The position numbers and the translations under genes are program-made. From the NCBI GenBank assembly GCA_013540605.1, contig JABVCK010000018.1, forward strand, positions 1 to 64,000: 64,000 nucleotides of DNA, in the 5' to 3' direction. Under the pieces are notes generated by a model that searched no databases, had not been told where the DNA came from, and saw only the letters and a program-made list of their open reading frames with translations. This stretch comes from Bacillota bacterium (lineage in GTDB: Bacteria; Bacillota; Clostridia; Ch29). The first letter of the stretch is position 1, and each line of letters opens with the position of its first letter. Positions 1-64,000 of this stretch are shown here, piece by piece.

Positions 1-20
1 AAATATTATGTTCGGCACAA

Positions 21-284
21 TCACACCTCCTCTGCACTAATTTTTGTATCTTTGTCACACAGCAATGCTTTGTGTCTTTGTTGAAATACATGTCCTGTCC
101 TGTTATATTTACGGTTAAACCAATATTTACTTTTATACATTTCATCATGCAGCACTTTTTCTCCGTTATTGCCTATAACCATCCTGACCCCTTTTCTATC
201 CACCTTTTCTACCTTTTCCACTAACAGGAAGAATTGAAATTCCCCTTTGACATAACTATAACACAATCCTTCCCGACCACACAT
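21..284 (-). pseudogene. Remnant of a Y1 (IS200/REP-associated) transposase
   Basis: The 87-residue frame contains YWFNRKYNRTGHVFQ followed by an acidic RHKALLCDKD stretch, which resembles the region after the catalytic HUH of REP-associated tyrosine transposases. The HUH motif, the catalytic tyrosine region and most of the domain are missing, so this is a fragment and not a working transposase. There is no good ribosome binding site. It may be connected with the GGGGAC-type palindromic repeats scattered elsewhere in the window, but that link is inference. Recognition rests on one motif only. Confidence 0.55.
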
Positions 285-334
285 AAATTATAATGCAGAG
301 CAACCCGATTTAATTTATGTTAGGAGTTGAAACC

Positions 335-970
335 ATGTATTATCCGTACAATTATAATCTCTACACTCAAAGTTATCCCCCATCCCATGCCCCCTGCTCC
401 GGCATCAGATATTTCCATCCAGGTGACAAAGCGCCGGACTTTACTCTGGAGGGTGTAGAAAATTTGCAGCTTAAATCCTATAGATTAAGGGATTATCTGG
501 GAAGGTGGGTGCTGCTGTTTTTTTACGGAAGTAACTTTACCTTCGTTTGACCTCTGGAACTGGCAGCAGTTGCTGAAAAAATGCCCGAGTTTAACACTTT
601 AAATACTGAGGTTTTAGCCATTTCAACGGACAGTGTTTATAGTACCAAAATAATGCTTCAAACCTCTCCCTCCGGTAGAAAGGTAAATTTTCCAATACTA
701 TCAGACCGTTCTTTAAGGGTGTCCAGGCAATATGGCATTCTAAATGAAGATGAAGGTTTTGCTTACAGGGCGTCTTTCTTAATAGATCCGGAGGGAAGAG
801 TACAGTGGTCCGTCGTAAATCCTCAACCGGTTGGTAGAAGTATAGAAGAAACTTTGAGGGTTATTGCAGCGTTACAGTATAACCGTACTGCCGGCCAGGC
901 TTTGCCACCCGACTGGCAGCCCGGCGAGAGAGGGATACCAACAGGATGGGATTATGTAGGAAAGTATTGA
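335..970 (+). CDS. Selenocysteine-containing peroxiredoxin (AhpC/TSA family)
   Basis: Thiol-specific peroxidase of the AhpC/TSA fold, reducing peroxides in the cytoplasm. The ORF track splits it at a TGA (548-550), but the frame continues and the TGA sits exactly where the peroxidatic cysteine belongs: FTFV-U-PLEL, where cysteine relatives read FTFVCPTEL. This makes a 211-residue protein with Sec72. The start at 335 follows TAGGAG with 8-nt spacing; the ATG at 317 has no such site. No resolving cysteine is seen in the C-terminal part (ALPPDWQPGE, where many relatives have a Cys), so a 1-Cys-like mechanism or an external thiol is likely. A short CAGC/GCTG hairpin about 20 nt after the UGA could be part of a bacterial SECIS. 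Monocistronic, followed by a terminator. Confidence 0.88.
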
Positions 971-977
971 TTGAAAA

Positions 978-1022
978 GGCTGTCTCTTTCTTAATGCTTT
1001 AAAACATTATCTTGAGACAGCC
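978..1022. terminator. Bidirectional rho-independent terminator
   Basis: GGCTGTCTC and GAGACAGCC form a 9-bp stem between the convergent peroxiredoxin and ybaK-type genes. The minus-strand side continues into TTTTC, and the plus side into CCCTTT. Most likely it ends both transcripts. Confidence 0.7.
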
Positions 1023-1044
1023 CCTTTAACATATCAAGAAGCCA

Positions 1045-1506
1045 TTACTCCTGGCATACGTCAACCCAATCCCCACCTGTCAAACTTTTCATATCCTCCG
1101 GCGTTATTTTTAATGCGGAGTTTCCCGAACCTGCGGCAGGATATACGCTTTCATATTCTTTCAATGATATGTCGAGGTAAACATCAAGGGGGTTTTTCAG
1201 GCCAAAGGGACACACTCCGCCCACCGGGTGGCCCGTAACCTCCAAAACCTCCTCTGCGCTCAGCATTTTAGCCTTTGTCTTAAAACTCTGTTTAAACTTT
1301 TTATTGTCAATCCTGGCATCCCCTTTAGTCACAATCAATATATCCCTATCCTTTAGTCTAAATGCCAGGGTTTTAGCAATACGGCCCGGTTCTACTCCCA
1401 CCGCCTTTGCAGCCAGTTCCACCGTAGCCGAACTTTCATCCATTTCAAAAACCGGGTCTTCATATCCCCTCTCAATAAAATACCGTCTTACATCCTCAAC
1501 AGCCAT
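1045..1506 (-). CDS. YbaK/EbsC-family aminoacyl-tRNA deacylase-like protein
   Basis: The 153-residue protein is a single YbaK/prolyl-tRNA-editing domain, as in Cys-tRNA(Pro) or related deacylases that clear mischarged tRNA. Seen in order: an N-terminal helix (VRRYFIERGY), the ELAAKAVGVEPGRIAKTLAFR segment with the conserved lysine, LIVTKGDARID, and the C-terminal GHPVGGVCPFGL and AAGSGNSALKI motifs typical of the family. The ORF track begins 18 codons earlier, but GAGAGGG lies 7 nt before the internal ATG at 1506, so that start is preferred. It stands alone and converges on the peroxiredoxin gene. Which tRNA it edits cannot be told. Confidence 0.85.
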   Translation of the reverse strand: MAVEDVRRYFIERGYEDPVFEMDESSATVELAAKAVGVEPGRIAKTLAFRLKDRDILIVTKGDARIDNKKFKQSFKTKAKMLSAEEVLEVTGHPVGGVCPFGLKNPLDVYLDISLKEYESVYPAAGSGNSALKITPEDMKSLTGGDWVDVCQE

Positions 1507-1613
1507 AAATATCCCTCTCTTTTCATCCAATGATATGTTTTTCTTGTTTTCCCTATCCAAGAACAGCTACCACTAAGGCAGGCGTTACTTAACCCTTGTA
1601 TTTTTATTACAAC

Positions 1614-2711
1614 TTATAAAATATCCCGGTAATGGGCAAGGAGCAGGTCAACCATTCGGCCATAGCTCTGCACGCCGTCACTTTGAGCATTAGCCTGCAA
1701 ATATGCATTATTAATTCTATCGGTGGTTCTTCTGGCAAAACCCTCATACTGCTTGCAATGCTCATACCATGCCTGGAAATCCCTGGCTACTCCCTGGCTG
1801 TATTCCTCCCTGAGCTGGTTATATCTGTTTATATCCTGTCTCCCCAAAGCATTCATTGAATACTGCAAAGCGACCATTGTACCTGAATACTGGAAATCAT
1901 AGTCAGGATGCATAATGGAGGCTATATATCCAATGTAATTAGCCTCATCCTCTCTGGCGAATCCCCTTTGATGGGCCATTTCATGGGAGGCGGTAAAAGG
2001 TATCATGAAATGGGGTTCTGAAATATTAACATTTGCTTCGGCAGTAAACGGAAAATATATTCCTCCAATCCCCTGATATGACATAACTTTGGACAGCATT
2101 ACACCCTTGGGTCTTCCATATTTTCCGCCCAGTTCCGGATATACCGCTGATGCCGCCTGATAACCCTTTTCAGCCCTTTTTAATATATCATTGACTCCTT
2201 CAGGGGATACCATAATACCATCTTCATCTTCCTCAACCAAACCCCTTAGTCTATTTGCATTTTGAATTAAATATCTGCAAAGGGTTTCTAATTCTTCCAC
2301 CGAAGCCGGCTGGGCATCCAGGTTCGCAATAGAAGCAATCGATAACCGGTGATAATTCAAACCCCAAACTGCGATAAAGGAAAAATAGACAAGGCTTAGA
2401 GCAATGGCTGCAATTGATAATTGCTTAAAAAATATTTTTAATCTTTTCCCGGGGTTTTTGGCCAATTCTGCAATCCCATATACAACACCGGCTATTATTA
2501 ATACTAAAGTAAAAACCATTAGTATTTCTGCAACAGAAAAGGGAAATATACCGGTAACGCTGCTTATGATTTGGGCTAAGCATCTATAAACGGACCTGGA
2601 ATAGTATCGCTCAACCATAACAGGGGAACGGGATGCTAAATAAGCAGAGGCCAATGCCAAAGGGAATAATAATAGTAAATACATTTTATTAAACTTCTTT
2701 TTTCTAACCAT
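1614..2711 (-). CDS. DUF3810 family membrane zinc metalloprotease-like protein
   Basis: Three hydrophobic segments near residues 10-30, 50-80 and 95-115 are followed by a large extracellular part. The motif SHEMAHQRG (HExxH) near residue 240, with a downstream EANYIGY, marks the DUF3810 family, presumed zinc peptidases. The family's substrate is unknown. The length (about 365 residues) is normal. The track starts at a TTG (2723); I prefer the ATG at 2711, but neither has a strong ribosome binding site. It is a single gene on the minus strand. Confidence 0.8.
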   Translation of the reverse strand: MVRKKKFNKMYLLLLFPLALASAYLASRSPVMVERYYSRSVYRCLAQIISSVTGIFPFSVAEILMVFTLVLIIAGVVYGIAELAKNPGKRLKIFFKQLSIAAIALSLVYFSFIAVWGLNYHRLSIASIANLDAQPASVEELETLCRYLIQNANRLRGLVEEDEDGIMVSPEGVNDILKRAEKGYQAASAVYPELGGKYGRPKGVMLSKVMSYQGIGGIYFPFTAEANVNISEPHFMIPFTASHEMAHQRGFAREDEANYIGYIASIMHPDYDFQYSGTMVALQYSMNALGRQDINRYNQLREEYSQGVARDFQAWYEHCKQYEGFARRTTDRINNAYLQANAQSDGVQSYGRMVDLLLAHYRDIL

Positions 2712-2850
2712 AATAAGTACCAACTTTCTAATCTGAATACAAGACCTTACAAAATAATTAGTCCTATAAAGCTGTTAAGGTCAAAATCGACTTGTTCACT
2801 TCAGTCTATAATATAAACCAATTTCAGAAAAATGTCTATCGTTATACCTC

Positions 2851-2940
2851 TATTTGCCGTATTTGGAATATCCGATCCTGATTGCTATAAACTAAAACAG
2901 GATTATACATCGGTGACGTATAATCCTGTGTCTTTTATCA
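2851..2940. repeat. Dispersed hairpin repeat, copy 1
   Basis: About 90 bp that recur with roughly 85% identity at 22585-22669. Both contain the run GCTATAAACTAAAACAGGAT and a hairpin built from ACAGGATTATAC and GTATAATCCTGT. On the minus strand the hairpin is followed by TTTTA, so it could terminate transcription. The rest of 2712-2850 shows no gene. Confidence 0.75.
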
Positions 2941-3109
2941 TACGAGCAAGTCTATAGTCCGAGTTCTGGGTTATTGATATCCAACTCGGTTATTCGTAGT
3001 GTTTTCAAGACTTCCAGTGTATTCAAAAAAACCGTTTTTCAGAACTTATATTCTGGACTACTATTTATACTGCATTTAAAAATCCGAACTATACTGACAT
3101 AATCCATCT
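2941..3109. repeat. Dispersed repeat with an rnpB 3'-end-like edge, copy A
   Basis: This stretch recurs at 29135-29290. Its first 28 bases match the sequence covering the 3' end of rnpB (36256-36284) at about 24 of 28 positions (AGTCTATAGTCCGAGTTCT here against AGTCTATAAGCCGAGTTCT in rnpB). It can fold through CCGAGTT and AACTCGG. It sits immediately after the hairpin repeat. Confidence 0.65.
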
Positions 3110-3148
3110 TTATTGACCTTTATAATCATAATTCTATCGTTTTATCTG

Positions 3149-4730
3149 TTATTGGGTTTTAAATGAAACTCTTCCATATAAATCGTCTAAATACCTTACT
3201 ACTTCCTCAGGCGTTGATAAGCCAAGGACATCCTCCACCAGTTTGTTCAAACCATCAAAGGACATACCACGAATGATCTTCTTCACCCTCGGTATCGAAA
3301 TAGAACTCATACTGAATTCGTCCAGCCCCATTCCCAATAGAAGGGGTACAGCCCTCTCTTCTCCGGCCAGTTCCCCGCACATTCCCGTCCATTTATCTGC
3401 GCTGTGGGAAACATCTATAACATGCTTTATTAGTCTTAAAACTGCAGGATGTAAAGGCTGATACAAATGCGAGATTTTTTCGTTCATCCGGTCAACAGCC
3501 AGGGTATACTGGGTTAAGTCATTTGTACCGATGCTGAAGAAATCGACTTCTTTAATAATCATATCTGCAGTTACTGCTGCGGCAGGTGTTTCAACCATTA
3601 TTCCTACCCTGATGTTTTCGTCAAAGGGAGTTTTCTGTTTTCTCAATTCCGCCTTTGCTTTCTCCAGTACCCTGTTGGCCTCCTTAACTTGCGGGCTTAT
3701 CTTTTATCCTTTCAAACTCTCTCTTCTGCTCCATAAGTTTTTCCTTGCGTTTTAAATACTTCTTCTTCTCTTTGTCAGTAGGATTAACAATTACCTTCCC
3801 TTCAATACCGTCGGCTATTATCAGCTGGCCGGTATTTATCATCACCGATGCATCACCGGTACCGACAACTGCCGGAATTTCCAGTGACCTTGCCATAATC
3901 ACCGTGTGCGAAGTCCTTCGCCCAGATCTGTAACAAATCCAATAACCTTTGAATAGTCGAAACGCGCTGTATCAGAAGGTGTCAGTTCTTTTGCAACTAT
4001 TATTACTTCCTTATCAAAGCTTAATTCGGGATCAGCCTTGATACCTGCAATGTTATACAATAACCTATTCCCAATATCTCTAATATCCTGTGCCCTTTCC
4101 TTCATATATTCGTCATCAAGAGTCTCAAACACCTCGCAAACTTCATCTATCGCTTTTGAGAGGGCAGCCGCTGCATTCATCCTGGACAGCTTTATATTAT
4201 CTTCCACCTTTTGCTGCAGGACCGAGTCATCAAGCATTAGCAAATGGGCGCTAAATATAGCAGCCTTGTCTTCGCCCATATCCTTTGATATTTTGTCTTG
4301 AATCTCCCGGAGTTGATTCCTTGCTTCCTCCTCGTACACTAACAGTTTCTTCATATCAACAATCCCGTCAATTCCTGCCTGGTAACTGAGCTTCATGGTT
4401 GACGCTAAGTCATTGTTTTTCCTGCTGCACATTGCCTCAAGAAGCATCGGCAAATTTACTCCTGTCAAACTGCTGAAGTTCAGGTCTTTCATATTGGCAG
4501 CGCACACATTCGCCGGACTGCCTCCAAAAAGGTCAGTGAGTACCATAACGCCTTCTCCTTCATCCATATCCATTATCGCTTTTCTCACTTCCGCTTTTAA
4601 TCTTTCAACGTCATCCCCCTGATGCAGACACAATGACTTTACATTCGTCTGATGCCCGATAATCAACTCTGCACTTTTTATTAGTTCGGTACCGAAATCG
4701 CCGTGCGTTACTAAAAGAATTCCAATCATT
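3149..4730 (-). pseudogene. Decayed EIIA-Man / PTS enzyme I fusion
   Basis: The 5' part encodes a mannose-type EIIA domain (MIGILLVTHGDFGTEL, active-site His near residue 9, then LTDLFGGSPAN). It runs straight into enzyme I sequence (AAIFSAHLLMLDD, then [17 protein letters not shown] with the phosphohistidine, then [15 protein letters not shown] and [11 protein letters not shown]). Three lesions are visible. HPr and the first residues of EI are absent. A 1-nt deletion just before the active-site histidine (GGCGAAGGACT where GGCGGAAGG is expected) breaks the frame near 3900. About 145 residues of the PEP-binding barrel are missing near 3680, where the frame also shifts. The layout recalls DhaM-type multiphosphoryl proteins. 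Start chosen at 4730 after GGAG. It cannot be catalytically active as enzyme I. Confidence 0.8.
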
Positions 4731-4787
4731 GTGATCTCCCTTTCGTATGATTTTAGCCCATGATTTATGCTATATTGAGTAGCAAGT

Positions 4788-4803
4788 AGCAAGGGTCATG
4801 CCA
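4788..4803 (-). promoter_or_regulatory. Sigma-54 (-24/-12) promoter
   Basis: On the minus strand the sequence is TGGCATGACCCTTGCT. GG and GC are separated by exactly 10 nt, with TTGCT at -12. It lies 58 nt upstream of the EIIA/EI start and just after the gene for a LevR-like sigma-54 activator, which is the obvious candidate regulator. Confidence 0.75.
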
Positions 4804-4849
4804 TAATGTGTCTTATGGCTTTTGCCCCGGAAAGTCCAGCAATAGCAGC

Positions 4850-4892
4850 AAAAAAAAAGACAATTCCTAATTTGAATTAGGAATTGTCTTTG
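4850..4892 (-). terminator. Rho-independent terminator of the levR-like gene
   Basis: AAAGACAATTCCTAAT and ATTAGGAATTGTCTTT form a near-perfect stem on the minus strand, followed by nine T residues. The stop codon of the regulator gene (4867) lies inside the stem. It separates the long minus-strand operon from the sigma-54-driven EIIA/EI gene. Confidence 0.88.
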
Positions 4893-7723
4893 TGTATCGA
4901 TGTGTATCAAGCATGTCAATAATGTATCCTATTTCTGTATCAGGTATCTCGATGCCAAAGCATTCCTCAATAATGGCAGAACTGTCTCTAACATCCCGGT
5001 ATAAATCATTATTCTTAGTAATTGTGGATTTGATGTTTTTGTATGAAAGCGGTTCTTTTCTGATGAGCCTTTCTATCATGCTGGAAAAGTGAAATATATA
5101 TTTGATCTTTAGCTCTTTATTATCCTCAAAGGAATAAGTCTCAGAGAGCAGTTCAAATGAGTCGGAGATTACTTCGTATGCTTTATAGGGGTTTATAAAT
5201 CCCAAAGTATCTTCAAGGATTCTGATTATTACATTATAGTCAGAGCTGATTCTGCTGCAGGATGTGTCGGTGGAATTGCTGATAATGTTTTCTATCCTCC
5301 TGAAGCCTTCACCAAGAATGATTTCATCGATGGATATGAAGGGCACCCCCTGCAAAGCCAAATCCACTGTGCCAACCACGGCGAGGACGTCCGCGGCATC
5401 AATACCCGAACTGTCAAATCTTTTGCTGATATTGATGGGTTTGACAGCTATACCGTACTCATCGATAACTCTCAATGATTTTTTGAGCAGCTGGGATATC
5501 TTCAATGCGGTTCCTTCCCCGGTCAAACACGTTGTCAGTATTGTCTTCGGTTTTTCTCTGAATACTCTGCTTCTGGTGTTTTTCGAAACGTTTCTTCCTA
5601 TATACGGGCTTATCTGTTGAATATCTTTTGCCAGAGTATCCAGCGTCATCTCCGGAAGGAGCGACTTCCTTACAGCCTCTATTACCATTGGTGTAGATAC
5701 CATTTCAATAACATGGGTTTTAATGCCGGTCCTGCTGGTAACCAATTCAGCAAAGGCCACCAGAGATCCCATATCCACCAGCATGAGCACGCCCTTACCC
5801 CCTATCTATTTCTTTCGCCATCTCCACCGTCTCGCTAAGCACATCCTCTACACTTTTATCGAGAGGCATATCAATGGCCCTGGCGTGTTCGGTCCCTAAC
5901 AGGTCATTTGCAACGTCCACCATGCTTGAGGCCGTGCTTTTGCCATGGGCCAGGACAATAACCCCGATAGAATTGCTTCTGTTTTGTCCGTTTGTATCAG
6001 CCGCATATAGAAACATGGTAATAAAACAAATTTCTTCCTTGGGTATGCTGATCTCCAATTCCTCTTCGAGAATCCTTCTGATGAGCTTGGCAGTGTTGAA
6101 CTCTTTGGGGTAATCAATGGCAATTTTATTTATTTGAGAGTTATATGAGACCTTTCCTTCCCTCAACCTCTCAAGGAGGGTGCTTACATGCATCGCCAAT
6201 CCGAATTTCACCTTATCGCTGAATTCCTTGCCCAGCTTCTGCTTTGCTAAGTCAAGGGCGATTTCCACCGCTTTCATTACCCTGGGGCTCACCAGTTTAT
6301 AAAATTCGGTGCTGTTGTCCTTTATCCTGGTATTGCACCTTTTCAGCAGCCTGGTAAAGTACTCTTCAATCTGTGAATTTATAATTTCTTTGACCTGCTT
6401 GTGGGGATATCCCTTTTCCATATAAAGATTCCACTTCGCGCCAATCTCTTTGTACAATTCATCTGACACGCTGTAGTTATCCGTAAAACTAAAGTCGTCA
6501 TGACAGTGCTGCGAAAATATTTGATATTTGCTGCTGTCAAGCTGTAGCAGGTTTATTATCTCTTCCCTGTTGGTCTTGCTGTTTAACAGCCCGTTATGCA
6601 CATGTCCCGGCAGGAGGTGTGTGTCAACTTCAAGAAAGTCCCTCCCATAACTCTTGTATTCAAGAAATGCCCGGGCACAGATCAATTGAATGTCACCCTT
6701 TAACTGTCCGATGTTCCCGGTACACTCATACAAAAGCAGTGCCTTTATAACATCCTTATATACCTTAATCGGCACCTGGACCCTCTTGAATTCATCTTTA
6801 AAGAACTGTTTAACCAGCCTGTACCGTTCGGAAAACGGCCGTTCTGCAAGGGAGGGCAGTTTGATTACCATAGGTATTCTTCGAAGAAATGTCCTGAGAA
6901 GGGATGAATTAATGTCCTCTGTGGTGGCTCCTACTATAAGCATATTTGCCTTTCGAACGGCCTCCGTCTCACCAAGACGCCTGTATAGACCTTTATCCAG
7001 AAACAAGAACAGCATTTCCTGCCCTTCCGGACTTAACCTGTGTATTTCATCTAATAATAGAATGCCTCCATCCGTTTTTTCAACCAACCCCGGTTTATCC
7101 TTCTCCGCCCCTGTAAAAGCGCCTTTAATATAGCCGAACATCTGTGATAGCAACAGCTGCGGATTATCAGCATATTCCGAACAGTTGAATATGGTAAAGG
7201 GAGCGTTTTGTGGCAACCTGCCGCATTCTATGGCATATTGAAGCATCATCTCCGCAAAGGTAGTCTTACCGACCCCTGTATCCCCTATGAGTAAAGTGGG
7301 CAAACCTCTCGGAGGATATAGTATGGCGGCTTTTGCCTGATCTATAACTACCTTCAAACTGCCTTCGGATCCTATGAGCTTCTCAAACACATTATTATAT
7401 CTTGGCCCTATTGGTTCCATATTTGAGTTACACTCTATCAGGGCATTTGTTGAATCTGCCTCCAATAGTTCATCCTTCAACTGCCTGTTAAGAACTTTTT
7501 CAACAGTTTCTCTATCCAAAAAGTATACCGGCCTGCCCCTGATTTTTATTACTTTCTTTTCTGCATTCAATGCATTAAGTTCCTTACTTGTATTGTTTCT
7601 GTTAAACCCTGCATTTTTCCCGATTGAGGCCGCATCAAACCCGTCAATGCCGTTCTTAATATCTTCTAGTGTAAGTTCCCTGCACATTTCCCTAAGCGTT
7701 TCCAGAACTTTTTCCTTTCTCAT
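4867..7723 (-). pseudogene. LevR-like sigma-54 transcriptional activator, frameshifted
   Basis: Full-length LevR-type architecture: N-terminal helix-turn-helix region, AAA+ domain (Walker A GDTGVGKTTFAE, GAFTGAEKD loop for sigma-54 contact, Walker B GGILLLDE), PRD domain, EIIA-Man domain (GVIVLAHGKSTASSM), EIIB-Gat-like domain (TTCLTGEGTA) and a second PRD. The frame breaks inside the EIIA domain at AGGGGGT (about 5795). Removing one G joins DRG to KGVLMLVDMG and restores about 951 residues. Whether this is a real mutation or a homopolymer error cannot be decided here. Start chosen at the ATG 7723, 11 nt after AAAGGGGG; the track's GTG at 7732 is too close to it. It lies 90 bp downstream of the GrdE-like gene and probably controls the sigma-54 promoter at 4788. 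Confidence 0.85.
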
Positions 7724-7813
7724 AGATTTCACTACCCCCTTTGCGGAGGTCTTTATATATCCATATCCGGGTGAAATCGTTTCTGTAGTAATTTATTCGA
7801 GCACAAGGTTTGG

Positions 7814-9124
7814 CTAATATGCTTCGCCACACAGCCTGCTATGTCCTGCTTGATTCCCTGCGCAGTATATCTGTGTATTGGTATCGAAAGTTATCCGCCC
7901 TCCGGCGGGAGGGAAAAAACCTCCTGACTCTTTGTTGAGCCTTAAAAAGCTCCCTCCTATGACTTCTTCGACCTCGGGCAGCGTTATTTCTTTCTCTATG
8001 CTCCCTCCGCTTACTATTGCGTCGGCCTCGGGAACATGATCCACCAGCAGGTCGCCTTCGGTTCCATCCTTCCCCCCAAACTCAAAGGTTATTGCTGTTG
8101 CCTTAATACCTTTTCTTTCCGCAGCTTGTATTGTGAGCATTCCATCCACCGCCGCGTTTCCCCCGCCTTCCCAGGCCATAATAAGCCCTTCGGCCTTGAG
8201 GTACTCTGCCAGTTTTGCGCAGAAATTGGCAGAACGCTCTTTGTGCCAGTTAGTCGGGTTGTGGCTTCTGCTAAATACTACCCCTTTAAGATTCAACTCA
8301 CTCCCATGCTTCCTGTATAGCTCCAGCAGGATAGGATGGTTTACATGTAAATACGTAGGCACCTTGAATGCAGGCCATACGTAATTCCCGCTCACAATGC
8401 AGCCGTCCAGCATTTCATTGGGATGCAAGACCGTCGGAACAAGATTGTCAATGCTGTGTCCGTACAAATACGTATTAGCATAAACGCCCTGGTTTTGGCA
8501 CTGCCATACCAGAATTACATTGGGCAGGCTGGGGTTTACATCATCTATACAAAATTCTTCACTATAACCAGGAGTTTTATCTGCTGTAAGCTTTGCAAGG
8601 AATTCTGAGACCTTTAATGCACATAATCGAATATCATTATCATATTCCTGGGATGATTTACCTTCTATAAGGTCATAGGACATCACCAGGTTCATAGTGT
8701 CAGAAAACGGGCTCATGCCTGATGCCGGCCCGATCATATCAATAATGGCATCCCTGGGGTAAAGCAGACCGCTGCTTGCGCTGGTGCTATCCCAGGGTAA
8801 CGGTGCGCTCTCAATCACAGCGAAACCGTTAAGTATATTGGTAACCCCGTCCCCAACAGTACTCGGGCGACTGAAAAAACCCGAATAGCACCTTCCGGCG
8901 CCTTCCACCTTCCACATCGGTTGTATTGCATCTAATGCATGTATTATCCTCTTGTTCTCGCCGGGTTTTACAATATCAAACCTTATATTCCCAACACTTT
9001 TTGCAATTGAATTTACTATGTTTTGAAGGTCCTGCTCATTTATACTAAGCAGCCCATCCTCATATTTTGTACTGTCATCCCAAACTACATCCTTGACGGT
9101 AAAATATTGCCTTGTTAGCCTCAT
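7814..9124 (-). CDS. Glycine/sarcosine/betaine reductase component B, GrdE/G/I-type proprotein
   Basis: A 436-residue proprotein of the substrate-binding component B of Stickland-type reductases. Known GrdE is cleaved at a cysteine near position 242 to give two subunits, one carrying a pyruvoyl group that binds the substrate amine. Here a cysteine stands at exactly residue 242 (MLDGCIVSGNY), consistent with processing. AGGAGGG lies 5 nt before the ATG, and the gene begins 1 nt after the GrdB-like stop, so the two are translationally coupled. No GrdA, GrdC or GrdD lies in the window, so the enzyme would share those from another locus. The substrate (glycine, sarcosine, betaine or another compound) cannot be told from sequence alone. 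Confidence 0.88.
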   Translation of the reverse strand: MRLTRQYFTVKDVVWDDSTKYEDGLLSINEQDLQNIVNSIAKSVGNIRFDIVKPGENKRIIHALDAIQPMWKVEGAGRCYSGFFSRPSTVGDGVTNILNGFAVIESAPLPWDSTSASSGLLYPRDAIIDMIGPASGMSPFSDTMNLVMSYDLIEGKSSQEYDNDIRLCALKVSEFLAKLTADKTPGYSEEFCIDDVNPSLPNVILVWQCQNQGVYANTYLYGHSIDNLVPTVLHPNEMLDGCIVSGNYVWPAFKVPTYLHVNHPILLELYRKHGSELNLKGVVFSRSHNPTNWHKERSANFCAKLAEYLKAEGLIMAWEGGGNAAVDGMLTIQAAERKGIKATAITFEFGGKDGTEGDLLVDHVPEADAIVSGGSIEKEITLPEVEEVIGGSFLRLNKESGGFFPPAGGRITFDTNTQIYCAGNQAGHSRLCGEAY

Positions 9125-9125
9125 A

Positions 9126-10460
9126 CTATCCCTCCTTGCTCAAATCCACATTTAATACCGTAGGTTCCTCAACTTCCATCTCAAGGGCTTCAAGCGCCTT
9201 AACAACTATACTCCTCCTGTAGCATCTCTCTCTATCCACCGGCATAGAAGGGTCCCCCACCGGGCTGGTAAAATCCCCTCCGAATACTATCCGGTTTGCT
9301 TTGACATTAGCTGCAATCGAAGTAAACGCAGTAATAATAGTATTAGGTATTCCCAACCTGTCCAGTTCTTTTGATATCGTTGCACCGCAACGGGTACATG
9401 TACCTCAGGTGGATGTCAGTATAGCTGCGTCCACCCCCGAGTTTTTGAGTTCCACAGCTATCCTGGCGCCAATATCCGTAGAATTCCTCACATTGGTGCC
9501 AATCCCACAGGTAGTAAAGAACTCCTTATATATTCCTTTCACCTTACCCTCCTGTTCGAGTATTCTAAGTTCATCTATAGGGACCAGGCGATTAGGGTCT
9601 TCATTTACAATTGTTGTATCATACCCGCCATGTATTGACTCATAATCATCCGGAGCCAGCGTTCTAAGCCCCTCTATATTATATTTGCCGTACGTTACCG
9701 AGAACGCCTGGCGCAGGCGGTCAGGGTTTCCCTTTGGTACAAGCCCTCCTGTGGTCACGACGGCAACAATCGCATTGCTTGCACTTTTTAATGGTGGTGC
9801 TGCGGGTACGCCCTCAAACTTTCTTAAAGGGATCTCCGTATTATAGCTTTCGTTCCTCAACTTCTTCAGAAGCATTTCAACACAGCGAACAGCGCCCGTC
9901 TTATCGTTGTATTCGTTACGCCGAAAACCGGTTGGTATATAGCCTTCCAGCCTTGCCGGTCCAACCTTTTCCTTTTTTGCCAGCTTTAGCGCCAAACCTG
10001 CAAGGGCCGGCAAGGCGTCGCGCATGCCGGATGCCGTTTCGGGAGTAGCTATGATATAGTTGTTTTTTACATACATTGATACTGCCGGGTTTTCCGTATG
10101 CATGGCGGAAACACTCGGGATGCCTAATCTACTCCTTACATAATCACATATTTTAGCGCATGCAACTCCATACCTTCCGGCATTGAATGCGGGACCGGCG
10201 ATAAACACATCGGGCCTTTCTTTGTTAACTATTTCATCCAGTTCCGGCAGGATACTCCGAAACTTTTCTTCATTATTTATAAAATTGTCTCCACATGCCA
10301 GAGTCTTGGTTATACACATTTCTTCATTCCATATTTTCTCAAGGGCCATTCCCGGTCCCTTACATCCTGTGAATGAAAGAAGTCCTATGTCTGCCTTTTC
10401 TTCTCCTCCTATACCGGCGTAAAACTGATTTATATAATGAACTGCTTTTAGCTTATCCAT
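9126..10460 (-). CDS. Selenoprotein GrdB/F/H-type subunit of reductase component B
   Basis: The catalytic selenoprotein partner of the GrdE-like protein. It attacks the bound substrate and hands the carbon fragment to selenoprotein A. The track splits it at TGA 9405-9407, but the frame reads LTST-U-GTCTRCGATISKELDRLG, the family's signature, giving 444 residues with Sec352. The N-terminus HYINQFYAGIGGEEKAD is also typical. Start at 10460, with GGAGGG 8 nt upstream. It is preceded by 177 bp of non-coding sequence after the permease gene, so it may have its own promoter. The track's 9126-9356 ORF is only the part after the UGA. Confidence 0.9.
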
Positions 10461-10551
10461 CCATTGTTCCCTCCTTTTACAAACCGCAGAACTTGAAACA
10501 TACAGGCCTTTTCTCTATAATTATTTATGAAAGATATTATATTATCTCTAT

Positions 10552-10634
10552 GGACCGAAAGCTTACTCCACGGGAGTATTGCATCCCGTGGAGCAATTCT
10601 CCGGTTAAACGCTATTTACCTTAAGCTTTCGTCC
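10552..10634. other. Large nested palindrome between permease and grdB-like genes
   Basis: An outer pair (GGACCGAAAGCTTA and TAAGCTTTCGTCC) encloses a perfect 10-bp inner stem (CTCCACGGGA / TCCCGTGGAG, 8-nt loop) and about 30 nt of single-stranded sequence. On the plus strand it is followed by a T-rich run. It could be an end of an IS200/IS605-type element or a structured leader of the grdB-like mRNA. I do not recognise a known riboswitch. The remainder of 10461-10637 is AT-rich and holds a possible TATAAT on the minus strand. Confidence 0.5.
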
Positions 10635-10637
10635 TTT

Positions 10638-12005
10638 TTATTTTTTGAACAGTGCATCCGACCTGCTACCGGTCTTTAGGCTTGGATACTTGATTAAATA
10701 GTACACAATAGCTATTAAATACCACCAGCCCGACAATGTAAAGGAATCTCTAGGAAGCTGCGATAGGATAACCACTAAGACAACAAGCGTCAGAACGGGT
10801 ACTATATATCCTCCCGGGACCCTGAATGAACCCTCTGACCGAACCTCCTTCATCCTTGCCGCTATGAGGGTCACTGCAATTATTCCAACCATAATCCCGG
10901 ATGTGAAGGAACCCGTACCTATTATCTGCATGATAAACTGTGGAAAACATGCGATCACGCAGGCTGCCAGGCATACAACGGTCAGCGCTACTGCCGGCGT
11001 CTGATATCTTGGATGAACCTTTGCCAGGGGCTTCGGCAAAAACCCGGATTGTGCAATTGCCATCACGGTTCTCCCGGCATCCATGACCATTACCAGCATA
11101 GTGGTTGTTATTGCAAGAAGAGCTCCTATTGATACGATGGTAGACAGCCATACCTTTTGCGGGGCATATTTCACTACAGCGTAGTGGAGCGGTGCGTAAT
11201 ACGCAAAGGAATCCGGCGTAATCTCCTGCCATGGAACTATGCCGAACGTTATAAATAAAATAAGTGTGTACATAACAACTGTAATCAGTACCGAAAAGCC
11301 CATTGCCTTTGGTATTGTCCGTTTGGGATCTCTGATTTCTTCCGCCACGCTGGCAACGGCGATTACCGAGCCGTATGCGAGCATTGCCATGGGTATGGAT
11401 GCGATCAACCCCTTTGGTCCCATATACCCGCCGGCAAAGAACCCGGAGAACATATCGGCGTCAACCTGAGGCAACCCGGATACTATGTAGAACCCGCAGA
11501 TACCAATAAGGACTAATGTCAGCACCAGATTCGTCTTGCCCATCAGTGAAATACCCAGTACGTTAAGCAGCCAGCAAAGCCCGATCCAGATGATTGCGAC
11601 TAAAACCACATGCCTATCCGCTCCCGGGATTACCGCTGCAAGATAGTTGGCGACAAATATTGCTGAAAACGCTGTTCCCAGCACTGTGACATTAATCCAG
11701 GACCAAGCTGCAAGCCAGCCGAAGAACGTCTTTTGGGGCGCAGTATTGCCCAAAACTTCATAGGGGTATACATACAAACCTCCGGTCTTGGGAAAGGTAG
11801 TCGCTAACTCAGCAACATTAAGGGCGTATAATAGCAGAATTGCTCCCCCGATGATCCAGGACAGGATTGCACCCGGTCCCGCCAAAGAATACGTAACCCC
11901 TGAGAGCGTGAAAATAGAACTTCCTACCATACCGCCGATTGCAATCATTATACAATCAGCCAGTGAAAGGGCGCCGACCTTCAAGTTGGAATTATTGTTT
12001 TCCAT
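10638..12005 (-). CDS. APC-family amino acid permease
   Basis: A 455-residue integral membrane protein with about 12 hydrophobic segments and the APC start motif (IAIGGMVGSSIFTLSG) in helix 1, a glycine-rich break where substrates bind. The conserved AELATTFPKTGG loop follows helix 2, and ASVAEEIRDPKRTIPKAM lies in the middle. It should be a proton- or gradient-driven transporter for an amino acid or amine. It lies in the AOR/Grd cluster, so its substrate is probably the compound attacked by the Grd component B. AGGAGG with 8-nt spacing supports the start. The exact substrate is unknown. Confidence 0.88.
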   Translation of the reverse strand: MENNNSNLKVGALSLADCIMIAIGGMVGSSIFTLSGVTYSLAGPGAILSWIIGGAILLLYALNVAELATTFPKTGGLYVYPYEVLGNTAPQKTFFGWLAAWSWINVTVLGTAFSAIFVANYLAAVIPGADRHVVLVAIIWIGLCWLLNVLGISLMGKTNLVLTLVLIGICGFYIVSGLPQVDADMFSGFFAGGYMGPKGLIASIPMAMLAYGSVIAVASVAEEIRDPKRTIPKAMGFSVLITVVMYTLILFITFGIVPWQEITPDSFAYYAPLHYAVVKYAPQKVWLSTIVSIGALLAITTTMLVMVMDAGRTVMAIAQSGFLPKPLAKVHPRYQTPAVALTVVCLAACVIACFPQFIMQIIGTGSFTSGIMVGIIAVTLIAARMKEVRSEGSFRVPGGYIVPVLTLVVLVVILSQLPRDSFTLSGWWYLIAIVYYLIKYPSLKTGSRSDALFKK

Positions 12006-12021
12006 TTTTCATCCTCCTTTT

Positions 12022-12309
12022 TTATCCACCTTCCATAGGGGGTACGAAAGAAATTACATCTCCGTCGTTTAATCTGGTCTCCAGCCCTCCTTTCGAGCTT
12101 ATCAAAATTCCGTTCACCAGGATTAGCTGCTGGAGCTCTTGATGAATAGCCAGCTGTCTGGTTATATTTTTCGAAAACCTTTGACCCAACTCCATGTCGA
12201 GCTTCACGAATAGTTGTTTCAAGGTAAGGCCTTCCTCAGCGGCTAATTCCACCTCCCTTAAGCCTATTATGTAGCTAAAGGGTCCAATAAACCTGATTTT
12301 TATTTTCAT
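12022..12309 (-). CDS. MoaD/ThiS-family sulfur carrier protein
   Basis: A 95-residue ubiquitin-like protein ending in the diagnostic double glycine (VPPMEGG), which is thiocarboxylated to donate sulfur to pterin cofactor. Its ATG overlaps the stop of the AOR gene by 4 nt (ATGA). A dedicated MoaD next to an AOR gene is common in anaerobes and fits tungstopterin supply for that enzyme. The partner MoaE and activating MoeB are not in the window. Confidence 0.85.
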   Translation of the reverse strand: MKIKIRFIGPFSYIIGLREVELAAEEGLTLKQLFVKLDMELGQRFSKNITRQLAIHQELQQLILVNGILISSKGGLETRLNDGDVISFVPPMEGG

Positions 12310-14129
12310 CTGTTAATCCCCAGCGCCATCAGCTTGCTTTCAGTTGGTATGCCTTCTTCATCCCATCCCCTTACCTTATAATAGTCATCAAGCATATACT
12401 CAAGGTCTTCAACTTCCATCTTTGTCTCTCCGTCACTGAGCGGCAGAGTTTCAAAACACCTGCCCGGCAGCATATCATCCTCTTTTGTTAACCCCGCATC
12501 AAGGTTAAATAGCCTTTCCAGATTCCATATCCTTTCCCCAACCTTTATGAATTCTTCGGCATTTATGCTCGTTCCCGATGCAGTGTTCAGCATTCTTACA
12601 AAGAGGTCCACCGGCAGCTCAAACTCGGCAAATCTACAGCTCACAAGGGTGAAGCACGCATTGACCCTGTCCTGAATATCCTTAACAATCTGCGCCTTCC
12701 CCTTTATTTCTTCCATGGGCAAATGCCCCATCAGTTCATCCCCAATGGGTGCCCGCTTGTGACAAGCCCCTCTATTTGAAGTTGCAAAGGTCAGGGCAAT
12801 GCCCCTCATTCGCTGCGGCATCCACGCTGCAAACTCCATACCCTTTACGTTCATCGCGAAGTGCTTACTCCCTCTGCCCAATTTCTCAGCCGCCCTTTTT
12901 GTACCGTCGGCAAACAGGTCTCCGACACCTTCTCTGTTCCCTACCTTTTCCAGCAACGCGATCATGGACTTACCGTTGCCGAAGCTTAATTCTATGCCTT
13001 GGGTATCCTGCTCGGTTAATATGCCCCTTTCATAGCATTCCATGGCAAAAGCCATGGTACATCCGGCAGATAACGTATCCATCCCATATTCTTCGCAAAT
13101 CTGGTGAGCCTTTGCTACTATATTAGGATCATCAATCAGGCAATCGGAGCCGAACGAATACATAGTTTCATACTCAGGACCCCTGGTTACCATGCCCTTA
13201 AACTCGCCTTCTTCAAACCGGTGTACCTGTCCGCAGTGCACCGGGCACCCAAAGCAGGCTATTTTTCTTGATGGGCACTGCTTTATATAGGCAAAGCTAT
13301 CTATGTCCGGGCCCTTTTCAAAGTGTCCGAATTGATGGTTCTTAGTTGCCAGCGCATTCCTTTCGTTGATGAGGCCCAGTCCTGAGCCGGTTCCATACCT
13401 CGAAAACATCCCCAACAAGCTCCACTGATTATCCGTAGCTTTTTTTAAATACCCGTATGCTTCATCAACATTTCTTTGAAACTCCTTGGGATCGCTTACC
13501 CTAACATCCAACCCTCCTTCAAAGGCTATGGCCTTCAGGTTCTTGGACCCAAGAACCGCGCCGGCACCGCCTCTTCCAAAGGCCCGGGTCTCGGACATTA
13601 TCGACGCAAACCTGACCAGGTTTTCTCCGGCTTTACCTATCGACATGATCGTCAGATCCGGTTTATTCTCTCTTTTCTTGATGTGATCCTCAACCTCTCC
13701 GGTATTCATACCGACAAGTTCACGGCATTCTCTGATTTCCACCTTATCCGGTGATACTAATACATACACAGGCTCAGGGGACTTTTCTTCAATTACTATG
13801 CAATCATAACCGCTGGATTTGATCCTATATCCGAGGTACCCTCCTGAGTAGCTATTTAGTATTCCGCCTGTAAGCGGAGATTTTGTCACTATACATGTCT
13901 GGGCGAACAGCGGTGCCGATGTTCCTGTCAGTGGTCCTATGCTAATTATCAATTTGTTCTGTGGCGATAGCGCGTCGATATCATGGTCGATTTCGTCATA
14001 TAGGAGTTTCACCCCAAACCCTATCCCGCCTATGTAGTCTCTTATTAACTCCTCACCGATAACCTCTGTCTTAACTGTCCTATCCTTCAAATTAACACGC
14101 AGCAGCTTACGGTTGTAACACTCATACAT
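12306..14129 (-). CDS. Aldehyde ferredoxin oxidoreductase family protein
   Basis: A 607-residue tungsten- (or molybdenum-) pterin enzyme of the AOR family, which oxidises aldehydes to acids with ferredoxin as acceptor. The N-terminal pterin-binding domain has GPLTGTSAPLFAQTCIVTKSPLTGG and RAFGRGGAGAVLGSKNLKAI. The 4Fe-4S ligands are C292, C295 and C299 (ACFGCPVHCG), with the fourth cysteine in DDMLPGRCFETLP near the C-terminus. Length is normal. The start overlaps the ferredoxin stop (TAATG). With the adjacent ferredoxin subunit and MoaD it forms a self-contained oxidoreductase unit. The aldehyde it acts on may come from the Grd reaction or its substrate; this is inference. Confidence 0.9.
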   Translation of the reverse strand: MYECYNRKLLRVNLKDRTVKTEVIGEELIRDYIGGIGFGVKLLYDEIDHDIDALSPQNKLIISIGPLTGTSAPLFAQTCIVTKSPLTGGILNSYSGGYLGYRIKSSGYDCIVIEEKSPEPVYVLVSPDKVEIRECRELVGMNTGEVEDHIKKRENKPDLTIMSIGKAGENLVRFASIMSETRAFGRGGAGAVLGSKNLKAIAFEGGLDVRVSDPKEFQRNVDEAYGYLKKATDNQWSLLGMFSRYGTGSGLGLINERNALATKNHQFGHFEKGPDIDSFAYIKQCPSRKIACFGCPVHCGQVHRFEEGEFKGMVTRGPEYETMYSFGSDCLIDDPNIVAKAHQICEEYGMDTLSAGCTMAFAMECYERGILTEQDTQGIELSFGNGKSMIALLEKVGNREGVGDLFADGTKRAAEKLGRGSKHFAMNVKGMEFAAWMPQRMRGIALTFATSNRGACHKRAPIGDELMGHLPMEEIKGKAQIVKDIQDRVNACFTLVSCRFAEFELPVDLFVRMLNTASGTSINAEEFIKVGERIWNLERLFNLDAGLTKEDDMLPGRCFETLPLSDGETKMEVEDLEYMLDDYYKVRGWDEEGIPTESKLMALGINR

Positions 14130-14539
14130 TACCCTTCCCCCCTTTCATTTTTTTCAATTATGGAAAGTGCCCCGGTACTGCATTTTTGCGCACAGTTAAA
14201 AAGGCCTTCGCACTGGTTGCACTTCATCGCAATATCATTGACCAAAAATATCGCATCATACGGGCAACTTTCAGCACAAAGGCCGCACCCTATACATTTC
14301 TCTTTGTCAATAGTCACAAGTCCATCAATGAATCTCATCGCATCAAAACCACATGCTTCTACACAGGCAGGTTCCTCACAATGTCTGCAATACCTCATTG
14401 CAGGTTCGTCTAAACCGTTAATCCGGACTCTTAATACCGCTTTTTCAGGGTTATACAGCTTTAGCCAATAGAATGAGCATGCAAGCTGGCAGCTGAGACA
14501 TCCCGTGCATTCCTTTCCGTTGAAATCCAAAACCTTCAT
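14129..14539 (-). CDS. 4Fe-4S ferredoxin-type electron-transfer subunit
   Basis: A 136-residue protein with four cysteine clusters (CTGCLSCQLAC, CRHCEEPACVEAC, CIGCGLCAESCP, CNQCEGLFNCAQKC). This is the HycB/CooF/AorB-like pattern that binds up to four [4Fe-4S] clusters. It probably carries electrons to or from the AOR enzyme, with which it overlaps by 1 nt. The start at 14539 follows a GGGGGG motif with suitable spacing; the six earlier residues in the track are unlikely to be translated. Confidence 0.87.
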   Translation of the reverse strand: MKVLDFNGKECTGCLSCQLACSFYWLKLYNPEKAVLRVRINGLDEPAMRYCRHCEEPACVEACGFDAMRFIDGLVTIDKEKCIGCGLCAESCPYDAIFLVNDIAMKCNQCEGLFNCAQKCSTGALSIIEKNERGEG

Positions 14540-14578
14540 CTTGACACCCCCCTTCATTCGCCGGATTAGAATCTGTGC

Positions 14579-15142
14579 TTATAGAACCTTACCGTATGGA
14601 GGACTAACTATAAGATAGAACAATGCAGGTTCATCCTCCGTATACATGACGTGGCCCAAAGATGCCCTGAAAAACACCGAGTCCCCCTTTCCAAGCTCAT
14701 AGTTTTTTTCTCCAACCATAACAAAAAGTTTACCTTTAATAACCGTTATAAACTCTTCACCATCTTTATGATGATGTATGCTGCGCTCCGACGGAGAATG
14801 CGACGGGAGGTCCACCAGCGTTACTTGGAGCCTTTCTGCTTTCCCGGGTGTTATAACCTTAAAGCTCACTCCGTCATCCGTAGTGACGCATTGCCTGTCT
14901 TCTTTTCCTATGAAGATTGCTTCCTCCCCATTATCCGGCGCAAGGAAGTAAATCAAATCGACCTCAAAATATGCGGATAGTTTTTGCAGGTTTGTAATGG
15001 ATATGGAGTGTTTACCGTTCTCCAGTCCGGACAGATAAGAATAGCTCATTCCCGTCTCTTCCGAAAGTTTTGTAAGAGGTGTATTTCTCATCTTTCTTAG
15101 ATTTCTAAGCCTTTTTCCAATATCAACACTATCGTTAACCAT
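14579..15142 (-). CDS. XRE-cupin transcriptional regulator
   Basis: A 187-residue regulator. Residues 8-62 form an XRE helix-turn-helix (LRNLRKMRNTPLTKLSEETGMSYSYLSGLENGKHS). Residues 105-180 form a cupin sensor domain (HHHKDGEEFITVIKGKLFVMVG, then LGKGDSVFFRASLGHVMY). This class often controls catabolism of amino acids and polyamines. It is the first gene of the AOR/Grd cluster and lies 40 bp before the ferredoxin gene, so it likely controls the operon including itself. AGGAGG lies 4 nt before the ATG. Confidence 0.88.
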   Translation of the reverse strand: MVNDSVDIGKRLRNLRKMRNTPLTKLSEETGMSYSYLSGLENGKHSISITNLQKLSAYFEVDLIYFLAPDNGEEAIFIGKEDRQCVTTDDGVSFKVITPGKAERLQVTLVDLPSHSPSERSIHHHKDGEEFITVIKGKLFVMVGEKNYELGKGDSVFFRASLGHVMYTEDEPALFYLIVSPPYGKVL

Positions 15143-15395
15143 AAAACCTCCTGGGATTAAAAATTTTTATATAGATATCTTATCATTAGAATATTTTATA
15201 ACACCATTATATGTTATTTATAGCGGGTCGGTCAAGCATCTATATTCTATATTTAGTATATTTTTTGACATATACAATTATATCAGCGATATTCTATATT
15301 ATTTTTAATATATTTAATCATATAGAAATTATTTTTGATCTTGCTGTAATAGCGATAGGGATGTTTAATTAATGATATATTATTGAAGATAAACC
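15143..15395 (-). promoter_or_regulatory. AT-rich promoter region of the AOR/Grd cluster
   Basis: About 250 bp, very AT-rich, with no open frame. Two similar sites, TATATTCTATATTTA near 15240 and GATATTCTATATTAT near 15290, could be operators for the XRE-cupin regulator. The promoter is assumed to be here because the downstream genes are tightly packed. I see no convincing -24/-12 sequence. Confidence 0.4.
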
Positions 15396-15437
15396 ATAAA
15401 AATCATAAACCACCCGAAAACCGGGTGGTTTATGATT
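15396..15437 (-). terminator. Rho-independent terminator of the TAXI-TRAP operon
   Basis: A 16-bp perfect stem (AATCATAAACCACCCG / CGGGTGGTTTATGATT) with a 5-nt loop. On the minus strand it is followed by TTTT. It lies just downstream of the TRAP permease stop. Confidence 0.85.
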
Positions 15438-15456
15438 TGCCTATTGAGTTTATACA

Positions 15457-17409
15457 TCAGCTTGCTACAATTTCATCTTTTTTCTTATTTGTAAATTGTT
15501 GTATCAAAAGCACAGCCATAATTGCAATGCCGATTATATCCTGGGTAACATCAGCTGTAATCAAAAGCATTGCGCCGATAAAGGAAGCTATCCTCAGCAG
15601 CATCGGAACTTTTCTCCTGAAGTATCCCTCTACAGCAAGTCCAATCATAACGACACCTATTACAGATGTAATAGCAATTCTGATAGCTACCGGCAATGTG
15701 GTATTTAATAGCAGAAGCTCGTTGTTGAAGACGAACATATAAGGGACAATAAACCCTGCTAATGCAAGCTTTACAGAAGTAAAACCGGTTTTCATCGGAT
15801 CTCCGCCTGATACTCCGGCGGCGGCAAAGGCCGCTAACGCTACCGGAGGCGTCAGGTTGGCAAACATTGCAAAGTAGAATACAAACAAATGGGCTGCCAC
15901 AACGGGAATTCCCAGTTTGACCAGTGCCGGCGCGGCAATAGTGGTGGTGATCAGGTAGGACGGTATGCTTGGCAATCCCATGCCCAATATCATGCAGGTT
16001 ATCATGGTGAACAATAAGGTTGCCAGGATACTGGTGCCGCCTAATAAAATTATAGCATTAGCCATATTAAGGCCAAAACCTGTAATACTTGTAACAGCAA
16101 TAATTATGCCTACGATAGCACAGGCCATAGCCACCGAAACCGTACCTTTAGCGCCACTTGCAAAGGCATCAAGTAAATCCTTAATACTCATCCTTGTACT
16201 TTTCCTGAACATGCTAACGATGATAGTAACCACTATTGTTAGGAAAGCAGAAAATATAACGGTCCTGCCGGTGAATAAAAGCATTACCAGAAGGAACACT
16301 ATTGGGATTAGTAGATGCCCTTTATCCTTCATTATATCGCCAAGTTTTGGCAATTCTTCCTTTGGTATACCATGTAAATCTTTCTTTAATGCCCTTAAAT
16401 GCACCTGGATTATTATTCCTATATAATATAGGATGGCAGGGATAGCTGCATATATGATAATTTTGCTGTATTTAATGCCAATCATTTCGGCCATAATGAA
16501 CGCCGCCGCCCCCATGACAGGAGGCAGTATCTGCCCTCCAACCGATGCGGTAGCTTCGACGGCACCGGCAAATTCCTTGGAATAACCGGTCTTTTTCATT
16601 AAAGGGATGGTAAAGGTACCGGTAGTGACGACATTGGCTATAGCCGACCCGTTGATGCTTCCCAAAAACCCGCTTGCTATGACTGCTACTTTGGCAGGCC
16701 CTCCCATGGAACTGCCGGCCAGAGCAAGGGAAACATCGTTAAAGAACTGTCCCATGCCGCATTTATTCATTATCTCGCCAAATAATATAAACAGGAATAT
16801 GTAGCTTGCCGCCACCCCCACCGATGTCCCGTATATGCCGTCGGTACTGATAAAAAACTGGTTAACCAGGGATTTCCAGTCATATCCTCTATGCGCGAAT
16901 ATCCCCGGGATATTTTTGCCAAACAATCCATAGAGTATAAATACAAAGGCTAATATCGTCAACGGCCACCCCGATATCCTTCTCGATGCATCCAAAACCA
17001 GAAGAACCAGAACAGTGCCCACAATGAGGTCCATTGTATTGATTATACCGGCCCGGGCAATTATATTTGGATAGTCGACCCACACATAAAGAGTAATGCA
17101 AAGGGATAAAACTGCCAGTATCATATCATAAGCAGGCAGCTTCTTTCTGCTTGCTTTATTGTTAATCGGATACAATATAAATGATAAAAATAGCATCATG
17201 CTCACATGCAGGGACCTATGCTTAAGAGTGGCAGGCGCTCCCACATAGGCAGTAATAAAATGATAAAGGGAAATTGCTATGCACGCCCAATATAGCAGTT
17301 CCACCAGTATTTTCTTATCGAAGGACCTTGTCTTTTGCTCCTTGTCATATTTCTCAATAATGTCAATCTGCTCTTGTCCCAGTTGGTTGTCTGCTCTTAC
17401 CTCGGCCAT
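15457..17409 (-). CDS. TRAP transporter fused permease subunit (TAXI type)
   Basis: A 650-residue membrane protein fusing the small DctQ-like and large DctM-like parts of a TRAP transporter, as usual for TAXI systems. DctM-type motifs include GSINGSAIANVVTTGTFTIPLMKKTGY, ASVGGQILPPVMGAAAFIMAE and GMGLPSIPSYLITTTIAAPAL. It uses an ion gradient to import an organic acid delivered by the TAXI receptor encoded two genes upstream. The start has AGAGGG 8 nt away and overlaps the DUF1850 gene by 13 nt. The C-terminal end is a lysine-rich cytoplasmic tail. Confidence 0.92.
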   Translation of the reverse strand: MAEVRADNQLGQEQIDIIEKYDKEQKTRSFDKKILVELLYWACIAISLYHFITAYVGAPATLKHRSLHVSMMLFLSFILYPINNKASRKKLPAYDMILAVLSLCITLYVWVDYPNIIARAGIINTMDLIVGTVLVLLVLDASRRISGWPLTILAFVFILYGLFGKNIPGIFAHRGYDWKSLVNQFFISTDGIYGTSVGVAASYIFLFILFGEIMNKCGMGQFFNDVSLALAGSSMGGPAKVAVIASGFLGSINGSAIANVVTTGTFTIPLMKKTGYSKEFAGAVEATASVGGQILPPVMGAAAFIMAEMIGIKYSKIIIYAAIPAILYYIGIIIQVHLRALKKDLHGIPKEELPKLGDIMKDKGHLLIPIVFLLVMLLFTGRTVIFSAFLTIVVTIIVSMFRKSTRMSIKDLLDAFASGAKGTVSVAMACAIVGIIIAVTSITGFGLNMANAIILLGGTSILATLLFTMITCMILGMGLPSIPSYLITTTIAAPALVKLGIPVVAAHLFVFYFAMFANLTPPVALAAFAAAGVSGGDPMKTGFTSVKLALAGFIVPYMFVFNNELLLLNTTLPVAIRIAITSVIGVVMIGLAVEGYFRRKVPMLLRIASFIGAMLLITADVTQDIIGIAIMAVLLIQQFTNKKKDEIVAS

Positions 17410-17933
17410 ATCTTCACCCTCTTTTCTATGTGGAGTCTCAAAGGCGCATGATGCGGCAAATCTTTACCGGTTAAAACAATCTCATCATTCAGCATGATGT
17501 ATTCGGTTGCCGTTTGAGAATGGATCCAGTTTATCTCATCGAACTCCTCGTCAATCTCATCCATAATTATTAAACCATCTTCGGTTTTGGTCACTTTGCC
17601 TTTGTTATGCGGTATTCCGGCGCCGAAAGCGGCGACAGTGATTTTCTTCAGCAGAAGTTTGTTGTTGTCCAGTATAAGATACTGTTCAGTCCACGGTATG
17701 CGGTCCAAAGAATGCATCCAGCCATAGGTAAGCACATAGGATGTTTCAACAGGGGTGGAGAAATACTCTTCATTGGTGTTTTGATCTGTGATGGTTAAAG
17801 TTCTTACGGTCTCTACTTTAAAAACGACAAAAAGTCCGGCTGCGGATAATACAATGGATATTATTACCATTATTAGAATCAGAATATGAGAAGAAGCAGA
17901 CAGCTGCTTCTTCTCACCAAACATTCTTCCCAT
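17397..17933 (-). CDS. DUF1850 domain-containing protein
   Basis: A 178-residue protein with one N-terminal membrane segment (about 18-40) and an extracytoplasmic DUF1850 domain (TYGWMHSLDRIPWTEQY, then AFGAGIPHN). DUF1850 genes occur between TAXI receptor and fused permease genes in many bacteria. The role is unknown but is presumed accessory to the transporter. Its ATG directly follows the stop of the TAXI gene, and its end overlaps the permease start, so the three are co-translated. Confidence 0.85.
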   Translation of the reverse strand: MGRMFGEKKQLSASSHILILIMVIISIVLSAAGLFVVFKVETVRTLTITDQNTNEEYFSTPVETSYVLTYGWMHSLDRIPWTEQYLILDNNKLLLKKITVAAFGAGIPHNKGKVTKTEDGLIIMDEIDEEFDEINWIHSQTATEYIMLNDEIVLTGKDLPHHAPLRLHIEKRVKIWPR

Positions 17934-18938
17934 TTATTTGATTATGCCCATTTCTTTATAGTATTTTTCCGCACCCGGATGGAAAGGAATGCTGACGCCT
18001 ATCTGCGAGTTTTCCAGAGATATATGCTTATCCGCCGTATTGTGTGATGCTTTTATATCGCCAATGTTTTCAAATATCCCTTTGGTGAGGTCATATACAA
18101 CCTCTTCGGGCAGCTCATCCCTGACAATCATGATATTCCTTACGGTCACGGTATTTACATCGGTGTCCGTGTTATATGTGTCCTTTGGAATAATCTCTTT
18201 AACGAAAAACGGATATTTCTCAATTAACTTTTCTGCCCCTTCACCTTCTATAGGTACAATAACGATTTTGTTTGTAGTTCCCAGTTCCATAACCGTAGCA
18301 TTTGGAATACCGCTTGTTACGAAGGCGGCATCGATCAAACCGTTTTTCATCTGATCAATAGCCTCACCATAGTTCAGATAGTCAACCTTACTATCCGCAT
18401 AGGTCATACCGTGGGCTTCATACATCATCCTGGCATTCAACTCTACACCCGAATTGGGGGCGCCTATTCCAACCCTCTTGCCCTTCAGGTCTTCAAACTT
18501 GGTTATACCCGACTTATCGGTAGTGACTATCTGTACATAGTTTGGATAAAGCCCCATCAAAGCCCTTAAATTTGTTTTAGCTCCCTTGCCTTCAAAGGCG
18601 CCCGTGCCCGTATAGGCCTGAGCTATAGCATCACCCATTGTAATTGCCAGATCTGCCTTGCCTTCCATTATAAGGTTGATATTCTCAACGGATGCGCCCG
18701 TCGACTGGGCGGAAGACTTGTAGCCCAGCTTATTCTTAATTACATTTGAAAAAGCTCCGCCTATCGGGTAATACAAACCGCTGGTAGGGCCGGTAGCCAC
18801 CGTAATGAAGTAGTCATTCTTATTGATCTGAGCTTCTTGGCCTGCATTATCCGTTGCAGGGGTAGGACTGCTGCATGCTGTTAAAGCTAGCGATAGCATC
18901 ATAAGCAATGATAGAAGTAATACAAAACTCTTTCTCAT
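17934..18938 (-). CDS. TAXI-family TRAP transporter solute receptor (lipoprotein)
   Basis: A 334-residue extracytoplasmic receptor. The N-terminus MRKSFVLLLSLLMMLSLALTAC is a lipoprotein signal ending in the lipobox LTAC. The TAXI signature TVATGPTSGLYYPIGGAFSNVI follows, then GASVENINLIMEGKADLAI and FEDLKGKRVGIGAPNSGVELNAR. The track extends 27 codons upstream, but those codons overlap a sigma-54 promoter, and GGAGG lies 9 nt before the ATG at 18938. The ligand is probably a carboxylate, not determined. Confidence 0.92.
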   Translation of the reverse strand: MRKSFVLLLSLLMMLSLALTACSSPTPATDNAGQEAQINKNDYFITVATGPTSGLYYPIGGAFSNVIKNKLGYKSSAQSTGASVENINLIMEGKADLAITMGDAIAQAYTGTGAFEGKGAKTNLRALMGLYPNYVQIVTTDKSGITKFEDLKGKRVGIGAPNSGVELNARMMYEAHGMTYADSKVDYLNYGEAIDQMKNGLIDAAFVTSGIPNATVMELGTTNKIVIVPIEGEGAEKLIEKYPFFVKEIIPKDTYNTDTDVNTVTVRNIMIVRDELPEEVVYDLTKGIFENIGDIKASHNTADKHISLENSQIGVSIPFHPGAEKYYKEMGIIK

Positions 18939-18975
18939 CCTTATTGCCTCCATTTCGTTTATTTTGGCATTTATA

Positions 18976-18993
18976 AAGCAATTAGCATGCCAA
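18976..18993 (-). promoter_or_regulatory. Sigma-54 (-24/-12) promoter of the TAXI-TRAP operon
   Basis: Minus-strand sequence TTGGCATGCTAATTGCTT has GG and GC exactly 10 nt apart and matches the -24/-12 consensus well. It is about 40 nt upstream of the receptor start and directly downstream of a gene for an NtrC-type activator. It is flanked by an inverted repeat (TTTTGGCAT / ATGCCAAAA). Confidence 0.78.
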
Positions 18994-19055
18994 AATAAAA
19001 TATAGCGGAAAACAAGCATATGTCTCCGGTATTGGAAAATAAGGCTTAATTAGGC

Positions 19056-19092
19056 AGGGGAAATAATTGCCGGAACGGCAATTATTTCCCCT
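19056..19092 (-). terminator. Perfect 17-bp stem-loop at the end of the response-regulator gene
   Basis: AGGGGAAATAATTGCCG and CGGCAATTATTTCCCCT pair perfectly around a GAA loop, and the regulator's stop codon lies in the stem. No long T run follows, so it may be a weak terminator or a processing/stability element that separates the regulatory genes from the sigma-54-driven transporter operon. Confidence 0.6.
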
Positions 19093-20443
19093 TAAGGTCA
19101 TACTCTTTTATCTTATTCCTAAGTCCCCTTTCACTTATACCCAGCATCTGAGCTGTAGTCTTTCTATTGCCATTATTTAACTCCAGGGACTTATTGATCA
19201 TCAGTTTTTCTATTTCCTTAAGGCTTAAACCAAGCAAGCTATCCGCTTCATTTTCCAGGCTGCTTTGGAGTTTATTAAATCTTACCTTATCCGGGAGGGC
19301 CTTTAATACTATAGCATCATCCCTGGCCAGCAGCACGCCATATTCTATTATGTTTGCCAACTCCCTTACATTACCGGGATAGGAGTATTTAAGCAACAGC
19401 TCCTCTACTTCAGGAGCCAATCTCTTCACCTGTTTACCCAATTTATCGTTATATACCTTTAGAAAGTGAGCGAATAGAAGGGGTAAATCCTGCCGCCTGT
19501 CTCTCAAAGGAGGAATATTTATTTCCACCACGTTCAGCCGAAAATACAGGTCATCCCTAAACTTCTTTTCATCCATCAGCTCTCTTAAATCCTTATTGGT
19601 AGATGCTATGACCCTTGCGTTTACTTCAAAGACTTCGTTGCTTCCCAAGGGATTATACTCCCTCTGCTCTAATACTCTCAGCAGCTTTGACTGCAGGTTC
19701 AGACTCATATCCCCTATTTCATCCAGCAGGATAGTTCCCTTATTTGCAAACTCAAACTTACCTATCTTATCCTTTTCGGCGCCGGTGAAAGCCCCCTTCT
19801 TGTGGCCGAAGAGCTCGCTCTCAAGAAGCCCGTCGGGAATAGCGGCGCAGTTGATGGCCACAAAATTCTCTTTCCTTCTGATGCCGCTATAATGAATTGC
19901 CCGTGCAACCAATTCCTTTCCGGTACCGCTCTCCCCTGTTATAAGTACGTTGGTATCTACATCCTTGAGCCTGTCTATCAGCTGGAAGATATGCTGCATA
20001 GCAGGGCTTTTCCCGATAATGCCCTTATATGAATACCTCTCCTTCAGCTCATTGTTCAGGTGCTCCACCTTTTCATTCAAAGACTGGTATTCAAGGCCCT
20101 TCATTATAGTCACCAGCAGTTCGTCTATGCTTAAGGGTTTTGTTATATAGGTGAAGGCGCCGTTTTTTATAGCTTCAACCGCGGATTCTATGGTACCGTA
20201 GGCGGTCATCATTATCACTGCAATGTTCTTATCTATTTCCTTAATCTCCTTAAGAACATCAAGGCCATTTACCTTGCCTATCTTTAAATCCAGCAAAACC
20301 AAGTCAATCTTTTGGCTGTTTATTATCTCCAGGCCGTGGACCGGGTTGGTGGCGGAAAATACAATATACTGATCCTCCAATGCATAGGTCAGGGAAGAAC
20401 AGATATTCTTTTCATCATCCAATATAAGTATTCTCTTCTTCAT
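19082..20443 (-). CDS. NtrC-family sigma-54-dependent response regulator
   Basis: A 453-residue activator. The receiver domain (1-120) has D9/D10, phosphoacceptor D52 (LVLLDLKIG) and the TAYG and TKPLS motifs. The AAA+ domain (about 140-370) has GESGTGKELVA, the GAFTGAEKDKIG loop and GTILLDEIGDM. A Fis-type helix-turn-helix closes the protein (NGNRKTTAQMLGISERGLRNKI). It should be phosphorylated by the kinase encoded 4 nt upstream and activate the -24/-12 promoter in front of the TAXI gene. Confidence 0.93.
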   Translation of the reverse strand: MKKRILILDDEKNICSSLTYALEDQYIVFSATNPVHGLEIINSQKIDLVLLDLKIGKVNGLDVLKEIKEIDKNIAVIMMTAYGTIESAVEAIKNGAFTYITKPLSIDELLVTIMKGLEYQSLNEKVEHLNNELKERYSYKGIIGKSPAMQHIFQLIDRLKDVDTNVLITGESGTGKELVARAIHYSGIRRKENFVAINCAAIPDGLLESELFGHKKGAFTGAEKDKIGKFEFANKGTILLDEIGDMSLNLQSKLLRVLEQREYNPLGSNEVFEVNARVIASTNKDLRELMDEKKFRDDLYFRLNVVEINIPPLRDRRQDLPLLFAHFLKVYNDKLGKQVKRLAPEVEELLLKYSYPGNVRELANIIEYGVLLARDDAIVLKALPDKVRFNKLQSSLENEADSLLGLSLKEIEKLMINKSLELNNGNRKTTAQMLGISERGLRNKIKEYDLKGK

Positions 20444-20447
20444 ATTG

Positions 20448-22472
20448 TCAATCCCCCTTTTCTGCCAAAGGTATTTGCCCCCCGGAGGAGCTGCCCGAAA
20501 ATCTCAGGGTAATGTCCGTAAACTCGTTCTTCTTACTCCTGATGGATACTTTGCAGTTGTTCATATCAAGCATTTGTATGGAGAGCGGGATGCCAAGGCC
20601 GGTGCCCTTTTCCTTAGTGGTATAGAACATATCATAGGCCTTTTCAAGCTCTATTTCATCCATGCCAATCCCGTTGTCAGCAATCTTGAGGATTATCGCA
20701 TCCCCCTGAATGCAGCCCTCTATAGCAATCTTGCCCCGGTACTGCGCATCCGGGAACAGCTGTTTTTTTTCTATTATAGCATCCACGGAATTCAGCAGAA
20801 AGTTTATCACGGCCTGTTTGATCTGGCTTTTATCACAGTATATGCACAGCTCAGCGCCGATATTGATGCAGATATCGATATCGTTTTGCTCCAGCACCGG
20901 TTTGAATAGGGTGATGCAGGAATTCACTATTTCTGCTGCATCAACGGTTGTTTTGTTTTGGCCCTTGGGTTTTGAGTAGTCAATAAGGCTTTCTATGAGA
21001 TTGTCAACCCTTCTTATCTCCTCGGGGACCACTACAGCTATTTCTTCCCTAAATCTTTTGTTGTCAATCTTATTCGGTATGAGCTCTATAAAGGTTTTGA
21101 TTGTGGTCAAAGGATTTCTTATCTCGTGGGATATGCCTGCGATGATCTGAGCCAATGCCCTGTTTTTATCCCTCTCTATCATCTGGTCCTTGATTCTCTT
21201 CTCTTCGGTAATGTCTTCAATGGTTATTATAATGCCCCTCAGCTTATTTGCGTAATCGTGCAGAGGGTACATTATATACCTGTATATGTACTCCTTATCC
21301 CCTTTCCTGTACTTGAATTCATCGCAGGTGTACGCGGTATTGTTTTTCAGCACTTCATCCACGGTATCCCTGACCATTAGGCTCATTGGCTCGATATCGT
21401 AGATGGACTTGTCGATGGGGGGTTCTATCAATGATGCCATGCGTAGTGCGGAGTTGTTGAATACAGAAATTATACCGTCTAAGTCAAATATGGCAATACC
21501 CCTTGGGCTGCTTTCGCAAATCAGGTTTTTCAGTTCGATGTTATTTCTGGTTTCTATTATCTGGGCTTCCAAATCCGAATTGATTTTTGAGAGTTCTTTA
21601 GTTTTCAGGTTTACCTGTTCCTTCAGGTTGACGTTCCACGCAGCCACTACAAGGAATACAACGCCAACAACCATAGCGCCTAGTAGGCTTAGCCTTATAA
21701 CCCGCTCCAGTCGCCTAGCCATATTGGCTTCCCCGTTTTCCACCCATTTATAATAAAGCTTTTCATATTCGCCGGTAAGTTTTAGTCTGCTCAACCCATA
21801 ATTGATTAAATTCATGAGTTTTTTGTTTTCAGGCCTTACTGCAATTAAATACTCAACCGGTGTCACATAGCTGTCTATTGTCGTGTATTCGTTTGATAGA
21901 TTATGCTTATTTAGCAAATACTCTACCGTATCTTTTACTCCCAGCAAAAAATCCGCCCTGTCAATCAGCAGTAATTCAAAAGCATCCTCTTGACTAAACG
22001 CAACGTTATAGTTTACCCGTCTGAGATTATTAAGGAAGTTCAATTCAGCCGAGTTGTTTTCAACGCTGGCTAAATAGAATGAGCTATTCAGATTGGCCTG
22101 GATGTCCTTGTGAATCTCGGATTTTGCCAGCATGCATACTACGGATTGTACGATGCTTTCGGTATAGTCTATTTTCCCGGATAAAGCCGCATCGTATCTG
22201 ATGCCAAGTATTAAATCTATTTCACCGTTTAAAAGTTTATCTATGCTGACATCCTTGTTCATTGGTATATAGTTTATCTGAATGTTATTATCCTGTGCTA
22301 TTAGATTTAATACATCAATATTTAACCCGGTTAGTTCTCCATTGTCCTGAAATTGGAAAGGAGGCAAACTGGGGTCTACGGCAACATCCAGGGTTTCCAT
22401 GGTGTCCGTTCCCGATGCATGCGCGTCCAGACTCGGAAATATCGGGAAAATGACAAACAGGGTTGCCAGCAA
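20448..22472 (-). CDS. Sensor histidine kinase with periplasmic-binding-protein-like sensor domain
   Basis: Domains in order: a hydrophobic N-terminus, an SBP_bac_3-like extracellular ligand domain (LDVAVDPSLPPFQFQDNGELTGLNIDVL), a membrane helix (LSLLGAMVVGVVFLVVAAW), a coiled segment, a PAS domain, HisKA (AGISHEIRNPLTTIKT) and HATPase (ADNGIGMDEIE, KGTGLGIPL). It probably senses the solute of the adjacent TRAP transporter. The 5' end is odd. The track's TTG start leaves a signal peptide with no positive residue. The frame can be extended to an ATT. Losing one T from a T5 run would join it to an ATG (MSHFSKTLSS) and make a normal signal peptide. So the true start is uncertain. Confidence 0.9.
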   Translation of the reverse strand: MLATLFVIFPIFPSLDAHASGTDTMETLDVAVDPSLPPFQFQDNGELTGLNIDVLNLIAQDNNIQINYIPMNKDVSIDKLLNGEIDLILGIRYDAALSGKIDYTESIVQSVVCMLAKSEIHKDIQANLNSSFYLASVENNSAELNFLNNLRRVNYNVAFSQEDAFELLLIDRADFLLGVKDTVEYLLNKHNLSNEYTTIDSYVTPVEYLIAVRPENKKLMNLINYGLSRLKLTGEYEKLYYKWVENGEANMARRLERVIRLSLLGAMVVGVVFLVVAAWNVNLKEQVNLKTKELSKINSDLEAQIIETRNNIELKNLICESSPRGIAIFDLDGIISVFNNSALRMASLIEPPIDKSIYDIEPMSLMVRDTVDEVLKNNTAYTCDEFKYRKGDKEYIYRYIMYPLHDYANKLRGIIITIEDITEEKRIKDQMIERDKNRALAQIIAGISHEIRNPLTTIKTFIELIPNKIDNKRFREEIAVVVPEEIRRVDNLIESLIDYSKPKGQNKTTVDAAEIVNSCITLFKPVLEQNDIDICINIGAELCIYCDKSQIKQAVINFLLNSVDAIIEKKQLFPDAQYRGKIAIEGCIQGDAIILKIADNGIGMDEIELEKAYDMFYTTKEKGTGLGIPLSIQMLDMNNCKVSIRSKKNEFTDITLRFSGSSSGGQIPLAEKGD

Positions 22473-22584
22473 AATGGACGACAGCGTTTTGCTAAAAATG
22501 GCTCATCACCGCTTTCACGCTAATAGTGTTATATAATATAATATTTTAGATAAATGCATTTTACAAGTGCCTACTTCTGACATG

Positions 22585-22669
22585 TATTTGCCGTATTTAG
22601 AATATCGAATCCGGCTGCTATAAACTAAAACAGGATCACACGTCGGTGGCGTATAATCCTGTTTTATCA
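22585..22669. repeat. Dispersed hairpin repeat, copy 2
   Basis: Second copy of the repeat at 2851-2940. Differences in the hairpin arms (GATTATAC to GATCACAC) keep pairing through G-U wobble on the minus strand. It lies between the sensor kinase gene and the insertion sequence; the rest of 22473-22710 shows no gene. Confidence 0.75.
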
Positions 22670-22734
22670 ACAACATCCCAAACTATACATATTCATGTAT
22701 TGATTTTGCTCCTGAGTTTAGGAGAAAAGAGTGC

Positions 22735-22778
22735 AAAAAACGCTGTGACGCCTTTAGTGGAGGCGTTTCAGCGTTTTT
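22735..22778 (-). terminator. Terminator of the transposase gene
   Basis: AAAACGCTG..ACGCC and GGCGT..CAGCGTTTTTT form a two-part stem on the minus strand ending in a T run, 10 nt after the transposase stop and inside the element. Confidence 0.75.
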
Positions 22779-22787
22779 AAAAATGTC

Positions 22788-24557
22788 CTATTTTTTTAAG
22801 TTGACGGATAAATCCAGTTTTGTGCTTGCCCGGAATTGCGTGAGGGTCATATTGCTTTTGAGCAATGGTTGCTTGAGGGTCTCTGCCAAATCCAGATAAG
22901 TTTGTGTGATCCTTGTTGGTGTCACAATGTTGTTTGGAAAATCGCCCTGCACCAGAACCAGGGGTTCCCTTATCGCTTCCATAATCCGGGCCGCCGAGAC
23001 ACTGATATTCTTCTGCGTTTCCAGGATGTATTGAGCATATCGCAACATACACAGACTGATGAAGCATATTGCAAAATGACCGTGAATGTGGTCGTCGGTC
23101 CATACAAAGACCGGGCGAGCTCGTAAATCGGTCTTTAGAACCCGGAAACTTTCCTCAATCTTCCATAGCCCTCTGTAGATAGTGCTGACCTGCTCTGTAC
23201 CCAGAGCAAGATGATTCGTGATGACTGCGTAGTAGCCGTCATACCGGGCAGCAGCCTGGATTTTCTCTTCATCAATAGTCCAGTTTTCGGAGTCCAGATC
23301 CATCTGCAAATACTGATTGCAGCCCCGCCTGATTGCGGCTTTCAGCTGATATGGTTTATCCAACCGCTTCTTCAGCCGCTCAATCATGCGTTCCCGGTCA
23401 GACCGGTCCTTGGCTGCCCGCTTTGCAGACCAGGTCAGATGGATGTTCACCGGAATCTCTTCGGTCCTGTACTTTCTGGGTCGCCCTCTCTTTTTGTTTT
23501 CCTTGTTTTCTTCCGGCGCAACCGGGACTTTGATCTCAATATTCTGCCGAACAATCTTCGACCGAAACGTCACTTCCCCGGTCTCCGGATCCACCACATC
23601 CTGCCAGTCTTCTTCCTGCCAGACCAGTTCCTTAAAGGCTTCTGGAGACCGTTTAAGCGTGTAACTGATTACAAAGTCATAACCTTCTCCAATGAGGTAT
23701 TCCAGATTGCTTCCGCTGTTGAGACCCCTGTCGGCCACCACGGTAATCCTGTCCAAGCGATACAGGTTCCTGAGATTTTCAACAGACTTTCTTAGCGTGC
23801 TCTGGTCCACCGTGTTTCCAGGAAACAGTTCATAGGTAATGGGAATGCCATTATTATCTAGCAACAGGCCCATGACCACCTGCACCTCGTTATTTTTGTG
23901 ATCCTTTGAAAAGCCGAACATTCTCAGTTCCCCCCAACGGGTACTCTCAAATGCATACGTTGTGACGTCATAGTAGGCTTCCGTGCTGTGGCGGTCGGTC
24001 TTCTTTTCGAAGAAGGTGCACAGATGTCCAATCAGAGCCTCTTTTTGATCCGCCAGGACATCCAGTACATCATAAAAAAGATCCAGACCCAAAGGTTGAA
24101 TGCCGGCATAGCGGTGCTGTTCGGATGCACCGGCATGGATGCTTGTGGGACTGGCACAGCGGTGGGCGGCCAGGTAATAAAGGGCCTGGGCCACGGCTTG
24201 GGCATTACGTTTGCCGCAGTTTTGAATGAAAAACTCATCCAGTGCCATGTGGTTCCACAGTTGTTTCACCAGGGCATGGCCGAAAGCATAAGAGGGGACA
24301 ACGTCCTCAGGTAGGGTGATGTCCGCCACCGGAACCTGAAGTGACAGGGGTGCCCTGGATAGTTTTTGTTCCTTCGTGATCCGGGCGGCCTCTTTTTTTA
24401 GTTTCGCTATGATATCCGGGTCTTCGGTCAGCATCCGCTCGTAATTGCCCAGGGTTTTGACGACCCGGGTTTTCTTTTTCTTGGTGCCCGGGATGCGGGT
24501 ATCTTCCCGGAACTGGATGACCCGGGCTTTTCCTGAGCCTGTGATGGCAACGTACAT
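22788..24557 (-). CDS. IS1634-family DDE transposase
   Basis: A 589-residue transposase with the IS4-superfamily catalytic set: an aspartate in AYYDVTTYAFES, one in VVADRGLNSG, and the YREK-like glutamate motif YRGLWKIEESFRVLK. A basic linker (KKRGRPRKYR) interrupts the fold. The length is full for this family and the frame is intact, so the element may still be active. The start is preceded by AGGAGG. Confidence 0.93.
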   Translation of the reverse strand: MYVAITGSGKARVIQFREDTRIPGTKKKKTRVVKTLGNYERMLTEDPDIIAKLKKEAARITKEQKLSRAPLSLQVPVADITLPEDVVPSYAFGHALVKQLWNHMALDEFFIQNCGKRNAQAVAQALYYLAAHRCASPTSIHAGASEQHRYAGIQPLGLDLFYDVLDVLADQKEALIGHLCTFFEKKTDRHSTEAYYDVTTYAFESTRWGELRMFGFSKDHKNNEVQVVMGLLLDNNGIPITYELFPGNTVDQSTLRKSVENLRNLYRLDRITVVADRGLNSGSNLEYLIGEGYDFVISYTLKRSPEAFKELVWQEEDWQDVVDPETGEVTFRSKIVRQNIEIKVPVAPEENKENKKRGRPRKYRTEEIPVNIHLTWSAKRAAKDRSDRERMIERLKKRLDKPYQLKAAIRRGCNQYLQMDLDSENWTIDEEKIQAAARYDGYYAVITNHLALGTEQVSTIYRGLWKIEESFRVLKTDLRARPVFVWTDDHIHGHFAICFISLCMLRYAQYILETQKNISVSAARIMEAIREPLVLVQGDFPNNIVTPTRITQTYLDLAETLKQPLLKSNMTLTQFRASTKLDLSVNLKK

Positions 24558-24746
24558 AAAACCCTCCTGCGTATTTGTCTATTTGAACTCATTGTATCAT
24601 TTCGAGCACCAAAAATCAACAATATACCAGGAAATAACAGGACAAAATATTGAGATAAATTTTGCATCAAAAAAACCCGGGAAACCTGATAGATTCAGCA
24701 TTCTCGGGTGGTACTATTCGTTGTTATTGGCAATTATCTCCTAAAG

Positions 24747-25310
24747 TCAGGAATAATCGTGTAAGTTTTTATAAACATCGAATAGCTTATTATAAACCTT
24801 TACATTATCATCGTTTGGCTTATACACTATTGCTTCCTTTGGAACAATCCTTTGTGTCGCTTCATCAAAACTATCAAAGGCGCCATTTTTGCTGCCGGCT
24901 GCTACGCTTGCACAAACCGCGGCGCCTAAGGCAGACATATTTGACACTAAAGGCACCTTGATTTCATGCCCCAATACATCTGCATAAAGTTGCACCACAA
25001 ACGGGCTTTTTCGCGGCAACCCTCCTGCTGCTACTATTTCTTTAATTTCTACATGATTGTCTGTGTAAGAGTTAAATATTACTTTTGTACCAAAAGCAGT
25101 TGCTTCAACCAATGCCCTGTATATTTCCTCAGGTTTGCTTTGGAGCGTCAATCCCATAATCAGTCCGGTCAGATTATAGTCCATTAAGATGCTTCGATTT
25201 CCATTAAACCAATCAAGCGCCACAAGCCCGCTTTCGCCTGCTTTTAATTTAGCAGTCTTTAAAAGTTTTATATAATTGCAACGTAAGACGAAAATCGAAG
25301 TATTACTCAT
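24747..25310 (-). pseudogene. Ribulokinase (araB) remnant
   Basis: Residues 25-187 match the C-terminal half of ribulokinase, an FGGY kinase (GESGLVALDWFNGNRSILMDYNLTG, ATAFGTKVIFNSY, AAGGLPRKSPFVVQLYADV, LGAAVCASVAAG, then YKNLHDYS). A full enzyme has about 550 residues. The first few residues (MSNTS) could be the original start, joined to the C-terminal part by a large internal deletion. The stop codon is formed at the edge of the IS1634 element, removing only a residue or two. The remnant overlaps the DeoR gene by 4 nt, suggesting a former pentose operon. It cannot be active. Confidence 0.82.
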
Positions 25311-26101
25311 ACTAAGATTAATTTCACACCTTTTTTCTCTATCTTATCTTTGATCTCAACGGAAAGATTGTTATCAGTAATAATAGTTTCAACGCTGTCT
25401 ATATCGCATACCTTAGCTAATGCGCTTCTTGAGAACTTGCTTGTATCAGTGACTAATATAATATGTTTTCCAATTGTGAGGAGGAGTCTTTTTATGCCAA
25501 CTTCAAGGAAATTTGCATTAAATATACCGTTTTCCACATCAATAGCATCTGCGCCTAAAAAAACCTTATTTACTTTCAGTTCCTTTATAAAGCTTTCTGT
25601 TACGGAACCCACCAGCACACTAAATTCTTCCCGCCGTATTCCTCCTGTCACTATAAGCGTAGACGTAGGATGAAGTATTGCAGTGTTGCCAATCTGTAAA
25701 TCATGTGTGATTACTGTTAGGTTTTTAAAATTTCCTAAGTTTTGTGCTATAAAGTAAGTTGTTGTTCCTGAATCAAGAAAAACTGTATCTCCATCCCTTA
25801 TAAGCGTACAGGCAGCCTTTGCTATGCTGCTTTTCTCTTTCAGCATTAATTTCATTTTTTCATTATGCTTATGTTCAAAGGACGTGCTTCTATCTATTAC
25901 GATAGCACCGCCATGAGTTCTTTCAATGATACCCGAAGCAGCAAGATCATCTAAATCCCTGCGTATAGTAGCTTCAGAAACATTTTGATAGCGAGCAAGA
26001 GCTTTTATTTGTGCGCTACCATTTTTTTCAATATATTCAACAATTTGCTTTTGCCTTTCTGCGGGAATTGTTGAATTTTTCGCTGATTTACGATAACTCA
26101 T
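25307..26101 (-). CDS. DeoR/GlpR-family transcriptional regulator
   Basis: A 264-residue repressor-type protein: N-terminal DeoR helix-turn-helix (ERQKQIVEYIEKNGSAQIKALARYQNVSEATIRRDLDDLAASGIIERTHGGA) and a C-terminal sugar-phosphate-sensing domain (FLDSGTTTYFIAQNL, VTGGIRREEFSVLVG, FLGADAIDVENGI, LVTDTSKFSRSAL). It likely controlled the araB-type gene downstream. The start is taken as the ATG at 26101 after GGTGAGG. An inverted repeat spanning its promoter suggests autoregulation. Confidence 0.92.
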   Translation of the reverse strand: MSYRKSAKNSTIPAERQKQIVEYIEKNGSAQIKALARYQNVSEATIRRDLDDLAASGIIERTHGGAIVIDRSTSFEHKHNEKMKLMLKEKSSIAKAACTLIRDGDTVFLDSGTTTYFIAQNLGNFKNLTVITHDLQIGNTAILHPTSTLIVTGGIRREEFSVLVGSVTESFIKELKVNKVFLGADAIDVENGIFNANFLEVGIKRLLLTIGKHIILVTDTSKFSRSALAKVCDIDSVETIITDNNLSVEIKDKIEKKGVKLILV

Positions 26102-26152
26102 ATCCCTAACCTCACCTCTTATTGTCTTCATTATACTCATATTTGAATACTT

Positions 26153-26210
26153 TTGCAATATTTATATTTATTTCTTCGCCAAATTGACAATATAATTAAA
26201 AATATTGCAA
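26153..26210 (-). promoter_or_regulatory. Promoter and inverted-repeat operator of the DeoR gene
   Basis: The arms TTGCAATATTT (26153-26163) and AAATATTGCAA (26200-26210) flank a possible minus-strand promoter (TTGTCA at 26185-26190, TATAAA at 26161-26166, 18-nt spacer). A further TGCAA-TTTA-TTGCA palindrome follows at 26206-26219. This layout suits looping or blocking by the encoded repressor. Confidence 0.55.
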
Positions 26211-26662
26211 TTTATTGCATCCATTCCTGATTATCAAAGCGATTTGTTTCTACCTGGATACATAAATGATAAAGCGCAGATATGCTACTTATTTGGACTC
26301 TATTGACTTTATCCAAATGCCGCTTAAGGACCAGAACAGGGGACGGTTCTCTGTTCTGTGTTCAAATGGAAAAGATCGTGCTTACAGTAAATCCCATTCT
26401 CCTGGCTGTTAAGAGCTATGGAAGATTGGACAAGCTTCTAAGACCGCCCACTTTCCGTGTCAGTAAAGGACCAGTTTTTTCTTGGCTGTTTTAACGGATC
26501 AGTGGCATAATTATTTATAGTAGGCTTTTCCTTGTCTACAGACAATTCATACATATGGAGTATGCGGAAAACGGCTACGAGGTCTTAAAGCCACAGCCCT
26601 AGAGCTCCAAAGGAAGTACCGAATTTTGTGAGCGCTATCCCTGAGTTTGGTCTAATCAATAC
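26211..26662. repeat. Intergenic region with a GGGGACGGTTCT-type palindromic element
   Basis: No gene is supported in this 450-bp gap. Near 26327-26362 the sequence ACCAGAACAGGGGACGGTTC followed by TCTGTTCTG is partly self-complementary and resembles the REP-like GGGGAC elements common in clostridia. A related CGTCCCCTGTTCTAAG string occurs near 29490. Confidence 0.45.
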
Positions 26663-26693
26663 AAAAAACAAGCAACCGTTAAACAGTTACTTG
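26663..26693 (-). terminator. Rho-independent terminator of the vapBC-like operon
   Basis: On the minus strand CAAGTAACTG and CGGTTGCTTG pair over 10 bp (two G-U) with a TTTAA loop, followed by TTTTTT. It lies 8 nt after the PIN-protein stop. Confidence 0.8.
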
Positions 26694-26700
26694 CTTCTCT

Positions 26701-27102
26701 TCATAGCTCTATTCTGGCAATACCATCAATCCTGTCAAAATGCTTATCGAATGAGTATATCTCGGTTATCCCCCGTTGCAGCATTTGACTAGCCGTAAAC
26801 GCATCCGACCAATCTATTCTTTTATCCACATAGATATCCAAAGCGTTCAATGCCATATCTTTATCAGAAAATTTCAACCCCTGCAGACTTAATATTGCAG
26901 TGATCCATTCTCGAATATCTTCTCTTGTTTGTTTGTAATACCCTTCAAGAATCCATATTATATCCGCCAGAATAATATCAGGCAAAAATACATCTTCCTT
27001 TCCTTCTTCAACCCTTTTGAGTAATTCCTCGGCCTGCTTTGCCTGGTCTGGAACATCGTTGGTCAAATGTCTCAGGATAACGTTGGCATCAATGGTTCTC
27101 AC
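26701..27102 (-). CDS. VapC-like PIN-domain toxin
   Basis: A 133-residue PIN domain, a Mg2+-dependent RNase. The acidic residues expected for catalysis are present: D5 (RTIDANVILR), a mid-protein E/D (LADIIWILEG), WSDAFTASQM and YSFDKHFDRI. It overlaps the AbrB-type antitoxin gene by 14 nt, the usual type II toxin-antitoxin arrangement with the antitoxin first. The cellular target, often tRNA or rRNA in this family, is unknown. Confidence 0.87.
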   Translation of the reverse strand: MRTIDANVILRHLTNDVPDQAKQAEELLKRVEEGKEDVFLPDIILADIIWILEGYYKQTREDIREWITAILSLQGLKFSDKDMALNALDIYVDKRIDWSDAFTASQMLQRGITEIYSFDKHFDRIDGIARIEL

Positions 27103-27331
27103 GATAACGATCCTCCATTACCTGATTGCGTATAGCCCTGAAGTCTTGTTCCCCATCAACCTTTACAACACCCCGCAAAGAGGATATTCCCCCCTGGTTA
27201 GTGGGAACCAGTTTAACGCCGTCTTCCAGCGGAATGATGCGTACATAGCTCGCTTTGTTAATATTATATTTCTGCCTGATCTCTCTGGGTAAGGTAAGCT
27301 GGCCCTTTTCCGATATTTTAGCAAGCGACAT
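27089..27331 (-). CDS. AbrB/SpoVT-type antitoxin (VapB-like)
   Basis: An 80-residue protein with the swapped-hairpin AbrB DNA-binding fold (AKISEKGQLTLPREIRQKYNI, VRIIPLEDGVKLVP). The C-terminal tail presumably wraps the PIN toxin. AAGGAGG is 8 nt before the ATG at 27331; the track's three earlier codons overlap the ribosome binding site. An inverted repeat upstream is a candidate autoregulatory operator. Confidence 0.87.
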   Translation of the reverse strand: MSLAKISEKGQLTLPREIRQKYNINKASYVRIIPLEDGVKLVPTNQGGISSLRGVVKVDGEQDFRAIRNQVMEDRYRENH

Positions 27332-27358
27332 CGTGACCACCTCCTTAAAAATTCGTTC

Positions 27359-27398
27359 CTTTACTTTATATTATGTCATACTACATCAAAAAGTAAAG
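27359..27398 (-). promoter_or_regulatory. Inverted repeat upstream of vapBC-like genes
   Basis: CTTTACTTT and AAAGTAAAG, perfect 9-bp arms separated by 22 bp, lie 28 nt before the antitoxin start and enclose promoter-like AT-rich sequence. VapB/AbrB antitoxins generally bind such sites to repress their own operon. Confidence 0.6.
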
Positions 27399-27494
27399 CG
27401 AACATCAAAATATTTTCCTTATGCATTTTTTCCAACAACGTTAGTGAATCTGTCTTATCACCATTTCTTTAACTTTCATCCTGTCATCAGATGA

Positions 27495-27528
27495 TTTCTA
27501 CAAAACCCTAAAAAACCCTTTATTGATA
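27495..27528. repeat. 34-bp repeat shared by two PIN-gene upstream regions, copy 1
   Basis: TTTCTACAAAACCCTAAAAA plus the following bases recur at 34230-34263 with about three differences. Both copies lie upstream of a minus-strand PIN-domain gene. The remainder of 27399-27741 shows no gene. Confidence 0.55.
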
Positions 27529-27741
27529 AATGTTCCTTTGAACCGCCGCAACCATACTTGGTTCATAAAATACCAGATGGACTTTGGCCTTGAGAATGCT
27601 ATTGCCAGTTTTACCCTAACATGATGCATAAAACAGGGCAAACCTGGCAATATAATAGCAACTAATGTGTTAAACTGTATGAATTTTTCTTGCCAAAGAA
27701 AAAGCTTAGCAAGTCAAAAACACAGAATTATTTACACATCC

Positions 27742-28785
27742 TTATTTCAATTCATTCAATTGCTTTGCTAAACTATACGGGATCACTTGGTTTGGCAAAG
27801 TATCAGTATAAGCTTTTTCCCTGTGCATATATTCAACAATCTCTTTTGCCTTATAGTTTTTAAAAGTAGTAGCGACCGTTTCAAGAACACTTAATTCTTC
27901 CAACGAGAAATCCGAAATATTAACTTCTTTGTTTGGGCAAATTCGATAGCTTATGTCGTCATAGACCATTTCTTCTATAACTTTTACAGTCGACAGATAT
28001 ATTATCTCATCATAAGCAATTGGCAAAGCGCCTAACGGCATGTGTTTATAAACCAAACCCGTCATTGATCTACCATGTCTTCCGTAGAAAATAGCATCGG
28101 CATACCATAATAGTTTCATTAGCTTGACTTTATAAAGATTATCTACAAACTGCGAAAAGTAACCTATAACATTCGCTACCTTTTCAATATCCAGCTTTTT
28201 ATAGCCGTTAAACTCACTCTCTTCCTCAAAATTTACATAAAGGCTATTTATCTCTTGTTTCTTTAAATAAAGGTTTCCTACTTCTTCAACCTTATTTGCA
28301 ATGTTTTTGCGGATCTTAGTATACTTATCTGAAGTAAATCTGTCTTTATGCTTATCAATACATTCCAATGCAAACAGCGGATTTTCATACACCATACGCA
28401 TTATATTATCGTAGGTTTCATCCTGTATTGTTTTGCTTTCATATCTTGTAACAGTCACATCTCCCCATCCAAGCAGTGCCGAAAAGTCACTTTGTGTTAA
28501 ACCATAATAGCTTCTGATATTGGCAATTTCACTAGAAGTCAGCAAACCCTTTTTTTGGCGATAAGCGTCCCTTGCCTTTAATAGGTTCTCATCCAAAAGG
28601 CCCGCCGGGACAAACTCATTTTCCTCTTGGTCGCTTAAAGGGCATAAATAATATACTTCTTCATAATCAACTATCTCATCTTTAACTATAGACTGGGTTA
28701 ATCTTTTCCTTTGCTCTAATGAATGAACTTTATTGCAAATTGGGCAATCCATCTCGATTGTACTAATTAAATAATCTTTATTCAT
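27742..28785 (-). CDS. Antitoxin-like protein: zinc finger, HTH and Panacea (DUF4065) domains
   Basis: A 347-residue protein. An N-terminal zinc-finger segment (CPICNKVHS, later YYLCPLSDQEE) is followed by an MqsA/XRE-type helix-turn-helix (LTSSEIANIRSYYGLTQSDFSALLGWGDVTVTRYESK). The C-terminal half is a Panacea/SocA-like domain (KLMKLLWYADAIFYGRHGRSMTGLVYKHMPLGALP). Proteins of this build act as antitoxins to varied toxins. No partner gene is visible next to it: the 220 bp before the ATG hold no open frame. So it is an orphan antitoxin, or its toxin was lost. Confidence 0.85.
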   Translation of the reverse strand: MNKDYLISTIEMDCPICNKVHSLEQRKRLTQSIVKDEIVDYEEVYYLCPLSDQEENEFVPAGLLDENLLKARDAYRQKKGLLTSSEIANIRSYYGLTQSDFSALLGWGDVTVTRYESKTIQDETYDNIMRMVYENPLFALECIDKHKDRFTSDKYTKIRKNIANKVEEVGNLYLKKQEINSLYVNFEEESEFNGYKKLDIEKVANVIGYFSQFVDNLYKVKLMKLLWYADAIFYGRHGRSMTGLVYKHMPLGALPIAYDEIIYLSTVKVIEEMVYDDISYRICPNKEVNISDFSLEELSVLETVATTFKNYKAKEIVEYMHREKAYTDTLPNQVIPYSLAKQLNELK

Positions 28786-28848
28786 ATCGTTACACTCCCT
28801 TCATACCAGAATTAGGCGTAAGGTCGTTTGTTTGGTAAAGGATACCTT

Positions 28849-28884
28849 GCAAAGTGAAAAGAAACGCAAAACACTTTGCAATTT
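28849..28884. other. Stem-loop in the leader of the Panacea-type gene
   Basis: GCAAAGTG and CACTTTGC pair around a 15-nt loop, with AATTTTT following on the plus strand. It lies about 65 nt upstream of the antitoxin-like gene inside its long untranslated leader. Function unknown. Confidence 0.35.
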
Positions 28885-29004
28885 TTCCTGTCTCTTATCT
28901 TCGCCTTTATGTATACCTCCCTATTTTTTATCGTTTTACCGAAGGCAAAAAATGGTGGTAAGCTATTATCCTTATAAACTCACTCCTTCACCTCCTGCAA
29001 TAAC

Positions 29005-29034
29005 ATTATATACTATCAATTGATAGTGTGTCAA
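29005..29034 (-). promoter_or_regulatory. Promoter with palindromic operator for the Panacea-type gene
   Basis: Minus-strand TTGACA (29029-29034) and TATAAT (29005-29010) are separated by 18 nt. The spacer contains a perfect 16-bp palindrome, ACTATCAATTGATAGT. A repressor bound there would block the promoter, fitting autoregulation by the HTH domain. The gene starts about 220 nt downstream. Confidence 0.65.
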
Positions 29035-29134
29035 ACAAAAAACTTGCTTTTGATAATTATATTATAAGCAAAAATTCAATTAATAAAACTTAAAAAACAA
29101 AAAACCGATCAAGGTAATTTCAAACCTCGTAAGC

Positions 29135-29290
29135 ATATAAGCCGAGTTCAGGGTAGCCGATATCCAACCCGGTTACTCGCGGTGTTTTCATGGCTTTGGA
29201 CGATTTCGGAAAAGCCCGTTTTTAGAGACCTTTTTCTGAGCTGCTATTTTGCACTGAATCTAAGATGCGTACTATGCTAGACATAATCCC
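29135..29290. repeat. Dispersed repeat with an rnpB 3'-end-like edge, copy B
   Basis: Second copy of the element at 2941-3109. ATAAGCCGAGTTC is identical to the 3'-end region of rnpB. The partner arm is AACCCGG, and the pairing is kept by a G-U wobble on the minus strand, hinting at RNA structure. Confidence 0.6.
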
Positions 29291-29816
29291 TCTGCGACTT
29301 GGTCGCTCAACTTCTTAATCTGCGGCAGGGGTTTAGTTTTTGAAGGAAGTTATTATTAAACATAAGCTTGGTTAATATCAAGTTAACATTATGTGATATA
29401 GTTACTCTTGCTTTTTCTTCTCGCAACTCTTGGAACAAAAATCACCCCACCGGTAATCTATCCTACCGATAGGGTATTGTCAAGCAAAGGATCGTCCCCT
29501 GTTCTAAGTATTGTATTGGTGACATATATTGTAGGTATACCGGCATTTGGCAGTCTTAATGAATCATTCCCAGGTGTTATTTCATTTTTTATATATTTGA
29601 TATTTGCTTTTATCTATGTGTGTTTTTGTGCATTTTGCGTTAGAAGGTTTGTGATGTATCTAAACAAAACAAGGTTATTCCAATCCTTTTTTGATTGCAA
29701 AATTTAGGGGTAGATTTCTGTTTTAAAGAACTTTGAATACACTTGATGAAGCTACTTCCTTATCAAGTATAAATAAAATTACGGGGGAGAAGAATCTAAA
29801 AGATTGAAGCAATGAC
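29291..29816. other. Intergenic region without a supported gene
   Basis: The only long frame (29408-29707, plus) has no ribosome binding site and includes a GGGGAC-type repeat string, so I do not call it. Nothing else recognisable is seen in these 526 bp. Confidence 0.4.
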
Positions 29817-29859
29817 AAACAAAGTGCAACCTATAATCTTTATAGGTAGCACTTTGTTT
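29817..29859. terminator. Strong bidirectional hairpin terminator
   Basis: AAACAAAGTGC..CCTATAA and TTATAGG..GCACTTTGTTT form a long two-part stem with a TCT loop. It has an A/T run on either side. It precedes the transposon remnant. Confidence 0.75.
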
Positions 29860-29898
29860 ATTCAAAATTGGTATGAACTACTTTGAACTTAAGAAATT

Positions 29899-30500
29899 AA
29901 AAGGCCGGAGTTCTTGACAAGAGCTTCCGTCCGGAAGCCCAAGCCCTTATCGAACAGGGGAAACTTACTACTCTCGAGGACTTGAACAATTTCTTCTGGG
30001 CCTGGCTGGAGATGGGTTATCAGCAGAAGAAACACTCCTCCACAGCCGTTAAGCCGGTCAACCGGTTTAACAACTGCACACATCCCCTGCGCCGGGTTGA
30101 TATTGCTATACTTAACCAAATTTTTCTCTGGCAGGAAGAACGGAGTGTGGATAAAACCTGTTGTTTTTCCCTGGAAGGCAATACTTATGAGGTAGACCCT
30201 GTTCTGGCCGGCAAAAGAATTATCGTTAAGTACGACCCCTTTGACCTTACCCGGATTCAGGTTTGGTTTAGTGGAAAACAGTATACCGACGCCAAACTTT
30301 TAGATTTATCCAAACCCCATCATCCGAAAGTGCCCAAAGAAGATTGTTTGGTAAATACCCCGCCGACCAGCGGACTAAATTACCTTGAACTCTTGAAAAA
30401 AGCTTACGATGAAAACCTGGCCAAGACTCTGGGAGACTTGGCATATACCCGTCTGGGTACACCGGCTCAGGCAAAAGCCCGGGAAGGTGACGCCAAGTGA
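29899..30500 (+). pseudogene. C-terminal remnant of a Mu-like/rve transposase (A subunit)
   Basis: The frame reads back to about 29899 and matches the last third of transposases paired with ExeA-type ATPases: FFWAWLEMGYQQKKHSST, then RRVDIAILNQIFLWQEERSVDKTCCFSL, EGNTYEVDPVLAGKRIIVKYDPFDLTRIQVW. The catalytic rve domain is absent, so only the C-terminal Mu-type beta-barrel region remains. Its stop overlaps the GTG of the ATPase gene (GTGA), the normal coupling of such element gene pairs. Confidence 0.75.
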
Positions 30501-31297
30501 TCAGGGAATACTTCGGTTTGACAGGCGAACCTTTTGACAAGGACATTTCACCGGAGAATCTTTATCTATCCTTGCGGTTTAAGGAGTTATTGGCCCGGTT
30601 GGACTATGGTGTGAAAAAGCGCTGTTTCTGCCTGGTGACCGGGGATATTGGAGCAAATCAACAGCTATTCGTCTTTTGACCCGGAACCTGGACGAAAACC
30701 AGCATAAACTGCTTTATATATCCGACTCCAACCTAAAGCCCCGGGATTTTTACCGGGAGTTATTGTTCCAATTAGGCTCCAGTCCCGGTTATTTGCGGAT
30801 AGATGCTAAGCGGCAGTTTAACCAGCTAATTCTGGACTATTTCGAAAAACGGCGAATTACCCCCGTGGTCGTTATCGACGAGGCTCATCTGCTATCGCAC
30901 CAGATGCTGCAGGAAATCAGATTTTTAACTCAATTTTAAGATGGATTCCCTTTCTCCAATGGCCTTAATACTGGTAGGCCAACCTGAACTTAAGGGCACC
31001 CTGGCCATGCAGATTTTCCAGGCCATAACCCAAAGGATTCAGGTCCGCTATCATTTAGGCGGCCTGACTCTAGAGGAAACCGGCGCCTACATAGCCCATC
31101 ATTTAGAAGTGGTGAAAGCCCGCAGTCAGATTTTTAGCTCCGATGCAGTAAAAGAGATATTTGCATATTCCAAAGGAATCCCCAGGGTGATAAACAATCT
31201 ATGTATACAAGCTATGCTTGATGCCCGGATTCAGTCCAGCCATGTGGTTGACCGGGAAGGGGTGCTTAGGGTGATAGAGGATTTTCGCAAGTTTTAG
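30497..31297 (+). pseudogene. ExeA/TnsC-like AAA+ transposition ATPase, frameshifted twice
   Basis: Begins MIREYFGLTGEPFDKDI, the typical start of transposon ATPases. Four bases are missing inside Walker A (GDIGA, then a shifted KSTAIRLLTRNL would be expected), and one T too many in TTTT near 30937 shifts the frame after EIRFLTQF. Walker B is VVVIDEAHLL, and sensor/lid motifs follow (SKGIPRVINNLCIQAMLDA). Correcting both lesions gives about 267 residues, full length for the family. Non-functional as it stands. Confidence 0.8.
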
Positions 31298-31304
31298 TAT
31301 ATTT

Positions 31305-31331
31305 AGCCCACCGCCAATAAAGGTGGGCTTT
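31305..31331 (+). terminator. Terminator after the transposition ATPase remnant
   Basis: AGCCCACC and GGTGGGCT form an 8-bp stem followed by TTTCC, 8 nt after the stop. The T run is short. Confidence 0.55.
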
Positions 31332-31383
31332 CCGGTACCTTGATAAAATGACCGCCGCCATTGGCGGAAATGCCTAACCTGTT

Positions 31384-31453
31384 GACCACATTATTTGGCG
31401 TTCCTTGACAACCGCCACTGACGGTTATCAAACTGCCGCCAAATAATGTGGTC
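31384..31453. mobile_element. 70-bp palindromic miniature element
   Basis: Perfect 17-bp ends, GACCACATTATTTGGCG and CGCCAAATAATGTGGTC, enclose a second inverted pair (TTGACAACCG / CGGTTATCAA). The element interrupts a methyltransferase frame, changing its C-terminus. It looks like a MITE mobilised by a transposase not identified here. Confidence 0.6.
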
Positions 31454-31774
31454 TTCAACAATATGGTGAAGTACAGATATAACCAATATATAATCAAATG
31501 AGTTTTCCGGAACAGGTATACTATAACCATCCAATACATCAAAATTATGTTTTGAGTGTATATTTCTAGCATAATGTATTCTTCTCGAATCACAATCAAC
31601 ACCAAGATAGTTGTCCGGGTCAAAAATTGAGCTGCTTGAACCTATACCGCAACCGAAATCAAGAATTTTCTTATTGTTAAAGTCAAATTCATTTTCTAAT
31701 TTGTTATTTATAAATAAATCCATAAACCAGCTTGGCCTTACAAGCCAATTGTATAATCTGGGTGATAACTCCAT
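31454..31774 (-). pseudogene. Class I SAM-dependent methyltransferase, truncated
   Basis: The N-terminal part of a Rossmann-fold methyltransferase is clear: motif I KILDFGCGIGSSSS, motif II YLGVDCDSRRIHYARN, and FDYILVISVLHHI as motif IV. After HHIV the frame enters the 70-bp palindromic element and ends in unrelated sequence, so roughly half of a normal enzyme is missing. The substrate is unknown. The start at 31774 has GGAGG about 11 nt upstream. Confidence 0.75.
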
Positions 31775-31940
31775 GTTAAAAATATCCTCCCTAGTAAACT
31801 CTGATATTATTTAAAGTTCCCCGGTTACATATTGATTATAATGAGCAATAAAATGCTGTACTGGAATAAAATGATGAAATATGTGGCTATTTCCCATAAT
31901 AAAAATTTCTCATGGGTTAATAATATTTTTGGGTGATATA

Positions 31941-32459
31941 ATGATTTTTATTTACAATTGCTATGGAGGGACACATTCATCTTCACTTGCGTCAGCGATC
32001 CATTTAAAGAAGCTACCATTGGATAGGATTCCAACAAAGCAAGAAATATTGGGAACGGACTATTTTAACAAATTGAAATACAAGGATATGGGGAGGATAA
32101 TATTCCGGGGTATAGACGAAGACGGAAATAAGGTTTATAGTGTTGGCCGGGGAACATCAAAAGTTTTGATACCATGCCTTGAAAACCTAATAAAAATTCT
32201 TCACGATGAATGTGGTTTAAGTGAAAAAATCATATTTTCCAATATGTCGCCAACTGTTCCACCTGCTATGACGTTTGGAGGATTTTTTGCACGAGGGCTT
32301 GGAATAGAATTTATAGGAGTACCATTTTTGGTCATTGGTGCCAGGCAAGCCTACAACAGAATTATTGAGATAGTAAATTATACTAAGGAATCTGCAAAAA
32401 CTTTGAATGAACCAGTATTAGTACTTTTAAATGATAAACCCCAAAAACATATTAGGTAA
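31941..32459 (+). CDS. DUF3189 family protein
   Basis: A 172-residue protein starting MIFIYNCYGGTHSSSLASAIHL, the hallmark of DUF3189, a family found mainly in clostridia with no assigned function. The conserved pattern continues (DYFNKLKYKDMGRIIFRGIDEDGNKVYSVGRG). The internal ATG at 31941 follows GGGTGAT, so the upstream 20 codons in the track are not used. It is intact in a zone where most neighbours are decayed. Confidence 0.8.
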   Translation: MIFIYNCYGGTHSSSLASAIHLKKLPLDRIPTKQEILGTDYFNKLKYKDMGRIIFRGIDEDGNKVYSVGRGTSKVLIPCLENLIKILHDECGLSEKIIFSNMSPTVPPAMTFGGFFARGLGIEFIGVPFLVIGARQAYNRIIEIVNYTKESAKTLNEPVLVLLNDKPQKHIR

Positions 32460-32498
32460 GTAAAAAACTAAGAGACTACAGTGTATAGGGCAGGGATA

Positions 32499-32935
32499 CT
32501 ACTGTTTCTCCCTGAATATATAAAGAAGAAACCTTGCCCTTGAGCCTCCTACGTAGATGTCTGCATCTGTGCATACCCTGCTGTCCTTCTTTATACCTGT
32601 CAAGAAAACAATATCAGCCTCCAACCCCTTAAATGACCGGATTGTTTGGAACCTTACCGCATTTGTCCGGGATTCAATGTCCTCTGTCAGTGGCCATTCT
32701 TTTATCCGGTCAACCCCGCCAAGACAGCTATTTTCCTTCCTATAAGGGCTAAGAATTATTATGCGCTTCAGCTGCACACCCTGGCTTACCAGCCTCCCAA
32801 TCTCGTTGGCGATCATATTTTTTTCTTCTTCCGGAGTCTCCCACTCTAACTGTTTTACAGGAATGCCACCTTTAATGCTGCATTTCAGGTGAGCCCTGGG
32901 TATTATGTTATGTTGTCCAACCTTCACCCAGTTCG
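32499..32935 (-). pseudogene. C-terminal fragment of a UvrD-like helicase
   Basis: The region VRFQTIRSFKGLEADIVFLTG, followed by DADIYVGGSRARFLLYIF, matches the UvrD_C_2 end of superfamily I helicases; FKGLEAD corresponds to motif V. The ATPase half is absent, and the fragment is fused out of frame to an ADP-ribosylglycohydrolase remnant. The upstream 25 residues of the track ORF belong to that other gene's shifted frame. Confidence 0.65.
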
Positions 32936-33575
32936 GAGATTGCAGTTGTCGGCTCAACATCTCTATTACATAAATCCACTGCTTTTTGAATAAGCATGAA
33001 ACATTCTTCACTGCCCCTGTGTTTTTTAAGCTCGTTCAAAGCCCCTTCAACCGCATTCTCAATGTCAGACCCTTCAATAATCGAAGCAATAATATAGGCA
33101 AGGGCTCCTGCGGATAAATAGCCGGGCTGTTATTGATTGGCTCTTCAATTGTTCCTTGTTTACGGCTAAGAAGTGCGGAGATACAGGTGTTGCCCGGCGC
33201 CCTTTTTTGGAATAGCTGTTTCGTTCTGATTAGCCAGCCATCAAAAATCCAGTCAAGGTCTTTATTCTTTGGATAGCCCTGTGTATGAAGCCATCTTTGG
33301 TATGCATAATACACTACCGACGGAGGATGGCATATCCCTTCCTCCCTGCCTCTCGTTTCTGCACGCAAAAGGCCTTCAGCCGTGAACAATGTCATCTGGG
33401 TATCATCTGTAATCTCGGCCTTGCCATCGCTATTTTGCACCAGTTCAGTAATACCTCTGTCACCATATTGGTTTTTAATCTCTGTAGCACGCATAAACTC
33501 AACCGGCCAGCCTAGTGCATCACCTATAGCTCCGCCAAGCAGGCAGCCTCTGAAATGGTCCTGATCTCGTTTCAT
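32908..33575 (-). pseudogene. ADP-ribosylglycohydrolase with internal deletion
   Basis: The N-terminal domain is clear ([39 protein letters not shown]). After TIEEPINNS the middle of the enzyme is missing. In another frame the C-terminal part resumes ([16 protein letters not shown], then ISELGEGW) before stopping at 32908. Both ends of the gene are therefore kept and about 90-100 residues lost. The metal-binding DDT of the N-terminal half is present, but the C-terminal metal-binding motif is not seen. Start MKRDQD at 33575 after AAGGCGAG. Confidence 0.75.
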
Positions 33576-33614
33576 ACTAAGCATCTCGCCTTCTGTCCTT
33601 AATGTTTCTCTGGA

Positions 33615-34191
33615 TTATGAAAAGGCTTCAATCACCTTTTCTATTAACTCTCGCAGATCCTTTTCGCCATAATCTTTGATGTTTATCCAACTCCTGGGGT
33701 CAAGTTCGTCTTTATATTCGGGCAGGTATTCGCCATAGACATAACCGTTCCCGGTATGCGACAATTCACGGGCTACCTCTTTTCTGGCCCTTCTGCTTCC
33801 ATAATATTTGTAGCTAATCCTTCCGTCTTTGCCAATCTGCTCTGTAAGTTCAGGAAAGGATTTGAATATCTTGCGTTTTTGTTCAAGTGTTAGAAAACCC
33901 CTGTTGAAGAACTTCTGGACAGTACTTTCTCTGCTGGAGACAGGTTTGCCGACATGAGCCTGAGTTTTTTCTTCCTTCTTGGCCTGAATGCATATTGTAT
34001 CATTAGGGCTTGAAACAACAGTCTTCCAAGCATTTAATTCTTTAACGGCATTTTCTAACTGTTCGAAACTTGAAATTACTTTAATCCCCGCTGCCTCTGC
34101 CTTAAGCCTGAGAAATCTGTCATTTTACCAGTTTCTTTACAACATATGGGTCATAGATGAGGATATTGGTATCAAGCAAAACATATATCAT
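33615..34191 (-). pseudogene. PIN-domain protein with internal deletion and frameshift
   Basis: Starts MIYVLLDTNILIYDPYVVKKLV, a PIN-domain N-terminus with the first catalytic aspartate and a good ribosome binding site. It stops at once, and the frame resumes as NDRFLRLKAEAAGIKVISS, which corresponds to the last strand and helix of a PIN domain. The middle is missing. About 140 further residues follow without a stop to EKVIEAFS (33615), of a type I do not recognise (KFFNRGFLTLEQKRKIFKSF, SHTGNGYVYGEYLPEY). The track missed this frame because it lacks an ATG. Confidence 0.6.
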
Positions 34192-34229
34192 TATCACCAT
34201 TCCTTTAGTCATATTTTTCCATGAATCTA

Positions 34230-34263
34230 TTTCTACAAAATCCCAAAAAACCCTTTATTAATA
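34230..34263. repeat. 34-bp repeat shared by two PIN-gene upstream regions, copy 2
   Basis: Second copy of the element at 27495-27528, about 40 nt upstream of the PIN-domain pseudogene. Further along, near 34314-34354, TATACTTCTT and AAGAAGTATGC form an inverted repeat between the divergent genes. The rest of 34264-34430 shows no gene. Confidence 0.5.
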
Positions 34264-34435
34264 TGTCCGGCGAAATAAAGTATACTTACGGAATCAACAC
34301 AATGGCATCCTCTTTGTATACTTCTTAATCAGTTATAAAACAAAAGAAGTATGCTAATCATCCCCAAAAATTAATTACTTGGAACATCACTGAATATTAT
34401 ATACTGAAATGGTTATCATAGTCACTGTGACCACA

Positions 34436-34464
34436 TTGACCACAGCCATTTATACTTGTATAAT
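34436..34464 (+). promoter_or_regulatory. Sigma-A type promoter of the toxin-antitoxin-like pair
   Basis: TTGACC and TATAAT are separated by 17 nt, ending 17 nt before the ATG. A GTCAC-T-GTGAC palindrome sits just upstream of the -35 and could be an operator. Confidence 0.65.
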
Positions 34465-34481
34465 ATAAGGAGAGGGTAATT

Positions 34482-34952
34482 ATGTCTGAATTTGAGGGCA
34501 AAGGGGTTGAGAAAATGGAGGCAATACTTCAAAATAAATTCAATATTCGCGATACTAAACGGTTCTATTCCGACATAAATGAGAAGGCTTTGAACGGGAT
34601 TGAGGTTATTACCTATAACGCTATGGGTAAGACAGGCGAAGTATCCCATTTAAGCAAAAGGATCGTGGATTTCCTTTTCGACTCGCTTCAATTTCATATT
34701 TCCGAGGAATTCGACGAAGAACTGGGTGTTTATACTATTTCTGTCGATGATATCAACATATATGGTGAAGGTAGTACAAAGGCCGAAGCTATTGAAGACC
34801 TGCTAACCAGCATAATCGAATATACTGCCATATACGTCGAGCAGATTGATCTGTTTTCAAAAGTGGAGAACATTACCAAGCAGGGTTATATGTTGAAGGT
34901 TATCCGCTGCGGGAGCGATAGGGAAAAACTAAAGAAAGTGCTGGGCTTATAG
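34482..34952 (+). CDS. HicB-like antitoxin candidate
   Basis: A 156-residue protein. Residues 100-125 (SVDDINIYGEGSTKAEAIEDLLTSIIEYTAIYVE) resemble the HicB partial RNase H fold that binds HicA. The N-terminal 80 residues are not recognised. It starts 5 nt after GGAGAGGG and ends 1 nt before the next small gene, an antitoxin-first arrangement. The toxin-antitoxin assignment is inference from size, coupling and the HicB-like segment. Confidence 0.5.
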   Translation: MSEFEGKGVEKMEAILQNKFNIRDTKRFYSDINEKALNGIEVITYNAMGKTGEVSHLSKRIVDFLFDSLQFHISEEFDEELGVYTISVDDINIYGEGSTKAEAIEDLLTSIIEYTAIYVEQIDLFSKVENITKQGYMLKVIRCGSDREKLKKVLGL

Positions 34953-34953
34953 T

Positions 34954-35196
34954 ATGCCGATACGCTTTACTCAGGGTGACATTAAACGACTCCTGAATTA
35001 TTTCAATATGAAGCCACTCAAGAAGGGTAGCTTTATCTATGGTGGCATCGGTAAAGACGGCAAATGGCGTACCTGCAAATTTGACTACCATAAAGACAGT
35101 GACCAGCTCGCTACTGGAACTGGAAAAAGCATAGCCCTGTCACTCGGCTTTAAAGATACTTTAGAAATGAAGGATTTCATAGATAATAACCTATAG
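34954..35196 (+). CDS. Small basic protein, possible toxin partner
   Basis: An 80-residue lysine-rich protein (IKRLLNYFNMKPLKKGSFIYGGIGKDGKWRTCKFDYH). It has the size and alternating helix-strand look of a HicA-like dsRNA-binding fold, but I do not see HicA's usual GSH motif, so the family is not certain. It is coupled to the preceding HicB-like gene and followed by a terminator. Confidence 0.45.
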   Translation: MPIRFTQGDIKRLLNYFNMKPLKKGSFIYGGIGKDGKWRTCKFDYHKDSDQLATGTGKSIALSLGFKDTLEMKDFIDNNL

Positions 35197-35199
35197 AAA

Positions 35200-35236
35200 G
35201 GCAGATGCCGAAAAAGTTGGACATCTGCTTTTCCTT
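35200..35236 (+). terminator. Terminator of the toxin-antitoxin-like pair
   Basis: GCAGATG and CATCTGC pair around a 14-nt loop and are followed by TTTTCCTTTTCT, 4 nt after the stop. Confidence 0.75.
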
Positions 35237-35394
35237 TTCTGGCTATAAAGAAGATTGAAGTATCACACATCCATATCCGCTGCCTATATAGATTACGATA
35301 AAGGTATCACAAGGTAAAAATATCCATACCACAAACCATGCATTTTATTGTATTATGTTAACCATAAACATTTTATAGGATGGTGGTTAACACA

Positions 35395-36146
35395 ATGGCA
35401 AGGATTGATAAATATTCGAAGCTGATAACAGTAACCCTGAAATCCAAGCTGTAAAGGAGGCTATTAAGAAAACCAAGGATAAACGGATGTACCAGCGTTA
35501 TATGGTTATACTTTATCACCTTAAAGGATATATCAATGTAGATATATCCAAGATGGTTGACCTATGCCAGCATACGATAGGTACTTACGTTAATAAATAT
35601 AAAGAAAATGGCCTTCCCGGTCGGCACTTGGTCATAGCCCTGGAGCTCCACGCAGGCTTTCTGATGAGCAGGAAGCAAAGCTTGTTGAAGTTATCACAAC
35701 CAAAACACCGGATGAAGTCGGCTACCCAAATAAAAAGAATTGGACTGTCAATATCATTAAGCATTGGGTATTGGATAACTTCGGAGTAGAATACAGCTAT
35801 ACCGGCATGGTAGATGTAATTCACCGGCTAAAACTTAGTTATACCAGACCGACATATACCCTGGCTAAAGCAGACCCGCAGAAACAAGAAGAGTTTAAAC
35901 AAGAGTTTGAGCTTTTAAAAAAATCTTCTTGACGGAAAAATTGACCATCTTCTCTTTGAAGATGAAACGATGATTCGTGATTATCAGGCTATCCAAAAAA
36001 CTTGGTTTCTAAAAGGTAAGCAGCGAATCATCCCCACATACGGCAAGCATGAGGGAGTGAAGCTTATGGGTGTACTTAATTATGAAACAGGGCATGTTTA
36101 CTGCGTCGAGGAAAAGAAATATGATGCTGAAGTCTTTCTATCGTAA
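35395..36146 (+). pseudogene. IS630-family transposase remnant
   Basis: Scattered over three frames: MARIDKYSK at 35395, an HTH-like stretch (YMVILYHLKGYINVDISKMVD), then ADPQKQEEFKQEFELLKK and LLFEDETMIRDYQAIQKTW, the last holding the DE of the IS630 catalytic core. It ends in KYDAEVFLS, where the final catalytic part is missing. Several frameshifts and a truncated 3' end make it non-functional. The gap 35237-35394 holds no gene. Confidence 0.78.
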
Positions 36147-36221
36147 TCTATATAGTTTGTAATTTTTATAACTATTTTATTAACAACAAATCAGTGTGTT
36201 AAAAAACTGCTTGCTTGACAC

Positions 36222-36247
36222 AAAAAAAACACGCCTTATCGACGTGT
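36222..36247 (-). terminator. Terminator of rnpB
   Basis: On the minus strand AACACG and CGTGTT pair around TCGATAAGG and run into eight T residues, 10 nt after the end of the RNase P RNA. Confidence 0.85.
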
Positions 36248-36256
36248 TCATTTTCA

Positions 36257-36669
36257 ACGAGTAAGTCTATAAGCCGAGTTCTGTATTAGATGGTCATCTA
36301 TCTAGGCCTGCTGTTGCCAGCAGGCTCAAGCAACCTACCACGGGGCACGGCGGGCCGCCGCTTTTTTCGCCCCTACTTGGTCTTGCTCCAGATGGGGTTT
36401 ACAGAGCCATGCAGTCACCTGCACGCTGGTGAGCTCTTACCTCACCTTTCCACCCTTACCCGGCACTTAACTGAACACAGCATATGCATCTTGCTGCAAT
36501 CCGGATATATTTATGCTTCTACTATGCTTAGTTAAGTGCCGGGCGGTATATTTCTGTTGCACTTTCCTTGGAGTCGCCTCCACCGGGTATTACCCGGCAC
36601 CCTGCCCTATGGAGCTCGGACTTTCCTCGTTGGCCCGGACGGGCCCCCGCGACCATCCGACTTACTCGT
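36257..36669 (-). ncRNA. rnpB: RNase P RNA (bacterial type)
   Basis: The catalytic RNA that matures tRNA 5' ends. Hallmarks on the minus strand are GAGGAAAGTCCGAGCTCC, GGCAGGGTGCCGGGTAATAC, AAAGTGCAACAGAAA, GGTGAGGTAAGAGCTCACC and the terminal ACTCGGCTTATAGAC. The ends pair as helix P1 (ACGAGTAAGTC / GACTTACTCGT), which sets the boundaries at about 413 nt. ORFs predicted across it on the plus strand are spurious. Confidence 0.95.
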
Positions 36670-36698
36670 CATATTTATTTTTTATCAACGCAAAAGAT

Positions 36699-36728
36699 AT
36701 TGTAGCATATTCGGATGTTTTATGTCAA
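36699..36728 (-). promoter_or_regulatory. Promoter of rnpB
   Basis: TTGACA (36723-36728) and TACAAT (36699-36704) with an 18-nt spacer lie about 30 nt upstream of helix P1 and directly after the RNase H stop codon. Confidence 0.8.
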
Positions 36729-36729
36729 C

Positions 36730-37146
36730 TTAAACTATCTGGTCGTCTTTGCTATCCATTCCTCGGTTGGCAAGTTTATCAGCAAGCTTATTGTTTTCCC
36801 TTCTCACGTGCCTTATCGAGTATTTCTCAAACTTATCAAGGTATGCCTTGACGATACCGTACAAAGGAATCAATCCCTCGTTCTTTACTTTGTACTCACC
36901 ATTTACCTGCTTAACTACGAGCTCGCTGTCCAAATAAATCTCCACGGATTTTGCATTGAGCGTCAGGGCCTCTTCCAGTGCCCTGACCAGCGCGTAGTAT
37001 TCCGCAATGTTATTGGTCTGTGTGCCTATGTACCGGCTGATTTCTGCAACCAGGTTCTCCTCTTCATCGAAAATTGCTATTCCTATTCCGGCATCGCCGG
37101 GATTCCCGCGCGAGCCTCCGTCCGTATATATGATTAGTTTATCCAT
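36730..37146 (-). CDS. Ribonuclease HI family protein
   Basis: A 138-residue RNase H domain that cuts the RNA strand of RNA-DNA hybrids. The DEDD residues are visible: D in YTDGGSRGNPG, E in NNIAEYYAL, D in YLDSELVV and D in NKLADKLAN. It is the compact form without a hybrid-binding domain. The start at 37146 follows GGGGG; the track's 15 earlier codons are upstream leader. It precedes rnpB and follows the zinc-ribbon gene. Confidence 0.9.
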   Translation of the reverse strand: MDKLIIYTDGGSRGNPGDAGIGIAIFDEEENLVAEISRYIGTQTNNIAEYYALVRALEEALTLNAKSVEIYLDSELVVKQVNGEYKVKNEGLIPLYGIVKAYLDKFEKYSIRHVRRENNKLADKLANRGMDSKDDQIV

Positions 37147-37157
37147 TGTTACCCCCG

Positions 37158-37877
37158 TTATTCCGATCTCATATATAGTATTCTGCCACATGTCTCACAG
37201 TTCAGTATTTCTTCATCCTTCAGCCGTTCCATGCCTATAACCAAAATTTCCATGTGGCATCCGCTGCATTTCCCGTCTTCTATGGGCACAACCGCAGACT
37301 GTACTCCTAATCTTACCCTTTTGTATCTATCCATAACCCTATCTTCTATCTTATATACCAATTTTTCCCTGCTTTTACTAAGCACTTCGAGTTCTGCTTT
37401 GGCTTTTTCTTCTCCTCTCGAATATTTTTCCTTTAACTCATTAAAACTATTTTTGTATTTGAGAAGCTTTTTTTTGCTCTCTTTAATCTGGCCTTCCAGG
37501 CTCTTCCTCTCGTCTTCGCACACCTTGCAGATATTTTCAAGAGCCTGTATATTCCTCTGCATTTCTTCCAGGTTCTTCTGCATGCCCTCAAGCTGTTTGG
37601 CATTTGAGATGCTTCCGCTATAGAGCTTCTCTTCTGACTTCTGATAATTGTTTTTCAATTCTTCGGCCTTTGCCCTGTTGCTTCTTGCAGTTTTTATTGT
37701 TTCTCTGAGGTCTGCTTCGTTTTTATCCAGCAAATTCTTTTCCTCGTCAAACCTGCTTTTAATTTCCCTGAGTTTATGTTTGCCGCTATACATGCTAATC
37801 TCTTTTTCAAGTTCACCGATCCTGCTGTCTATCTTTTGCAGTTCCCATAAAAGGTCAATTTGCCTCATTAGAACCAT
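37158..37877 (-). CDS. Coiled-coil zinc-ribbon protein (CdsZ/DUF164-like)
   Basis: A 239-residue protein. Residues 1-175 form a long coiled coil rich in K/E. The C-terminus is a C4 zinc ribbon (GKCSGCHMEI, then LNCETCGRIL). The family is widespread next to Nif3-like genes; its function is not settled, with ribosome- or metal-linked roles suggested. The ATG at 37877 follows GGAGAGG, and the gene begins 30 nt after the Nif3-like stop. Confidence 0.85.
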   Translation of the reverse strand: MVLMRQIDLLWELQKIDSRIGELEKEISMYSGKHKLREIKSRFDEEKNLLDKNEADLRETIKTARSNRAKAEELKNNYQKSEEKLYSGSISNAKQLEGMQKNLEEMQRNIQALENICKVCEDERKSLEGQIKESKKKLLKYKNSFNELKEKYSRGEEKAKAELEVLSKSREKLVYKIEDRVMDRYKRVRLGVQSAVVPIEDGKCSGCHMEILVIGMERLKDEEILNCETCGRILYMRSE

Positions 37878-37906
37878 CAACTCCTCTCCAAAACCTGGAA
37901 TACAAG

Positions 37907-39025
37907 TCAAACTAAAACAAATGGATCGATATCTACCCCGGATGCTATTACATCGATTCCTACGTTCATGTCCTTAGCTTCTCCTTCGATATGCCCTTTA
38001 ATTATATCAACCACCACTTTCTCTGTCCCATAGTGTCCTGCATCCACTACCGCCATACCTAATCCGATGGCCTTATGGGCATCATGGTACTTGATATCCC
38101 CTGTAAGGTAAACATCGGCACCCTTGGAAGCTGCTTCCTCTATTAAACTTCCTCCGCTTCCTCCGCACAGGGCAACCCTTAGGACCTTTTTATCCAGTTT
38201 GCCTGAACATCTTACATACTTTAACTCCAATGCTTCTTTAACCCTCTCAGCAAACTCCTCAAGAGTCATCTCCTTCTCAAGTTTGCCCACTCTACCCAGA
38301 CCGTAACCCTTCCTGGCGTTTTTAAGGCCGTATATGTCGTAAGCCACTTCCTCATAGGGGTGTGCTTTCAGCATCGCCCCTAAAACCTTTGAGGTGATCT
38401 CCTCAGGAACTATTGTCTCCAGCCTGATTTCTTCCACTCTTTCTAAAGCTCCCTGTTGACCTATGAAAGGGTTGGTGCTTTCTCCGGGCATGAATGTTCC
38501 CGTTCCTTTCACCTGGAAGGCGCAATGGCTGTAGTTCCCGATCCATCCTGCCCCTGCTTCAGCCATCGCTGTCCTCACATCCTCTTCATATCCCACCGGC
38601 ACAAATACCACTATCTTGTTAAAGCATCTCTTATCCGTCACCTGTAGAGTTTCTACATCCTTAAGGTTTATCCTTTGGGCAAGCATGTGGTTGATTCCGC
38701 CTGGAGCGCTGTCCAGGTTTGTATGAGCGCAATACAGGACTATATCGTTTTTTATGAGCATAGATGCAACCCTCCCCGTGAAGCTGTCCTCCCTTAGTGT
38801 TTTAACCGAGTCGAACAGGAACGGGTGGTGGGTCACTATCATATCAGCCCGCTTCTTTACTGCCTCTTCTGCCACCTCCTCCAAGAGGTCAACGGCCACG
38901 AGTATCCTCTTTACTCTTTTTTCGGGGCTGCCGATCTGAAGCCCAACGTTGTCCCACTTTTCCGCCAGGGACTCCGGCGCCAGTTTATCCAGCATCTCAA
39001 TGATGGTTTTGCATGCCAATGACAT
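37907..39025 (-). CDS. Nif3-like dinuclear metal-centre hexameric protein
   Basis: A 372-residue YqfO/NIF3 family protein, with a NIF3 domain split by a PII-like insert (residues about 130-235, KIVVFVPVGYEEDVR.. HPYEEVAYDIYGL). Metal ligands are in VTHHPFLFD, HTNLD (with APGG following) and DAGHYGTEK. It is proposed to act as a GTP cyclohydrolase-like or metal-chaperone enzyme; the true role is unclear. It is directly downstream of the YigZ gene and upstream of the zinc-ribbon gene, a common clostridial order. Confidence 0.92.
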   Translation of the reverse strand: MSLACKTIIEMLDKLAPESLAEKWDNVGLQIGSPEKRVKRILVAVDLLEEVAEEAVKKRADMIVTHHPFLFDSVKTLREDSFTGRVASMLIKNDIVLYCAHTNLDSAPGGINHMLAQRINLKDVETLQVTDKRCFNKIVVFVPVGYEEDVRTAMAEAGAGWIGNYSHCAFQVKGTGTFMPGESTNPFIGQQGALERVEEIRLETIVPEEITSKVLGAMLKAHPYEEVAYDIYGLKNARKGYGLGRVGKLEKEMTLEEFAERVKEALELKYVRCSGKLDKKVLRVALCGGSGGSLIEEAASKGADVYLTGDIKYHDAHKAIGLGMAVVDAGHYGTEKVVVDIIKGHIEGEAKDMNVGIDVIASGVDIDPFVLV

Positions 39026-39031
39026 GGAGGT

Positions 39032-39673
39032 TCACCTCCGCTGACTTATTTCAACATACTCCTCGCCTGCAAACCTTGCTTCTGCCTGCCCGTTTGTCAG
39101 GTTTGCAACCCAATCGTTGAACCTTGCTTCCTCTCCCGACGTTACATATACGTACATCTTGACCTTTTCCAGGTACTGGGTTTCTTTAGCCATATACGGT
39201 GAACTCCCCAACTCGTTTTCCACCTTGCCGAGCCACGGGTAATCCATCTCAATGCTCATTATGCTCATCAGCTTTCGCTCCACGACGCCGGCCGCATCTA
39301 TGCCCTCCGCGGCAGCCCTGCCGTACGCCCTTATAAGCCCACCGGCACCCAGCTTTATTCCCCCGAAGTACCTTGTTACCACAACAACGGTATCCTTAAG
39401 ATCCCTTTTCCGTATTACTTCCAGAATAGGCACCCCTGCGGTGCCGCCCGGCTCGCCGTCATCATTTGCCTTCTGTATGTGGCTATGCTCTCCTATTACA
39501 TACGCAAAGCAGTTGTGGGATGCATCCCAGTACTTCTTTTTAATGGATTTGATGAAGCCCTGGGCCTCCTCCTCGGTGGACGCCCGTGTTACCTGGGCAA
39601 TGAACCTGGACTTTTGTATAACGATCTCCTGCTCTCCGTAACCTTTTACTGTAAAATAGGAGGTTAACTGCAA
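39032..39673 (-). CDS. YigZ/IMPACT family protein
   Basis: A 213-residue protein with the UPF0029/IMPACT N-terminal domain (KKKYWDASHNCFAYVIG, NDDGEPGGTAGVPILEV, VTRYFGGIKLGAGGLIRAY) and a C-terminal DUF1949-type domain. Bacterial YigZ is linked to translation or ribosome stress, but its activity is unsettled. I take the TTG at 39673 as start because GGGAGGTG lies 8 nt upstream. It then overlaps the trmK end by 10 nt. The track's start 42 nt earlier lies inside trmK. Confidence 0.87.
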   Translation of the reverse strand: MQLTSYFTVKGYGEQEIVIQKSRFIAQVTRASTEEEAQGFIKSIKKKYWDASHNCFAYVIGEHSHIQKANDDGEPGGTAGVPILEVIRKRDLKDTVVVVTRYFGGIKLGAGGLIRAYGRAAAEGIDAAGVVERKLMSIMSIEMDYPWLGKVENELGSSPYMAKETQYLEKVKMYVYVTSGEEARFNDWVANLTNGQAEARFAGEEYVEISQRR

Positions 39674-40356
39674 GTCTCCATCACCTCCCGGTACCGCCTG
39701 ATTCTTTCCAAACACTCCCGCCGTCTTTCCTGCCCTTCTTCTGTGCAGGCATCTTCCAGATTGCTGACGATATCTGAGAGTTCCTTAATCTTCTTTCGGG
39801 CCAGCTCGGGTAGCAGCGGATCTCCCTTTTCAATTAGCCTTCTTCCCACTTCGAAGTAAAAACTGTCGTCTTCCTTCTGCTCCCCATGGACAGCAGCCAT
39901 TACCTGATAGATTTTTTCTTTCTCTCTCACCAGGCACTCATCCTCTATTGCAAACCGGTTTTCCAGCAACCATTTCCTGACTACTTCATGGGCATTCATA
40001 GGCTGCAGCAGCAGCTTGGCTGCCTTCTCCAGAACACCGGCCCCATCCTTCAATATGTTCCTTATAAGAACACCGCCCATTCCGGCTATAATAACGGTAT
40101 CAACTTCACCGGGCTTTAGAACTTCCAGGCCGTTTCCAAGGCGTGTTTCCACCTTGTCTTGCAGTCCCATGGCTTCCACCAGTTCCACCGCTTTGCTAAG
40201 CGAACCACGGCTCACATCCGTTACCACCGCTCCTATCGCCCTTCCTGTTTTTATTAGGTAAACAGGAAGGTAGCCGTGATCGGTACCGATATCCGCTATC
40301 CTGCTCCCCGGTGGCACCATATCCGCAATAGCCTTCAGGCGGGGGTTCAGCTTCAT
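39664..40356 (-). CDS. trmK: tRNA (adenine(22)-N(1))-methyltransferase
   Basis: A 230-residue SAM methyltransferase of the TrmK family, modifying A22 of tRNAs. Motif I is IADIGTDHGYLPVYLI, and the family-specific VDTVIIAGMGGVLIRNIL and LLQPMNAHEVVRKWLLEN are present. A coiled C-terminal tail follows. It overlaps the HAD gene by 4 nt. The position downstream of rpoD matches Bacillus and clostridial genomes. Confidence 0.92.
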   Translation of the reverse strand: MKLNPRLKAIADMVPPGSRIADIGTDHGYLPVYLIKTGRAIGAVVTDVSRGSLSKAVELVEAMGLQDKVETRLGNGLEVLKPGEVDTVIIAGMGGVLIRNILKDGAGVLEKAAKLLLQPMNAHEVVRKWLLENRFAIEDECLVREKEKIYQVMAAVHGEQKEDDSFYFEVGRRLIEKGDPLLPELARKKIKELSDIVSNLEDACTEEGQERRRECLERIRRYREVMETCS

Positions 40357-41081
40357 CGTCCATTCCCCGCTATTTCGGGAAGTCTCTCAACCAGGTCATA
40401 CAGGTCCCGGTAACTCCCCCTGTAATCCACCGGAGGAATGTCCGCATTACGGCTTATTATGTAGTCCTCCAGAAGAAACGTCTTCATACCCAGCCTGTGG
40501 GCAATCATATCCTCTTCCACATCGTTGCCTACCATCATACAGCATTCCGGTTCCTTGTTAATCATTTCCATAATCTCCTTGTAGTATTCAATCCGGGGTT
40601 TGCAGTAGTGCATAATCTCAAAGGCCGTTATTAGTTTAAAGACATCCACATCAATATTCGCCCATCGGACACGCTCTTCTATGGCTATCTGAGGGAACAG
40701 GGGATTCGTGGCCAGCACAACATCATACCCTTTTTTTGTAAGCACAGTAATAATGTCTTTACAGAGAGGCTGTTCACAGGCCGCTGCCTTCAGTCCCTTG
40801 AATTCGTTTGAGTAAAACTCGCCGAACCTTTCCATCAGGTGAGTAATATCGAATCCCAGCAAACGGGAAAACTCCTCTTCAAAGGCCTGCTGGTTAGTCT
40901 TGTGGGGCTCAGTGTTTTCAATCATATAGTTTGTCGCCAGCATAATGTTCTTAACAAAAGCCTTTGGCTCCATAACATCATAGAACTTTTTTCCCACTGC
41001 TTCAAAATACGCTTTCATGAATTTTTCAATGTCCATCGGCAGCAATGTACCGTCAAGGTCGAACAGTATTGTATCTATCAC
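40353..41081 (-). CDS. HAD-family hydrolase
   Basis: A 242-residue haloacid-dehalogenase-like phosphatase: motif I ILFDLDGTLLPMD, motif II VLATNP, motif III lysine near HYCKPRIEYY and motif IV CMMVGNDVEEDMIAHRLGM. A helical cap lies between motifs I and II. The GTG start at 41081 has AGGAGG 7 nt upstream. The substrate is unknown. Confidence 0.9.
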   Translation of the reverse strand: MIDTILFDLDGTLLPMDIEKFMKAYFEAVGKKFYDVMEPKAFVKNIMLATNYMIENTEPHKTNQQAFEEEFSRLLGFDITHLMERFGEFYSNEFKGLKAAACEQPLCKDIITVLTKKGYDVVLATNPLFPQIAIEERVRWANIDVDVFKLITAFEIMHYCKPRIEYYKEIMEMINKEPECCMMVGNDVEEDMIAHRLGMKTFLLEDYIISRNADIPPVDYRGSYRDLYDLVERLPEIAGNGR

Positions 41082-41222
41082 TTGGCATCCTCCTGTAATG
41101 CAATAATTTTATCTATACTCTAATTCTACATTCATTTAAAAGAATTGGCAACTAAGGCAGTCTATTCAAAGCGTATTTTGCAGCAGAAAAGGAAAACTAA
41201 AGATTGATAGGAGGCAAATCGC

Positions 41223-41390
41223 ATGGACGACAGCAACGAAAAAACAAAAGAGAAAGAGCGTATCCCACTGCCGAAATACGGTTGGGGAGGTTCGACTCCC
41301 GGATGGGAGGAAAATACGGAAAAGGTCGCGCGGCTGGGGGAAATCAACAAACTGCTGGATAAAAGGTCAGGGGACACACCGCTGCTTTAA
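41223..41390 (+). CDS. Small 55-residue protein, unknown
   Basis: Too short for the track. It has an ideal AGGAGG ribosome binding site 8 nt before the ATG. The sequence is charged at the start (MDDSNEKTKEKERIPLP) and has a tryptophan/glycine patch (KYGWGGSTPGWEENTEKV). The last residues (SGDTPLL) and the stop come from a GGGGACACACC repeat, so the native end may have been replaced. I do not recognise a family. Confidence 0.5.
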   Translation: MDDSNEKTKEKERIPLPKYGWGGSTPGWEENTEKVARLGEINKLLDKRSGDTPLL

Positions 41391-41476
41391 CGGAAAGGGG
41401 ACACACCTTCACTTTGGAGCTATGCTCCTGGGAGGGAGGAATGTCCCCGATGTATTCCTTGCCGCGGAATGTCCCC
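41370..41476. repeat. GGGGACACACC/GGAATGTCCCC repeat, copy 1
   Basis: About 107 bp containing GGGGACACACCGCTGCTTTA, a second GGGGACACACC, a GGAGCTATGCTCC-type core and GGAATGTCCCC ends. Strongly similar units are at 51675-51784 and 53238-53372. Confidence 0.8.
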
Positions 41477-41513
41477 AATAAAAAACGCGAGAGCCAGATT
41501 AAATGAAACTCAT

Positions 41514-41555
41514 ACTAGTTGGTAGTTCGTAGTTGGTAGATCACTGGCAACTGCG
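41514..41555. repeat. AGTTGGTAGTTCGTAG repeat, copy 1
   Basis: TAGTTGGTAGTTCGTAGTTG followed by GTAGATCACTGGCAACTG. The same words recur, mostly in reverse complement, at 52605-52792 and 54196-54292. Confidence 0.7.
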
Positions 41556-41579
41556 CAAAAGGAATGTCCCCCAATAAAT

Positions 41580-41605
41580 AAAAAAGCACTTTGGCAAGTG
41601 CTTTT
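41580..41605 (-). terminator. Terminator after the tRNA genes
   Basis: AAAAGCACTT and AAGTGCTTTT pair around a 4-nt loop, followed on the minus strand by a T run, 2 nt after the tRNA-Met CCA end. Confidence 0.85.
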
Positions 41606-41606
41606 G

Positions 41607-41682
41607 TGGTGGGCCTTCAGGGATTCGAACCCCGGACCGACCGGTTATGAGCCGGTTGCTCTACCAACTGAGCTAAAGGCCC
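41607..41682 (-). tRNA. tRNA-Met (CAT)
   Basis: A 76-nt cloverleaf with encoded CCA: acceptor GGGCCTT/AAGGCCC, D arm GCTC..GAGC, anticodon loop CTCATAA, T arm ending GGTTCGAATCC. The 5' end and D loop fit elongator tRNA-Met; a lysidine-modified tRNA-Ile2 also has a CAT anticodon and cannot be fully excluded. Confidence 0.88.
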
Positions 41683-41687
41683 GAATA

Positions 41688-41763
41688 TGGCTCCTCAGGC
41701 TGGATTCGAACCAGCAACCCCTCGGTTAACAGCCGAGTGCTCCACCGTTGAGCTACTGAGGAA
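41688..41763 (-). tRNA. tRNA-Asn (GTT)
   Basis: A 76-nt cloverleaf with encoded CCA: acceptor TTCCTCA/TGAGGAG, anticodon stem CTCGG/CCGAG with loop CTGTTAA, T loop GGTTCGAATCC. It is 5 nt upstream of the tRNA-Met, in one transcript. Confidence 0.93.
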
Positions 41764-41780
41764 TAGGGTTAACAATATAT

Positions 41781-41808
41781 ATTATACACGTTAATATATA
41801 GTTGTCAA
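41781..41808 (-). promoter_or_regulatory. Promoter of the tRNA-Asn/tRNA-Met transcript
   Basis: TTGACA (41803-41808) and TATAAT (41781-41786) match consensus exactly with a 16-nt spacer, about 18 nt before the tRNA-Asn 5' end. Confidence 0.87.
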
Positions 41809-41836
41809 CCGATAAATTGCTGCTAATTCATAGTAA

Positions 41837-42964
41837 TTATTCTAGGTAGTCTTTGAGTTTCTTACTCCGACTAGGGTGCCTTAGTTTCCTTAAGGCCTTG
41901 GCTTCTATCTGCCTTATTCTCTCCCTGGTTACGTTAAATTCCTTTCCTACTTCCTCAAGGGTCCTTACCCTGCCGTCATCCAGGCCGAACCTAAGCCTGA
42001 GAACCTTTTCTTCCCTTGGTGTAAGGGTATCCAGAACATCCACCAGCTGCTCCCTGAGCATGGTAAATGCAGCTGCCTCTGCGGGTGCAGGTGCATCGTC
42101 ATCGGGTATAAAATCACCCAGGTGACTATCTTCTTCTTCTCCAATAGGTGTTTCAAGGGATACTGGCTCCTGGGCGATTTTTAGTATCTCCCGTACCTTC
42201 TCCTCCGACAGCCCCATTTCATCTGCTATCTCTTCGGGCAGCGGCTCCCTCCCCAGTTCCTGCAAAAGCTGCCTTGATACTCTTATAAGCTTGTTAATCG
42301 TTTCAACCATATGCACCGGTATCCTGATCGTTCTAGCCTGGTCGGCAATCGCCCTCGTTATTGCCTGCCTTATCCACCAGGTTGCATAGGTGCTAAACTT
42401 ATACCCTTTTCTATAGTCAAACTTCTCTACTGCTTTAATCAACCCCAGGTTTCCCTCCTGGATTAGGTCAAGAAAAAGCATTCCCCTTCCAACGTATCGT
42501 TTAGCTATGCTGACGACCAATCTCAGGTTGGCTTCCGCCAGCTTTCTTTTCGCTTCTTCTTCCCCGTTTTCTATCCTCTTTGCAAGCTCAATCTCCTCAT
42601 CCGCTGTCAAAAGGGGTATCTTCCCTATCTCCTTAAGATACATCCTCACCGGGTCATCAATATTTACTCCTTCGGGAACCGTGATTTCACCACTGTCTAT
42701 GTCTTCCAGTTCGTCCTCATGCACTATGTCATTTCCCAAATCTTCATCCCCGATAATGTCAATCCCCATCTCATCAAGATTGTCGTATATCTTTTCTATC
42801 TGTTCAGGATCAAGCTCAATCTCCTCAAGGGTATCCATTATTTCTTTATAGGTAAGCATACCCTTGCTTTTCCCCTTCTCAATGAGTTCCTTTACCCCAT
42901 CAATCTTGTCTTCACTAAGCTCTAATTTCTTGTTATTCTCTTTGGATGCATTTTCGATCTTCAT
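41837..42964 (-). CDS. rpoD: RNA polymerase primary sigma factor RpoD (SigA)
   Basis: A 375-residue housekeeping sigma. Region 1.1 is N-terminal; region 1.2 has [16 protein letters not shown]; region 2 has [31 protein letters not shown] and [17 protein letters not shown] (the -10 reader); region 3 follows; region 4 has [24 protein letters not shown]. The downstream ATG (42964) is better spaced from GGGAGGGG than the first. It forms the conserved dnaG-rpoD unit. Confidence 0.97.
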
Positions 42965-42992
42965 TGGCATCCCCTCCCTTCTGTACAGCCCT

Positions 42993-44813
42993 CTACAAGC
43001 CCCTTAAATTTTTCTGTATATCAACAAATTCTGACCAGTATTTTTCAAGTGCGGTTTCCTCCTCCTGTGTCCTGTCGGCTTTTGATGCGAGCCTGTCAAT
43101 CTCACTCTTAAGCTTCATACCCCTTGTCTTATATTTATGAATACGGATAGTCCGTATGCAATCCTCAACCAATTTCCCAGCTTCTCCCCCATCCAGCGGC
43201 AGCTCTGCATCTATCACAGCCACCACCCTGTTTATCTCTTCCTGGTCATGAAAAAAATTGACCAGGTCTGCCGGCAGCAATTCTTCATCTATATATTTTG
43301 ACTTTATAATCTTAAACAGGTTCCTGTACAAATCATCTTCAAAATCCTCAGCTTCTATCTTTGATGTTATTTCTTTTCTGAAGTTTGCATCTCTAATCGC
43401 CATAACTAATATATTCTTCTCAGCCTGAATATTTGCAGGTCTGAAAGCAATATTATACTCCTCAGCACTATTATTATGCCTATTTTTACCATATATATTC
43501 CTGTTTTGCCCTTTATCCCTGTTTCTTACCGTTTCGATTTCTTTTCTCAGTGCGCTTTCATACACCTGGACCCTTTGAGAGATTTCCTTCACGTATTCTG
43601 CAAGCTCCAGGCTGCTGTCCAGCCTCGCCAGCAAGGCTGCTGCTTCATGTAAAAAATCAAACTTCTGCTGCCTATCCCTTATGTCGTATTTCCTTTCCAA
43701 AAGCTTTATTTTATAATCCATCAGCGAAGGAGCTTTTCTTACTAGTTCGTAGAAAGCTTCGCTGCCGTAGTTTCGTACAAACTCGTCGGGGTCTTTGCCA
43801 TCCGGCAGTTCTATTATTCTGACTTTGCAGCCAACCGACTGCAGGACATCCATCCCCTTTATGGTTGCCGAATGCCCGGCCGCATCCGAATCATACGCTA
43901 TTACTATATTTCTGCTGTATCTCTTAAGCAGTTCTCCCTGGCTGGGAGTAAAGGCCGTACCCAAAGATGCTACCGAATTTTTTATACCCCTCTGGTGAAG
44001 TGAAATAACATCCATATAGCCTTCAACAACTATTATCTCTCCGCTGTCTGTATGTTTTTTTGCTATATTTAACCCGTACAGGTTGTTCCCCTTTGTAAAG
44101 ACCGGGGTCTCCGGAGAATTGAGATACTTTGGAGTACCGCCCTCCTCGATAGTCCTCCCTCCAAACCCGATTACCCTGCCTCGCACATCGATGATAGGAA
44201 AAATAATCCTGTCCCTGAACCTGTCGTACATACCGCTTCCTGACTTTCTCTCGCTCATCAGCCCCGATATTCCAATGCTTTCCTCTGTAAACCCCTTTGA
44301 TTCCAGGTACTTCAAGAGGTTGTCCCAACCTTCCGGGGCATAACCAAGGCCGAACTCACGTATGGTCTTTACATCCAGCCCCCTGTCCTTCAGGTACTGT
44401 TTTGCCTTTCTGCTTCCTGTCAGGCAGTTCACAAAAAACCGGGCCGCTTCCAGGTTTATTCTGAACAGTTCCTCCTGAAGCTTATACCTTCTGCTGTACC
44501 CGCTGTCAAACTGCTGCTGGGGCAGAGGTATCCTGCTCCTTTCAGCAAGAAATTTGATCGCATCAATGAAATCAAGATTTTCTATGTTCATAACAAAGGT
44601 GATTACGTTTCCTCCCGCTCCGCATCCGAAACAGTGGTACAGCTGTTTTTCTGCGGATATATAGAAGGATGGGGTGTCTTCCCTATGGAAAGGGCATAAC
44701 CCTCTATACCTGTCACCGTTTTTGGATAGCGTCATATATTCGGCGGCGACTTCCACCAGGTCATTGCTTTCCCGGATTTTATTTATAAATTCCTCAGGAA
44801 AACTGTATTTCAT
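42993..44813 (-). CDS. dnaG: DNA primase
   Basis: A 606-residue primase that makes RNA primers at the replication fork. CHC2 zinc ribbon: [11 protein letters not shown] and HCFGCGAGG. The Toprim domain has [15 protein letters not shown] and [13 protein letters not shown] with D-x-D. The C-terminal helicase-binding region follows residue 440. The ATG at 44813 follows AAGGTGG. It lies 28 nt upstream of rpoD. Confidence 0.96.
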
Positions 44814-44822
44814 CTTAACCAC

Positions 44823-45188
44823 CTTTTAAGGGATTATAAAATAGCAATCCCCTCCCCATGCTCCACAGTTTTTAGATAATTCGACACATTTACACTCATT
44901 CCTTCAATAATAAATATTAAAATAATATTACAGAATTATCCTTAGTATTTTAGGCAATAAAATTGGATTATATACCTTTTCCAAAGCAATTGCAATACTC
45001 TATGAACAATTTCTATAAATATTTTCTATAAATATTCCATAATGCTTCTAAATAATCCATTTCTACATGCATGCAGCAAATCCTTCATTTTTTTGTATTA
45101 ATTTTCGAAAATATGTTCGGCTTTGTCCCCTTTCTTAATAAACTGTGGTAAAATATATAGAGTTGAATAAATCAGGGGAGGTATTGCA
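44823..45188. other. Intergenic region between divergent dnaG and the DapA-like gene
   Basis: AT-rich, with no open frame. It must carry the promoters of both operons. On the plus strand TGTGGTAAAAT near 45141 could be an extended -10 for the DapA-like gene. Nothing else stands out. Confidence 0.35.
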
Positions 45189-46073
45189 ATGTTTAGCGGA
45201 ATATACACACCGATTGTTACTCCTTTCAACGAGAGGGAAGAGATTGATTACTGCAAAATGAAGCACAACCTTGACCGCTGGTCTGAAACCAACCTGGACG
45301 GAATAGTGGTTCTTGGCTCAAACGGTGAATTCGTGTACCTGACCATGCCGGAAAAGCTTGAACTTGTGGAATTTGTAATAAACAATTTTACCGCTGACAA
45401 AAAGATAATAGTAGGAACGGGCTGTGAATCCACAAGGGAAACCATTGAGCTCAATTACATAGTTGCAGATTTAGGGGCGGATGCGGTACTGGTACTTCCC
45501 CCAAGCTATTTCAAAGGTTCTATGAATGACGACGTGCTGTATAGACATTATGTTGATATTGCCGAAGAGTGCCCCGTTCCGGTGATGATATACAATATGC
45601 CCAAAAATACAGGGATTAACCTGCCGTCATCGCTGGTTGCAAAGCTGTCCCAACACCCTAACATTGTAGGCATTAAGGACACATCCGGTAATATTACCCA
45701 GTTAGCGGAACTTGTGAGGGATACCGAAGATGGCTTTTCCGTTTTTGCCGGCAATGCCGGGTATCTTCTCCCGGCCCTCGCGGTTGGAGCAAAGGGTGCC
45801 ACCCTTGCCCTGGCCAACATCCTGCCCAATGAATGCTGTGAGGTGGTGTCGCTGTTTAGAGAAGGCAAAATAGCATCTGCCGGAGAACTGCAGCAGAAAC
45901 TGCTTGAACCCAACAACCTTGTCACAGCAAAGCTTGGGGTCCCTGCTCTCAAGGCGGCTCTTGACATGTTAGGCTACCAGGGGGGTATTCCGCGGCGGCC
46001 TCTGAGACCTCTTTCGGACGACGACAGGGAGACCGTAAAAAATGCCCTTATAAGATTTGGGGTTTTGAAATAA
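45189..46073 (+). CDS. DapA/DHDPS-family aldolase
   Basis: A 294-residue TIM-barrel Schiff-base aldolase. The catalytic lysine is in GIKDTSGNI and the tyrosine in MIYNMPKNTG. The pyruvate-binding GSNGEF replaces the GTTGE of true dihydrodipicolinate synthases, so it may act on another 2-keto acid. GGGGAGG precedes the ATG. The next gene starts 18 nt downstream. The pair is transcribed against its neighbours and looks like a small catabolic or biosynthetic insert. Substrate not determined. Confidence 0.85.
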   Translation: MFSGIYTPIVTPFNEREEIDYCKMKHNLDRWSETNLDGIVVLGSNGEFVYLTMPEKLELVEFVINNFTADKKIIVGTGCESTRETIELNYIVADLGADAVLVLPPSYFKGSMNDDVLYRHYVDIAEECPVPVMIYNMPKNTGINLPSSLVAKLSQHPNIVGIKDTSGNITQLAELVRDTEDGFSVFAGNAGYLLPALAVGAKGATLALANILPNECCEVVSLFREGKIASAGELQQKLLEPNNLVTAKLGVPALKAALDMLGYQGGIPRRPLRPLSDDDRETVKNALIRFGVLK

Positions 46074-46091
46074 AAGGTGGAGATGTTTGAT

Positions 46092-47126
46092 ATGCGGATT
46101 GCGCTGGTAGGCTTCGGAGGCGTTGGAAAAGCCCTGGTCAAACTGCTTTCGGATAAGAAAAAAAGCCTTTTAACCCAGGGTATTGATATCAGATTGAATT
46201 ACGTGATAAACAGCAGGGAAGGCGTCTATGACCCCATGGGTATAGACTGTGGAAGCCTCCTTAAACATGTCGAGATGGGGGGCCAGCTCAGCCGGTTCAC
46301 TCAAGGCGTAAATACCCCGGTTTCCTTTGAAACCCTGTTAAAGAACAGGGATGTGGATGTAATGGTTGAAGCTACCCCCACAAACAGGGAAAGCGGTGAG
46401 CCCGGCCTAACGCATATAAGGGCAGCGCTTGAAAACGGTATAAATGTAGTGACGGCGAATAAGGGCCCGATACTCCTTGCCTATAGAACTTTAAACAGGC
46501 TTGCGGTATCAAAGGGTGTACATCTATGTGCCGGCTGCACAACGGGAGGGGCCCTTCCCACTATAAACGCCGGCATCTTTGACCTCGCCGGTTCCAATAT
46601 ACATTCCATAGAGGGTATACTGAACGGTACAACCAATTACATACTTGGCCGTATGGAGCAGGATAATCTCGGCTATGAACAAGCCCTGGCCGAAGCACAA
46701 AGAATGGGCATTGCAGAAACCGATCCCTCCCTGGACGTGGAGGGCTGGGATACGGCGATAAAACTGCTCATCCTGGTGAATATTCTGATGAACGAGCAAA
46801 GAACCCTTGATGGGATTAGGGTCGAAGGAATAACACGGGTTGGCAGGGATGATATTCTCAGGGCAAAAAAAGAGGGCAAAACGCTCAAGCTGATCGGCAG
46901 GGCTGTGAAAACCCCGGAGGGAATAGATATCAGCATCAATCTGGAAAAAATCGGTGAAGACAACCCGCTGTCCGGCGTGAATGGTACCAACAAGGCAGTC
47001 AGATATGTTTCGGACAGCCTCGGCGACCTCACAATAATCGGTGGGGCATCGGGCACCATCCCCGCTGCGGCCTCTTTGCTGAGGGATATAATAAACCTGG
47101 GCAGGGGATACCGGTTTTCGGTTTAA
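46092..47126 (+). CDS. Homoserine dehydrogenase-like protein, no ACT domain
   Basis: A 344-residue NAD(P)-dependent dehydrogenase. The Rossmann motif is IALVGFGGVGKALVKLL, followed by VMVEATPTN and NVVTANKGPILLAY. The catalytic region is IEGILNGTTNYILGRM, then ETDPSLDVEGWDTAIKL. There is no C-terminal ACT regulatory domain, so it is the short type. It is coupled with the DapA-like aldolase, so the pair may convert an aldol product to a hydroxy- or semialdehyde compound rather than make homoserine. I chose the ATG at 46092, 9 nt after GGTGGAG. Confidence 0.82.
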   Translation: MRIALVGFGGVGKALVKLLSDKKKSLLTQGIDIRLNYVINSREGVYDPMGIDCGSLLKHVEMGGQLSRFTQGVNTPVSFETLLKNRDVDVMVEATPTNRESGEPGLTHIRAALENGINVVTANKGPILLAYRTLNRLAVSKGVHLCAGCTTGGALPTINAGIFDLAGSNIHSIEGILNGTTNYILGRMEQDNLGYEQALAEAQRMGIAETDPSLDVEGWDTAIKLLILVNILMNEQRTLDGIRVEGITRVGRDDILRAKKEGKTLKLIGRAVKTPEGIDISINLEKIGEDNPLSGVNGTNKAVRYVSDSLGDLTIIGGASGTIPAAASLLRDIINLGRGYRFSV

Positions 47127-47147
47127 TCCCCTGCCCGGCTGCTTTTT

Positions 47148-48185
47148 CTACTTGATGAGTGACCTGGGTATGGTGATTTCCTTGAACCGGCTTATGCAAT
47201 AGTTGTCGGTCATACCCGATATATAGTCGCAGACTCCTCTCTCAAGCCCCTCTTCATCGGCGATGTTTCTGTAGAATTCAGGCATCCTGCCGGGGTTATT
47301 CTTATAATACCTGAAAAGAAACTCAATTACGTACGTAACCCTGTCCCTCTCCGCTTTGCATACCGGTCCAAAGTAAACATTCTTAAACATGAATTCCCTT
47401 AGCCCCTTCAAGGCTTCCTCCACCGGAGGACTCAGCCGGATCACCGTTTTGCCGTCGTTCAGCAGACGCGTACTGTTTTCTATTGCATCGGTTACCAGGG
47501 TGGATATCCTTTCCCTGTGCGTCCTGCCCAACAGTTCAATGTAACCGGAAGGCAAATCTTCCATCCTCAGAATCCCCGCCCTTATACTATCGTCAATATC
47601 GTGCTGAACATAGGCTATCTTGTCACTAAGCTTTATAACCTGCCCTTCCAGTGTATATGCTTCCCTGCTGTTTTTTCCGCCAAAACCGCTGTGGCACTGT
47701 ACACCGTCAAGAACCTCCTTTGTCAGGTTAAGCCCCCTGCCCATCCATCCTTCCTCTATAACTGTAAGCACTCTGATGCTGTTTTCATTGTGACGGAACC
47801 CCCCTGGCACCAGGGAGTTCAGCACCTCTTCCCCGGAATGGGAGAATGGTGTGTGCCCGACATCGTGAGACAGAGCTATGGCTTCAATAAGGTCTGTGTT
47901 CAACCGCAGCGCAGCGCCGATTGTCCGTGCTATCTGGCTCACCTCCAGGGTATGGGTTAGTCTGGTTCTATAGTGGTCATTGTCGGGGGAAATAAAAACT
48001 TGGGTCTTGTGCTTGAGACGCCTGAAGGCCTTTGAGTGAATAACCCGGTCCCTGTCCCTCTGGAATTCCGTTCTTATGCTGCATTTATCCTCTTCGGTAT
48101 GTCTGCCTCTGCTCTTTATAGAGGGGCAGGCATACTCCGAGAGCACCTGCAGTTCCAGTTGTTCCTGTTTTTCCCTTATGTTCAT
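47148..48185 (-). CDS. dgt: dGTPase-like dNTP triphosphohydrolase
   Basis: A 345-residue HD-domain enzyme that hydrolyses dNTPs to nucleosides and triphosphate. Motifs include FQRDRDRVIHSKAFRRLKHKTQVF, THTLEVSQIARTI (first His) and ALSHDVGHTPFSHSGE (HD). The start at 48185 follows GGGGTG; the track's 31 earlier codons are unlikely. It lies 23 nt after ppdK and converges with the HSD-like gene. Confidence 0.9.
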   Translation of the reverse strand: MNIREKQEQLELQVLSEYACPSIKSRGRHTEEDKCSIRTEFQRDRDRVIHSKAFRRLKHKTQVFISPDNDHYRTRLTHTLEVSQIARTIGAALRLNTDLIEAIALSHDVGHTPFSHSGEEVLNSLVPGGFRHNENSIRVLTVIEEGWMGRGLNLTKEVLDGVQCHSGFGGKNSREAYTLEGQVIKLSDKIAYVQHDIDDSIRAGILRMEDLPSGYIELLGRTHRERISTLVTDAIENSTRLLNDGKTVIRLSPPVEEALKGLREFMFKNVYFGPVCKAERDRVTYVIEFLFRYYKNNPGRMPEFYRNIADEEGLERGVCDYISGMTDNYCISRFKEITIPRSLIK

Positions 48186-48208
48186 GCAATACACCCCAAA
48201 ACATTGTC

Positions 48209-50836
48209 TTATTCCCTGTTCCTTATGACTGCCTGGGCTGCGGCAAGCCTGGCAATCGGTACCCTGAAGGGCGAGCATGAGACATAATTAAGCCCTACCC
48301 TATAGAAGAAATCTATCGATGAGGGGTCCCCCCCATGCTCACCGCAAATACCAAGCTTGATGTCCGGTCTTTCCTTCTTACCTAGCTGTACAGCCATTTC
48401 CACCAGCTTGCCGACTCCTGTCTGGTCAAGCCTCTGGAACGGGTCTGCTTCAATTATACCCTTTTTCTTATATTCTTCAAGGAATTTACCAGCATCATCC
48501 CTGGAGAACCCCATTGCCATCTGTGTCAGGTCATTGGTGCCGAAGGAGAAGAACTCGGCTTCCCTGGCAATCTCGTCTGCCGTGATCGCAGCCCTGGGTA
48601 CCTCTATCATGGTTCCCACCATATATTCCAGATCAGCGCCCGTCTCTTCTATTACCTTTGCAGCGGTTTTTATGATGAATTCCTTTAGGAAGCTCAATTC
48701 GCTTACATTTCCCACCAGCGGAACCATTATCTCAGGTTTAACCCTTATCCCCGTCTCCGCCGACACCTCAATAGCGGCTTCAATTATAGCCCGTGTCTGC
48801 ATTTCTGCGATCTCCGGATAGGTGATCGCCAAACGGCATCCCCTGTGACCAAGCATGGGGTTGAACTCTTCAAGGTCCTTAACGATGCCCTTGAGTTCTT
48901 CAAACTGTATTCCCATGTCGCCGGCGAGGTTTCTAATATCATGGTCTTCCTTGGGCAGGAACTCGTGCAGCGGCGGGTCAAGCAGCCTTATGGTAACAGG
49001 CCTTTCACCCATAACCTTGAATATTCCTTTAAAATCTTCCTTCTGCATGGGCATCAGCCTATCCAGGGCTTTTTGCCTCTGCTCCCGGCTTCTGGATATT
49101 ATCATCTCCCGTACAACGGGTATCCTTTCTTCCTCAAAGAACATATGCTCGGTCCTGCACAGTCCGATACCCTCTGCGCCGAATTTTACCGCAGCTTCGG
49201 CATCCCTTGGGTTATCGGCGTTGGTTCTGACCTTAAGGGTCCTGACCTCATCCGCCCATTTCATCAGTGTGGCAAAGTTGCCGGATAATCCGGGCTCAAT
49301 AGTCGGGATACTTCCCTGGTATACCTTGCCGGAACTACCGTCCAGGGATATATAGTCTCCCTCCGCAATGGTAATTCCTTTGACCACAAACCTCTTGTTC
49401 TCTTCCTCCACCCTTATTTCTCCGCATCCTGCCACGCAGCACTTGCCCATTCCCCTTGCCACAACGGCTGCGTGGGACGTCATGCCTCCCCGGGATGTGA
49501 GTATGCCTTCGGCCGCATTCATCCCTTCAATATCTTCCGGGGAGGTCTCCTGGCGCACCAGGATGGCCTTCTCGCCCCTACTGACCGCGTCCACAGCCTC
49601 CTCGGCGGTGAAGTATACCTTCCCTGTGGCCGCTCCCGGCGAAGCAGGCAGGCCCTGCGCAAGAAGCTGCGCTTCTTTAAGAAATGCGGGATCAAAATTC
49701 GGGTGCAGCATCTGATCCAATTGCTGCGGCTGCACCCTCATGAGCGCCTCCTCCTTAGATATCAGACCTTCTCCCACAAGGTCGACCGCCACTTTAAGGG
49801 CAGCCTCGGCAGTCCTTTTTCCATTACGGGTCTGCAATATGTATAGTATACCCCTCTCAACCGTAAACTCTATATCCTGCATGTCTCTATAGTGTTTCTC
49901 GAGAAGGCCTGCCACTTCAACAAATTGCCTGTGCACATCGGGCAGGATCTCGTTCAGCTGGTCTATCGACTTGGGAGTCCTTATCCCTGCAACCACATCT
50001 TCGCCCTGAGCATTCATAAGAAACTCGCCAAACAAAGCCTTTACCCCTGTGGCCGGGTTTCTGGTAAAGGCAACTCCGGTACCGGAAGTATCACCCATAT
50101 TACCGAACACCATGGACTGCACGTTGACCGCAGTGCCGAGATGGTGGGGTATTTCGTTGATATTCCTGTAGGCAATTGCGCGGGGGTTATTCCACGAATC
50201 AAATACCGCCTTAACAGCCATCAGGAGCTGTTTTTTGGGTTCCTGGGGGAAATCCTCTCCTATTTCTGCCCTATACAACTCCTTGTACCTGTCAACTACT
50301 TCCCTAAGGTCCTCAGCTGTGAGATCCGTATCGTGCTCTGCTCCCCTTTTCTCCTTGACCTTATCCAGTATGCCCTCAAATTTGTATTTCTCTATATGGG
50401 TGACAACATCTCCAAACATCTGTATGAATCTCCTATAGCTATCCAGCGCAAACCTTTCGTTCCCCGTGGATTTGGAAAGCCCGGTTACCGACTGGTCATT
50501 AAGTCCCAGGTTCAAAATTGTATCCATCATTCCGGGCATGGATATCACAGCCCCTGAGCGGACCGAAACGAGGAGCGGATTGTGGTTATCCCCAAAAACC
50601 TTGCCTGTTATTGCTTGAAGCTTCTCAAGATTATCGAAAATCTCCCTTTCAAGTTCCGCCGGAATACTCATGCTCCATTCGGAATAATACCGGTTGCAGG
50701 CCTCGGTTGTCACAGTGAAACCCTGGGGCACAGGAAGCCCTATTCTGGTCATCTCAGCAAGGTTTGCTCCTTTGCCTCCCAGGAGGGATTTCATATCCGC
50801 CCTGCCCTCTTCAAACATATAGACAAATTTCCCCAT
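48209..50836 (-). CDS. ppdK: Pyruvate, phosphate dikinase
   Basis: An 875-residue enzyme interconverting pyruvate + ATP + Pi and PEP + AMP + PPi. N-terminal ATP-grasp domain (LLGGKGANLAEMTRIGLPVPQGF, SVRSGAVISMPGMMDTILNLG). Central phosphohistidine domain with GGMTSHAAVVARGMG, where the neighbouring Thr is the PDRP target. C-terminal PEP barrel with FFSFGTNDLTQM and GICGEHGGDP plus the catalytic Cys in YVSCSPFRVPIARLAAAQA. It is 4 nt downstream of its regulator gene. Confidence 0.97.
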   Translation of the reverse strand: MGKFVYMFEEGRADMKSLLGGKGANLAEMTRIGLPVPQGFTVTTEACNRYYSEWSMSIPAELEREIFDNLEKLQAITGKVFGDNHNPLLVSVRSGAVISMPGMMDTILNLGLNDQSVTGLSKSTGNERFALDSYRRFIQMFGDVVTHIEKYKFEGILDKVKEKRGAEHDTDLTAEDLREVVDRYKELYRAEIGEDFPQEPKKQLLMAVKAVFDSWNNPRAIAYRNINEIPHHLGTAVNVQSMVFGNMGDTSGTGVAFTRNPATGVKALFGEFLMNAQGEDVVAGIRTPKSIDQLNEILPDVHRQFVEVAGLLEKHYRDMQDIEFTVERGILYILQTRNGKRTAEAALKVAVDLVGEGLISKEEALMRVQPQQLDQMLHPNFDPAFLKEAQLLAQGLPASPGAATGKVYFTAEEAVDAVSRGEKAILVRQETSPEDIEGMNAAEGILTSRGGMTSHAAVVARGMGKCCVAGCGEIRVEEENKRFVVKGITIAEGDYISLDGSSGKVYQGSIPTIEPGLSGNFATLMKWADEVRTLKVRTNADNPRDAEAAVKFGAEGIGLCRTEHMFFEEERIPVVREMIISRSREQRQKALDRLMPMQKEDFKGIFKVMGERPVTIRLLDPPLHEFLPKEDHDIRNLAGDMGIQFEELKGIVKDLEEFNPMLGHRGCRLAITYPEIAEMQTRAIIEAAIEVSAETGIRVKPEIMVPLVGNVSELSFLKEFIIKTAAKVIEETGADLEYMVGTMIEVPRAAITADEIAREAEFFSFGTNDLTQMAMGFSRDDAGKFLEEYKKKGIIEADPFQRLDQTGVGKLVEMAVQLGKKERPDIKLGICGEHGGDPSSIDFFYRVGLNYVSCSPFRVPIARLAAAQAVIRNRE

Positions 50837-50840
50837 TACA

Positions 50841-51650
50841 TTAAGCCTCCTTTAGTATCTGTAATATTATACTGGCTGTCTCTTCAACAGCCTTTCTCGA
50901 CACATCTATTACCGGGCACCCAAGCTTCTTGTAAACCATGTCCGCGTATTCCAGTTCCTGCAGTATCCTCTCCATACTTGCATAATTTGCCGTATCGTTC
51001 AACCCCAGGGTCTTTAGCCTTTCCTGCCTTATCTGATTGAGTTTATCGGGGTCTGCAGTCAGGCCGACAATCTTCCTGTTGGATATTTGAAACAGCTCCT
51101 TCGGAGGCTCAACCTCAGGTACCAGGGGGATATTTGCAACCTTGTAATTCTTATGGGCAAGGTACATGCTCAGGGGTGTCTTTGATGTCCTTGATACTCC
51201 CAGCAGTATGACATCTGCCCTCAGCACCCCCCTGGGGTCCTTCCCATCGTCGTACTTTACTGCAAATTCAACGGCTTCCACCCTTTTGAAATAGTGTTCA
51301 TCCAGCTTATGAATAAGGCCTGCTTCAAGCTTGGGTGAAGTGGGCGCTATTATCTTCAAAGCATCCATCAATGGTCCAAGGATATCGACCCTCGGAATGC
51401 CATACTTGTCACATTCCTCTTCCAAAGTGGTTTTTAGCTCAGGAATCACTATTGTATACGCAACTATGCACTTGTATTCCTTCGCTTCATTTATTATCCT
51501 CATTATCTGGTATTTATCCGTGACAAAGGGTTCCTTCCTGATCTCGGTAATATCCGAGTTGAATTGTATCGCTGCTGCTTTAACGACCTGCTCAGCGGTT
51601 TCACCTACCGAGTCAGAAATTACGTATATCCTTGGCCCATTCTCAATCAT
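50841..51650 (-). CDS. PPDK regulatory protein (kinase/pyrophosphorylase, DUF299)
   Basis: A 269-residue bifunctional enzyme that inactivates PpdK by ADP-dependent threonine phosphorylation and reactivates it with Pi. The P-loop is LGVSRTSKTPLSMYLA; the N-terminal VISDSVGETAEQVV and the GLTADPDKLNQIRQERL segment are family hallmarks. The ATG at 51650 is 11 nt after AGGAGG. A GGGGACACACC repeat ends 13 nt upstream of that site. It sits directly upstream of ppdK. Confidence 0.92.
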   Translation of the reverse strand: MIENGPRIYVISDSVGETAEQVVKAAAIQFNSDITEIRKEPFVTDKYQIMRIINEAKEYKCIVAYTIVIPELKTTLEEECDKYGIPRVDILGPLMDALKIIAPTSPKLEAGLIHKLDEHYFKRVEAVEFAVKYDDGKDPRGVLRADVILLGVSRTSKTPLSMYLAHKNYKVANIPLVPEVEPPKELFQISNRKIVGLTADPDKLNQIRQERLKTLGLNDTANYASMERILQELEYADMVYKKLGCPVIDVSRKAVEETASIILQILKEA

Positions 51651-51674
51651 ATCAATATATTCCTCCTTTAATGT

Positions 51675-51784
51675 AAGGGGACACACCGCTGCTTTAAGGT
51701 ATGGGGACACACCTCCTCTTCGGAGCTAGGCTCTTGGGTAGGAGGAATGTCCCCGATGCATTCCTTGCCAAGGAATGTCCCCTT
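51675..51784. repeat. GGGGACACACC/GGAATGTCCCC repeat, copy 2
   Basis: A full unit filling the gap between the ccpN-type and PDRP genes and ending a few bases before the ribosome binding site of the latter. It forms a long hairpin on either strand. Confidence 0.8.
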
Positions 51785-51788
51785 TCTG

Positions 51789-52418
51789 CTAACGTAACAT
51801 ATCATATATGGCGGAAACCACCGCTGTTTTCGATACCCTACCGGTAATTTTCAGTTTTTCCTTTCCTCCTGGCGCAGCGAACCTTTCCACAACCGGAGTA
51901 CAGTCAACCTGATGCTCCACCATCTTAAATACCGCGTCAGCCAGGGTTTCATCGTCATCGAGGGTTACTATATTCGGCATCCTTGTCATAATCATGCTTA
52001 CGGGTATCTTGTTTAAGTCAGCGTTTCCCATAGCATGTCGCAGGAAATCCTTTCTTGAAACCACCCCTACCAGGTATCCTTCTGTTTCGACGAACAGTGT
52101 ACCGACATCTTCCAGAAACAGGGTCACTATGCTGTCATACACGCTGGCATCGGAGTTAACCACGACAGGGCGTGTCTTAATATCCTTTACAAGAATACTC
52201 CTTACAAGGTTGGCCAGCATGCTTGCAGGCATCCTTCCGGTATGATAATATCCTACCTTAGGCCTTGCGTCCAGTATTCCGGCCATCGTTAGGATGGTGA
52301 GGTCAGGCCTTAACGCGCTGCGGGTCAGGTTAAGCCTTTCGGCTATCTGCTCGCTGGTTATCGGTTGGTCTTCCTTGACTATGCCTATTATCTGGTTCTG
52401 TCTTTCGGAAAGTTTCAT
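51789..52418 (-). CDS. ccpN: CcpN/YqzB-type regulator (HTH plus CBS pair)
   Basis: A 209-residue repressor: N-terminal winged helix (RQNQIIGIVKEDQPITSEQIAERLNLTRSALRPDLTILTMAGIL) and two CBS domains (about 75-200) that sense nucleotides. In Bacillus CcpN represses gluconeogenic genes, and its gene neighbours the PPDK regulator gene, the same order as here. The ATG at 52418 is preceded by GGGAGTGGTGGG. Confidence 0.9.
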   Translation of the reverse strand: MKLSERQNQIIGIVKEDQPITSEQIAERLNLTRSALRPDLTILTMAGILDARPKVGYYHTGRMPASMLANLVRSILVKDIKTRPVVVNSDASVYDSIVTLFLEDVGTLFVETEGYLVGVVSRKDFLRHAMGNADLNKIPVSMIMTRMPNIVTLDDDETLADAVFKMVEHQVDCTPVVERFAAPGGKEKLKITGRVSKTAVVSAIYDMLR

Positions 52419-52528
52419 TCCCACCACTCCCTATTTTTACAACACACTATATATAGTATAACTTATTTATTCCAAATATGCTATACTATTTATCTCTATG
52501 TTACACTATTTTTTAACTCCCGTTCCGG

Positions 52529-52572
52529 AAAAAAAGATGCCGGGGGCGGAATTCATCTCCGCCCCCGGCATC
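52529..52572 (-). terminator. Strong rho-independent terminator
   Basis: A 15-bp GC-rich stem (GATGCCGGGGGCGGA / TCCGCCCCCGGCATC) followed by seven T residues on the minus strand. It ends the transcript of the NuoE-like gene. Confidence 0.9.
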
Positions 52573-52604
52573 AGCCTGTATTAGTGTTATTTATTGGGTG
52601 GTTA

Positions 52605-52792
52605 TATCAGTTACCAGTGGCCAGTGGTCAATGACCAGTGGTCAGAGTGTGTGGCAGTGCTGAAGTGAAAAGACCTGTAAGGCTTACCCCAGTAACTGCA
52701 AACTGGGAACTAACATCTGTGGTCTGTGATCTACCAACTACGAACTACCAACTACGAACTTTAATCTAGCACCTGCAATCTGTGATCTGTAT
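52605..52792. repeat. AGTTGGTAGTTCGTAG repeat, copy 2 (long)
   Basis: A 190-bp tract of short, reused words: CAGTGGCCAGTGGTCA, CTACCAACTACGAACTACCA, TAGCACCTGCAATCTGTGAT. It reaches into the 3' end of the NuoE-like gene. Confidence 0.7.
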
Positions 52793-53212
52793 AATCAAGC
52801 CTGACCCACACGCATCTGCACATCTCAATATCTCGATGGAATATTTGCGATCAGCGTTTGTATCCCCGGCTTCAATTCCAAGATAGTCCTCAATTTTCCG
52901 AACTATTTCCTTGGTGCTTTTTACGTAGCAAGTGGTTTCTTTGCACGCCCCAATGCAGTACTCTCCCTTGGGTTTCTCGGAGAATAGGGAATAATATGAA
53001 ATCACACTGTTGACCTCGCTAACAGGAAGTTCAAACCTTTCTGCAACATATTCCTGTACCCAGCGTGGAAGACAGCCCAGGATTTTTTGTGCTTCATGCA
53101 GTGCCGGTATCAGCCCGCCGGGAATCATGGCGTATTTTTCTACTATATCTTTTACCTGCGTTACTTCCTCACTGCATAATTTCTTTTCAAAGGCCGCAAC
53201 TGCATCTCCCAT
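52766..53212 (-). CDS. NuoE-like [2Fe-2S] subunit, 3' end replaced by repeat
   Basis: A 148-residue thioredoxin-like [2Fe-2S] protein, like the 24-kDa subunit of complex I, electron-bifurcating hydrogenases and formate dehydrogenases. Ligands are C-x4-C (GACKETTCYVKST) and C-x3-C (ILRCADACGSG). HEAQKILGCLPRWVQEYVAE is the usual N-terminal helix pair. The last residues (QITDCRC) and the stop lie in the AGTTGG-type repeat, so about 20 native residues seem lost. The partner NuoF-like subunit is not present. GGAGGAGG precedes the ATG. Its function alone is doubtful. Confidence 0.82.
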   Translation of the reverse strand: MGDAVAAFEKKLCSEEVTQVKDIVEKYAMIPGGLIPALHEAQKILGCLPRWVQEYVAERFELPVSEVNSVISYYSLFSEKPKGEYCIGACKETTCYVKSTKEIVRKIEDYLGIEAGDTNADRKYSIEILRCADACGSGLIIQITDCRC

Positions 53213-53237
53213 GCCTATACCTCCTCCTGTTTAATGT

Positions 53238-53372
53238 AAGGGGACACACCGCTGAGTTAAGGTATGGGGACACACCTCCTTTTTGGAGTCTGACCCCGAG
53301 GAGGGAGGAATGTCCCCGATGTATTCCTTGCTGCGGAATGTCCCCTTCTGATTAGGTAAGGGGACACACCTT
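53238..53372. repeat. GGGGACACACC/GGAATGTCCCC repeat, copy 3
   Basis: A full unit plus a partial GGGGACACACC at its right end. As in copy 2, its inner edge reads TTTAATGTAAGGGGACAC and abuts the ribosome binding site of the downstream minus-strand gene (NuoE-like). The rest of 53373-53574 shows no gene. Confidence 0.8.
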
Positions 53373-53574
53373 GTGCTAGTTGATATATATCGCAGGATTT
53401 ATGCCAACCAGCTGCATATTCTACATCAAAACCCTTACCGCCTTGGGATGGGCGGGTTTAAAAATCGTTGAAGAAAAACATTTAAGAGAGTCTTTTACAA
53501 GTTCTTTATTCAGCAGCAATGCACAGCCGCATTGAATGTGAAATAATTGTTTATTCAAAATCTGATATAAGCAG

Positions 53575-53613
53575 ACAATGCAGCAAAGCATTAATAATGC
53601 TATTCTGCATTGT
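53575..53613. terminator. Bidirectional stem-loop
   Basis: ACAATGCAG and CTGCATTGT pair around an inner AGCATT/AATGCT stem. On the plus strand TTTG follows. It lies in the otherwise empty region before the next gene. Confidence 0.45.
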
Positions 53614-53726
53614 TTGTGTATTTATTCCGTAATTTTTAAAACCAACCTTCCCTTTTTTTTCTAACCGGTAAACAATTTTAATGATCATTAATATTATGCA
53701 GTGAAAAGGTGGAAGGAGGTAAGCAG

Positions 53727-54128
53727 ATGAACAACTACCGCGGTGATAGTTACGGATATAATCCAAGCCATATGTACGCAACCCAGAGCGATATGGACGA
53801 CACTTATATGATGCAGATGTACCCTGAAGCATGCCTTGTGATTCACAGGCATGCGGAACAGGAATGCATCAGGAGGGAAGCGATGGGGCACCTTCCTTAC
53901 ACAGCCTATCCCTCGAGGGCAGTGCTTGATGAAATGATAGAAGAAGTATACAAAAAATGCAAGACTGAGCTATACAAAGAAAAAAAGGAGTATAAGGAGC
54001 ATGAAGACCGCCAACCCTTCTACTTTGGTGGTGACGGCATATTCAGGGACCTTGTCGCAATAATTCTTCTAGGTGAACTGTTTAGAAGGAGAAGGCTGTT
54101 CAGAAGAAGATTCTTTCTTGGCATCTAG
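53727..54128 (+). CDS. Small protein with arginine-rich hydrophobic C-terminus
   Basis: A 133-residue protein, starting 7 nt after AAGGAGG (the track's earlier start is inside that site). The N-terminal part is rich in Tyr, Met and Asp (YGYNPSHMYATQSDMDDTYMMQMYP). A His/Cys-containing middle (HRHAEQECIRREAM, EEVYKKCKTEL) and a C-terminal FRDLVAIILLGELFRRRRLF complete it. The composition recalls small spore- or envelope-associated proteins of clostridia, but I do not recognise the family. Confidence 0.65.
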   Translation: MNNYRGDSYGYNPSHMYATQSDMDDTYMMQMYPEACLVIHRHAEQECIRREAMGHLPYTAYPSRAVLDEMIEEVYKKCKTELYKEKKEYKEHEDRQPFYFGGDGIFRDLVAIILLGELFRRRRLFRRRFFLGI

Positions 54129-54130
54129 TG

Positions 54131-54184
54131 TCTCCGATATAAAACAGCTTCCGATGCGCGTCGGAAGCTGTTTTATATCGGAGA
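54131..54184. terminator. 24-bp perfect hairpin terminator
   Basis: TCTCCGATATAAAACAGCTT and its exact complement (24 bp in all) enclose a 6-nt loop TGCGCG, 2 nt after the small protein's stop. It ends in ATTCC rather than a T run, but the internal TTTTAT in the arm may serve. Confidence 0.7.
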
Positions 54185-54195
54185 CATTCCTTTTA

Positions 54196-54292
54196 CGTAG
54201 TTGCCAGAGTGCAGTTTCCAGTTGCCAGTGACTCGAGATTAGTGCTAGCACCTAGGACCTAGCACCTGTGATCTGTGATCTACGAACTACCG
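54196..54292. repeat. AGTTGGTAGTTCGTAG repeat, copy 3
   Basis: Contains TTGCCAGTGACTCGAG, AGCACCTAGGACCTAGCACC and TGTGATCTACGAACTACC. Its edge supplies the stop codon of the CapA remnant. Confidence 0.7.
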
Positions 54293-54859
54293 AAACCAAT
54301 CCTTAAAACACCGCTTTCCTTGATTACAAAACCTTCAAGCCCGAGGTAGGAAGACATTTTTACTATCCGTTCACTTATTTCCTTCCGTTTGACTTCGTCA
54401 GGCGCCTGAGGCCGGCAGTCCGTAATCACCAGCGGTGTTAATTCAAGGTATTGTATCCCGTTTTTGTGCAGTCCTATTTTAGCTATTGCCGTCTCACGGG
54501 CCCTTGGAATGCTCTGGTCAAAAGTCCAAACTGTGATTGTTTGCAAGGTTTAGCACATTGAAGCCCGCCCTTTTCACCGATGAAAGGGCTGCCGGTGAAA
54601 ACCTGAAGGTGTAAACTTTCGGAAGCGGGTATCCCCTGTATGATACCGGTCCTTCAAGATTCCCTATAACAATATCGCCCTTCAGCATCCCCCTGACCTT
54701 TTCAAAGGGATAGCCGGCGTTCTCCCTTTCAATATACTGCAAAACGCCCCGGTCAAGCAGAATATCTGCTACCGCCGTTACGGTCACTCTATTATGCAGT
54801 TTATACACCGGAATGACCGCGCCTATCAGTACTATTATCAGTAAGAGTTTCTTAAGCAT
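54280..54859 (-). pseudogene. CapA-family (PGA_cap) protein with internal deletion
   Basis: The N-terminal part (VTAVADILLDRGVLQYIE, GNLEGPVS, FNVLNLANNHSLD) is a CapA-type metallophosphatase-like start with a membrane anchor. It is joined out of frame to the family's C-terminal part (TFDQSIPRARETAIAKI, TPLVITDCRPQAPDE). Roughly 150-200 residues between them are gone. The last codons and the stop come from the AGTTGG-type repeat. The full gene would have been co-transcribed with the DUF3160 gene 88 bp upstream. Confidence 0.78.
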
Positions 54860-54947
54860 AATATCCCCCGCTTACACCGCGCTCCTGTTACCATGCCTCA
54901 AACGTTCATAATAGCAGGTTGACATCATTGGCTTCGCCGAAACTGCG

Positions 54948-57182
54948 CTAGCAGCCTGAATGGTAGTACTCCTTGGGCATTGGTATATCCTGCTTTTCCT
55001 CGGCCATGAAGCTGTTGGTCCATTCGGGCTGCGGTGGATTTTTGCCTTCCTTTATCATTTCCTGCCACTTTTCGTCGGTCAGCCTGTCGGAAATCGGGTG
55101 TATGAATTCATGATAGGTAAACATCGCGCCTCTGGTCAGATATAGCTTACCTCCGATGGGAACCACGACGAAAATCTCGGCGGCAGGCCCCACACCCACT
55201 TCCAGGGTATAACCCAGGGAAGTATGCACATCTGCGACTACCGCCATATTCCTGTCGGTTTCCGAACTGATTTCCCACCACCGGCCCACTTCACCGTCGC
55301 TGGCGATGGATGCAGAGATGTACTCAAGTTCAGCTCCAAATATTTTTATCTTGTCGTATTCATGCCTTGTCAGCTCCTCGTTCGCCAGTTCCTTAACGGA
55401 ACAATCTCTAAGGAACTGCAGCATATCCCTGAAATAATCAAACCGTGAAGCCAGTTCCCCGTCAATCAACCCACGGGCTCTAAGGTTTTCTTTAGAATAC
55501 TCGGTCAGCCATAGGAGCCTGGAGTAGAACTCCACATTCGGCTCAACGTATCCCTTAGGTGGTTCCGGGGGCTCTTCTCCACCTCCACACTCGGCTCCGC
55601 TCGCCTTCCCGTAAAGGATTGTATCGTGCCGGAGCTCCGCCCAGCTGCCGCTGGCAGAATTAAGGCTCTTGTCCAGCCAGGCGTCATTCTGCATAAAGAA
55701 AGGGTAACCACCGCCCGGTTTATCCACTAGCGGTTTAAGGGACCACAACCATCCGTAATACAGGTTGGACTGCCAGGTGGATAGGGACAACCCGTTGAAC
55801 TCATCCTTCATCTCCTGCATTTTCTTTGTATAGTCGGACCACTTCTGGTCTTCATGGTAGTGGTTGATGAGAATATCATAGGCCCTATCCGAGCCCAGGA
55901 CGCTCATAACATCCAGGGACTTGGGAAAAGGTCTGCCGTAATCGGGCAGATTCTCGTTGAAGTATGTCAGTTCCTGTAGAACCCTGGAATCCGCAATATA
56001 CCTCTGCCCCATGAACCGAAACTGCCTTCCTCCCGGTATACCGACAAGGGCCTGTTTGATCATTGGTTCAGGGAGCTTCCTTGACTCTTCAAATACTTTC
56101 TGGAGGTTTTCCTCTTTTCCAAAATCGTTCACGTTGACCTTGTCACCGAATACGGCCTTCATGAGTTCCAGGTACTGCCGGGGCACCAGGTCGTCGGCAG
56201 CTCCCACATAGAAAGCTGTCGGGCTATATATCCTGTCCCATTCTTCCATCAATGTTTCATCCGAGAACAGGCTTTTTGTGATAAGCAGAGCCTGTATGAT
56301 CTGCTCGTCCATTCTTACCATGACGTCCCCTATTTTCATTTCAAAGGGGAAAGGCACCTGGCCGTACCACATCATCGCCTTGAAAAACCTGCCGAAGTCC
56401 TCGCTTCTCGTGTAGTGCCCCCTGACAATGAACTGGGTATAATCAAGCTGGTAGGGAAATATCGCTGAGTTTTCCCTTCCATTGTGTTCGTTTATCCTGA
56501 CAAGCTCTTTTTCTGCCAACGCTGCAGCCTCTTCGGGCACTCCGTCCGGGACTTCAATTCCCAGCAGCCTTGCCGCCACCGTAAAGTAAGCAACGTTTTT
56601 GAACGCCGCATCCTTGACCTTTTGATCTTCGGCGTATTTATTGAGTTTCATGCTCTCTTCAAGCATGCCGGCGGTCAGCTTTTCAACAGAGAAAAGAAGC
56701 CATTCCTTTTCTACCTTCCGCAGCGTATAGTCATAAAAGATATGATAAAGGTGCATCACCGTATCGGTGGTGATAAAGCTGGGCAGGTTCTTATAATCGT
56801 TATTCTCGTATATATAGAACAGCTGTTCCTCCGAAGTCAGCGCACCGAAGAAACCGTTTCGGGCAAGCAGGTCCTTCTGCCTCTGGGAAAACTCCCCAAA
56901 CTGCTCCAGGTTGGCGATGTTTGACAGGTCGGGGCTGACCGAATACCCCGGCACCCTGGCGTCCACTTTGGGTGCATGGTACTTCACGTCCACGCTGGCA
57001 AAAACTTTCTCGGGTTGAATGGCGGAGAGGTCTATTACTAGAACATCCTCCCCACTCCCGTGACCAGCCAGCATTTCCTGTCCGCCGTCCTGACTCCCAT
57101 CACTGGGCTCCGGCGCCTTTGGCGTACAGGACGCAAGGATGAGCGCAGTGATAATTAAAACCACGATTGGAATTCTCTTCAT
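54948..57182 (-). CDS. DUF3160 domain lipoprotein
   Basis: A 744-residue exported protein. The signal peptide MKRIPIVVLIITALILASC ends in a lipobox (LASC). A single large DUF3160 domain fills the rest (SFITTDTVMHLYHIFYDYTLRKVE, MMWYGQVPFPFEM, LNSASGSWAELRHDTILYGK, TYHEFIHPISDRLTDEKW). The function is unknown; the family occurs with CapA and VCBS-type proteins in clostridia, as here. GAGGGGG precedes the ATG at 57182. It begins 13 nt after the VCBS gene. Confidence 0.87.
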   Translation of the reverse strand: MKRIPIVVLIITALILASCTPKAPEPSDGSQDGGQEMLAGHGSGEDVLVIDLSAIQPEKVFASVDVKYHAPKVDARVPGYSVSPDLSNIANLEQFGEFSQRQKDLLARNGFFGALTSEEQLFYIYENNDYKNLPSFITTDTVMHLYHIFYDYTLRKVEKEWLLFSVEKLTAGMLEESMKLNKYAEDQKVKDAAFKNVAYFTVAARLLGIEVPDGVPEEAAALAEKELVRINEHNGRENSAIFPYQLDYTQFIVRGHYTRSEDFGRFFKAMMWYGQVPFPFEMKIGDVMVRMDEQIIQALLITKSLFSDETLMEEWDRIYSPTAFYVGAADDLVPRQYLELMKAVFGDKVNVNDFGKEENLQKVFEESRKLPEPMIKQALVGIPGGRQFRFMGQRYIADSRVLQELTYFNENLPDYGRPFPKSLDVMSVLGSDRAYDILINHYHEDQKWSDYTKKMQEMKDEFNGLSLSTWQSNLYYGWLWSLKPLVDKPGGGYPFFMQNDAWLDKSLNSASGSWAELRHDTILYGKASGAECGGGEEPPEPPKGYVEPNVEFYSRLLWLTEYSKENLRARGLIDGELASRFDYFRDMLQFLRDCSVKELANEELTRHEYDKIKIFGAELEYISASIASDGEVGRWWEISSETDRNMAVVADVHTSLGYTLEVGVGPAAEIFVVVPIGGKLYLTRGAMFTYHEFIHPISDRLTDEKWQEMIKEGKNPPQPEWTNSFMAEEKQDIPMPKEYYHSGC

Positions 57183-57195
57183 TATCGATGCCCCC

Positions 57196-58236
57196 TCATA
57201 GATTTGATACGCTGATACTGCCCTTCTCCAGATAAAACAACCGCCCTCCGGCTCCATCGAACCGTAAGGCGTCTATGCCTTCTATGCTATGTACTGCCTC
57301 CAGTTTGCCATCCTTATAGCTAAATATCCTTATACCGCAGCTGCCGCCGTCCCGGTATCGCACCAGCACGCCCCGCCCTTCGGCTATTCCGGCATCCACT
57401 GCCCTGATGCCTTCATAGGCTTGTGCAGGCACGCCCTCCGCCAGGCCCTGGAAGCCGAAACCCGTCCAGCCGTAGCATTGGACTATGTTTTGTCCGTCCT
57501 TCAGGACCTCCACGGCAATAATTTCATCCTTTCCGTCGCCGTCAAGGTCCCCGAAAACGTACTCGGTAAAGGGCCTGGAGAGCCGTGATCCCAGCCATCT
57601 GGGCCTCAATCCCTCGCCGTCCCAGCAGTATATAAAGGGTCTCTTAGCCATAACAGGGTGGAGCCTTGCTGTTTTATACACCCCTATGGATATCTCCCTT
57701 GCGCCGTCTCCATCCACATCGGCAGTCTGTATCCTCCATGGGCTGTAATCGGCCATATCCTTGCTGTATACGGGATTTAGCCGGTCTGTCATGCTGTATC
57801 CCGCAATGTGGTCGCCGTACCATTCACCGCTGTCTCCGGTTATTATGAACAGCATCTCAGCCTGACTAGCGCTGGGATAGAAGCAGAGGTCCACAATTTT
57901 CCTATCATTGTTTAGACGGAGGGTATCAATAATTGTTCCACCAGTATCCACCAGCGAAAGAGCATTTCCCGATGACAGTGCCGCGACATACCTGTCCTTG
58001 TGATACGCGGCCCAGCACTGTGAGAAATCTCCTGCCAAAAGCAGCTTGTTCCTTCTTATACTGTCGCCATCCACATCCATCAAGGAGGCTCCCCTGTTGT
58101 CTATCGCAATGATTGAAACGGTGTTGCCATTGTGAATCACAGCAAAATCCCTATAATTCCGCCTTGCTCCCAGGTAAAAATACGCCGTGGCTGCCGCCAG
58201 GCAGATAATTAACACGATCAGGTACCTTTTCCGCAT
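57196..58236 (-). CDS. FG-GAP/VCBS-repeat extracytoplasmic protein
   Basis: A 346-residue protein with an N-terminal signal or anchor (LIVLIICLAAATAYFYLG) and beta-propeller-like repeats carrying Ca2+-binding DxDGDG loops (MDVDGDSIRR, ADVDGDGAREI, GDLDGDGKDEI). It is probably membrane-anchored and outward-facing. The neighbouring DUF3160 and CapA genes suggest a shared envelope role. Nothing more specific can be said. The 85 bp upstream hold no feature. Confidence 0.8.
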   Translation of the reverse strand: MRKRYLIVLIICLAAATAYFYLGARRNYRDFAVIHNGNTVSIIAIDNRGASLMDVDGDSIRRNKLLLAGDFSQCWAAYHKDRYVAALSSGNALSLVDTGGTIIDTLRLNNDRKIVDLCFYPSASQAEMLFIITGDSGEWYGDHIAGYSMTDRLNPVYSKDMADYSPWRIQTADVDGDGAREISIGVYKTARLHPVMAKRPFIYCWDGEGLRPRWLGSRLSRPFTEYVFGDLDGDGKDEIIAVEVLKDGQNIVQCYGWTGFGFQGLAEGVPAQAYEGIRAVDAGIAEGRGVLVRYRDGGSCGIRIFSYKDGKLEAVHSIEGIDALRFDGAGGRLFYLEKGSISVSNL

Positions 58237-58321
58237 GTCTACAACCCCAAAGTTTTGATTGCTCCGGCATAATTCAACTATATATCAAGCTTATGCCTTT
58301 GTAAACATCAGCTGACAGCGT

Positions 58322-59824
58322 TTAGTTATCCTGCAGGTCGAGGCTGAATTTTTCCCTGGATAAAAGGTGTCCCATGCTTTCCAGCTCAAGATGAAATTCC
58401 TTGGCCTCTTCGCTATACAAATAAAAGACGACTACCTGCGGCCTTTCCATGTCAAAACGGGACTTGCCCTGCTCCATCCCCCGGATGTCTTTGAGAACGA
58501 AATGGGGTAAGACGGTATCAGGCGCATCGGAGGATTCCAGCCTGTAGCTAAGGTAAACCCGGTCCTTCTCCAGCCACGCCTTTTCTATTACCACCCTTCC
58601 TTCCCCGTATGCAATGCCTTTCTCTAAATTGATTGTATTTTCCTCCCGGAAAACAAGCTTAATCCCATTCTCATCCTCTACCTTTTCGTAAAGATATACC
58701 GGAGGCAAGAGCAATTCCATCCGCTCGGTTCCCTGCTCAACCGGGGCAAACTTCAGTATAGCTTCTACCTGGCAGGGGAACTGGGTAGTTTTGTATTCTC
58801 CCCACTGGACCTGTATTTCCTGCCGCCCGGTCAAATCATAAAGAGCAGGGCGGTTTTCAGGCGGGTCCTGCGAACGGTAATTCACCCCATAAGTCGCTGC
58901 ATAGCCTGACATCAGCCCGTCGGGAGGAAGGGGCCCAAATCCCGGCGGCGGGGGCGCATCAGCGAGTTTCGTTACAGAGGTAGGGAAGTAGGCCATCCCT
59001 TTGCCCAGGGCAATACCGGACACCGAACCGTCCGTTGGCCAGTCAAACCGCACGTTAAACTGAGATTCGCTCACTCCCAGCACGGCTTTTTCCAGGGTAA
59101 TCTTAAGATTAGCAAGCTCTTTCACCTGGTTAGGATAGATAATTGTGGTATACTGGGCGGTTTTAACCACATCCACAGGAAAAACAAACTCAGCGCTTTC
59201 CTCTGCCTGATCGTCCAGGGTCAGGGAGACATTTACTTGCTCGGTCTCCAGTCTGAGGGGTTCAAACTCCAGCATAAAGTACTTATTTTGCCAGCCCTTG
59301 CCGCTTTTCTGTTCATATTGATAACCACTTTCATCGGTAAGGCTGACCTGAGGCATTTCCTCTCCCGATGCGGAAAAACGGATAAAAAGAACGCTGCGCG
59401 TTCTATCGAAAAGCCCTTTATCAATAGTAACCTGGAGTCCGTCTATCGTTTTGGTCTGATTGATTTCCGTGAAAAGGCCCAGTTCCTGAGCAAAACGGTA
59501 TGTGGGGTCATCCATGCCTATATGCTTTCCTGCGTAAAAAGATCCGTAAGCCAGACCTGCCCCGCCAATTACCAATAGCAGTACTGATGCTGCAACCGTT
59601 TTCCTTAGCCGGGCAAACAACCTCTTTTCAACGTTTTTTTGAGGATATAATTTCTCCGTTGGTATAGAATCCGGAAGGGGCCGGCAAAACATCTCCCACT
59701 CCTGGGCACAATGGGAACACCCGGTCAAATGCTCTTTGATATATTCCACCGTTTCTTCACTAACCAGGTTTTCCGCGAATAAGGGCAACAACTCGCGGAT
59801 AAAGCTGCATTCCTTTGACATCAT
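58322..59824 (-). CDS. Anti-sigma factor with zf-HC2 and DUF4179-type domains
   Basis: A 500-residue membrane protein. The zinc-binding anti-sigma domain has H-x3-C-x2-C (HLTGCSHCAQEW) within the first 50 residues. A single helix follows (TVAASVLLLVIGGAGLAYGS, about residues 75-95), then a long extracellular beta-rich part of the DUF4179/DUF5643 type. It should hold the ECF sigma at the membrane until a signal arrives. Its ATG overlaps the sigma stop (ATGA). Confidence 0.85.
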   Translation of the reverse strand: MMSKECSFIRELLPLFAENLVSEETVEYIKEHLTGCSHCAQEWEMFCRPLPDSIPTEKLYPQKNVEKRLFARLRKTVAASVLLLVIGGAGLAYGSFYAGKHIGMDDPTYRFAQELGLFTEINQTKTIDGLQVTIDKGLFDRTRSVLFIRFSASGEEMPQVSLTDESGYQYEQKSGKGWQNKYFMLEFEPLRLETEQVNVSLTLDDQAEESAEFVFPVDVVKTAQYTTIIYPNQVKELANLKITLEKAVLGVSESQFNVRFDWPTDGSVSGIALGKGMAYFPTSVTKLADAPPPPGFGPLPPDGLMSGYAATYGVNYRSQDPPENRPALYDLTGRQEIQVQWGEYKTTQFPCQVEAILKFAPVEQGTERMELLLPPVYLYEKVEDENGIKLVFREENTINLEKGIAYGEGRVVIEKAWLEKDRVYLSYRLESSDAPDTVLPHFVLKDIRGMEQGKSRFDMERPQVVVFYLYSEEAKEFHLELESMGHLLSREKFSLDLQDN

Positions 59825-60352
59825 CTGTTATCACCCTCCAGTTCCTGATAAATCTGGCCTAACTGCCGCTTGGCCCGAAAAAATGTCACCCGGGCCCAGT
59901 TCACTGTTTGACCGAAAACCCCGGCAATTTCGTCGTAGGTGAGTTGTTCATATTCTTTCAAGATCAAAATGGTCCTCGTGTTTTCAGGAAGCCGGGCTAA
60001 CGCTTCCCGTACCCTATCCCGTTGTTCTTTCAGAATCAGTGATTCGGCGGGCATATCTGAGTCTTGCAAAATCCAATCATTAAAGGGTGCGTTTTCTTCC
60101 CATGCCAGCGTTTTATGCCAGCGTTTTATGCCTGCCTTTCTCCCGGAGCTTCTTGAGATAAACATTGCGGGCAATAGAAAAGAGCCAGGTCTTTGGAGAA
60201 GACTCTTTTCTAAAGCGAAAAATAGACAGACAGGCCTGGTAAAAAACTTCCTGAGTTAATTCGCTTGACTCTTCCCAGTTACCGGTCATTCTCAAAAAGT
60301 AGCGAAAAACGGCTTCTTTATAAAGTTCATAAAGTTCTTTGATTCTCTCCAT
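59821..60352 (-). pseudogene. ECF sigma factor broken by a 13-bp tandem duplication
   Basis: The N-terminal half has sigma region 2 (YKEAVFRYFLRMTGNWEESSELTQEVFYQA, TWLFSIARNVYLKKLREKG). The C-terminal half has region 4 (LPENTRTILILKEYEQLTYDEIAGVFGQTVNWARVTFFRAKRQL). Between them CATAAAACGCTGG occurs twice in tandem. One copy alone would keep a single frame (GRHKTLAWEENAP) and give about 172 residues. With two copies the product ends after HKTLA. Start at 60352 after GGAGG. Such a slippage event could be reversible. Confidence 0.88.
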
Positions 60353-60405
60353 GGCTTTCCTCCACCCTATTAATTTCGGCAAAGGCAAAGCCAAATCCTT
60401 CCGGT

Positions 60406-60792
60406 TTAACTAGTAATATTTTGGTATTTTGTCCTTCTTATCATTCGCCGTCTTCCCTCTGAAATAAGCTTGGCTATCTCCGGCTCTGATTTGTCCAAAA
60501 CAGCGGCAATCTGCGGGTAGGAGTAATCCATGATATCCCGGAGAATCACAGCGCAACGCATTTCCGGCGGTAAATCAAGCAGGGCCTGCTGGGCCGGTTC
60601 TTCCCCTTTAAATTCCACACATTCATAGTATTTTATAAACTCGTCCCATGTCCGTTTCAATAAAAACACATCATCCTTATGATTGCCGGGGTGCGTTAAA
60701 AACACATTTCCCGTCAGCACCTCAGCAACTTTTATATTTCCGGACAATCGATATGTAAAATTATAAATTGTTCTAATATATAGAAAATCCAC
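60406..60792 (-). CDS. Short sigma-70-family protein
   Basis: A 128-residue protein with a weak region 2-like start (IYNFTYRLSGNIKVAEVLTGNVFL) and a clear region 4-type helix-turn-helix (LPPEMRCAVILRDIMDYSYPQIAAVLDKSEPEIAKLISEGRRRM). It may be a divergent ECF sigma or a partner of the one downstream. The GTG at 60792 is better spaced from GGAGGAG than the ATG at 60798. Confidence 0.72.
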   Translation of the reverse strand: MDFLYIRTIYNFTYRLSGNIKVAEVLTGNVFLTHPGNHKDDVFLLKRTWDEFIKYYECVEFKGEEPAQQALLDLPPEMRCAVILRDIMDYSYPQIAAVLDKSEPEIAKLISEGRRRMIRRTKYQNITS

Positions 60793-60967
60793 AGGCATCT
60801 CCTCCGAGCTTTCTGTACTATTCTATTAGTACCGAATACACCGGATTCATTACACCGATTCATATATTTTTCTTTTCGATAATGTCCAGTATAGTAAGCA
60901 GATTTATCAGGAACTCCAGCTAATTAAGCTAACCATTTACATCTATCATAAGCCAATCATATATATT

Positions 60968-60999
60968 GAAAAAATACCGCAATGATTTGCGGTATTTTT
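60968..60999. terminator. Bidirectional terminator after the IclR gene
   Basis: AAAATACCGCAA and TTGCGGTATTTT form a 12-bp stem with loop TGA(T), with A/T runs on both sides. The IclR stop codon overlaps the end. The gap 60799-60967 shows no gene. Confidence 0.85.
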
Positions 61000-61768
61000 A
61001 TATGCTGTTTGATATTTCATAAGCTGTAGATTTGATAGAACTTATTAGTTTTTGCTTATTAATATACATTCTTTCACTGGGACCTGACACGCTTATTGCC
61101 GCTATTGCCTTCCCCGATGGATCAAGTATTGGAGCAGCGTAGCAGGTTAAACCTATCTCACTTTCATTTGCATCTATGCCATAACCATCCTTGCGAATCT
61201 GCATCAATATTTCACGAAGTTCTTCTGCATTCTTTACTGTATATTGAGTGTACTGAATGAAATTTGTATTTTTTAAATATTCATTAATAGCATTTTCATC
61301 CTTATAAGCAAGCAAAACCTTACCGGTTGCTGTACAATAGGCAGGCCTTTTCAATCCAATAAAGGATTCCATTCGTATGGTTGAAGGAGAAGTTACCTTG
61401 TCAACAAATCTTACATTATTGTCCTCTTCCAGTATTACAAGATGGGTTGTCTCGTTTGTATCCTTTGTTAACTCTTCCAAAAAGGGATGGGAGTGTTTTA
61501 TTATCTCCATCCTATCGAGTACAATGGACCCCATAAAAGCAAACTTCATACCTAATCTATATTTATTATTTGAATTTTTTTTAACATAACCCCTGTTTTC
61601 AAGAGTAGTGAGCAATCGAAAAGCTGTACTTTTTCCTATGTTTAGCATCCGTCCTACCTCTGTAGCACTAAGCTCATAATTACTGCTTAGAAGATCTAAT
61701 ACTTCCAAAGCATTATCAACAGAGCTGAGAATATAATTGGATGTATTATTTTTTAACTTCAAAACCAT
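60998..61768 (-). CDS. IclR-family transcriptional regulator
   Basis: A 256-residue regulator: winged helix (ALEVLDLLSSNYELSATEVGRMLNIGKSTAFRLLTTLENRGYVKK) and IclR effector-binding domain (FIGLKRPAYCTATGKVLLAY, GYGIDANESEIGLTCYAAPIL). It is divergent from the TRAP operon and probably controls it from the palindrome at 61978-62008. The ATG at 61768 follows AGAGGAAG. Confidence 0.92.
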   Translation of the reverse strand: MVLKLKNNTSNYILSSVDNALEVLDLLSSNYELSATEVGRMLNIGKSTAFRLLTTLENRGYVKKNSNNKYRLGMKFAFMGSIVLDRMEIIKHSHPFLEELTKDTNETTHLVILEEDNNVRFVDKVTSPSTIRMESFIGLKRPAYCTATGKVLLAYKDENAINEYLKNTNFIQYTQYTVKNAEELREILMQIRKDGYGIDANESEIGLTCYAAPILDPSGKAIAAISVSGPSERMYINKQKLISSIKSTAYEISNSI

Positions 61769-61938
61769 CTTCCTCTCATATTTAATCAGGAGAATTGGCA
61801 TATCGCCATTATTGTATCATTATATATGATAAATGCAATAGTTTCTATATACGAATTAATAATTTCTATAAAGAAACAGTTTCAAATAATATTTTTTCCA
61901 ATTTATTGAAAAACTCAGTAAATATACTGAAAAAATGA

Positions 61939-61967
61939 TTGTTTAGACAATTATGCTATGCTATAAT
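61939..61967 (+). promoter_or_regulatory. Promoter of the DctPQM operon
   Basis: TTGTTT (61939-61944) and TATAAT (61962-61967) with a 17-nt spacer; start of transcription expected near 61974, immediately before the palindrome. Confidence 0.7.
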
Positions 61968-61977
61968 AAAATTAAGT

Positions 61978-62008
61978 TCTCTATAAGAACAATTGTTTCT
62001 TATAGAGA
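61978..62008. promoter_or_regulatory. Palindromic operator, likely for the IclR regulator
   Basis: Perfect 12-bp arms TCTCTATAAGAA and TTCTTATAGAGA, 7 bp apart, lie just downstream of the predicted transcription start. A related TTTCTATAAAGAAAC occurs near 61863. The position fits repression. Confidence 0.7.
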
Positions 62009-62041
62009 AACAAATTCGAAATTACATGGAGGAGGAGTAAA

Positions 62042-63082
62042 ATGTTTACTAAAGGGAAGAAAAGATTGCTAGCTACCCTGGTCACACTTTTACTTTTCGC
62101 GGCAATGCTTAGTGGATGCGCAGGAGGTACAAAACCTTCTGAGGGAGGAAACGGCAGCCCAGCAGAAACCGAAAGTGAAAAGATTGTTCTCAAATTAGGT
62201 CATATCAACCCAGAAACGGGAAACTATCATCAATATGCATTAAAGTTTAAAGAATTGGTGGAAACTCGAAGCAATGGACAGGTTGAAATAGACATCTATC
62301 CTGCAGGGCAATTGGGCTATGATCGGGAACTTCTTGAGAGCTTGCAGTTCAACAATCTAGATCTAAGTATTAGTACATCATCGCCTATTGCGAATTTTGT
62401 GCCTGCTTTCATGGCTTTAGATTTCCCATTTATTTTTGATGATTGGGATCATGTAATGAGATTTATCGAGTCAGATGCAGCGGTTGAAATGATGAATGAG
62501 GGCGCAGATAAGAATCTTATAGGGCTTGGAATGCTTGCCAGAGGCTTTAGGAGCACCACCAATTCTAAAAAGCCTCTAAATAGTGTAGCTGACTTTAAAG
62601 GAATGAAGATGAGGGTTATAGAGAGCCCAATATACATTAAAACTTTTGAAGCCTTGGGAGCAACAGTTACAGCCATGTCTTGGGGTGAAGTATTTACAGC
62701 CCTTCAGCAAGGAACTATCGAAGCCGTTGAATTAGACTATAGAACGCTTTATGACGAGAGAGTCTATGAAGTACAAAAGTATTTAACCGGCACTGAACAT
62801 ATCTTTGCCTTTGCGACCTTGATGGCAAGCAAGAGTAAATTTGAAAGCTTGCCGGCAGATGTGCAGCAGCTGTTAAAAGATTGCGCAATGGAAGCCGGCG
62901 TAGAAGTAAGCAAGGCCCAAATACCAATTATTGAAGGGTACATACAAAAGTTGCAGGACGCAGGAATGGAATTCAATGAGATAGATAGAGAAGAATTGAG
63001 AGCAAAGATGGGCCCTGTAAGGGATTGGTTCGTAAAAGAATATGGGGACAAATATCTTAAGGCCATAGAAAGCTGTAGATAA
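62042..63082 (+). CDS. DctP-type TRAP transporter substrate-binding lipoprotein
   Basis: A 346-residue receptor. The signal peptide ends in the lipobox LSGC. DctP motifs include LKLGHINPETGNYHQYALKFKELVE, VEIDIYPAGQLGYDRELLE, GMKMRVIESPIYIKTFEALGATVTAM and GTIEAVELDYRT. The conserved arginine for carboxylate binding is in MRVIESP. Likely ligand is an organic or sugar acid. GGAGGAGGAG precedes the ATG. It leads the IclR-linked operon. Confidence 0.93.
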   Translation: MFTKGKKRLLATLVTLLLFAAMLSGCAGGTKPSEGGNGSPAETESEKIVLKLGHINPETGNYHQYALKFKELVETRSNGQVEIDIYPAGQLGYDRELLESLQFNNLDLSISTSSPIANFVPAFMALDFPFIFDDWDHVMRFIESDAAVEMMNEGADKNLIGLGMLARGFRSTTNSKKPLNSVADFKGMKMRVIESPIYIKTFEALGATVTAMSWGEVFTALQQGTIEAVELDYRTLYDERVYEVQKYLTGTEHIFAFATLMASKSKFESLPADVQQLLKDCAMEAGVEVSKAQIPIIEGYIQKLQDAGMEFNEIDREELRAKMGPVRDWFVKEYGDKYLKAIESCR

Positions 63083-63095
63083 GTATTGCAAATTT

Positions 63096-63121
63096 GGGGA
63101 GGAGGCAGATACCTCCTCCCC
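63096..63121 (+). terminator. Stem-loop between the dctP- and dctQ-type genes
   Basis: GGGGAGGAGG and CCTCCTCCCC pair perfectly over 10 bp around CAGATA, without a T run. Such hairpins commonly stabilise or attenuate the mRNA so that the receptor is made in excess over the membrane subunits. Confidence 0.65.
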
Positions 63122-63153
63122 ATAAAATCCTTTCGGTAATCGGGGGTGTTTTT

Positions 63154-63648
63154 TTGAACAAGGTGGATGCCATACTTGCGAAGATAGTCCAAGTCCTTGA
63201 AGGCTTGATGATTACAGCATCGATTATTATGGTTATTGTTATGTTTGCACAGGTTGTTTTGAGATATGTATTTAAAACTGGATTCCCCTGGACTGAGGAG
63301 CTTTCCAGATTTACTATGATTTACCTTGTTTTTATTGGTTCCATAGTATTAACCCATGAGAATTCTCACATTAGTGTTACCATATTTGATGAAATGCTTA
63401 AGGGAACTGCCCTTAAGGTTTTAAAGTGTGTGCAATATTTCATAACTACTGTATATTGCGCCCTGATGGTCAAAATTGGCTTTGCATCTTTACCCATAGT
63501 CAAGATGCAAACATCGCCTAATATGAGGATTACAATGAATAATATTTATATTATCATTCCCATATGTTGTGCCTTTATGTTGCTATATACGGTTCACAAA
63601 ACAATTAACCTGTTCAGGAGAAGGAATGAAGTGGAGGGAAGCAAATAA
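63154..63648 (+). CDS. TRAP transporter small permease (DctQ type)
   Basis: A 164-residue protein with four hydrophobic segments and the DctQ motif VVLRYVFKTGFPWTEELSRFTMIYLVFIGS. I take the TTG at 63154 because GGGGGTG lies 5 nt before it; the track's ATG at 63094 overlaps the preceding hairpin. It is coupled to the next gene by TAATG. Confidence 0.9.
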   Translation: MNKVDAILAKIVQVLEGLMITASIIMVIVMFAQVVLRYVFKTGFPWTEELSRFTMIYLVFIGSIVLTHENSHISVTIFDEMLKGTALKVLKCVQYFITTVYCALMVKIGFASLPIVKMQTSPNMRITMNNIYIIIPICCAFMLLYTVHKTINLFRRRNEVEGSK

Positions 63649-64000
63649 TGGGCAGCTTGGTTCTGATATTTTTTATCTCCACGGCAGTAATGTTATTGAT
63701 AGGGGTTCCCATTTCTATAACTATAGGAGCATCATCCTTGCTTTACATACTGATGGGAGGTATACAGCAGCTTATTGCTATACAAAAATTATTTGCAGGT
63801 ATAAATGCTGTTGCATTATTGGCCATTCCATTTTTTATATTGGCCGGAGACTTGATGAATACTGGGGGTATAGCGAAAAGGCTCGTGAGACTTGCAAATG
63901 CGGTAATAGGGAATATGACCGGTGGTTTAGCAATTGTAACCGTTTTAGGGTGCATGTTTTTCGCGGCCATATCAGGAAGCGGCGTAGCAACAGCTGCTGC
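63648..64000 (+). CDS. TRAP transporter large permease (DctM type), partial
   Basis: The first 117 residues of the ion-coupled membrane subunit; the gene runs off the window. Clear motifs: MLLIGVPISITIGASSLLY, AIPFFILAGDLMNTGGIAKRLVRLANAVIG and FFAAISGSGVATAA. The ATG overlaps the dctQ-type stop (TAATG), so the two membrane subunits are co-translated. Confidence 0.93.
   Translation, partial: MGSLVLIFFISTAVMLLIGVPISITIGASSLLYILMGGIQQLIAIQKLFAGINAVALLAIPFFILAGDLMNTGGIAKRLVRLANAVIGNMTGGLAIVTVLGCMFFAAISGSGVATAA

Follow-up and report, generated by a model that had tools for sequence, protein, structure and literature searches.

Why does the 3' end of an RNase P RNA gene recur twice in the DNA downstream of that gene, each time followed by a conserved sequence of its own? 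The window, by which we mean the whole stretch of 64,000 nucleotides analysed here, contains a class A RNase P RNA gene (rnpB) on the minus strand at 36254–36668 (Rfam RF00010, 312.7 bits). An initial annotation had claimed that positions 2941-3109 and 29135-29290 carry about 28 bases of the rnpB end and then continue with conserved sequence of their own, and our BLAST comparisons within the window agree with this. The 3' strands of helices P4 and P1 of rnpB (36257–36283, minus strand) are identical to copy A (2942–2968, minus strand) at 24 of 27 positions, and rnpB 36261–36281 is identical to copy B (29129–29149, minus strand) at 19 of 21; both copies adjoin a shared arm.

A search of the whole genome with a 21-mer from the rnpB end, allowing up to 3 mismatches, finds four sites only: rnpB, copy A (with 3 mismatches), C31:6203 and C24:108713. 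The reversed control pattern gives 0 matches, so the match to the rnpB end is not a product of chance. Copy B is too decayed for the 21-mer and was recovered through its arm. Contig C31 carries an exact 27-base match, and the rnpB end is also repeated, as a displaced end, on contig C85 of the relative G003; across genomes, the match thus extends to C31, C24 and G003:C85. Copies A and B are both 3' fragments that lie downstream of rnpB on the minus strand, in the orientation of rnpB, and A, B and C31 share the rnpB base that bounds the match.

We consider it highly probable that A and B are displaced rnpB 3' ends marking the edges of islands integrated at the 3' end of rnpB. The idea in the initial annotation of an element that took up or aims at the rnpB end is essentially correct; this end is best understood as the core of an attachment site, with 36257–36283 as the core at the regenerated gene. 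In the mechanism we propose, the rnpB 3' end would serve as the attachment site of integrative elements, and each element would bring, in its own attachment site, a terminator preceded by a duplicate of the final ~27 bases of rnpB (the 3' strands of P4 and P1). Site-specific recombination would sever the old 3' end from rnpB and set the element's copy in its place, keeping the ribozyme intact, and the old end with its old terminator would be moved to the far edge of the element. The conserved arm beside A and B would represent the distal end of related elements. If A and B are displaced ends, two islands of about 7 kb and 26 kb stand in tandem downstream of rnpB. A point against this reading is that the core of copy B is short and decayed.

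Arms and terminators beside the copies

The arm common to A and B measures ~140 bp. Beside copy A (2969–3109, minus strand) it would form the distal end of the second island, and beside copy B (29150–29293, minus strand) that of the first. Aligned over core and arm, the two copies are 72% identical over 160 columns (E about 4e-14), and the inner ~45 bases of the copy A arm are also common to C31 and G003:C85. A sequence model built from the core plus the inner arm, run on 391 genomes of the class, gives full-length matches only in the window genome (G000) and in G003. Its weaker matches, where checked, are rnpB genes themselves and were rejected.

The conserved arm, the terminator-like hairpins after the copies and an inverted repeat, CCGAGTT/AACTCGG, with one G-U pair in copy B, could alternatively be features of a minus-strand family of structured small RNAs whose members took over or imitate the 3' end of RNase P RNA, for instance competing for the protein of rnpB. 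The initial annotation had described the inverted repeat as pairing kept by G-U wobble. The repeat and the G-U of copy B are real, but the change is one-sided and the pairing is not kept: the stem is broken in C31 and G003:C85, and the four aligned copies (A, B, C31 and G003:C85) contain 0 compensatory pairs. The arms of A and B fold no better than shuffled sequences (z-scores of +0.69 and +0.94), Rfam has no substantial match to copy A with the E limit raised to 10, and the scanned stretch upstream of copy A holds no promoter-like site on the minus strand. In copy A, moreover, the conserved GGCTTA is changed to GGACTA. The terminators that follow the same core are unrelated to one another and are of rnpB's own types. 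The suggestion of a structured RNA did not survive these comparisons, and we regard it as very improbable; the missing covariation counts against the RNA alone, not against A and B as displaced gene ends. The copies also contain a direct repeat, RRTAACC: two AATAACC units in A and two AGTAACC units in C31, in each case 19 bases apart, and a less regular form in B and C85. Judged from these four sequences, it is more suggestive of two protein-binding sites.

The sequence after the core varies. The present rnpB ends in terminator T1 (36221–36248, minus strand), whose hairpin recurs at rnpB of the relatives G004 and G005 and at the displaced end on G003:C85. Copy A is followed by T2 (2897–2929, minus strand), a 15-pair hairpin that also follows the core on C24 and that an alignment of rnpB ends identifies as the rnpB terminator type of G001 and G003. 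A GC-rich hairpin follows the core on C31, and a pattern scan finds a weak terminator-like hairpin after copy B (29110–29129, minus strand). The two types are swapped reciprocally between genomes: in G000 rnpB has T1 and the displaced end T2, and in G003 rnpB has T2 and the displaced end T1. Such a reciprocal exchange is what integration with a regenerated gene end predicts.

A second copy of T2 with about 50 further bases lies inside the second island (22585–22669, minus strand; 84% over 90 columns against the copy A region). It has no rnpB core and is possibly an older, decayed junction. This duplicate would also fit a different history, in which ordinary duplication or homologous recombination produced ectopic rnpB ends with their terminator, which spread with flanking DNA, and no site-specific recombinase took part. 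The family has undergone many rearrangements; the upstream neighbours of the core gene DUF3810 differ; on C24 an rnpB end with T2 stands in another context; and rnpB as a whole is duplicated in G318, another genome of the class. Because the C24 end lies away from rnpB, it also speaks against the island model, which needs a rearrangement or a second event there. Duplication nevertheless appears unlikely to us: the same match boundary in A, B and C31, the adjoining shared arm and the orientation are predictions of site-specific integration, of which direct examples with an integrase and an empty site exist, as described below.

On C24, the rnpB-end copy and T2 (L019:860-968, G000:C24) are directly followed by a sequence starting GTGCGCCCGGCATGAGCGG, a start that we take to resemble the 5' end of a group IIC intron. 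Group IIC introns insert after terminators. At the gathering score, Rfam gives no match for this sequence. More decayed copies of the rnpB end or of T1 occur at G003:C85:43564 (L187 around 1564) and on G005:C124 (L122 around 13963), one of them 3.3 kb downstream of rnpB in G005, which suggests more old junctions.

Candidate islands and their setting in relatives

Read as islands bounded by displaced rnpB ends, the two segments differ in content. The first (29150–36256, about 7 kb), between rnpB and copy B, holds decayed gene fragments, with pieces of a transposase, an AAA protein, a methyltransferase, a helicase and an ADP-ribosylglycohydrolase-like protein. The second (2969–29128, about 26 kb), between copies B and A, contains metabolic and mobile genes, comprising a grd reductase, a permease, an aldehyde ferredoxin oxidoreductase, PTS regulators, a transposase and toxin-antitoxin-like genes. 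For the grdB of this block, relatives in the genomes of the family reach only 44-47%, consistent with acquired DNA. Integration of islands would explain why a metabolic block of grd reductase, aldehyde oxidoreductase and PTS regulators stands downstream of rnpB, a place taken by other genes in relatives. A SECIS_4 element lies at window 9367-9404, directly after the TGA that closes the grdB frame (9405-10460, minus strand), and the frame probably continues through selenocysteine.

Remnants of a Mu-transposase C-terminal region and an AAA ATPase, at 29982-31297 near copy B, raise the possibility of a Tn7-like transposon targeting the rnpB 3' end, and such transposons do resemble the proposed elements in their fixed, safe site at a gene's end. 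Tn7-type insertion, however, duplicates about 5 bases rather than a 27-base piece of a gene, and it does not exchange the gene's terminator, so the duplicated rnpB end and the exchanged terminators are not expected of it. The transposase and AAA genes are also truncated, and there is no TniQ-like gene among the genes scanned; we give this explanation hardly any weight. As for an integrase, a PF00589 search finds no gene or fragment on the window contig, C21, and we accordingly claim the islands of the window only as decayed and integrase-less.

The synteny around rnpB is broken on one side. The upstream, rnhA side (window 36730 to 48278) is collinear with G001, G003, G004 and G005 except for small gaps, and the downstream side shares no gene in place with any of these four. 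DUF3810 lies just beyond copy A. Since its upstream neighbours vary among relatives, it is unsupported as the ancestral neighbour of rnpB, and the empty site for the window genome's own islands was not recovered in the relatives compared.

Two further recombinase loci were seen in these genomes. On G003:C6 (L120:19084-19335), near the contig end and 1.7 kb downstream of rnpB, lies the C-terminal part (83 aa) of a tyrosine integrase, which may be what is left of the integrase of an rnpB island. In the window genome, G000:C27 (L168:2130-5713) carries three tyrosine recombinases in a row, resembling a recombinase-in-trio. Positions 108-129 of L168 carry 22 bases that recur exactly at the truncated end of C31, next to the copy of the rnpB end there; despite these common bases, the trio was not adopted as the integrase of the window islands.

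Integrase-bearing elements at rnpB

As no integrase is left in the window, we infer the action of a tyrosine integrase in this genome. The recombinase step is directly supported elsewhere, in phages and in G365, a genome of the same class. In prophage IMGVR_UViG_3300035388_000034, one edge holds rnpB, which the end of the stretch truncates (147 bits in Rfam), and the opposite edge a displaced end in which about 40 bases form a block of identity. After rnpB come a terminator of the phage, repeats and a tyrosine integrase of 399 aa. In phage IMGVR_UViG_3300006217_000071, an attP-like site contains CAGAACCCGGCTTATAGACTTACTT, the rnpB end, and is accompanied by a terminator of its own and repeats; an integrase of 393 aa lies about 100 bases away. 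In G365 the rnpB end is found at C1:3496454; a displaced counterpart stands 63 kb downstream on the same strand, at C1:3559509, and a tyrosine integrase of 424 aa (L260:6680-7954) lies 1.5 kb away from the latter. In its congeners G136 and G200, the left side of G365 is matched by the DNA ahead of the rnpB end and the right side by the DNA, zapA included, that follows this end; as both flanks are matched, these genomes provide an intact empty site for the 63-kb island. The prophage and the G365 island resemble the window in integrating at the rnpB 3' end, in bringing their own terminator to rnpB and in a displaced far end, and differ from it in retaining integrases and in having arms unlike those of A and B. 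Core, arm, orientation, terminator exchange and one-sided synteny break are thus observed around the window's rnpB, and the same architecture is observed with an integrase elsewhere, with an empty site for G365.

Islands and prophages that enter tRNA and tmRNA genes by means of tyrosine integrases are known (Islander, PMC4383910), and their displaced fragments must lie downstream of the gene in the same orientation (PMC4383910). As in the window, the regenerated RNA gene and a downstream 3' fragment in the same orientation mark the ends of such islands, and tandem arrays occur. The window has the intact target gene at one edge and 3' fragments at the other, downstream and in the same orientation; an integrase inside the island is absent from the window and present in G365 and the two phages. 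The target differs as well, rnpB being outside Islander's method. In the papers that could be searched we found no description of rnpB as an integration site, which does not prove that none has been given. The kind of system as such is known from tRNA and tmRNA genes.

Taken across these genomes, we lean towards regarding rnpB as a recurrent integration hotspot in this class, where the terminator and the 3' strands of P4 and P1 would be exchanged again and again for those of mobile DNA. If so, parts of an essential ribozyme, a strand of the catalytic P4 helix and a strand of P1, come from mobile DNA, and the tolerance of the ribozyme to exchange of these strands and the terminator by incoming elements becomes testable. 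Displaced rnpB ends would also give Islander-type finders, which are based on tRNA and tmRNA pieces, another precise island marker, and would reveal islands that have lost their integrase.

A scan of about 85,000 genomes with GATATCN{3,5}ACCCNGAACYCGG gave 73 matches, near the number estimated for chance and none of them useful, and a search of INPHARED phage records for the core gave chance matches only. Among viral matches, L224 was rejected as lying within a coding region, and most others look like host rnpB genes inside the record. An exact 18-base pattern of the rnpB end matches in 58 genomes of the class and has two matches in three of them, the window genome, G365 and G318. The second match in G318 was rejected as a displaced end, being part of a second whole rnpB gene. 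On G318:C1, two complete class A RNase P RNA genes (L255:3407-3761 and L256:8055-8427) stand about 24 kb apart on the same strand, with metabolic genes of sugar-acid type between them.
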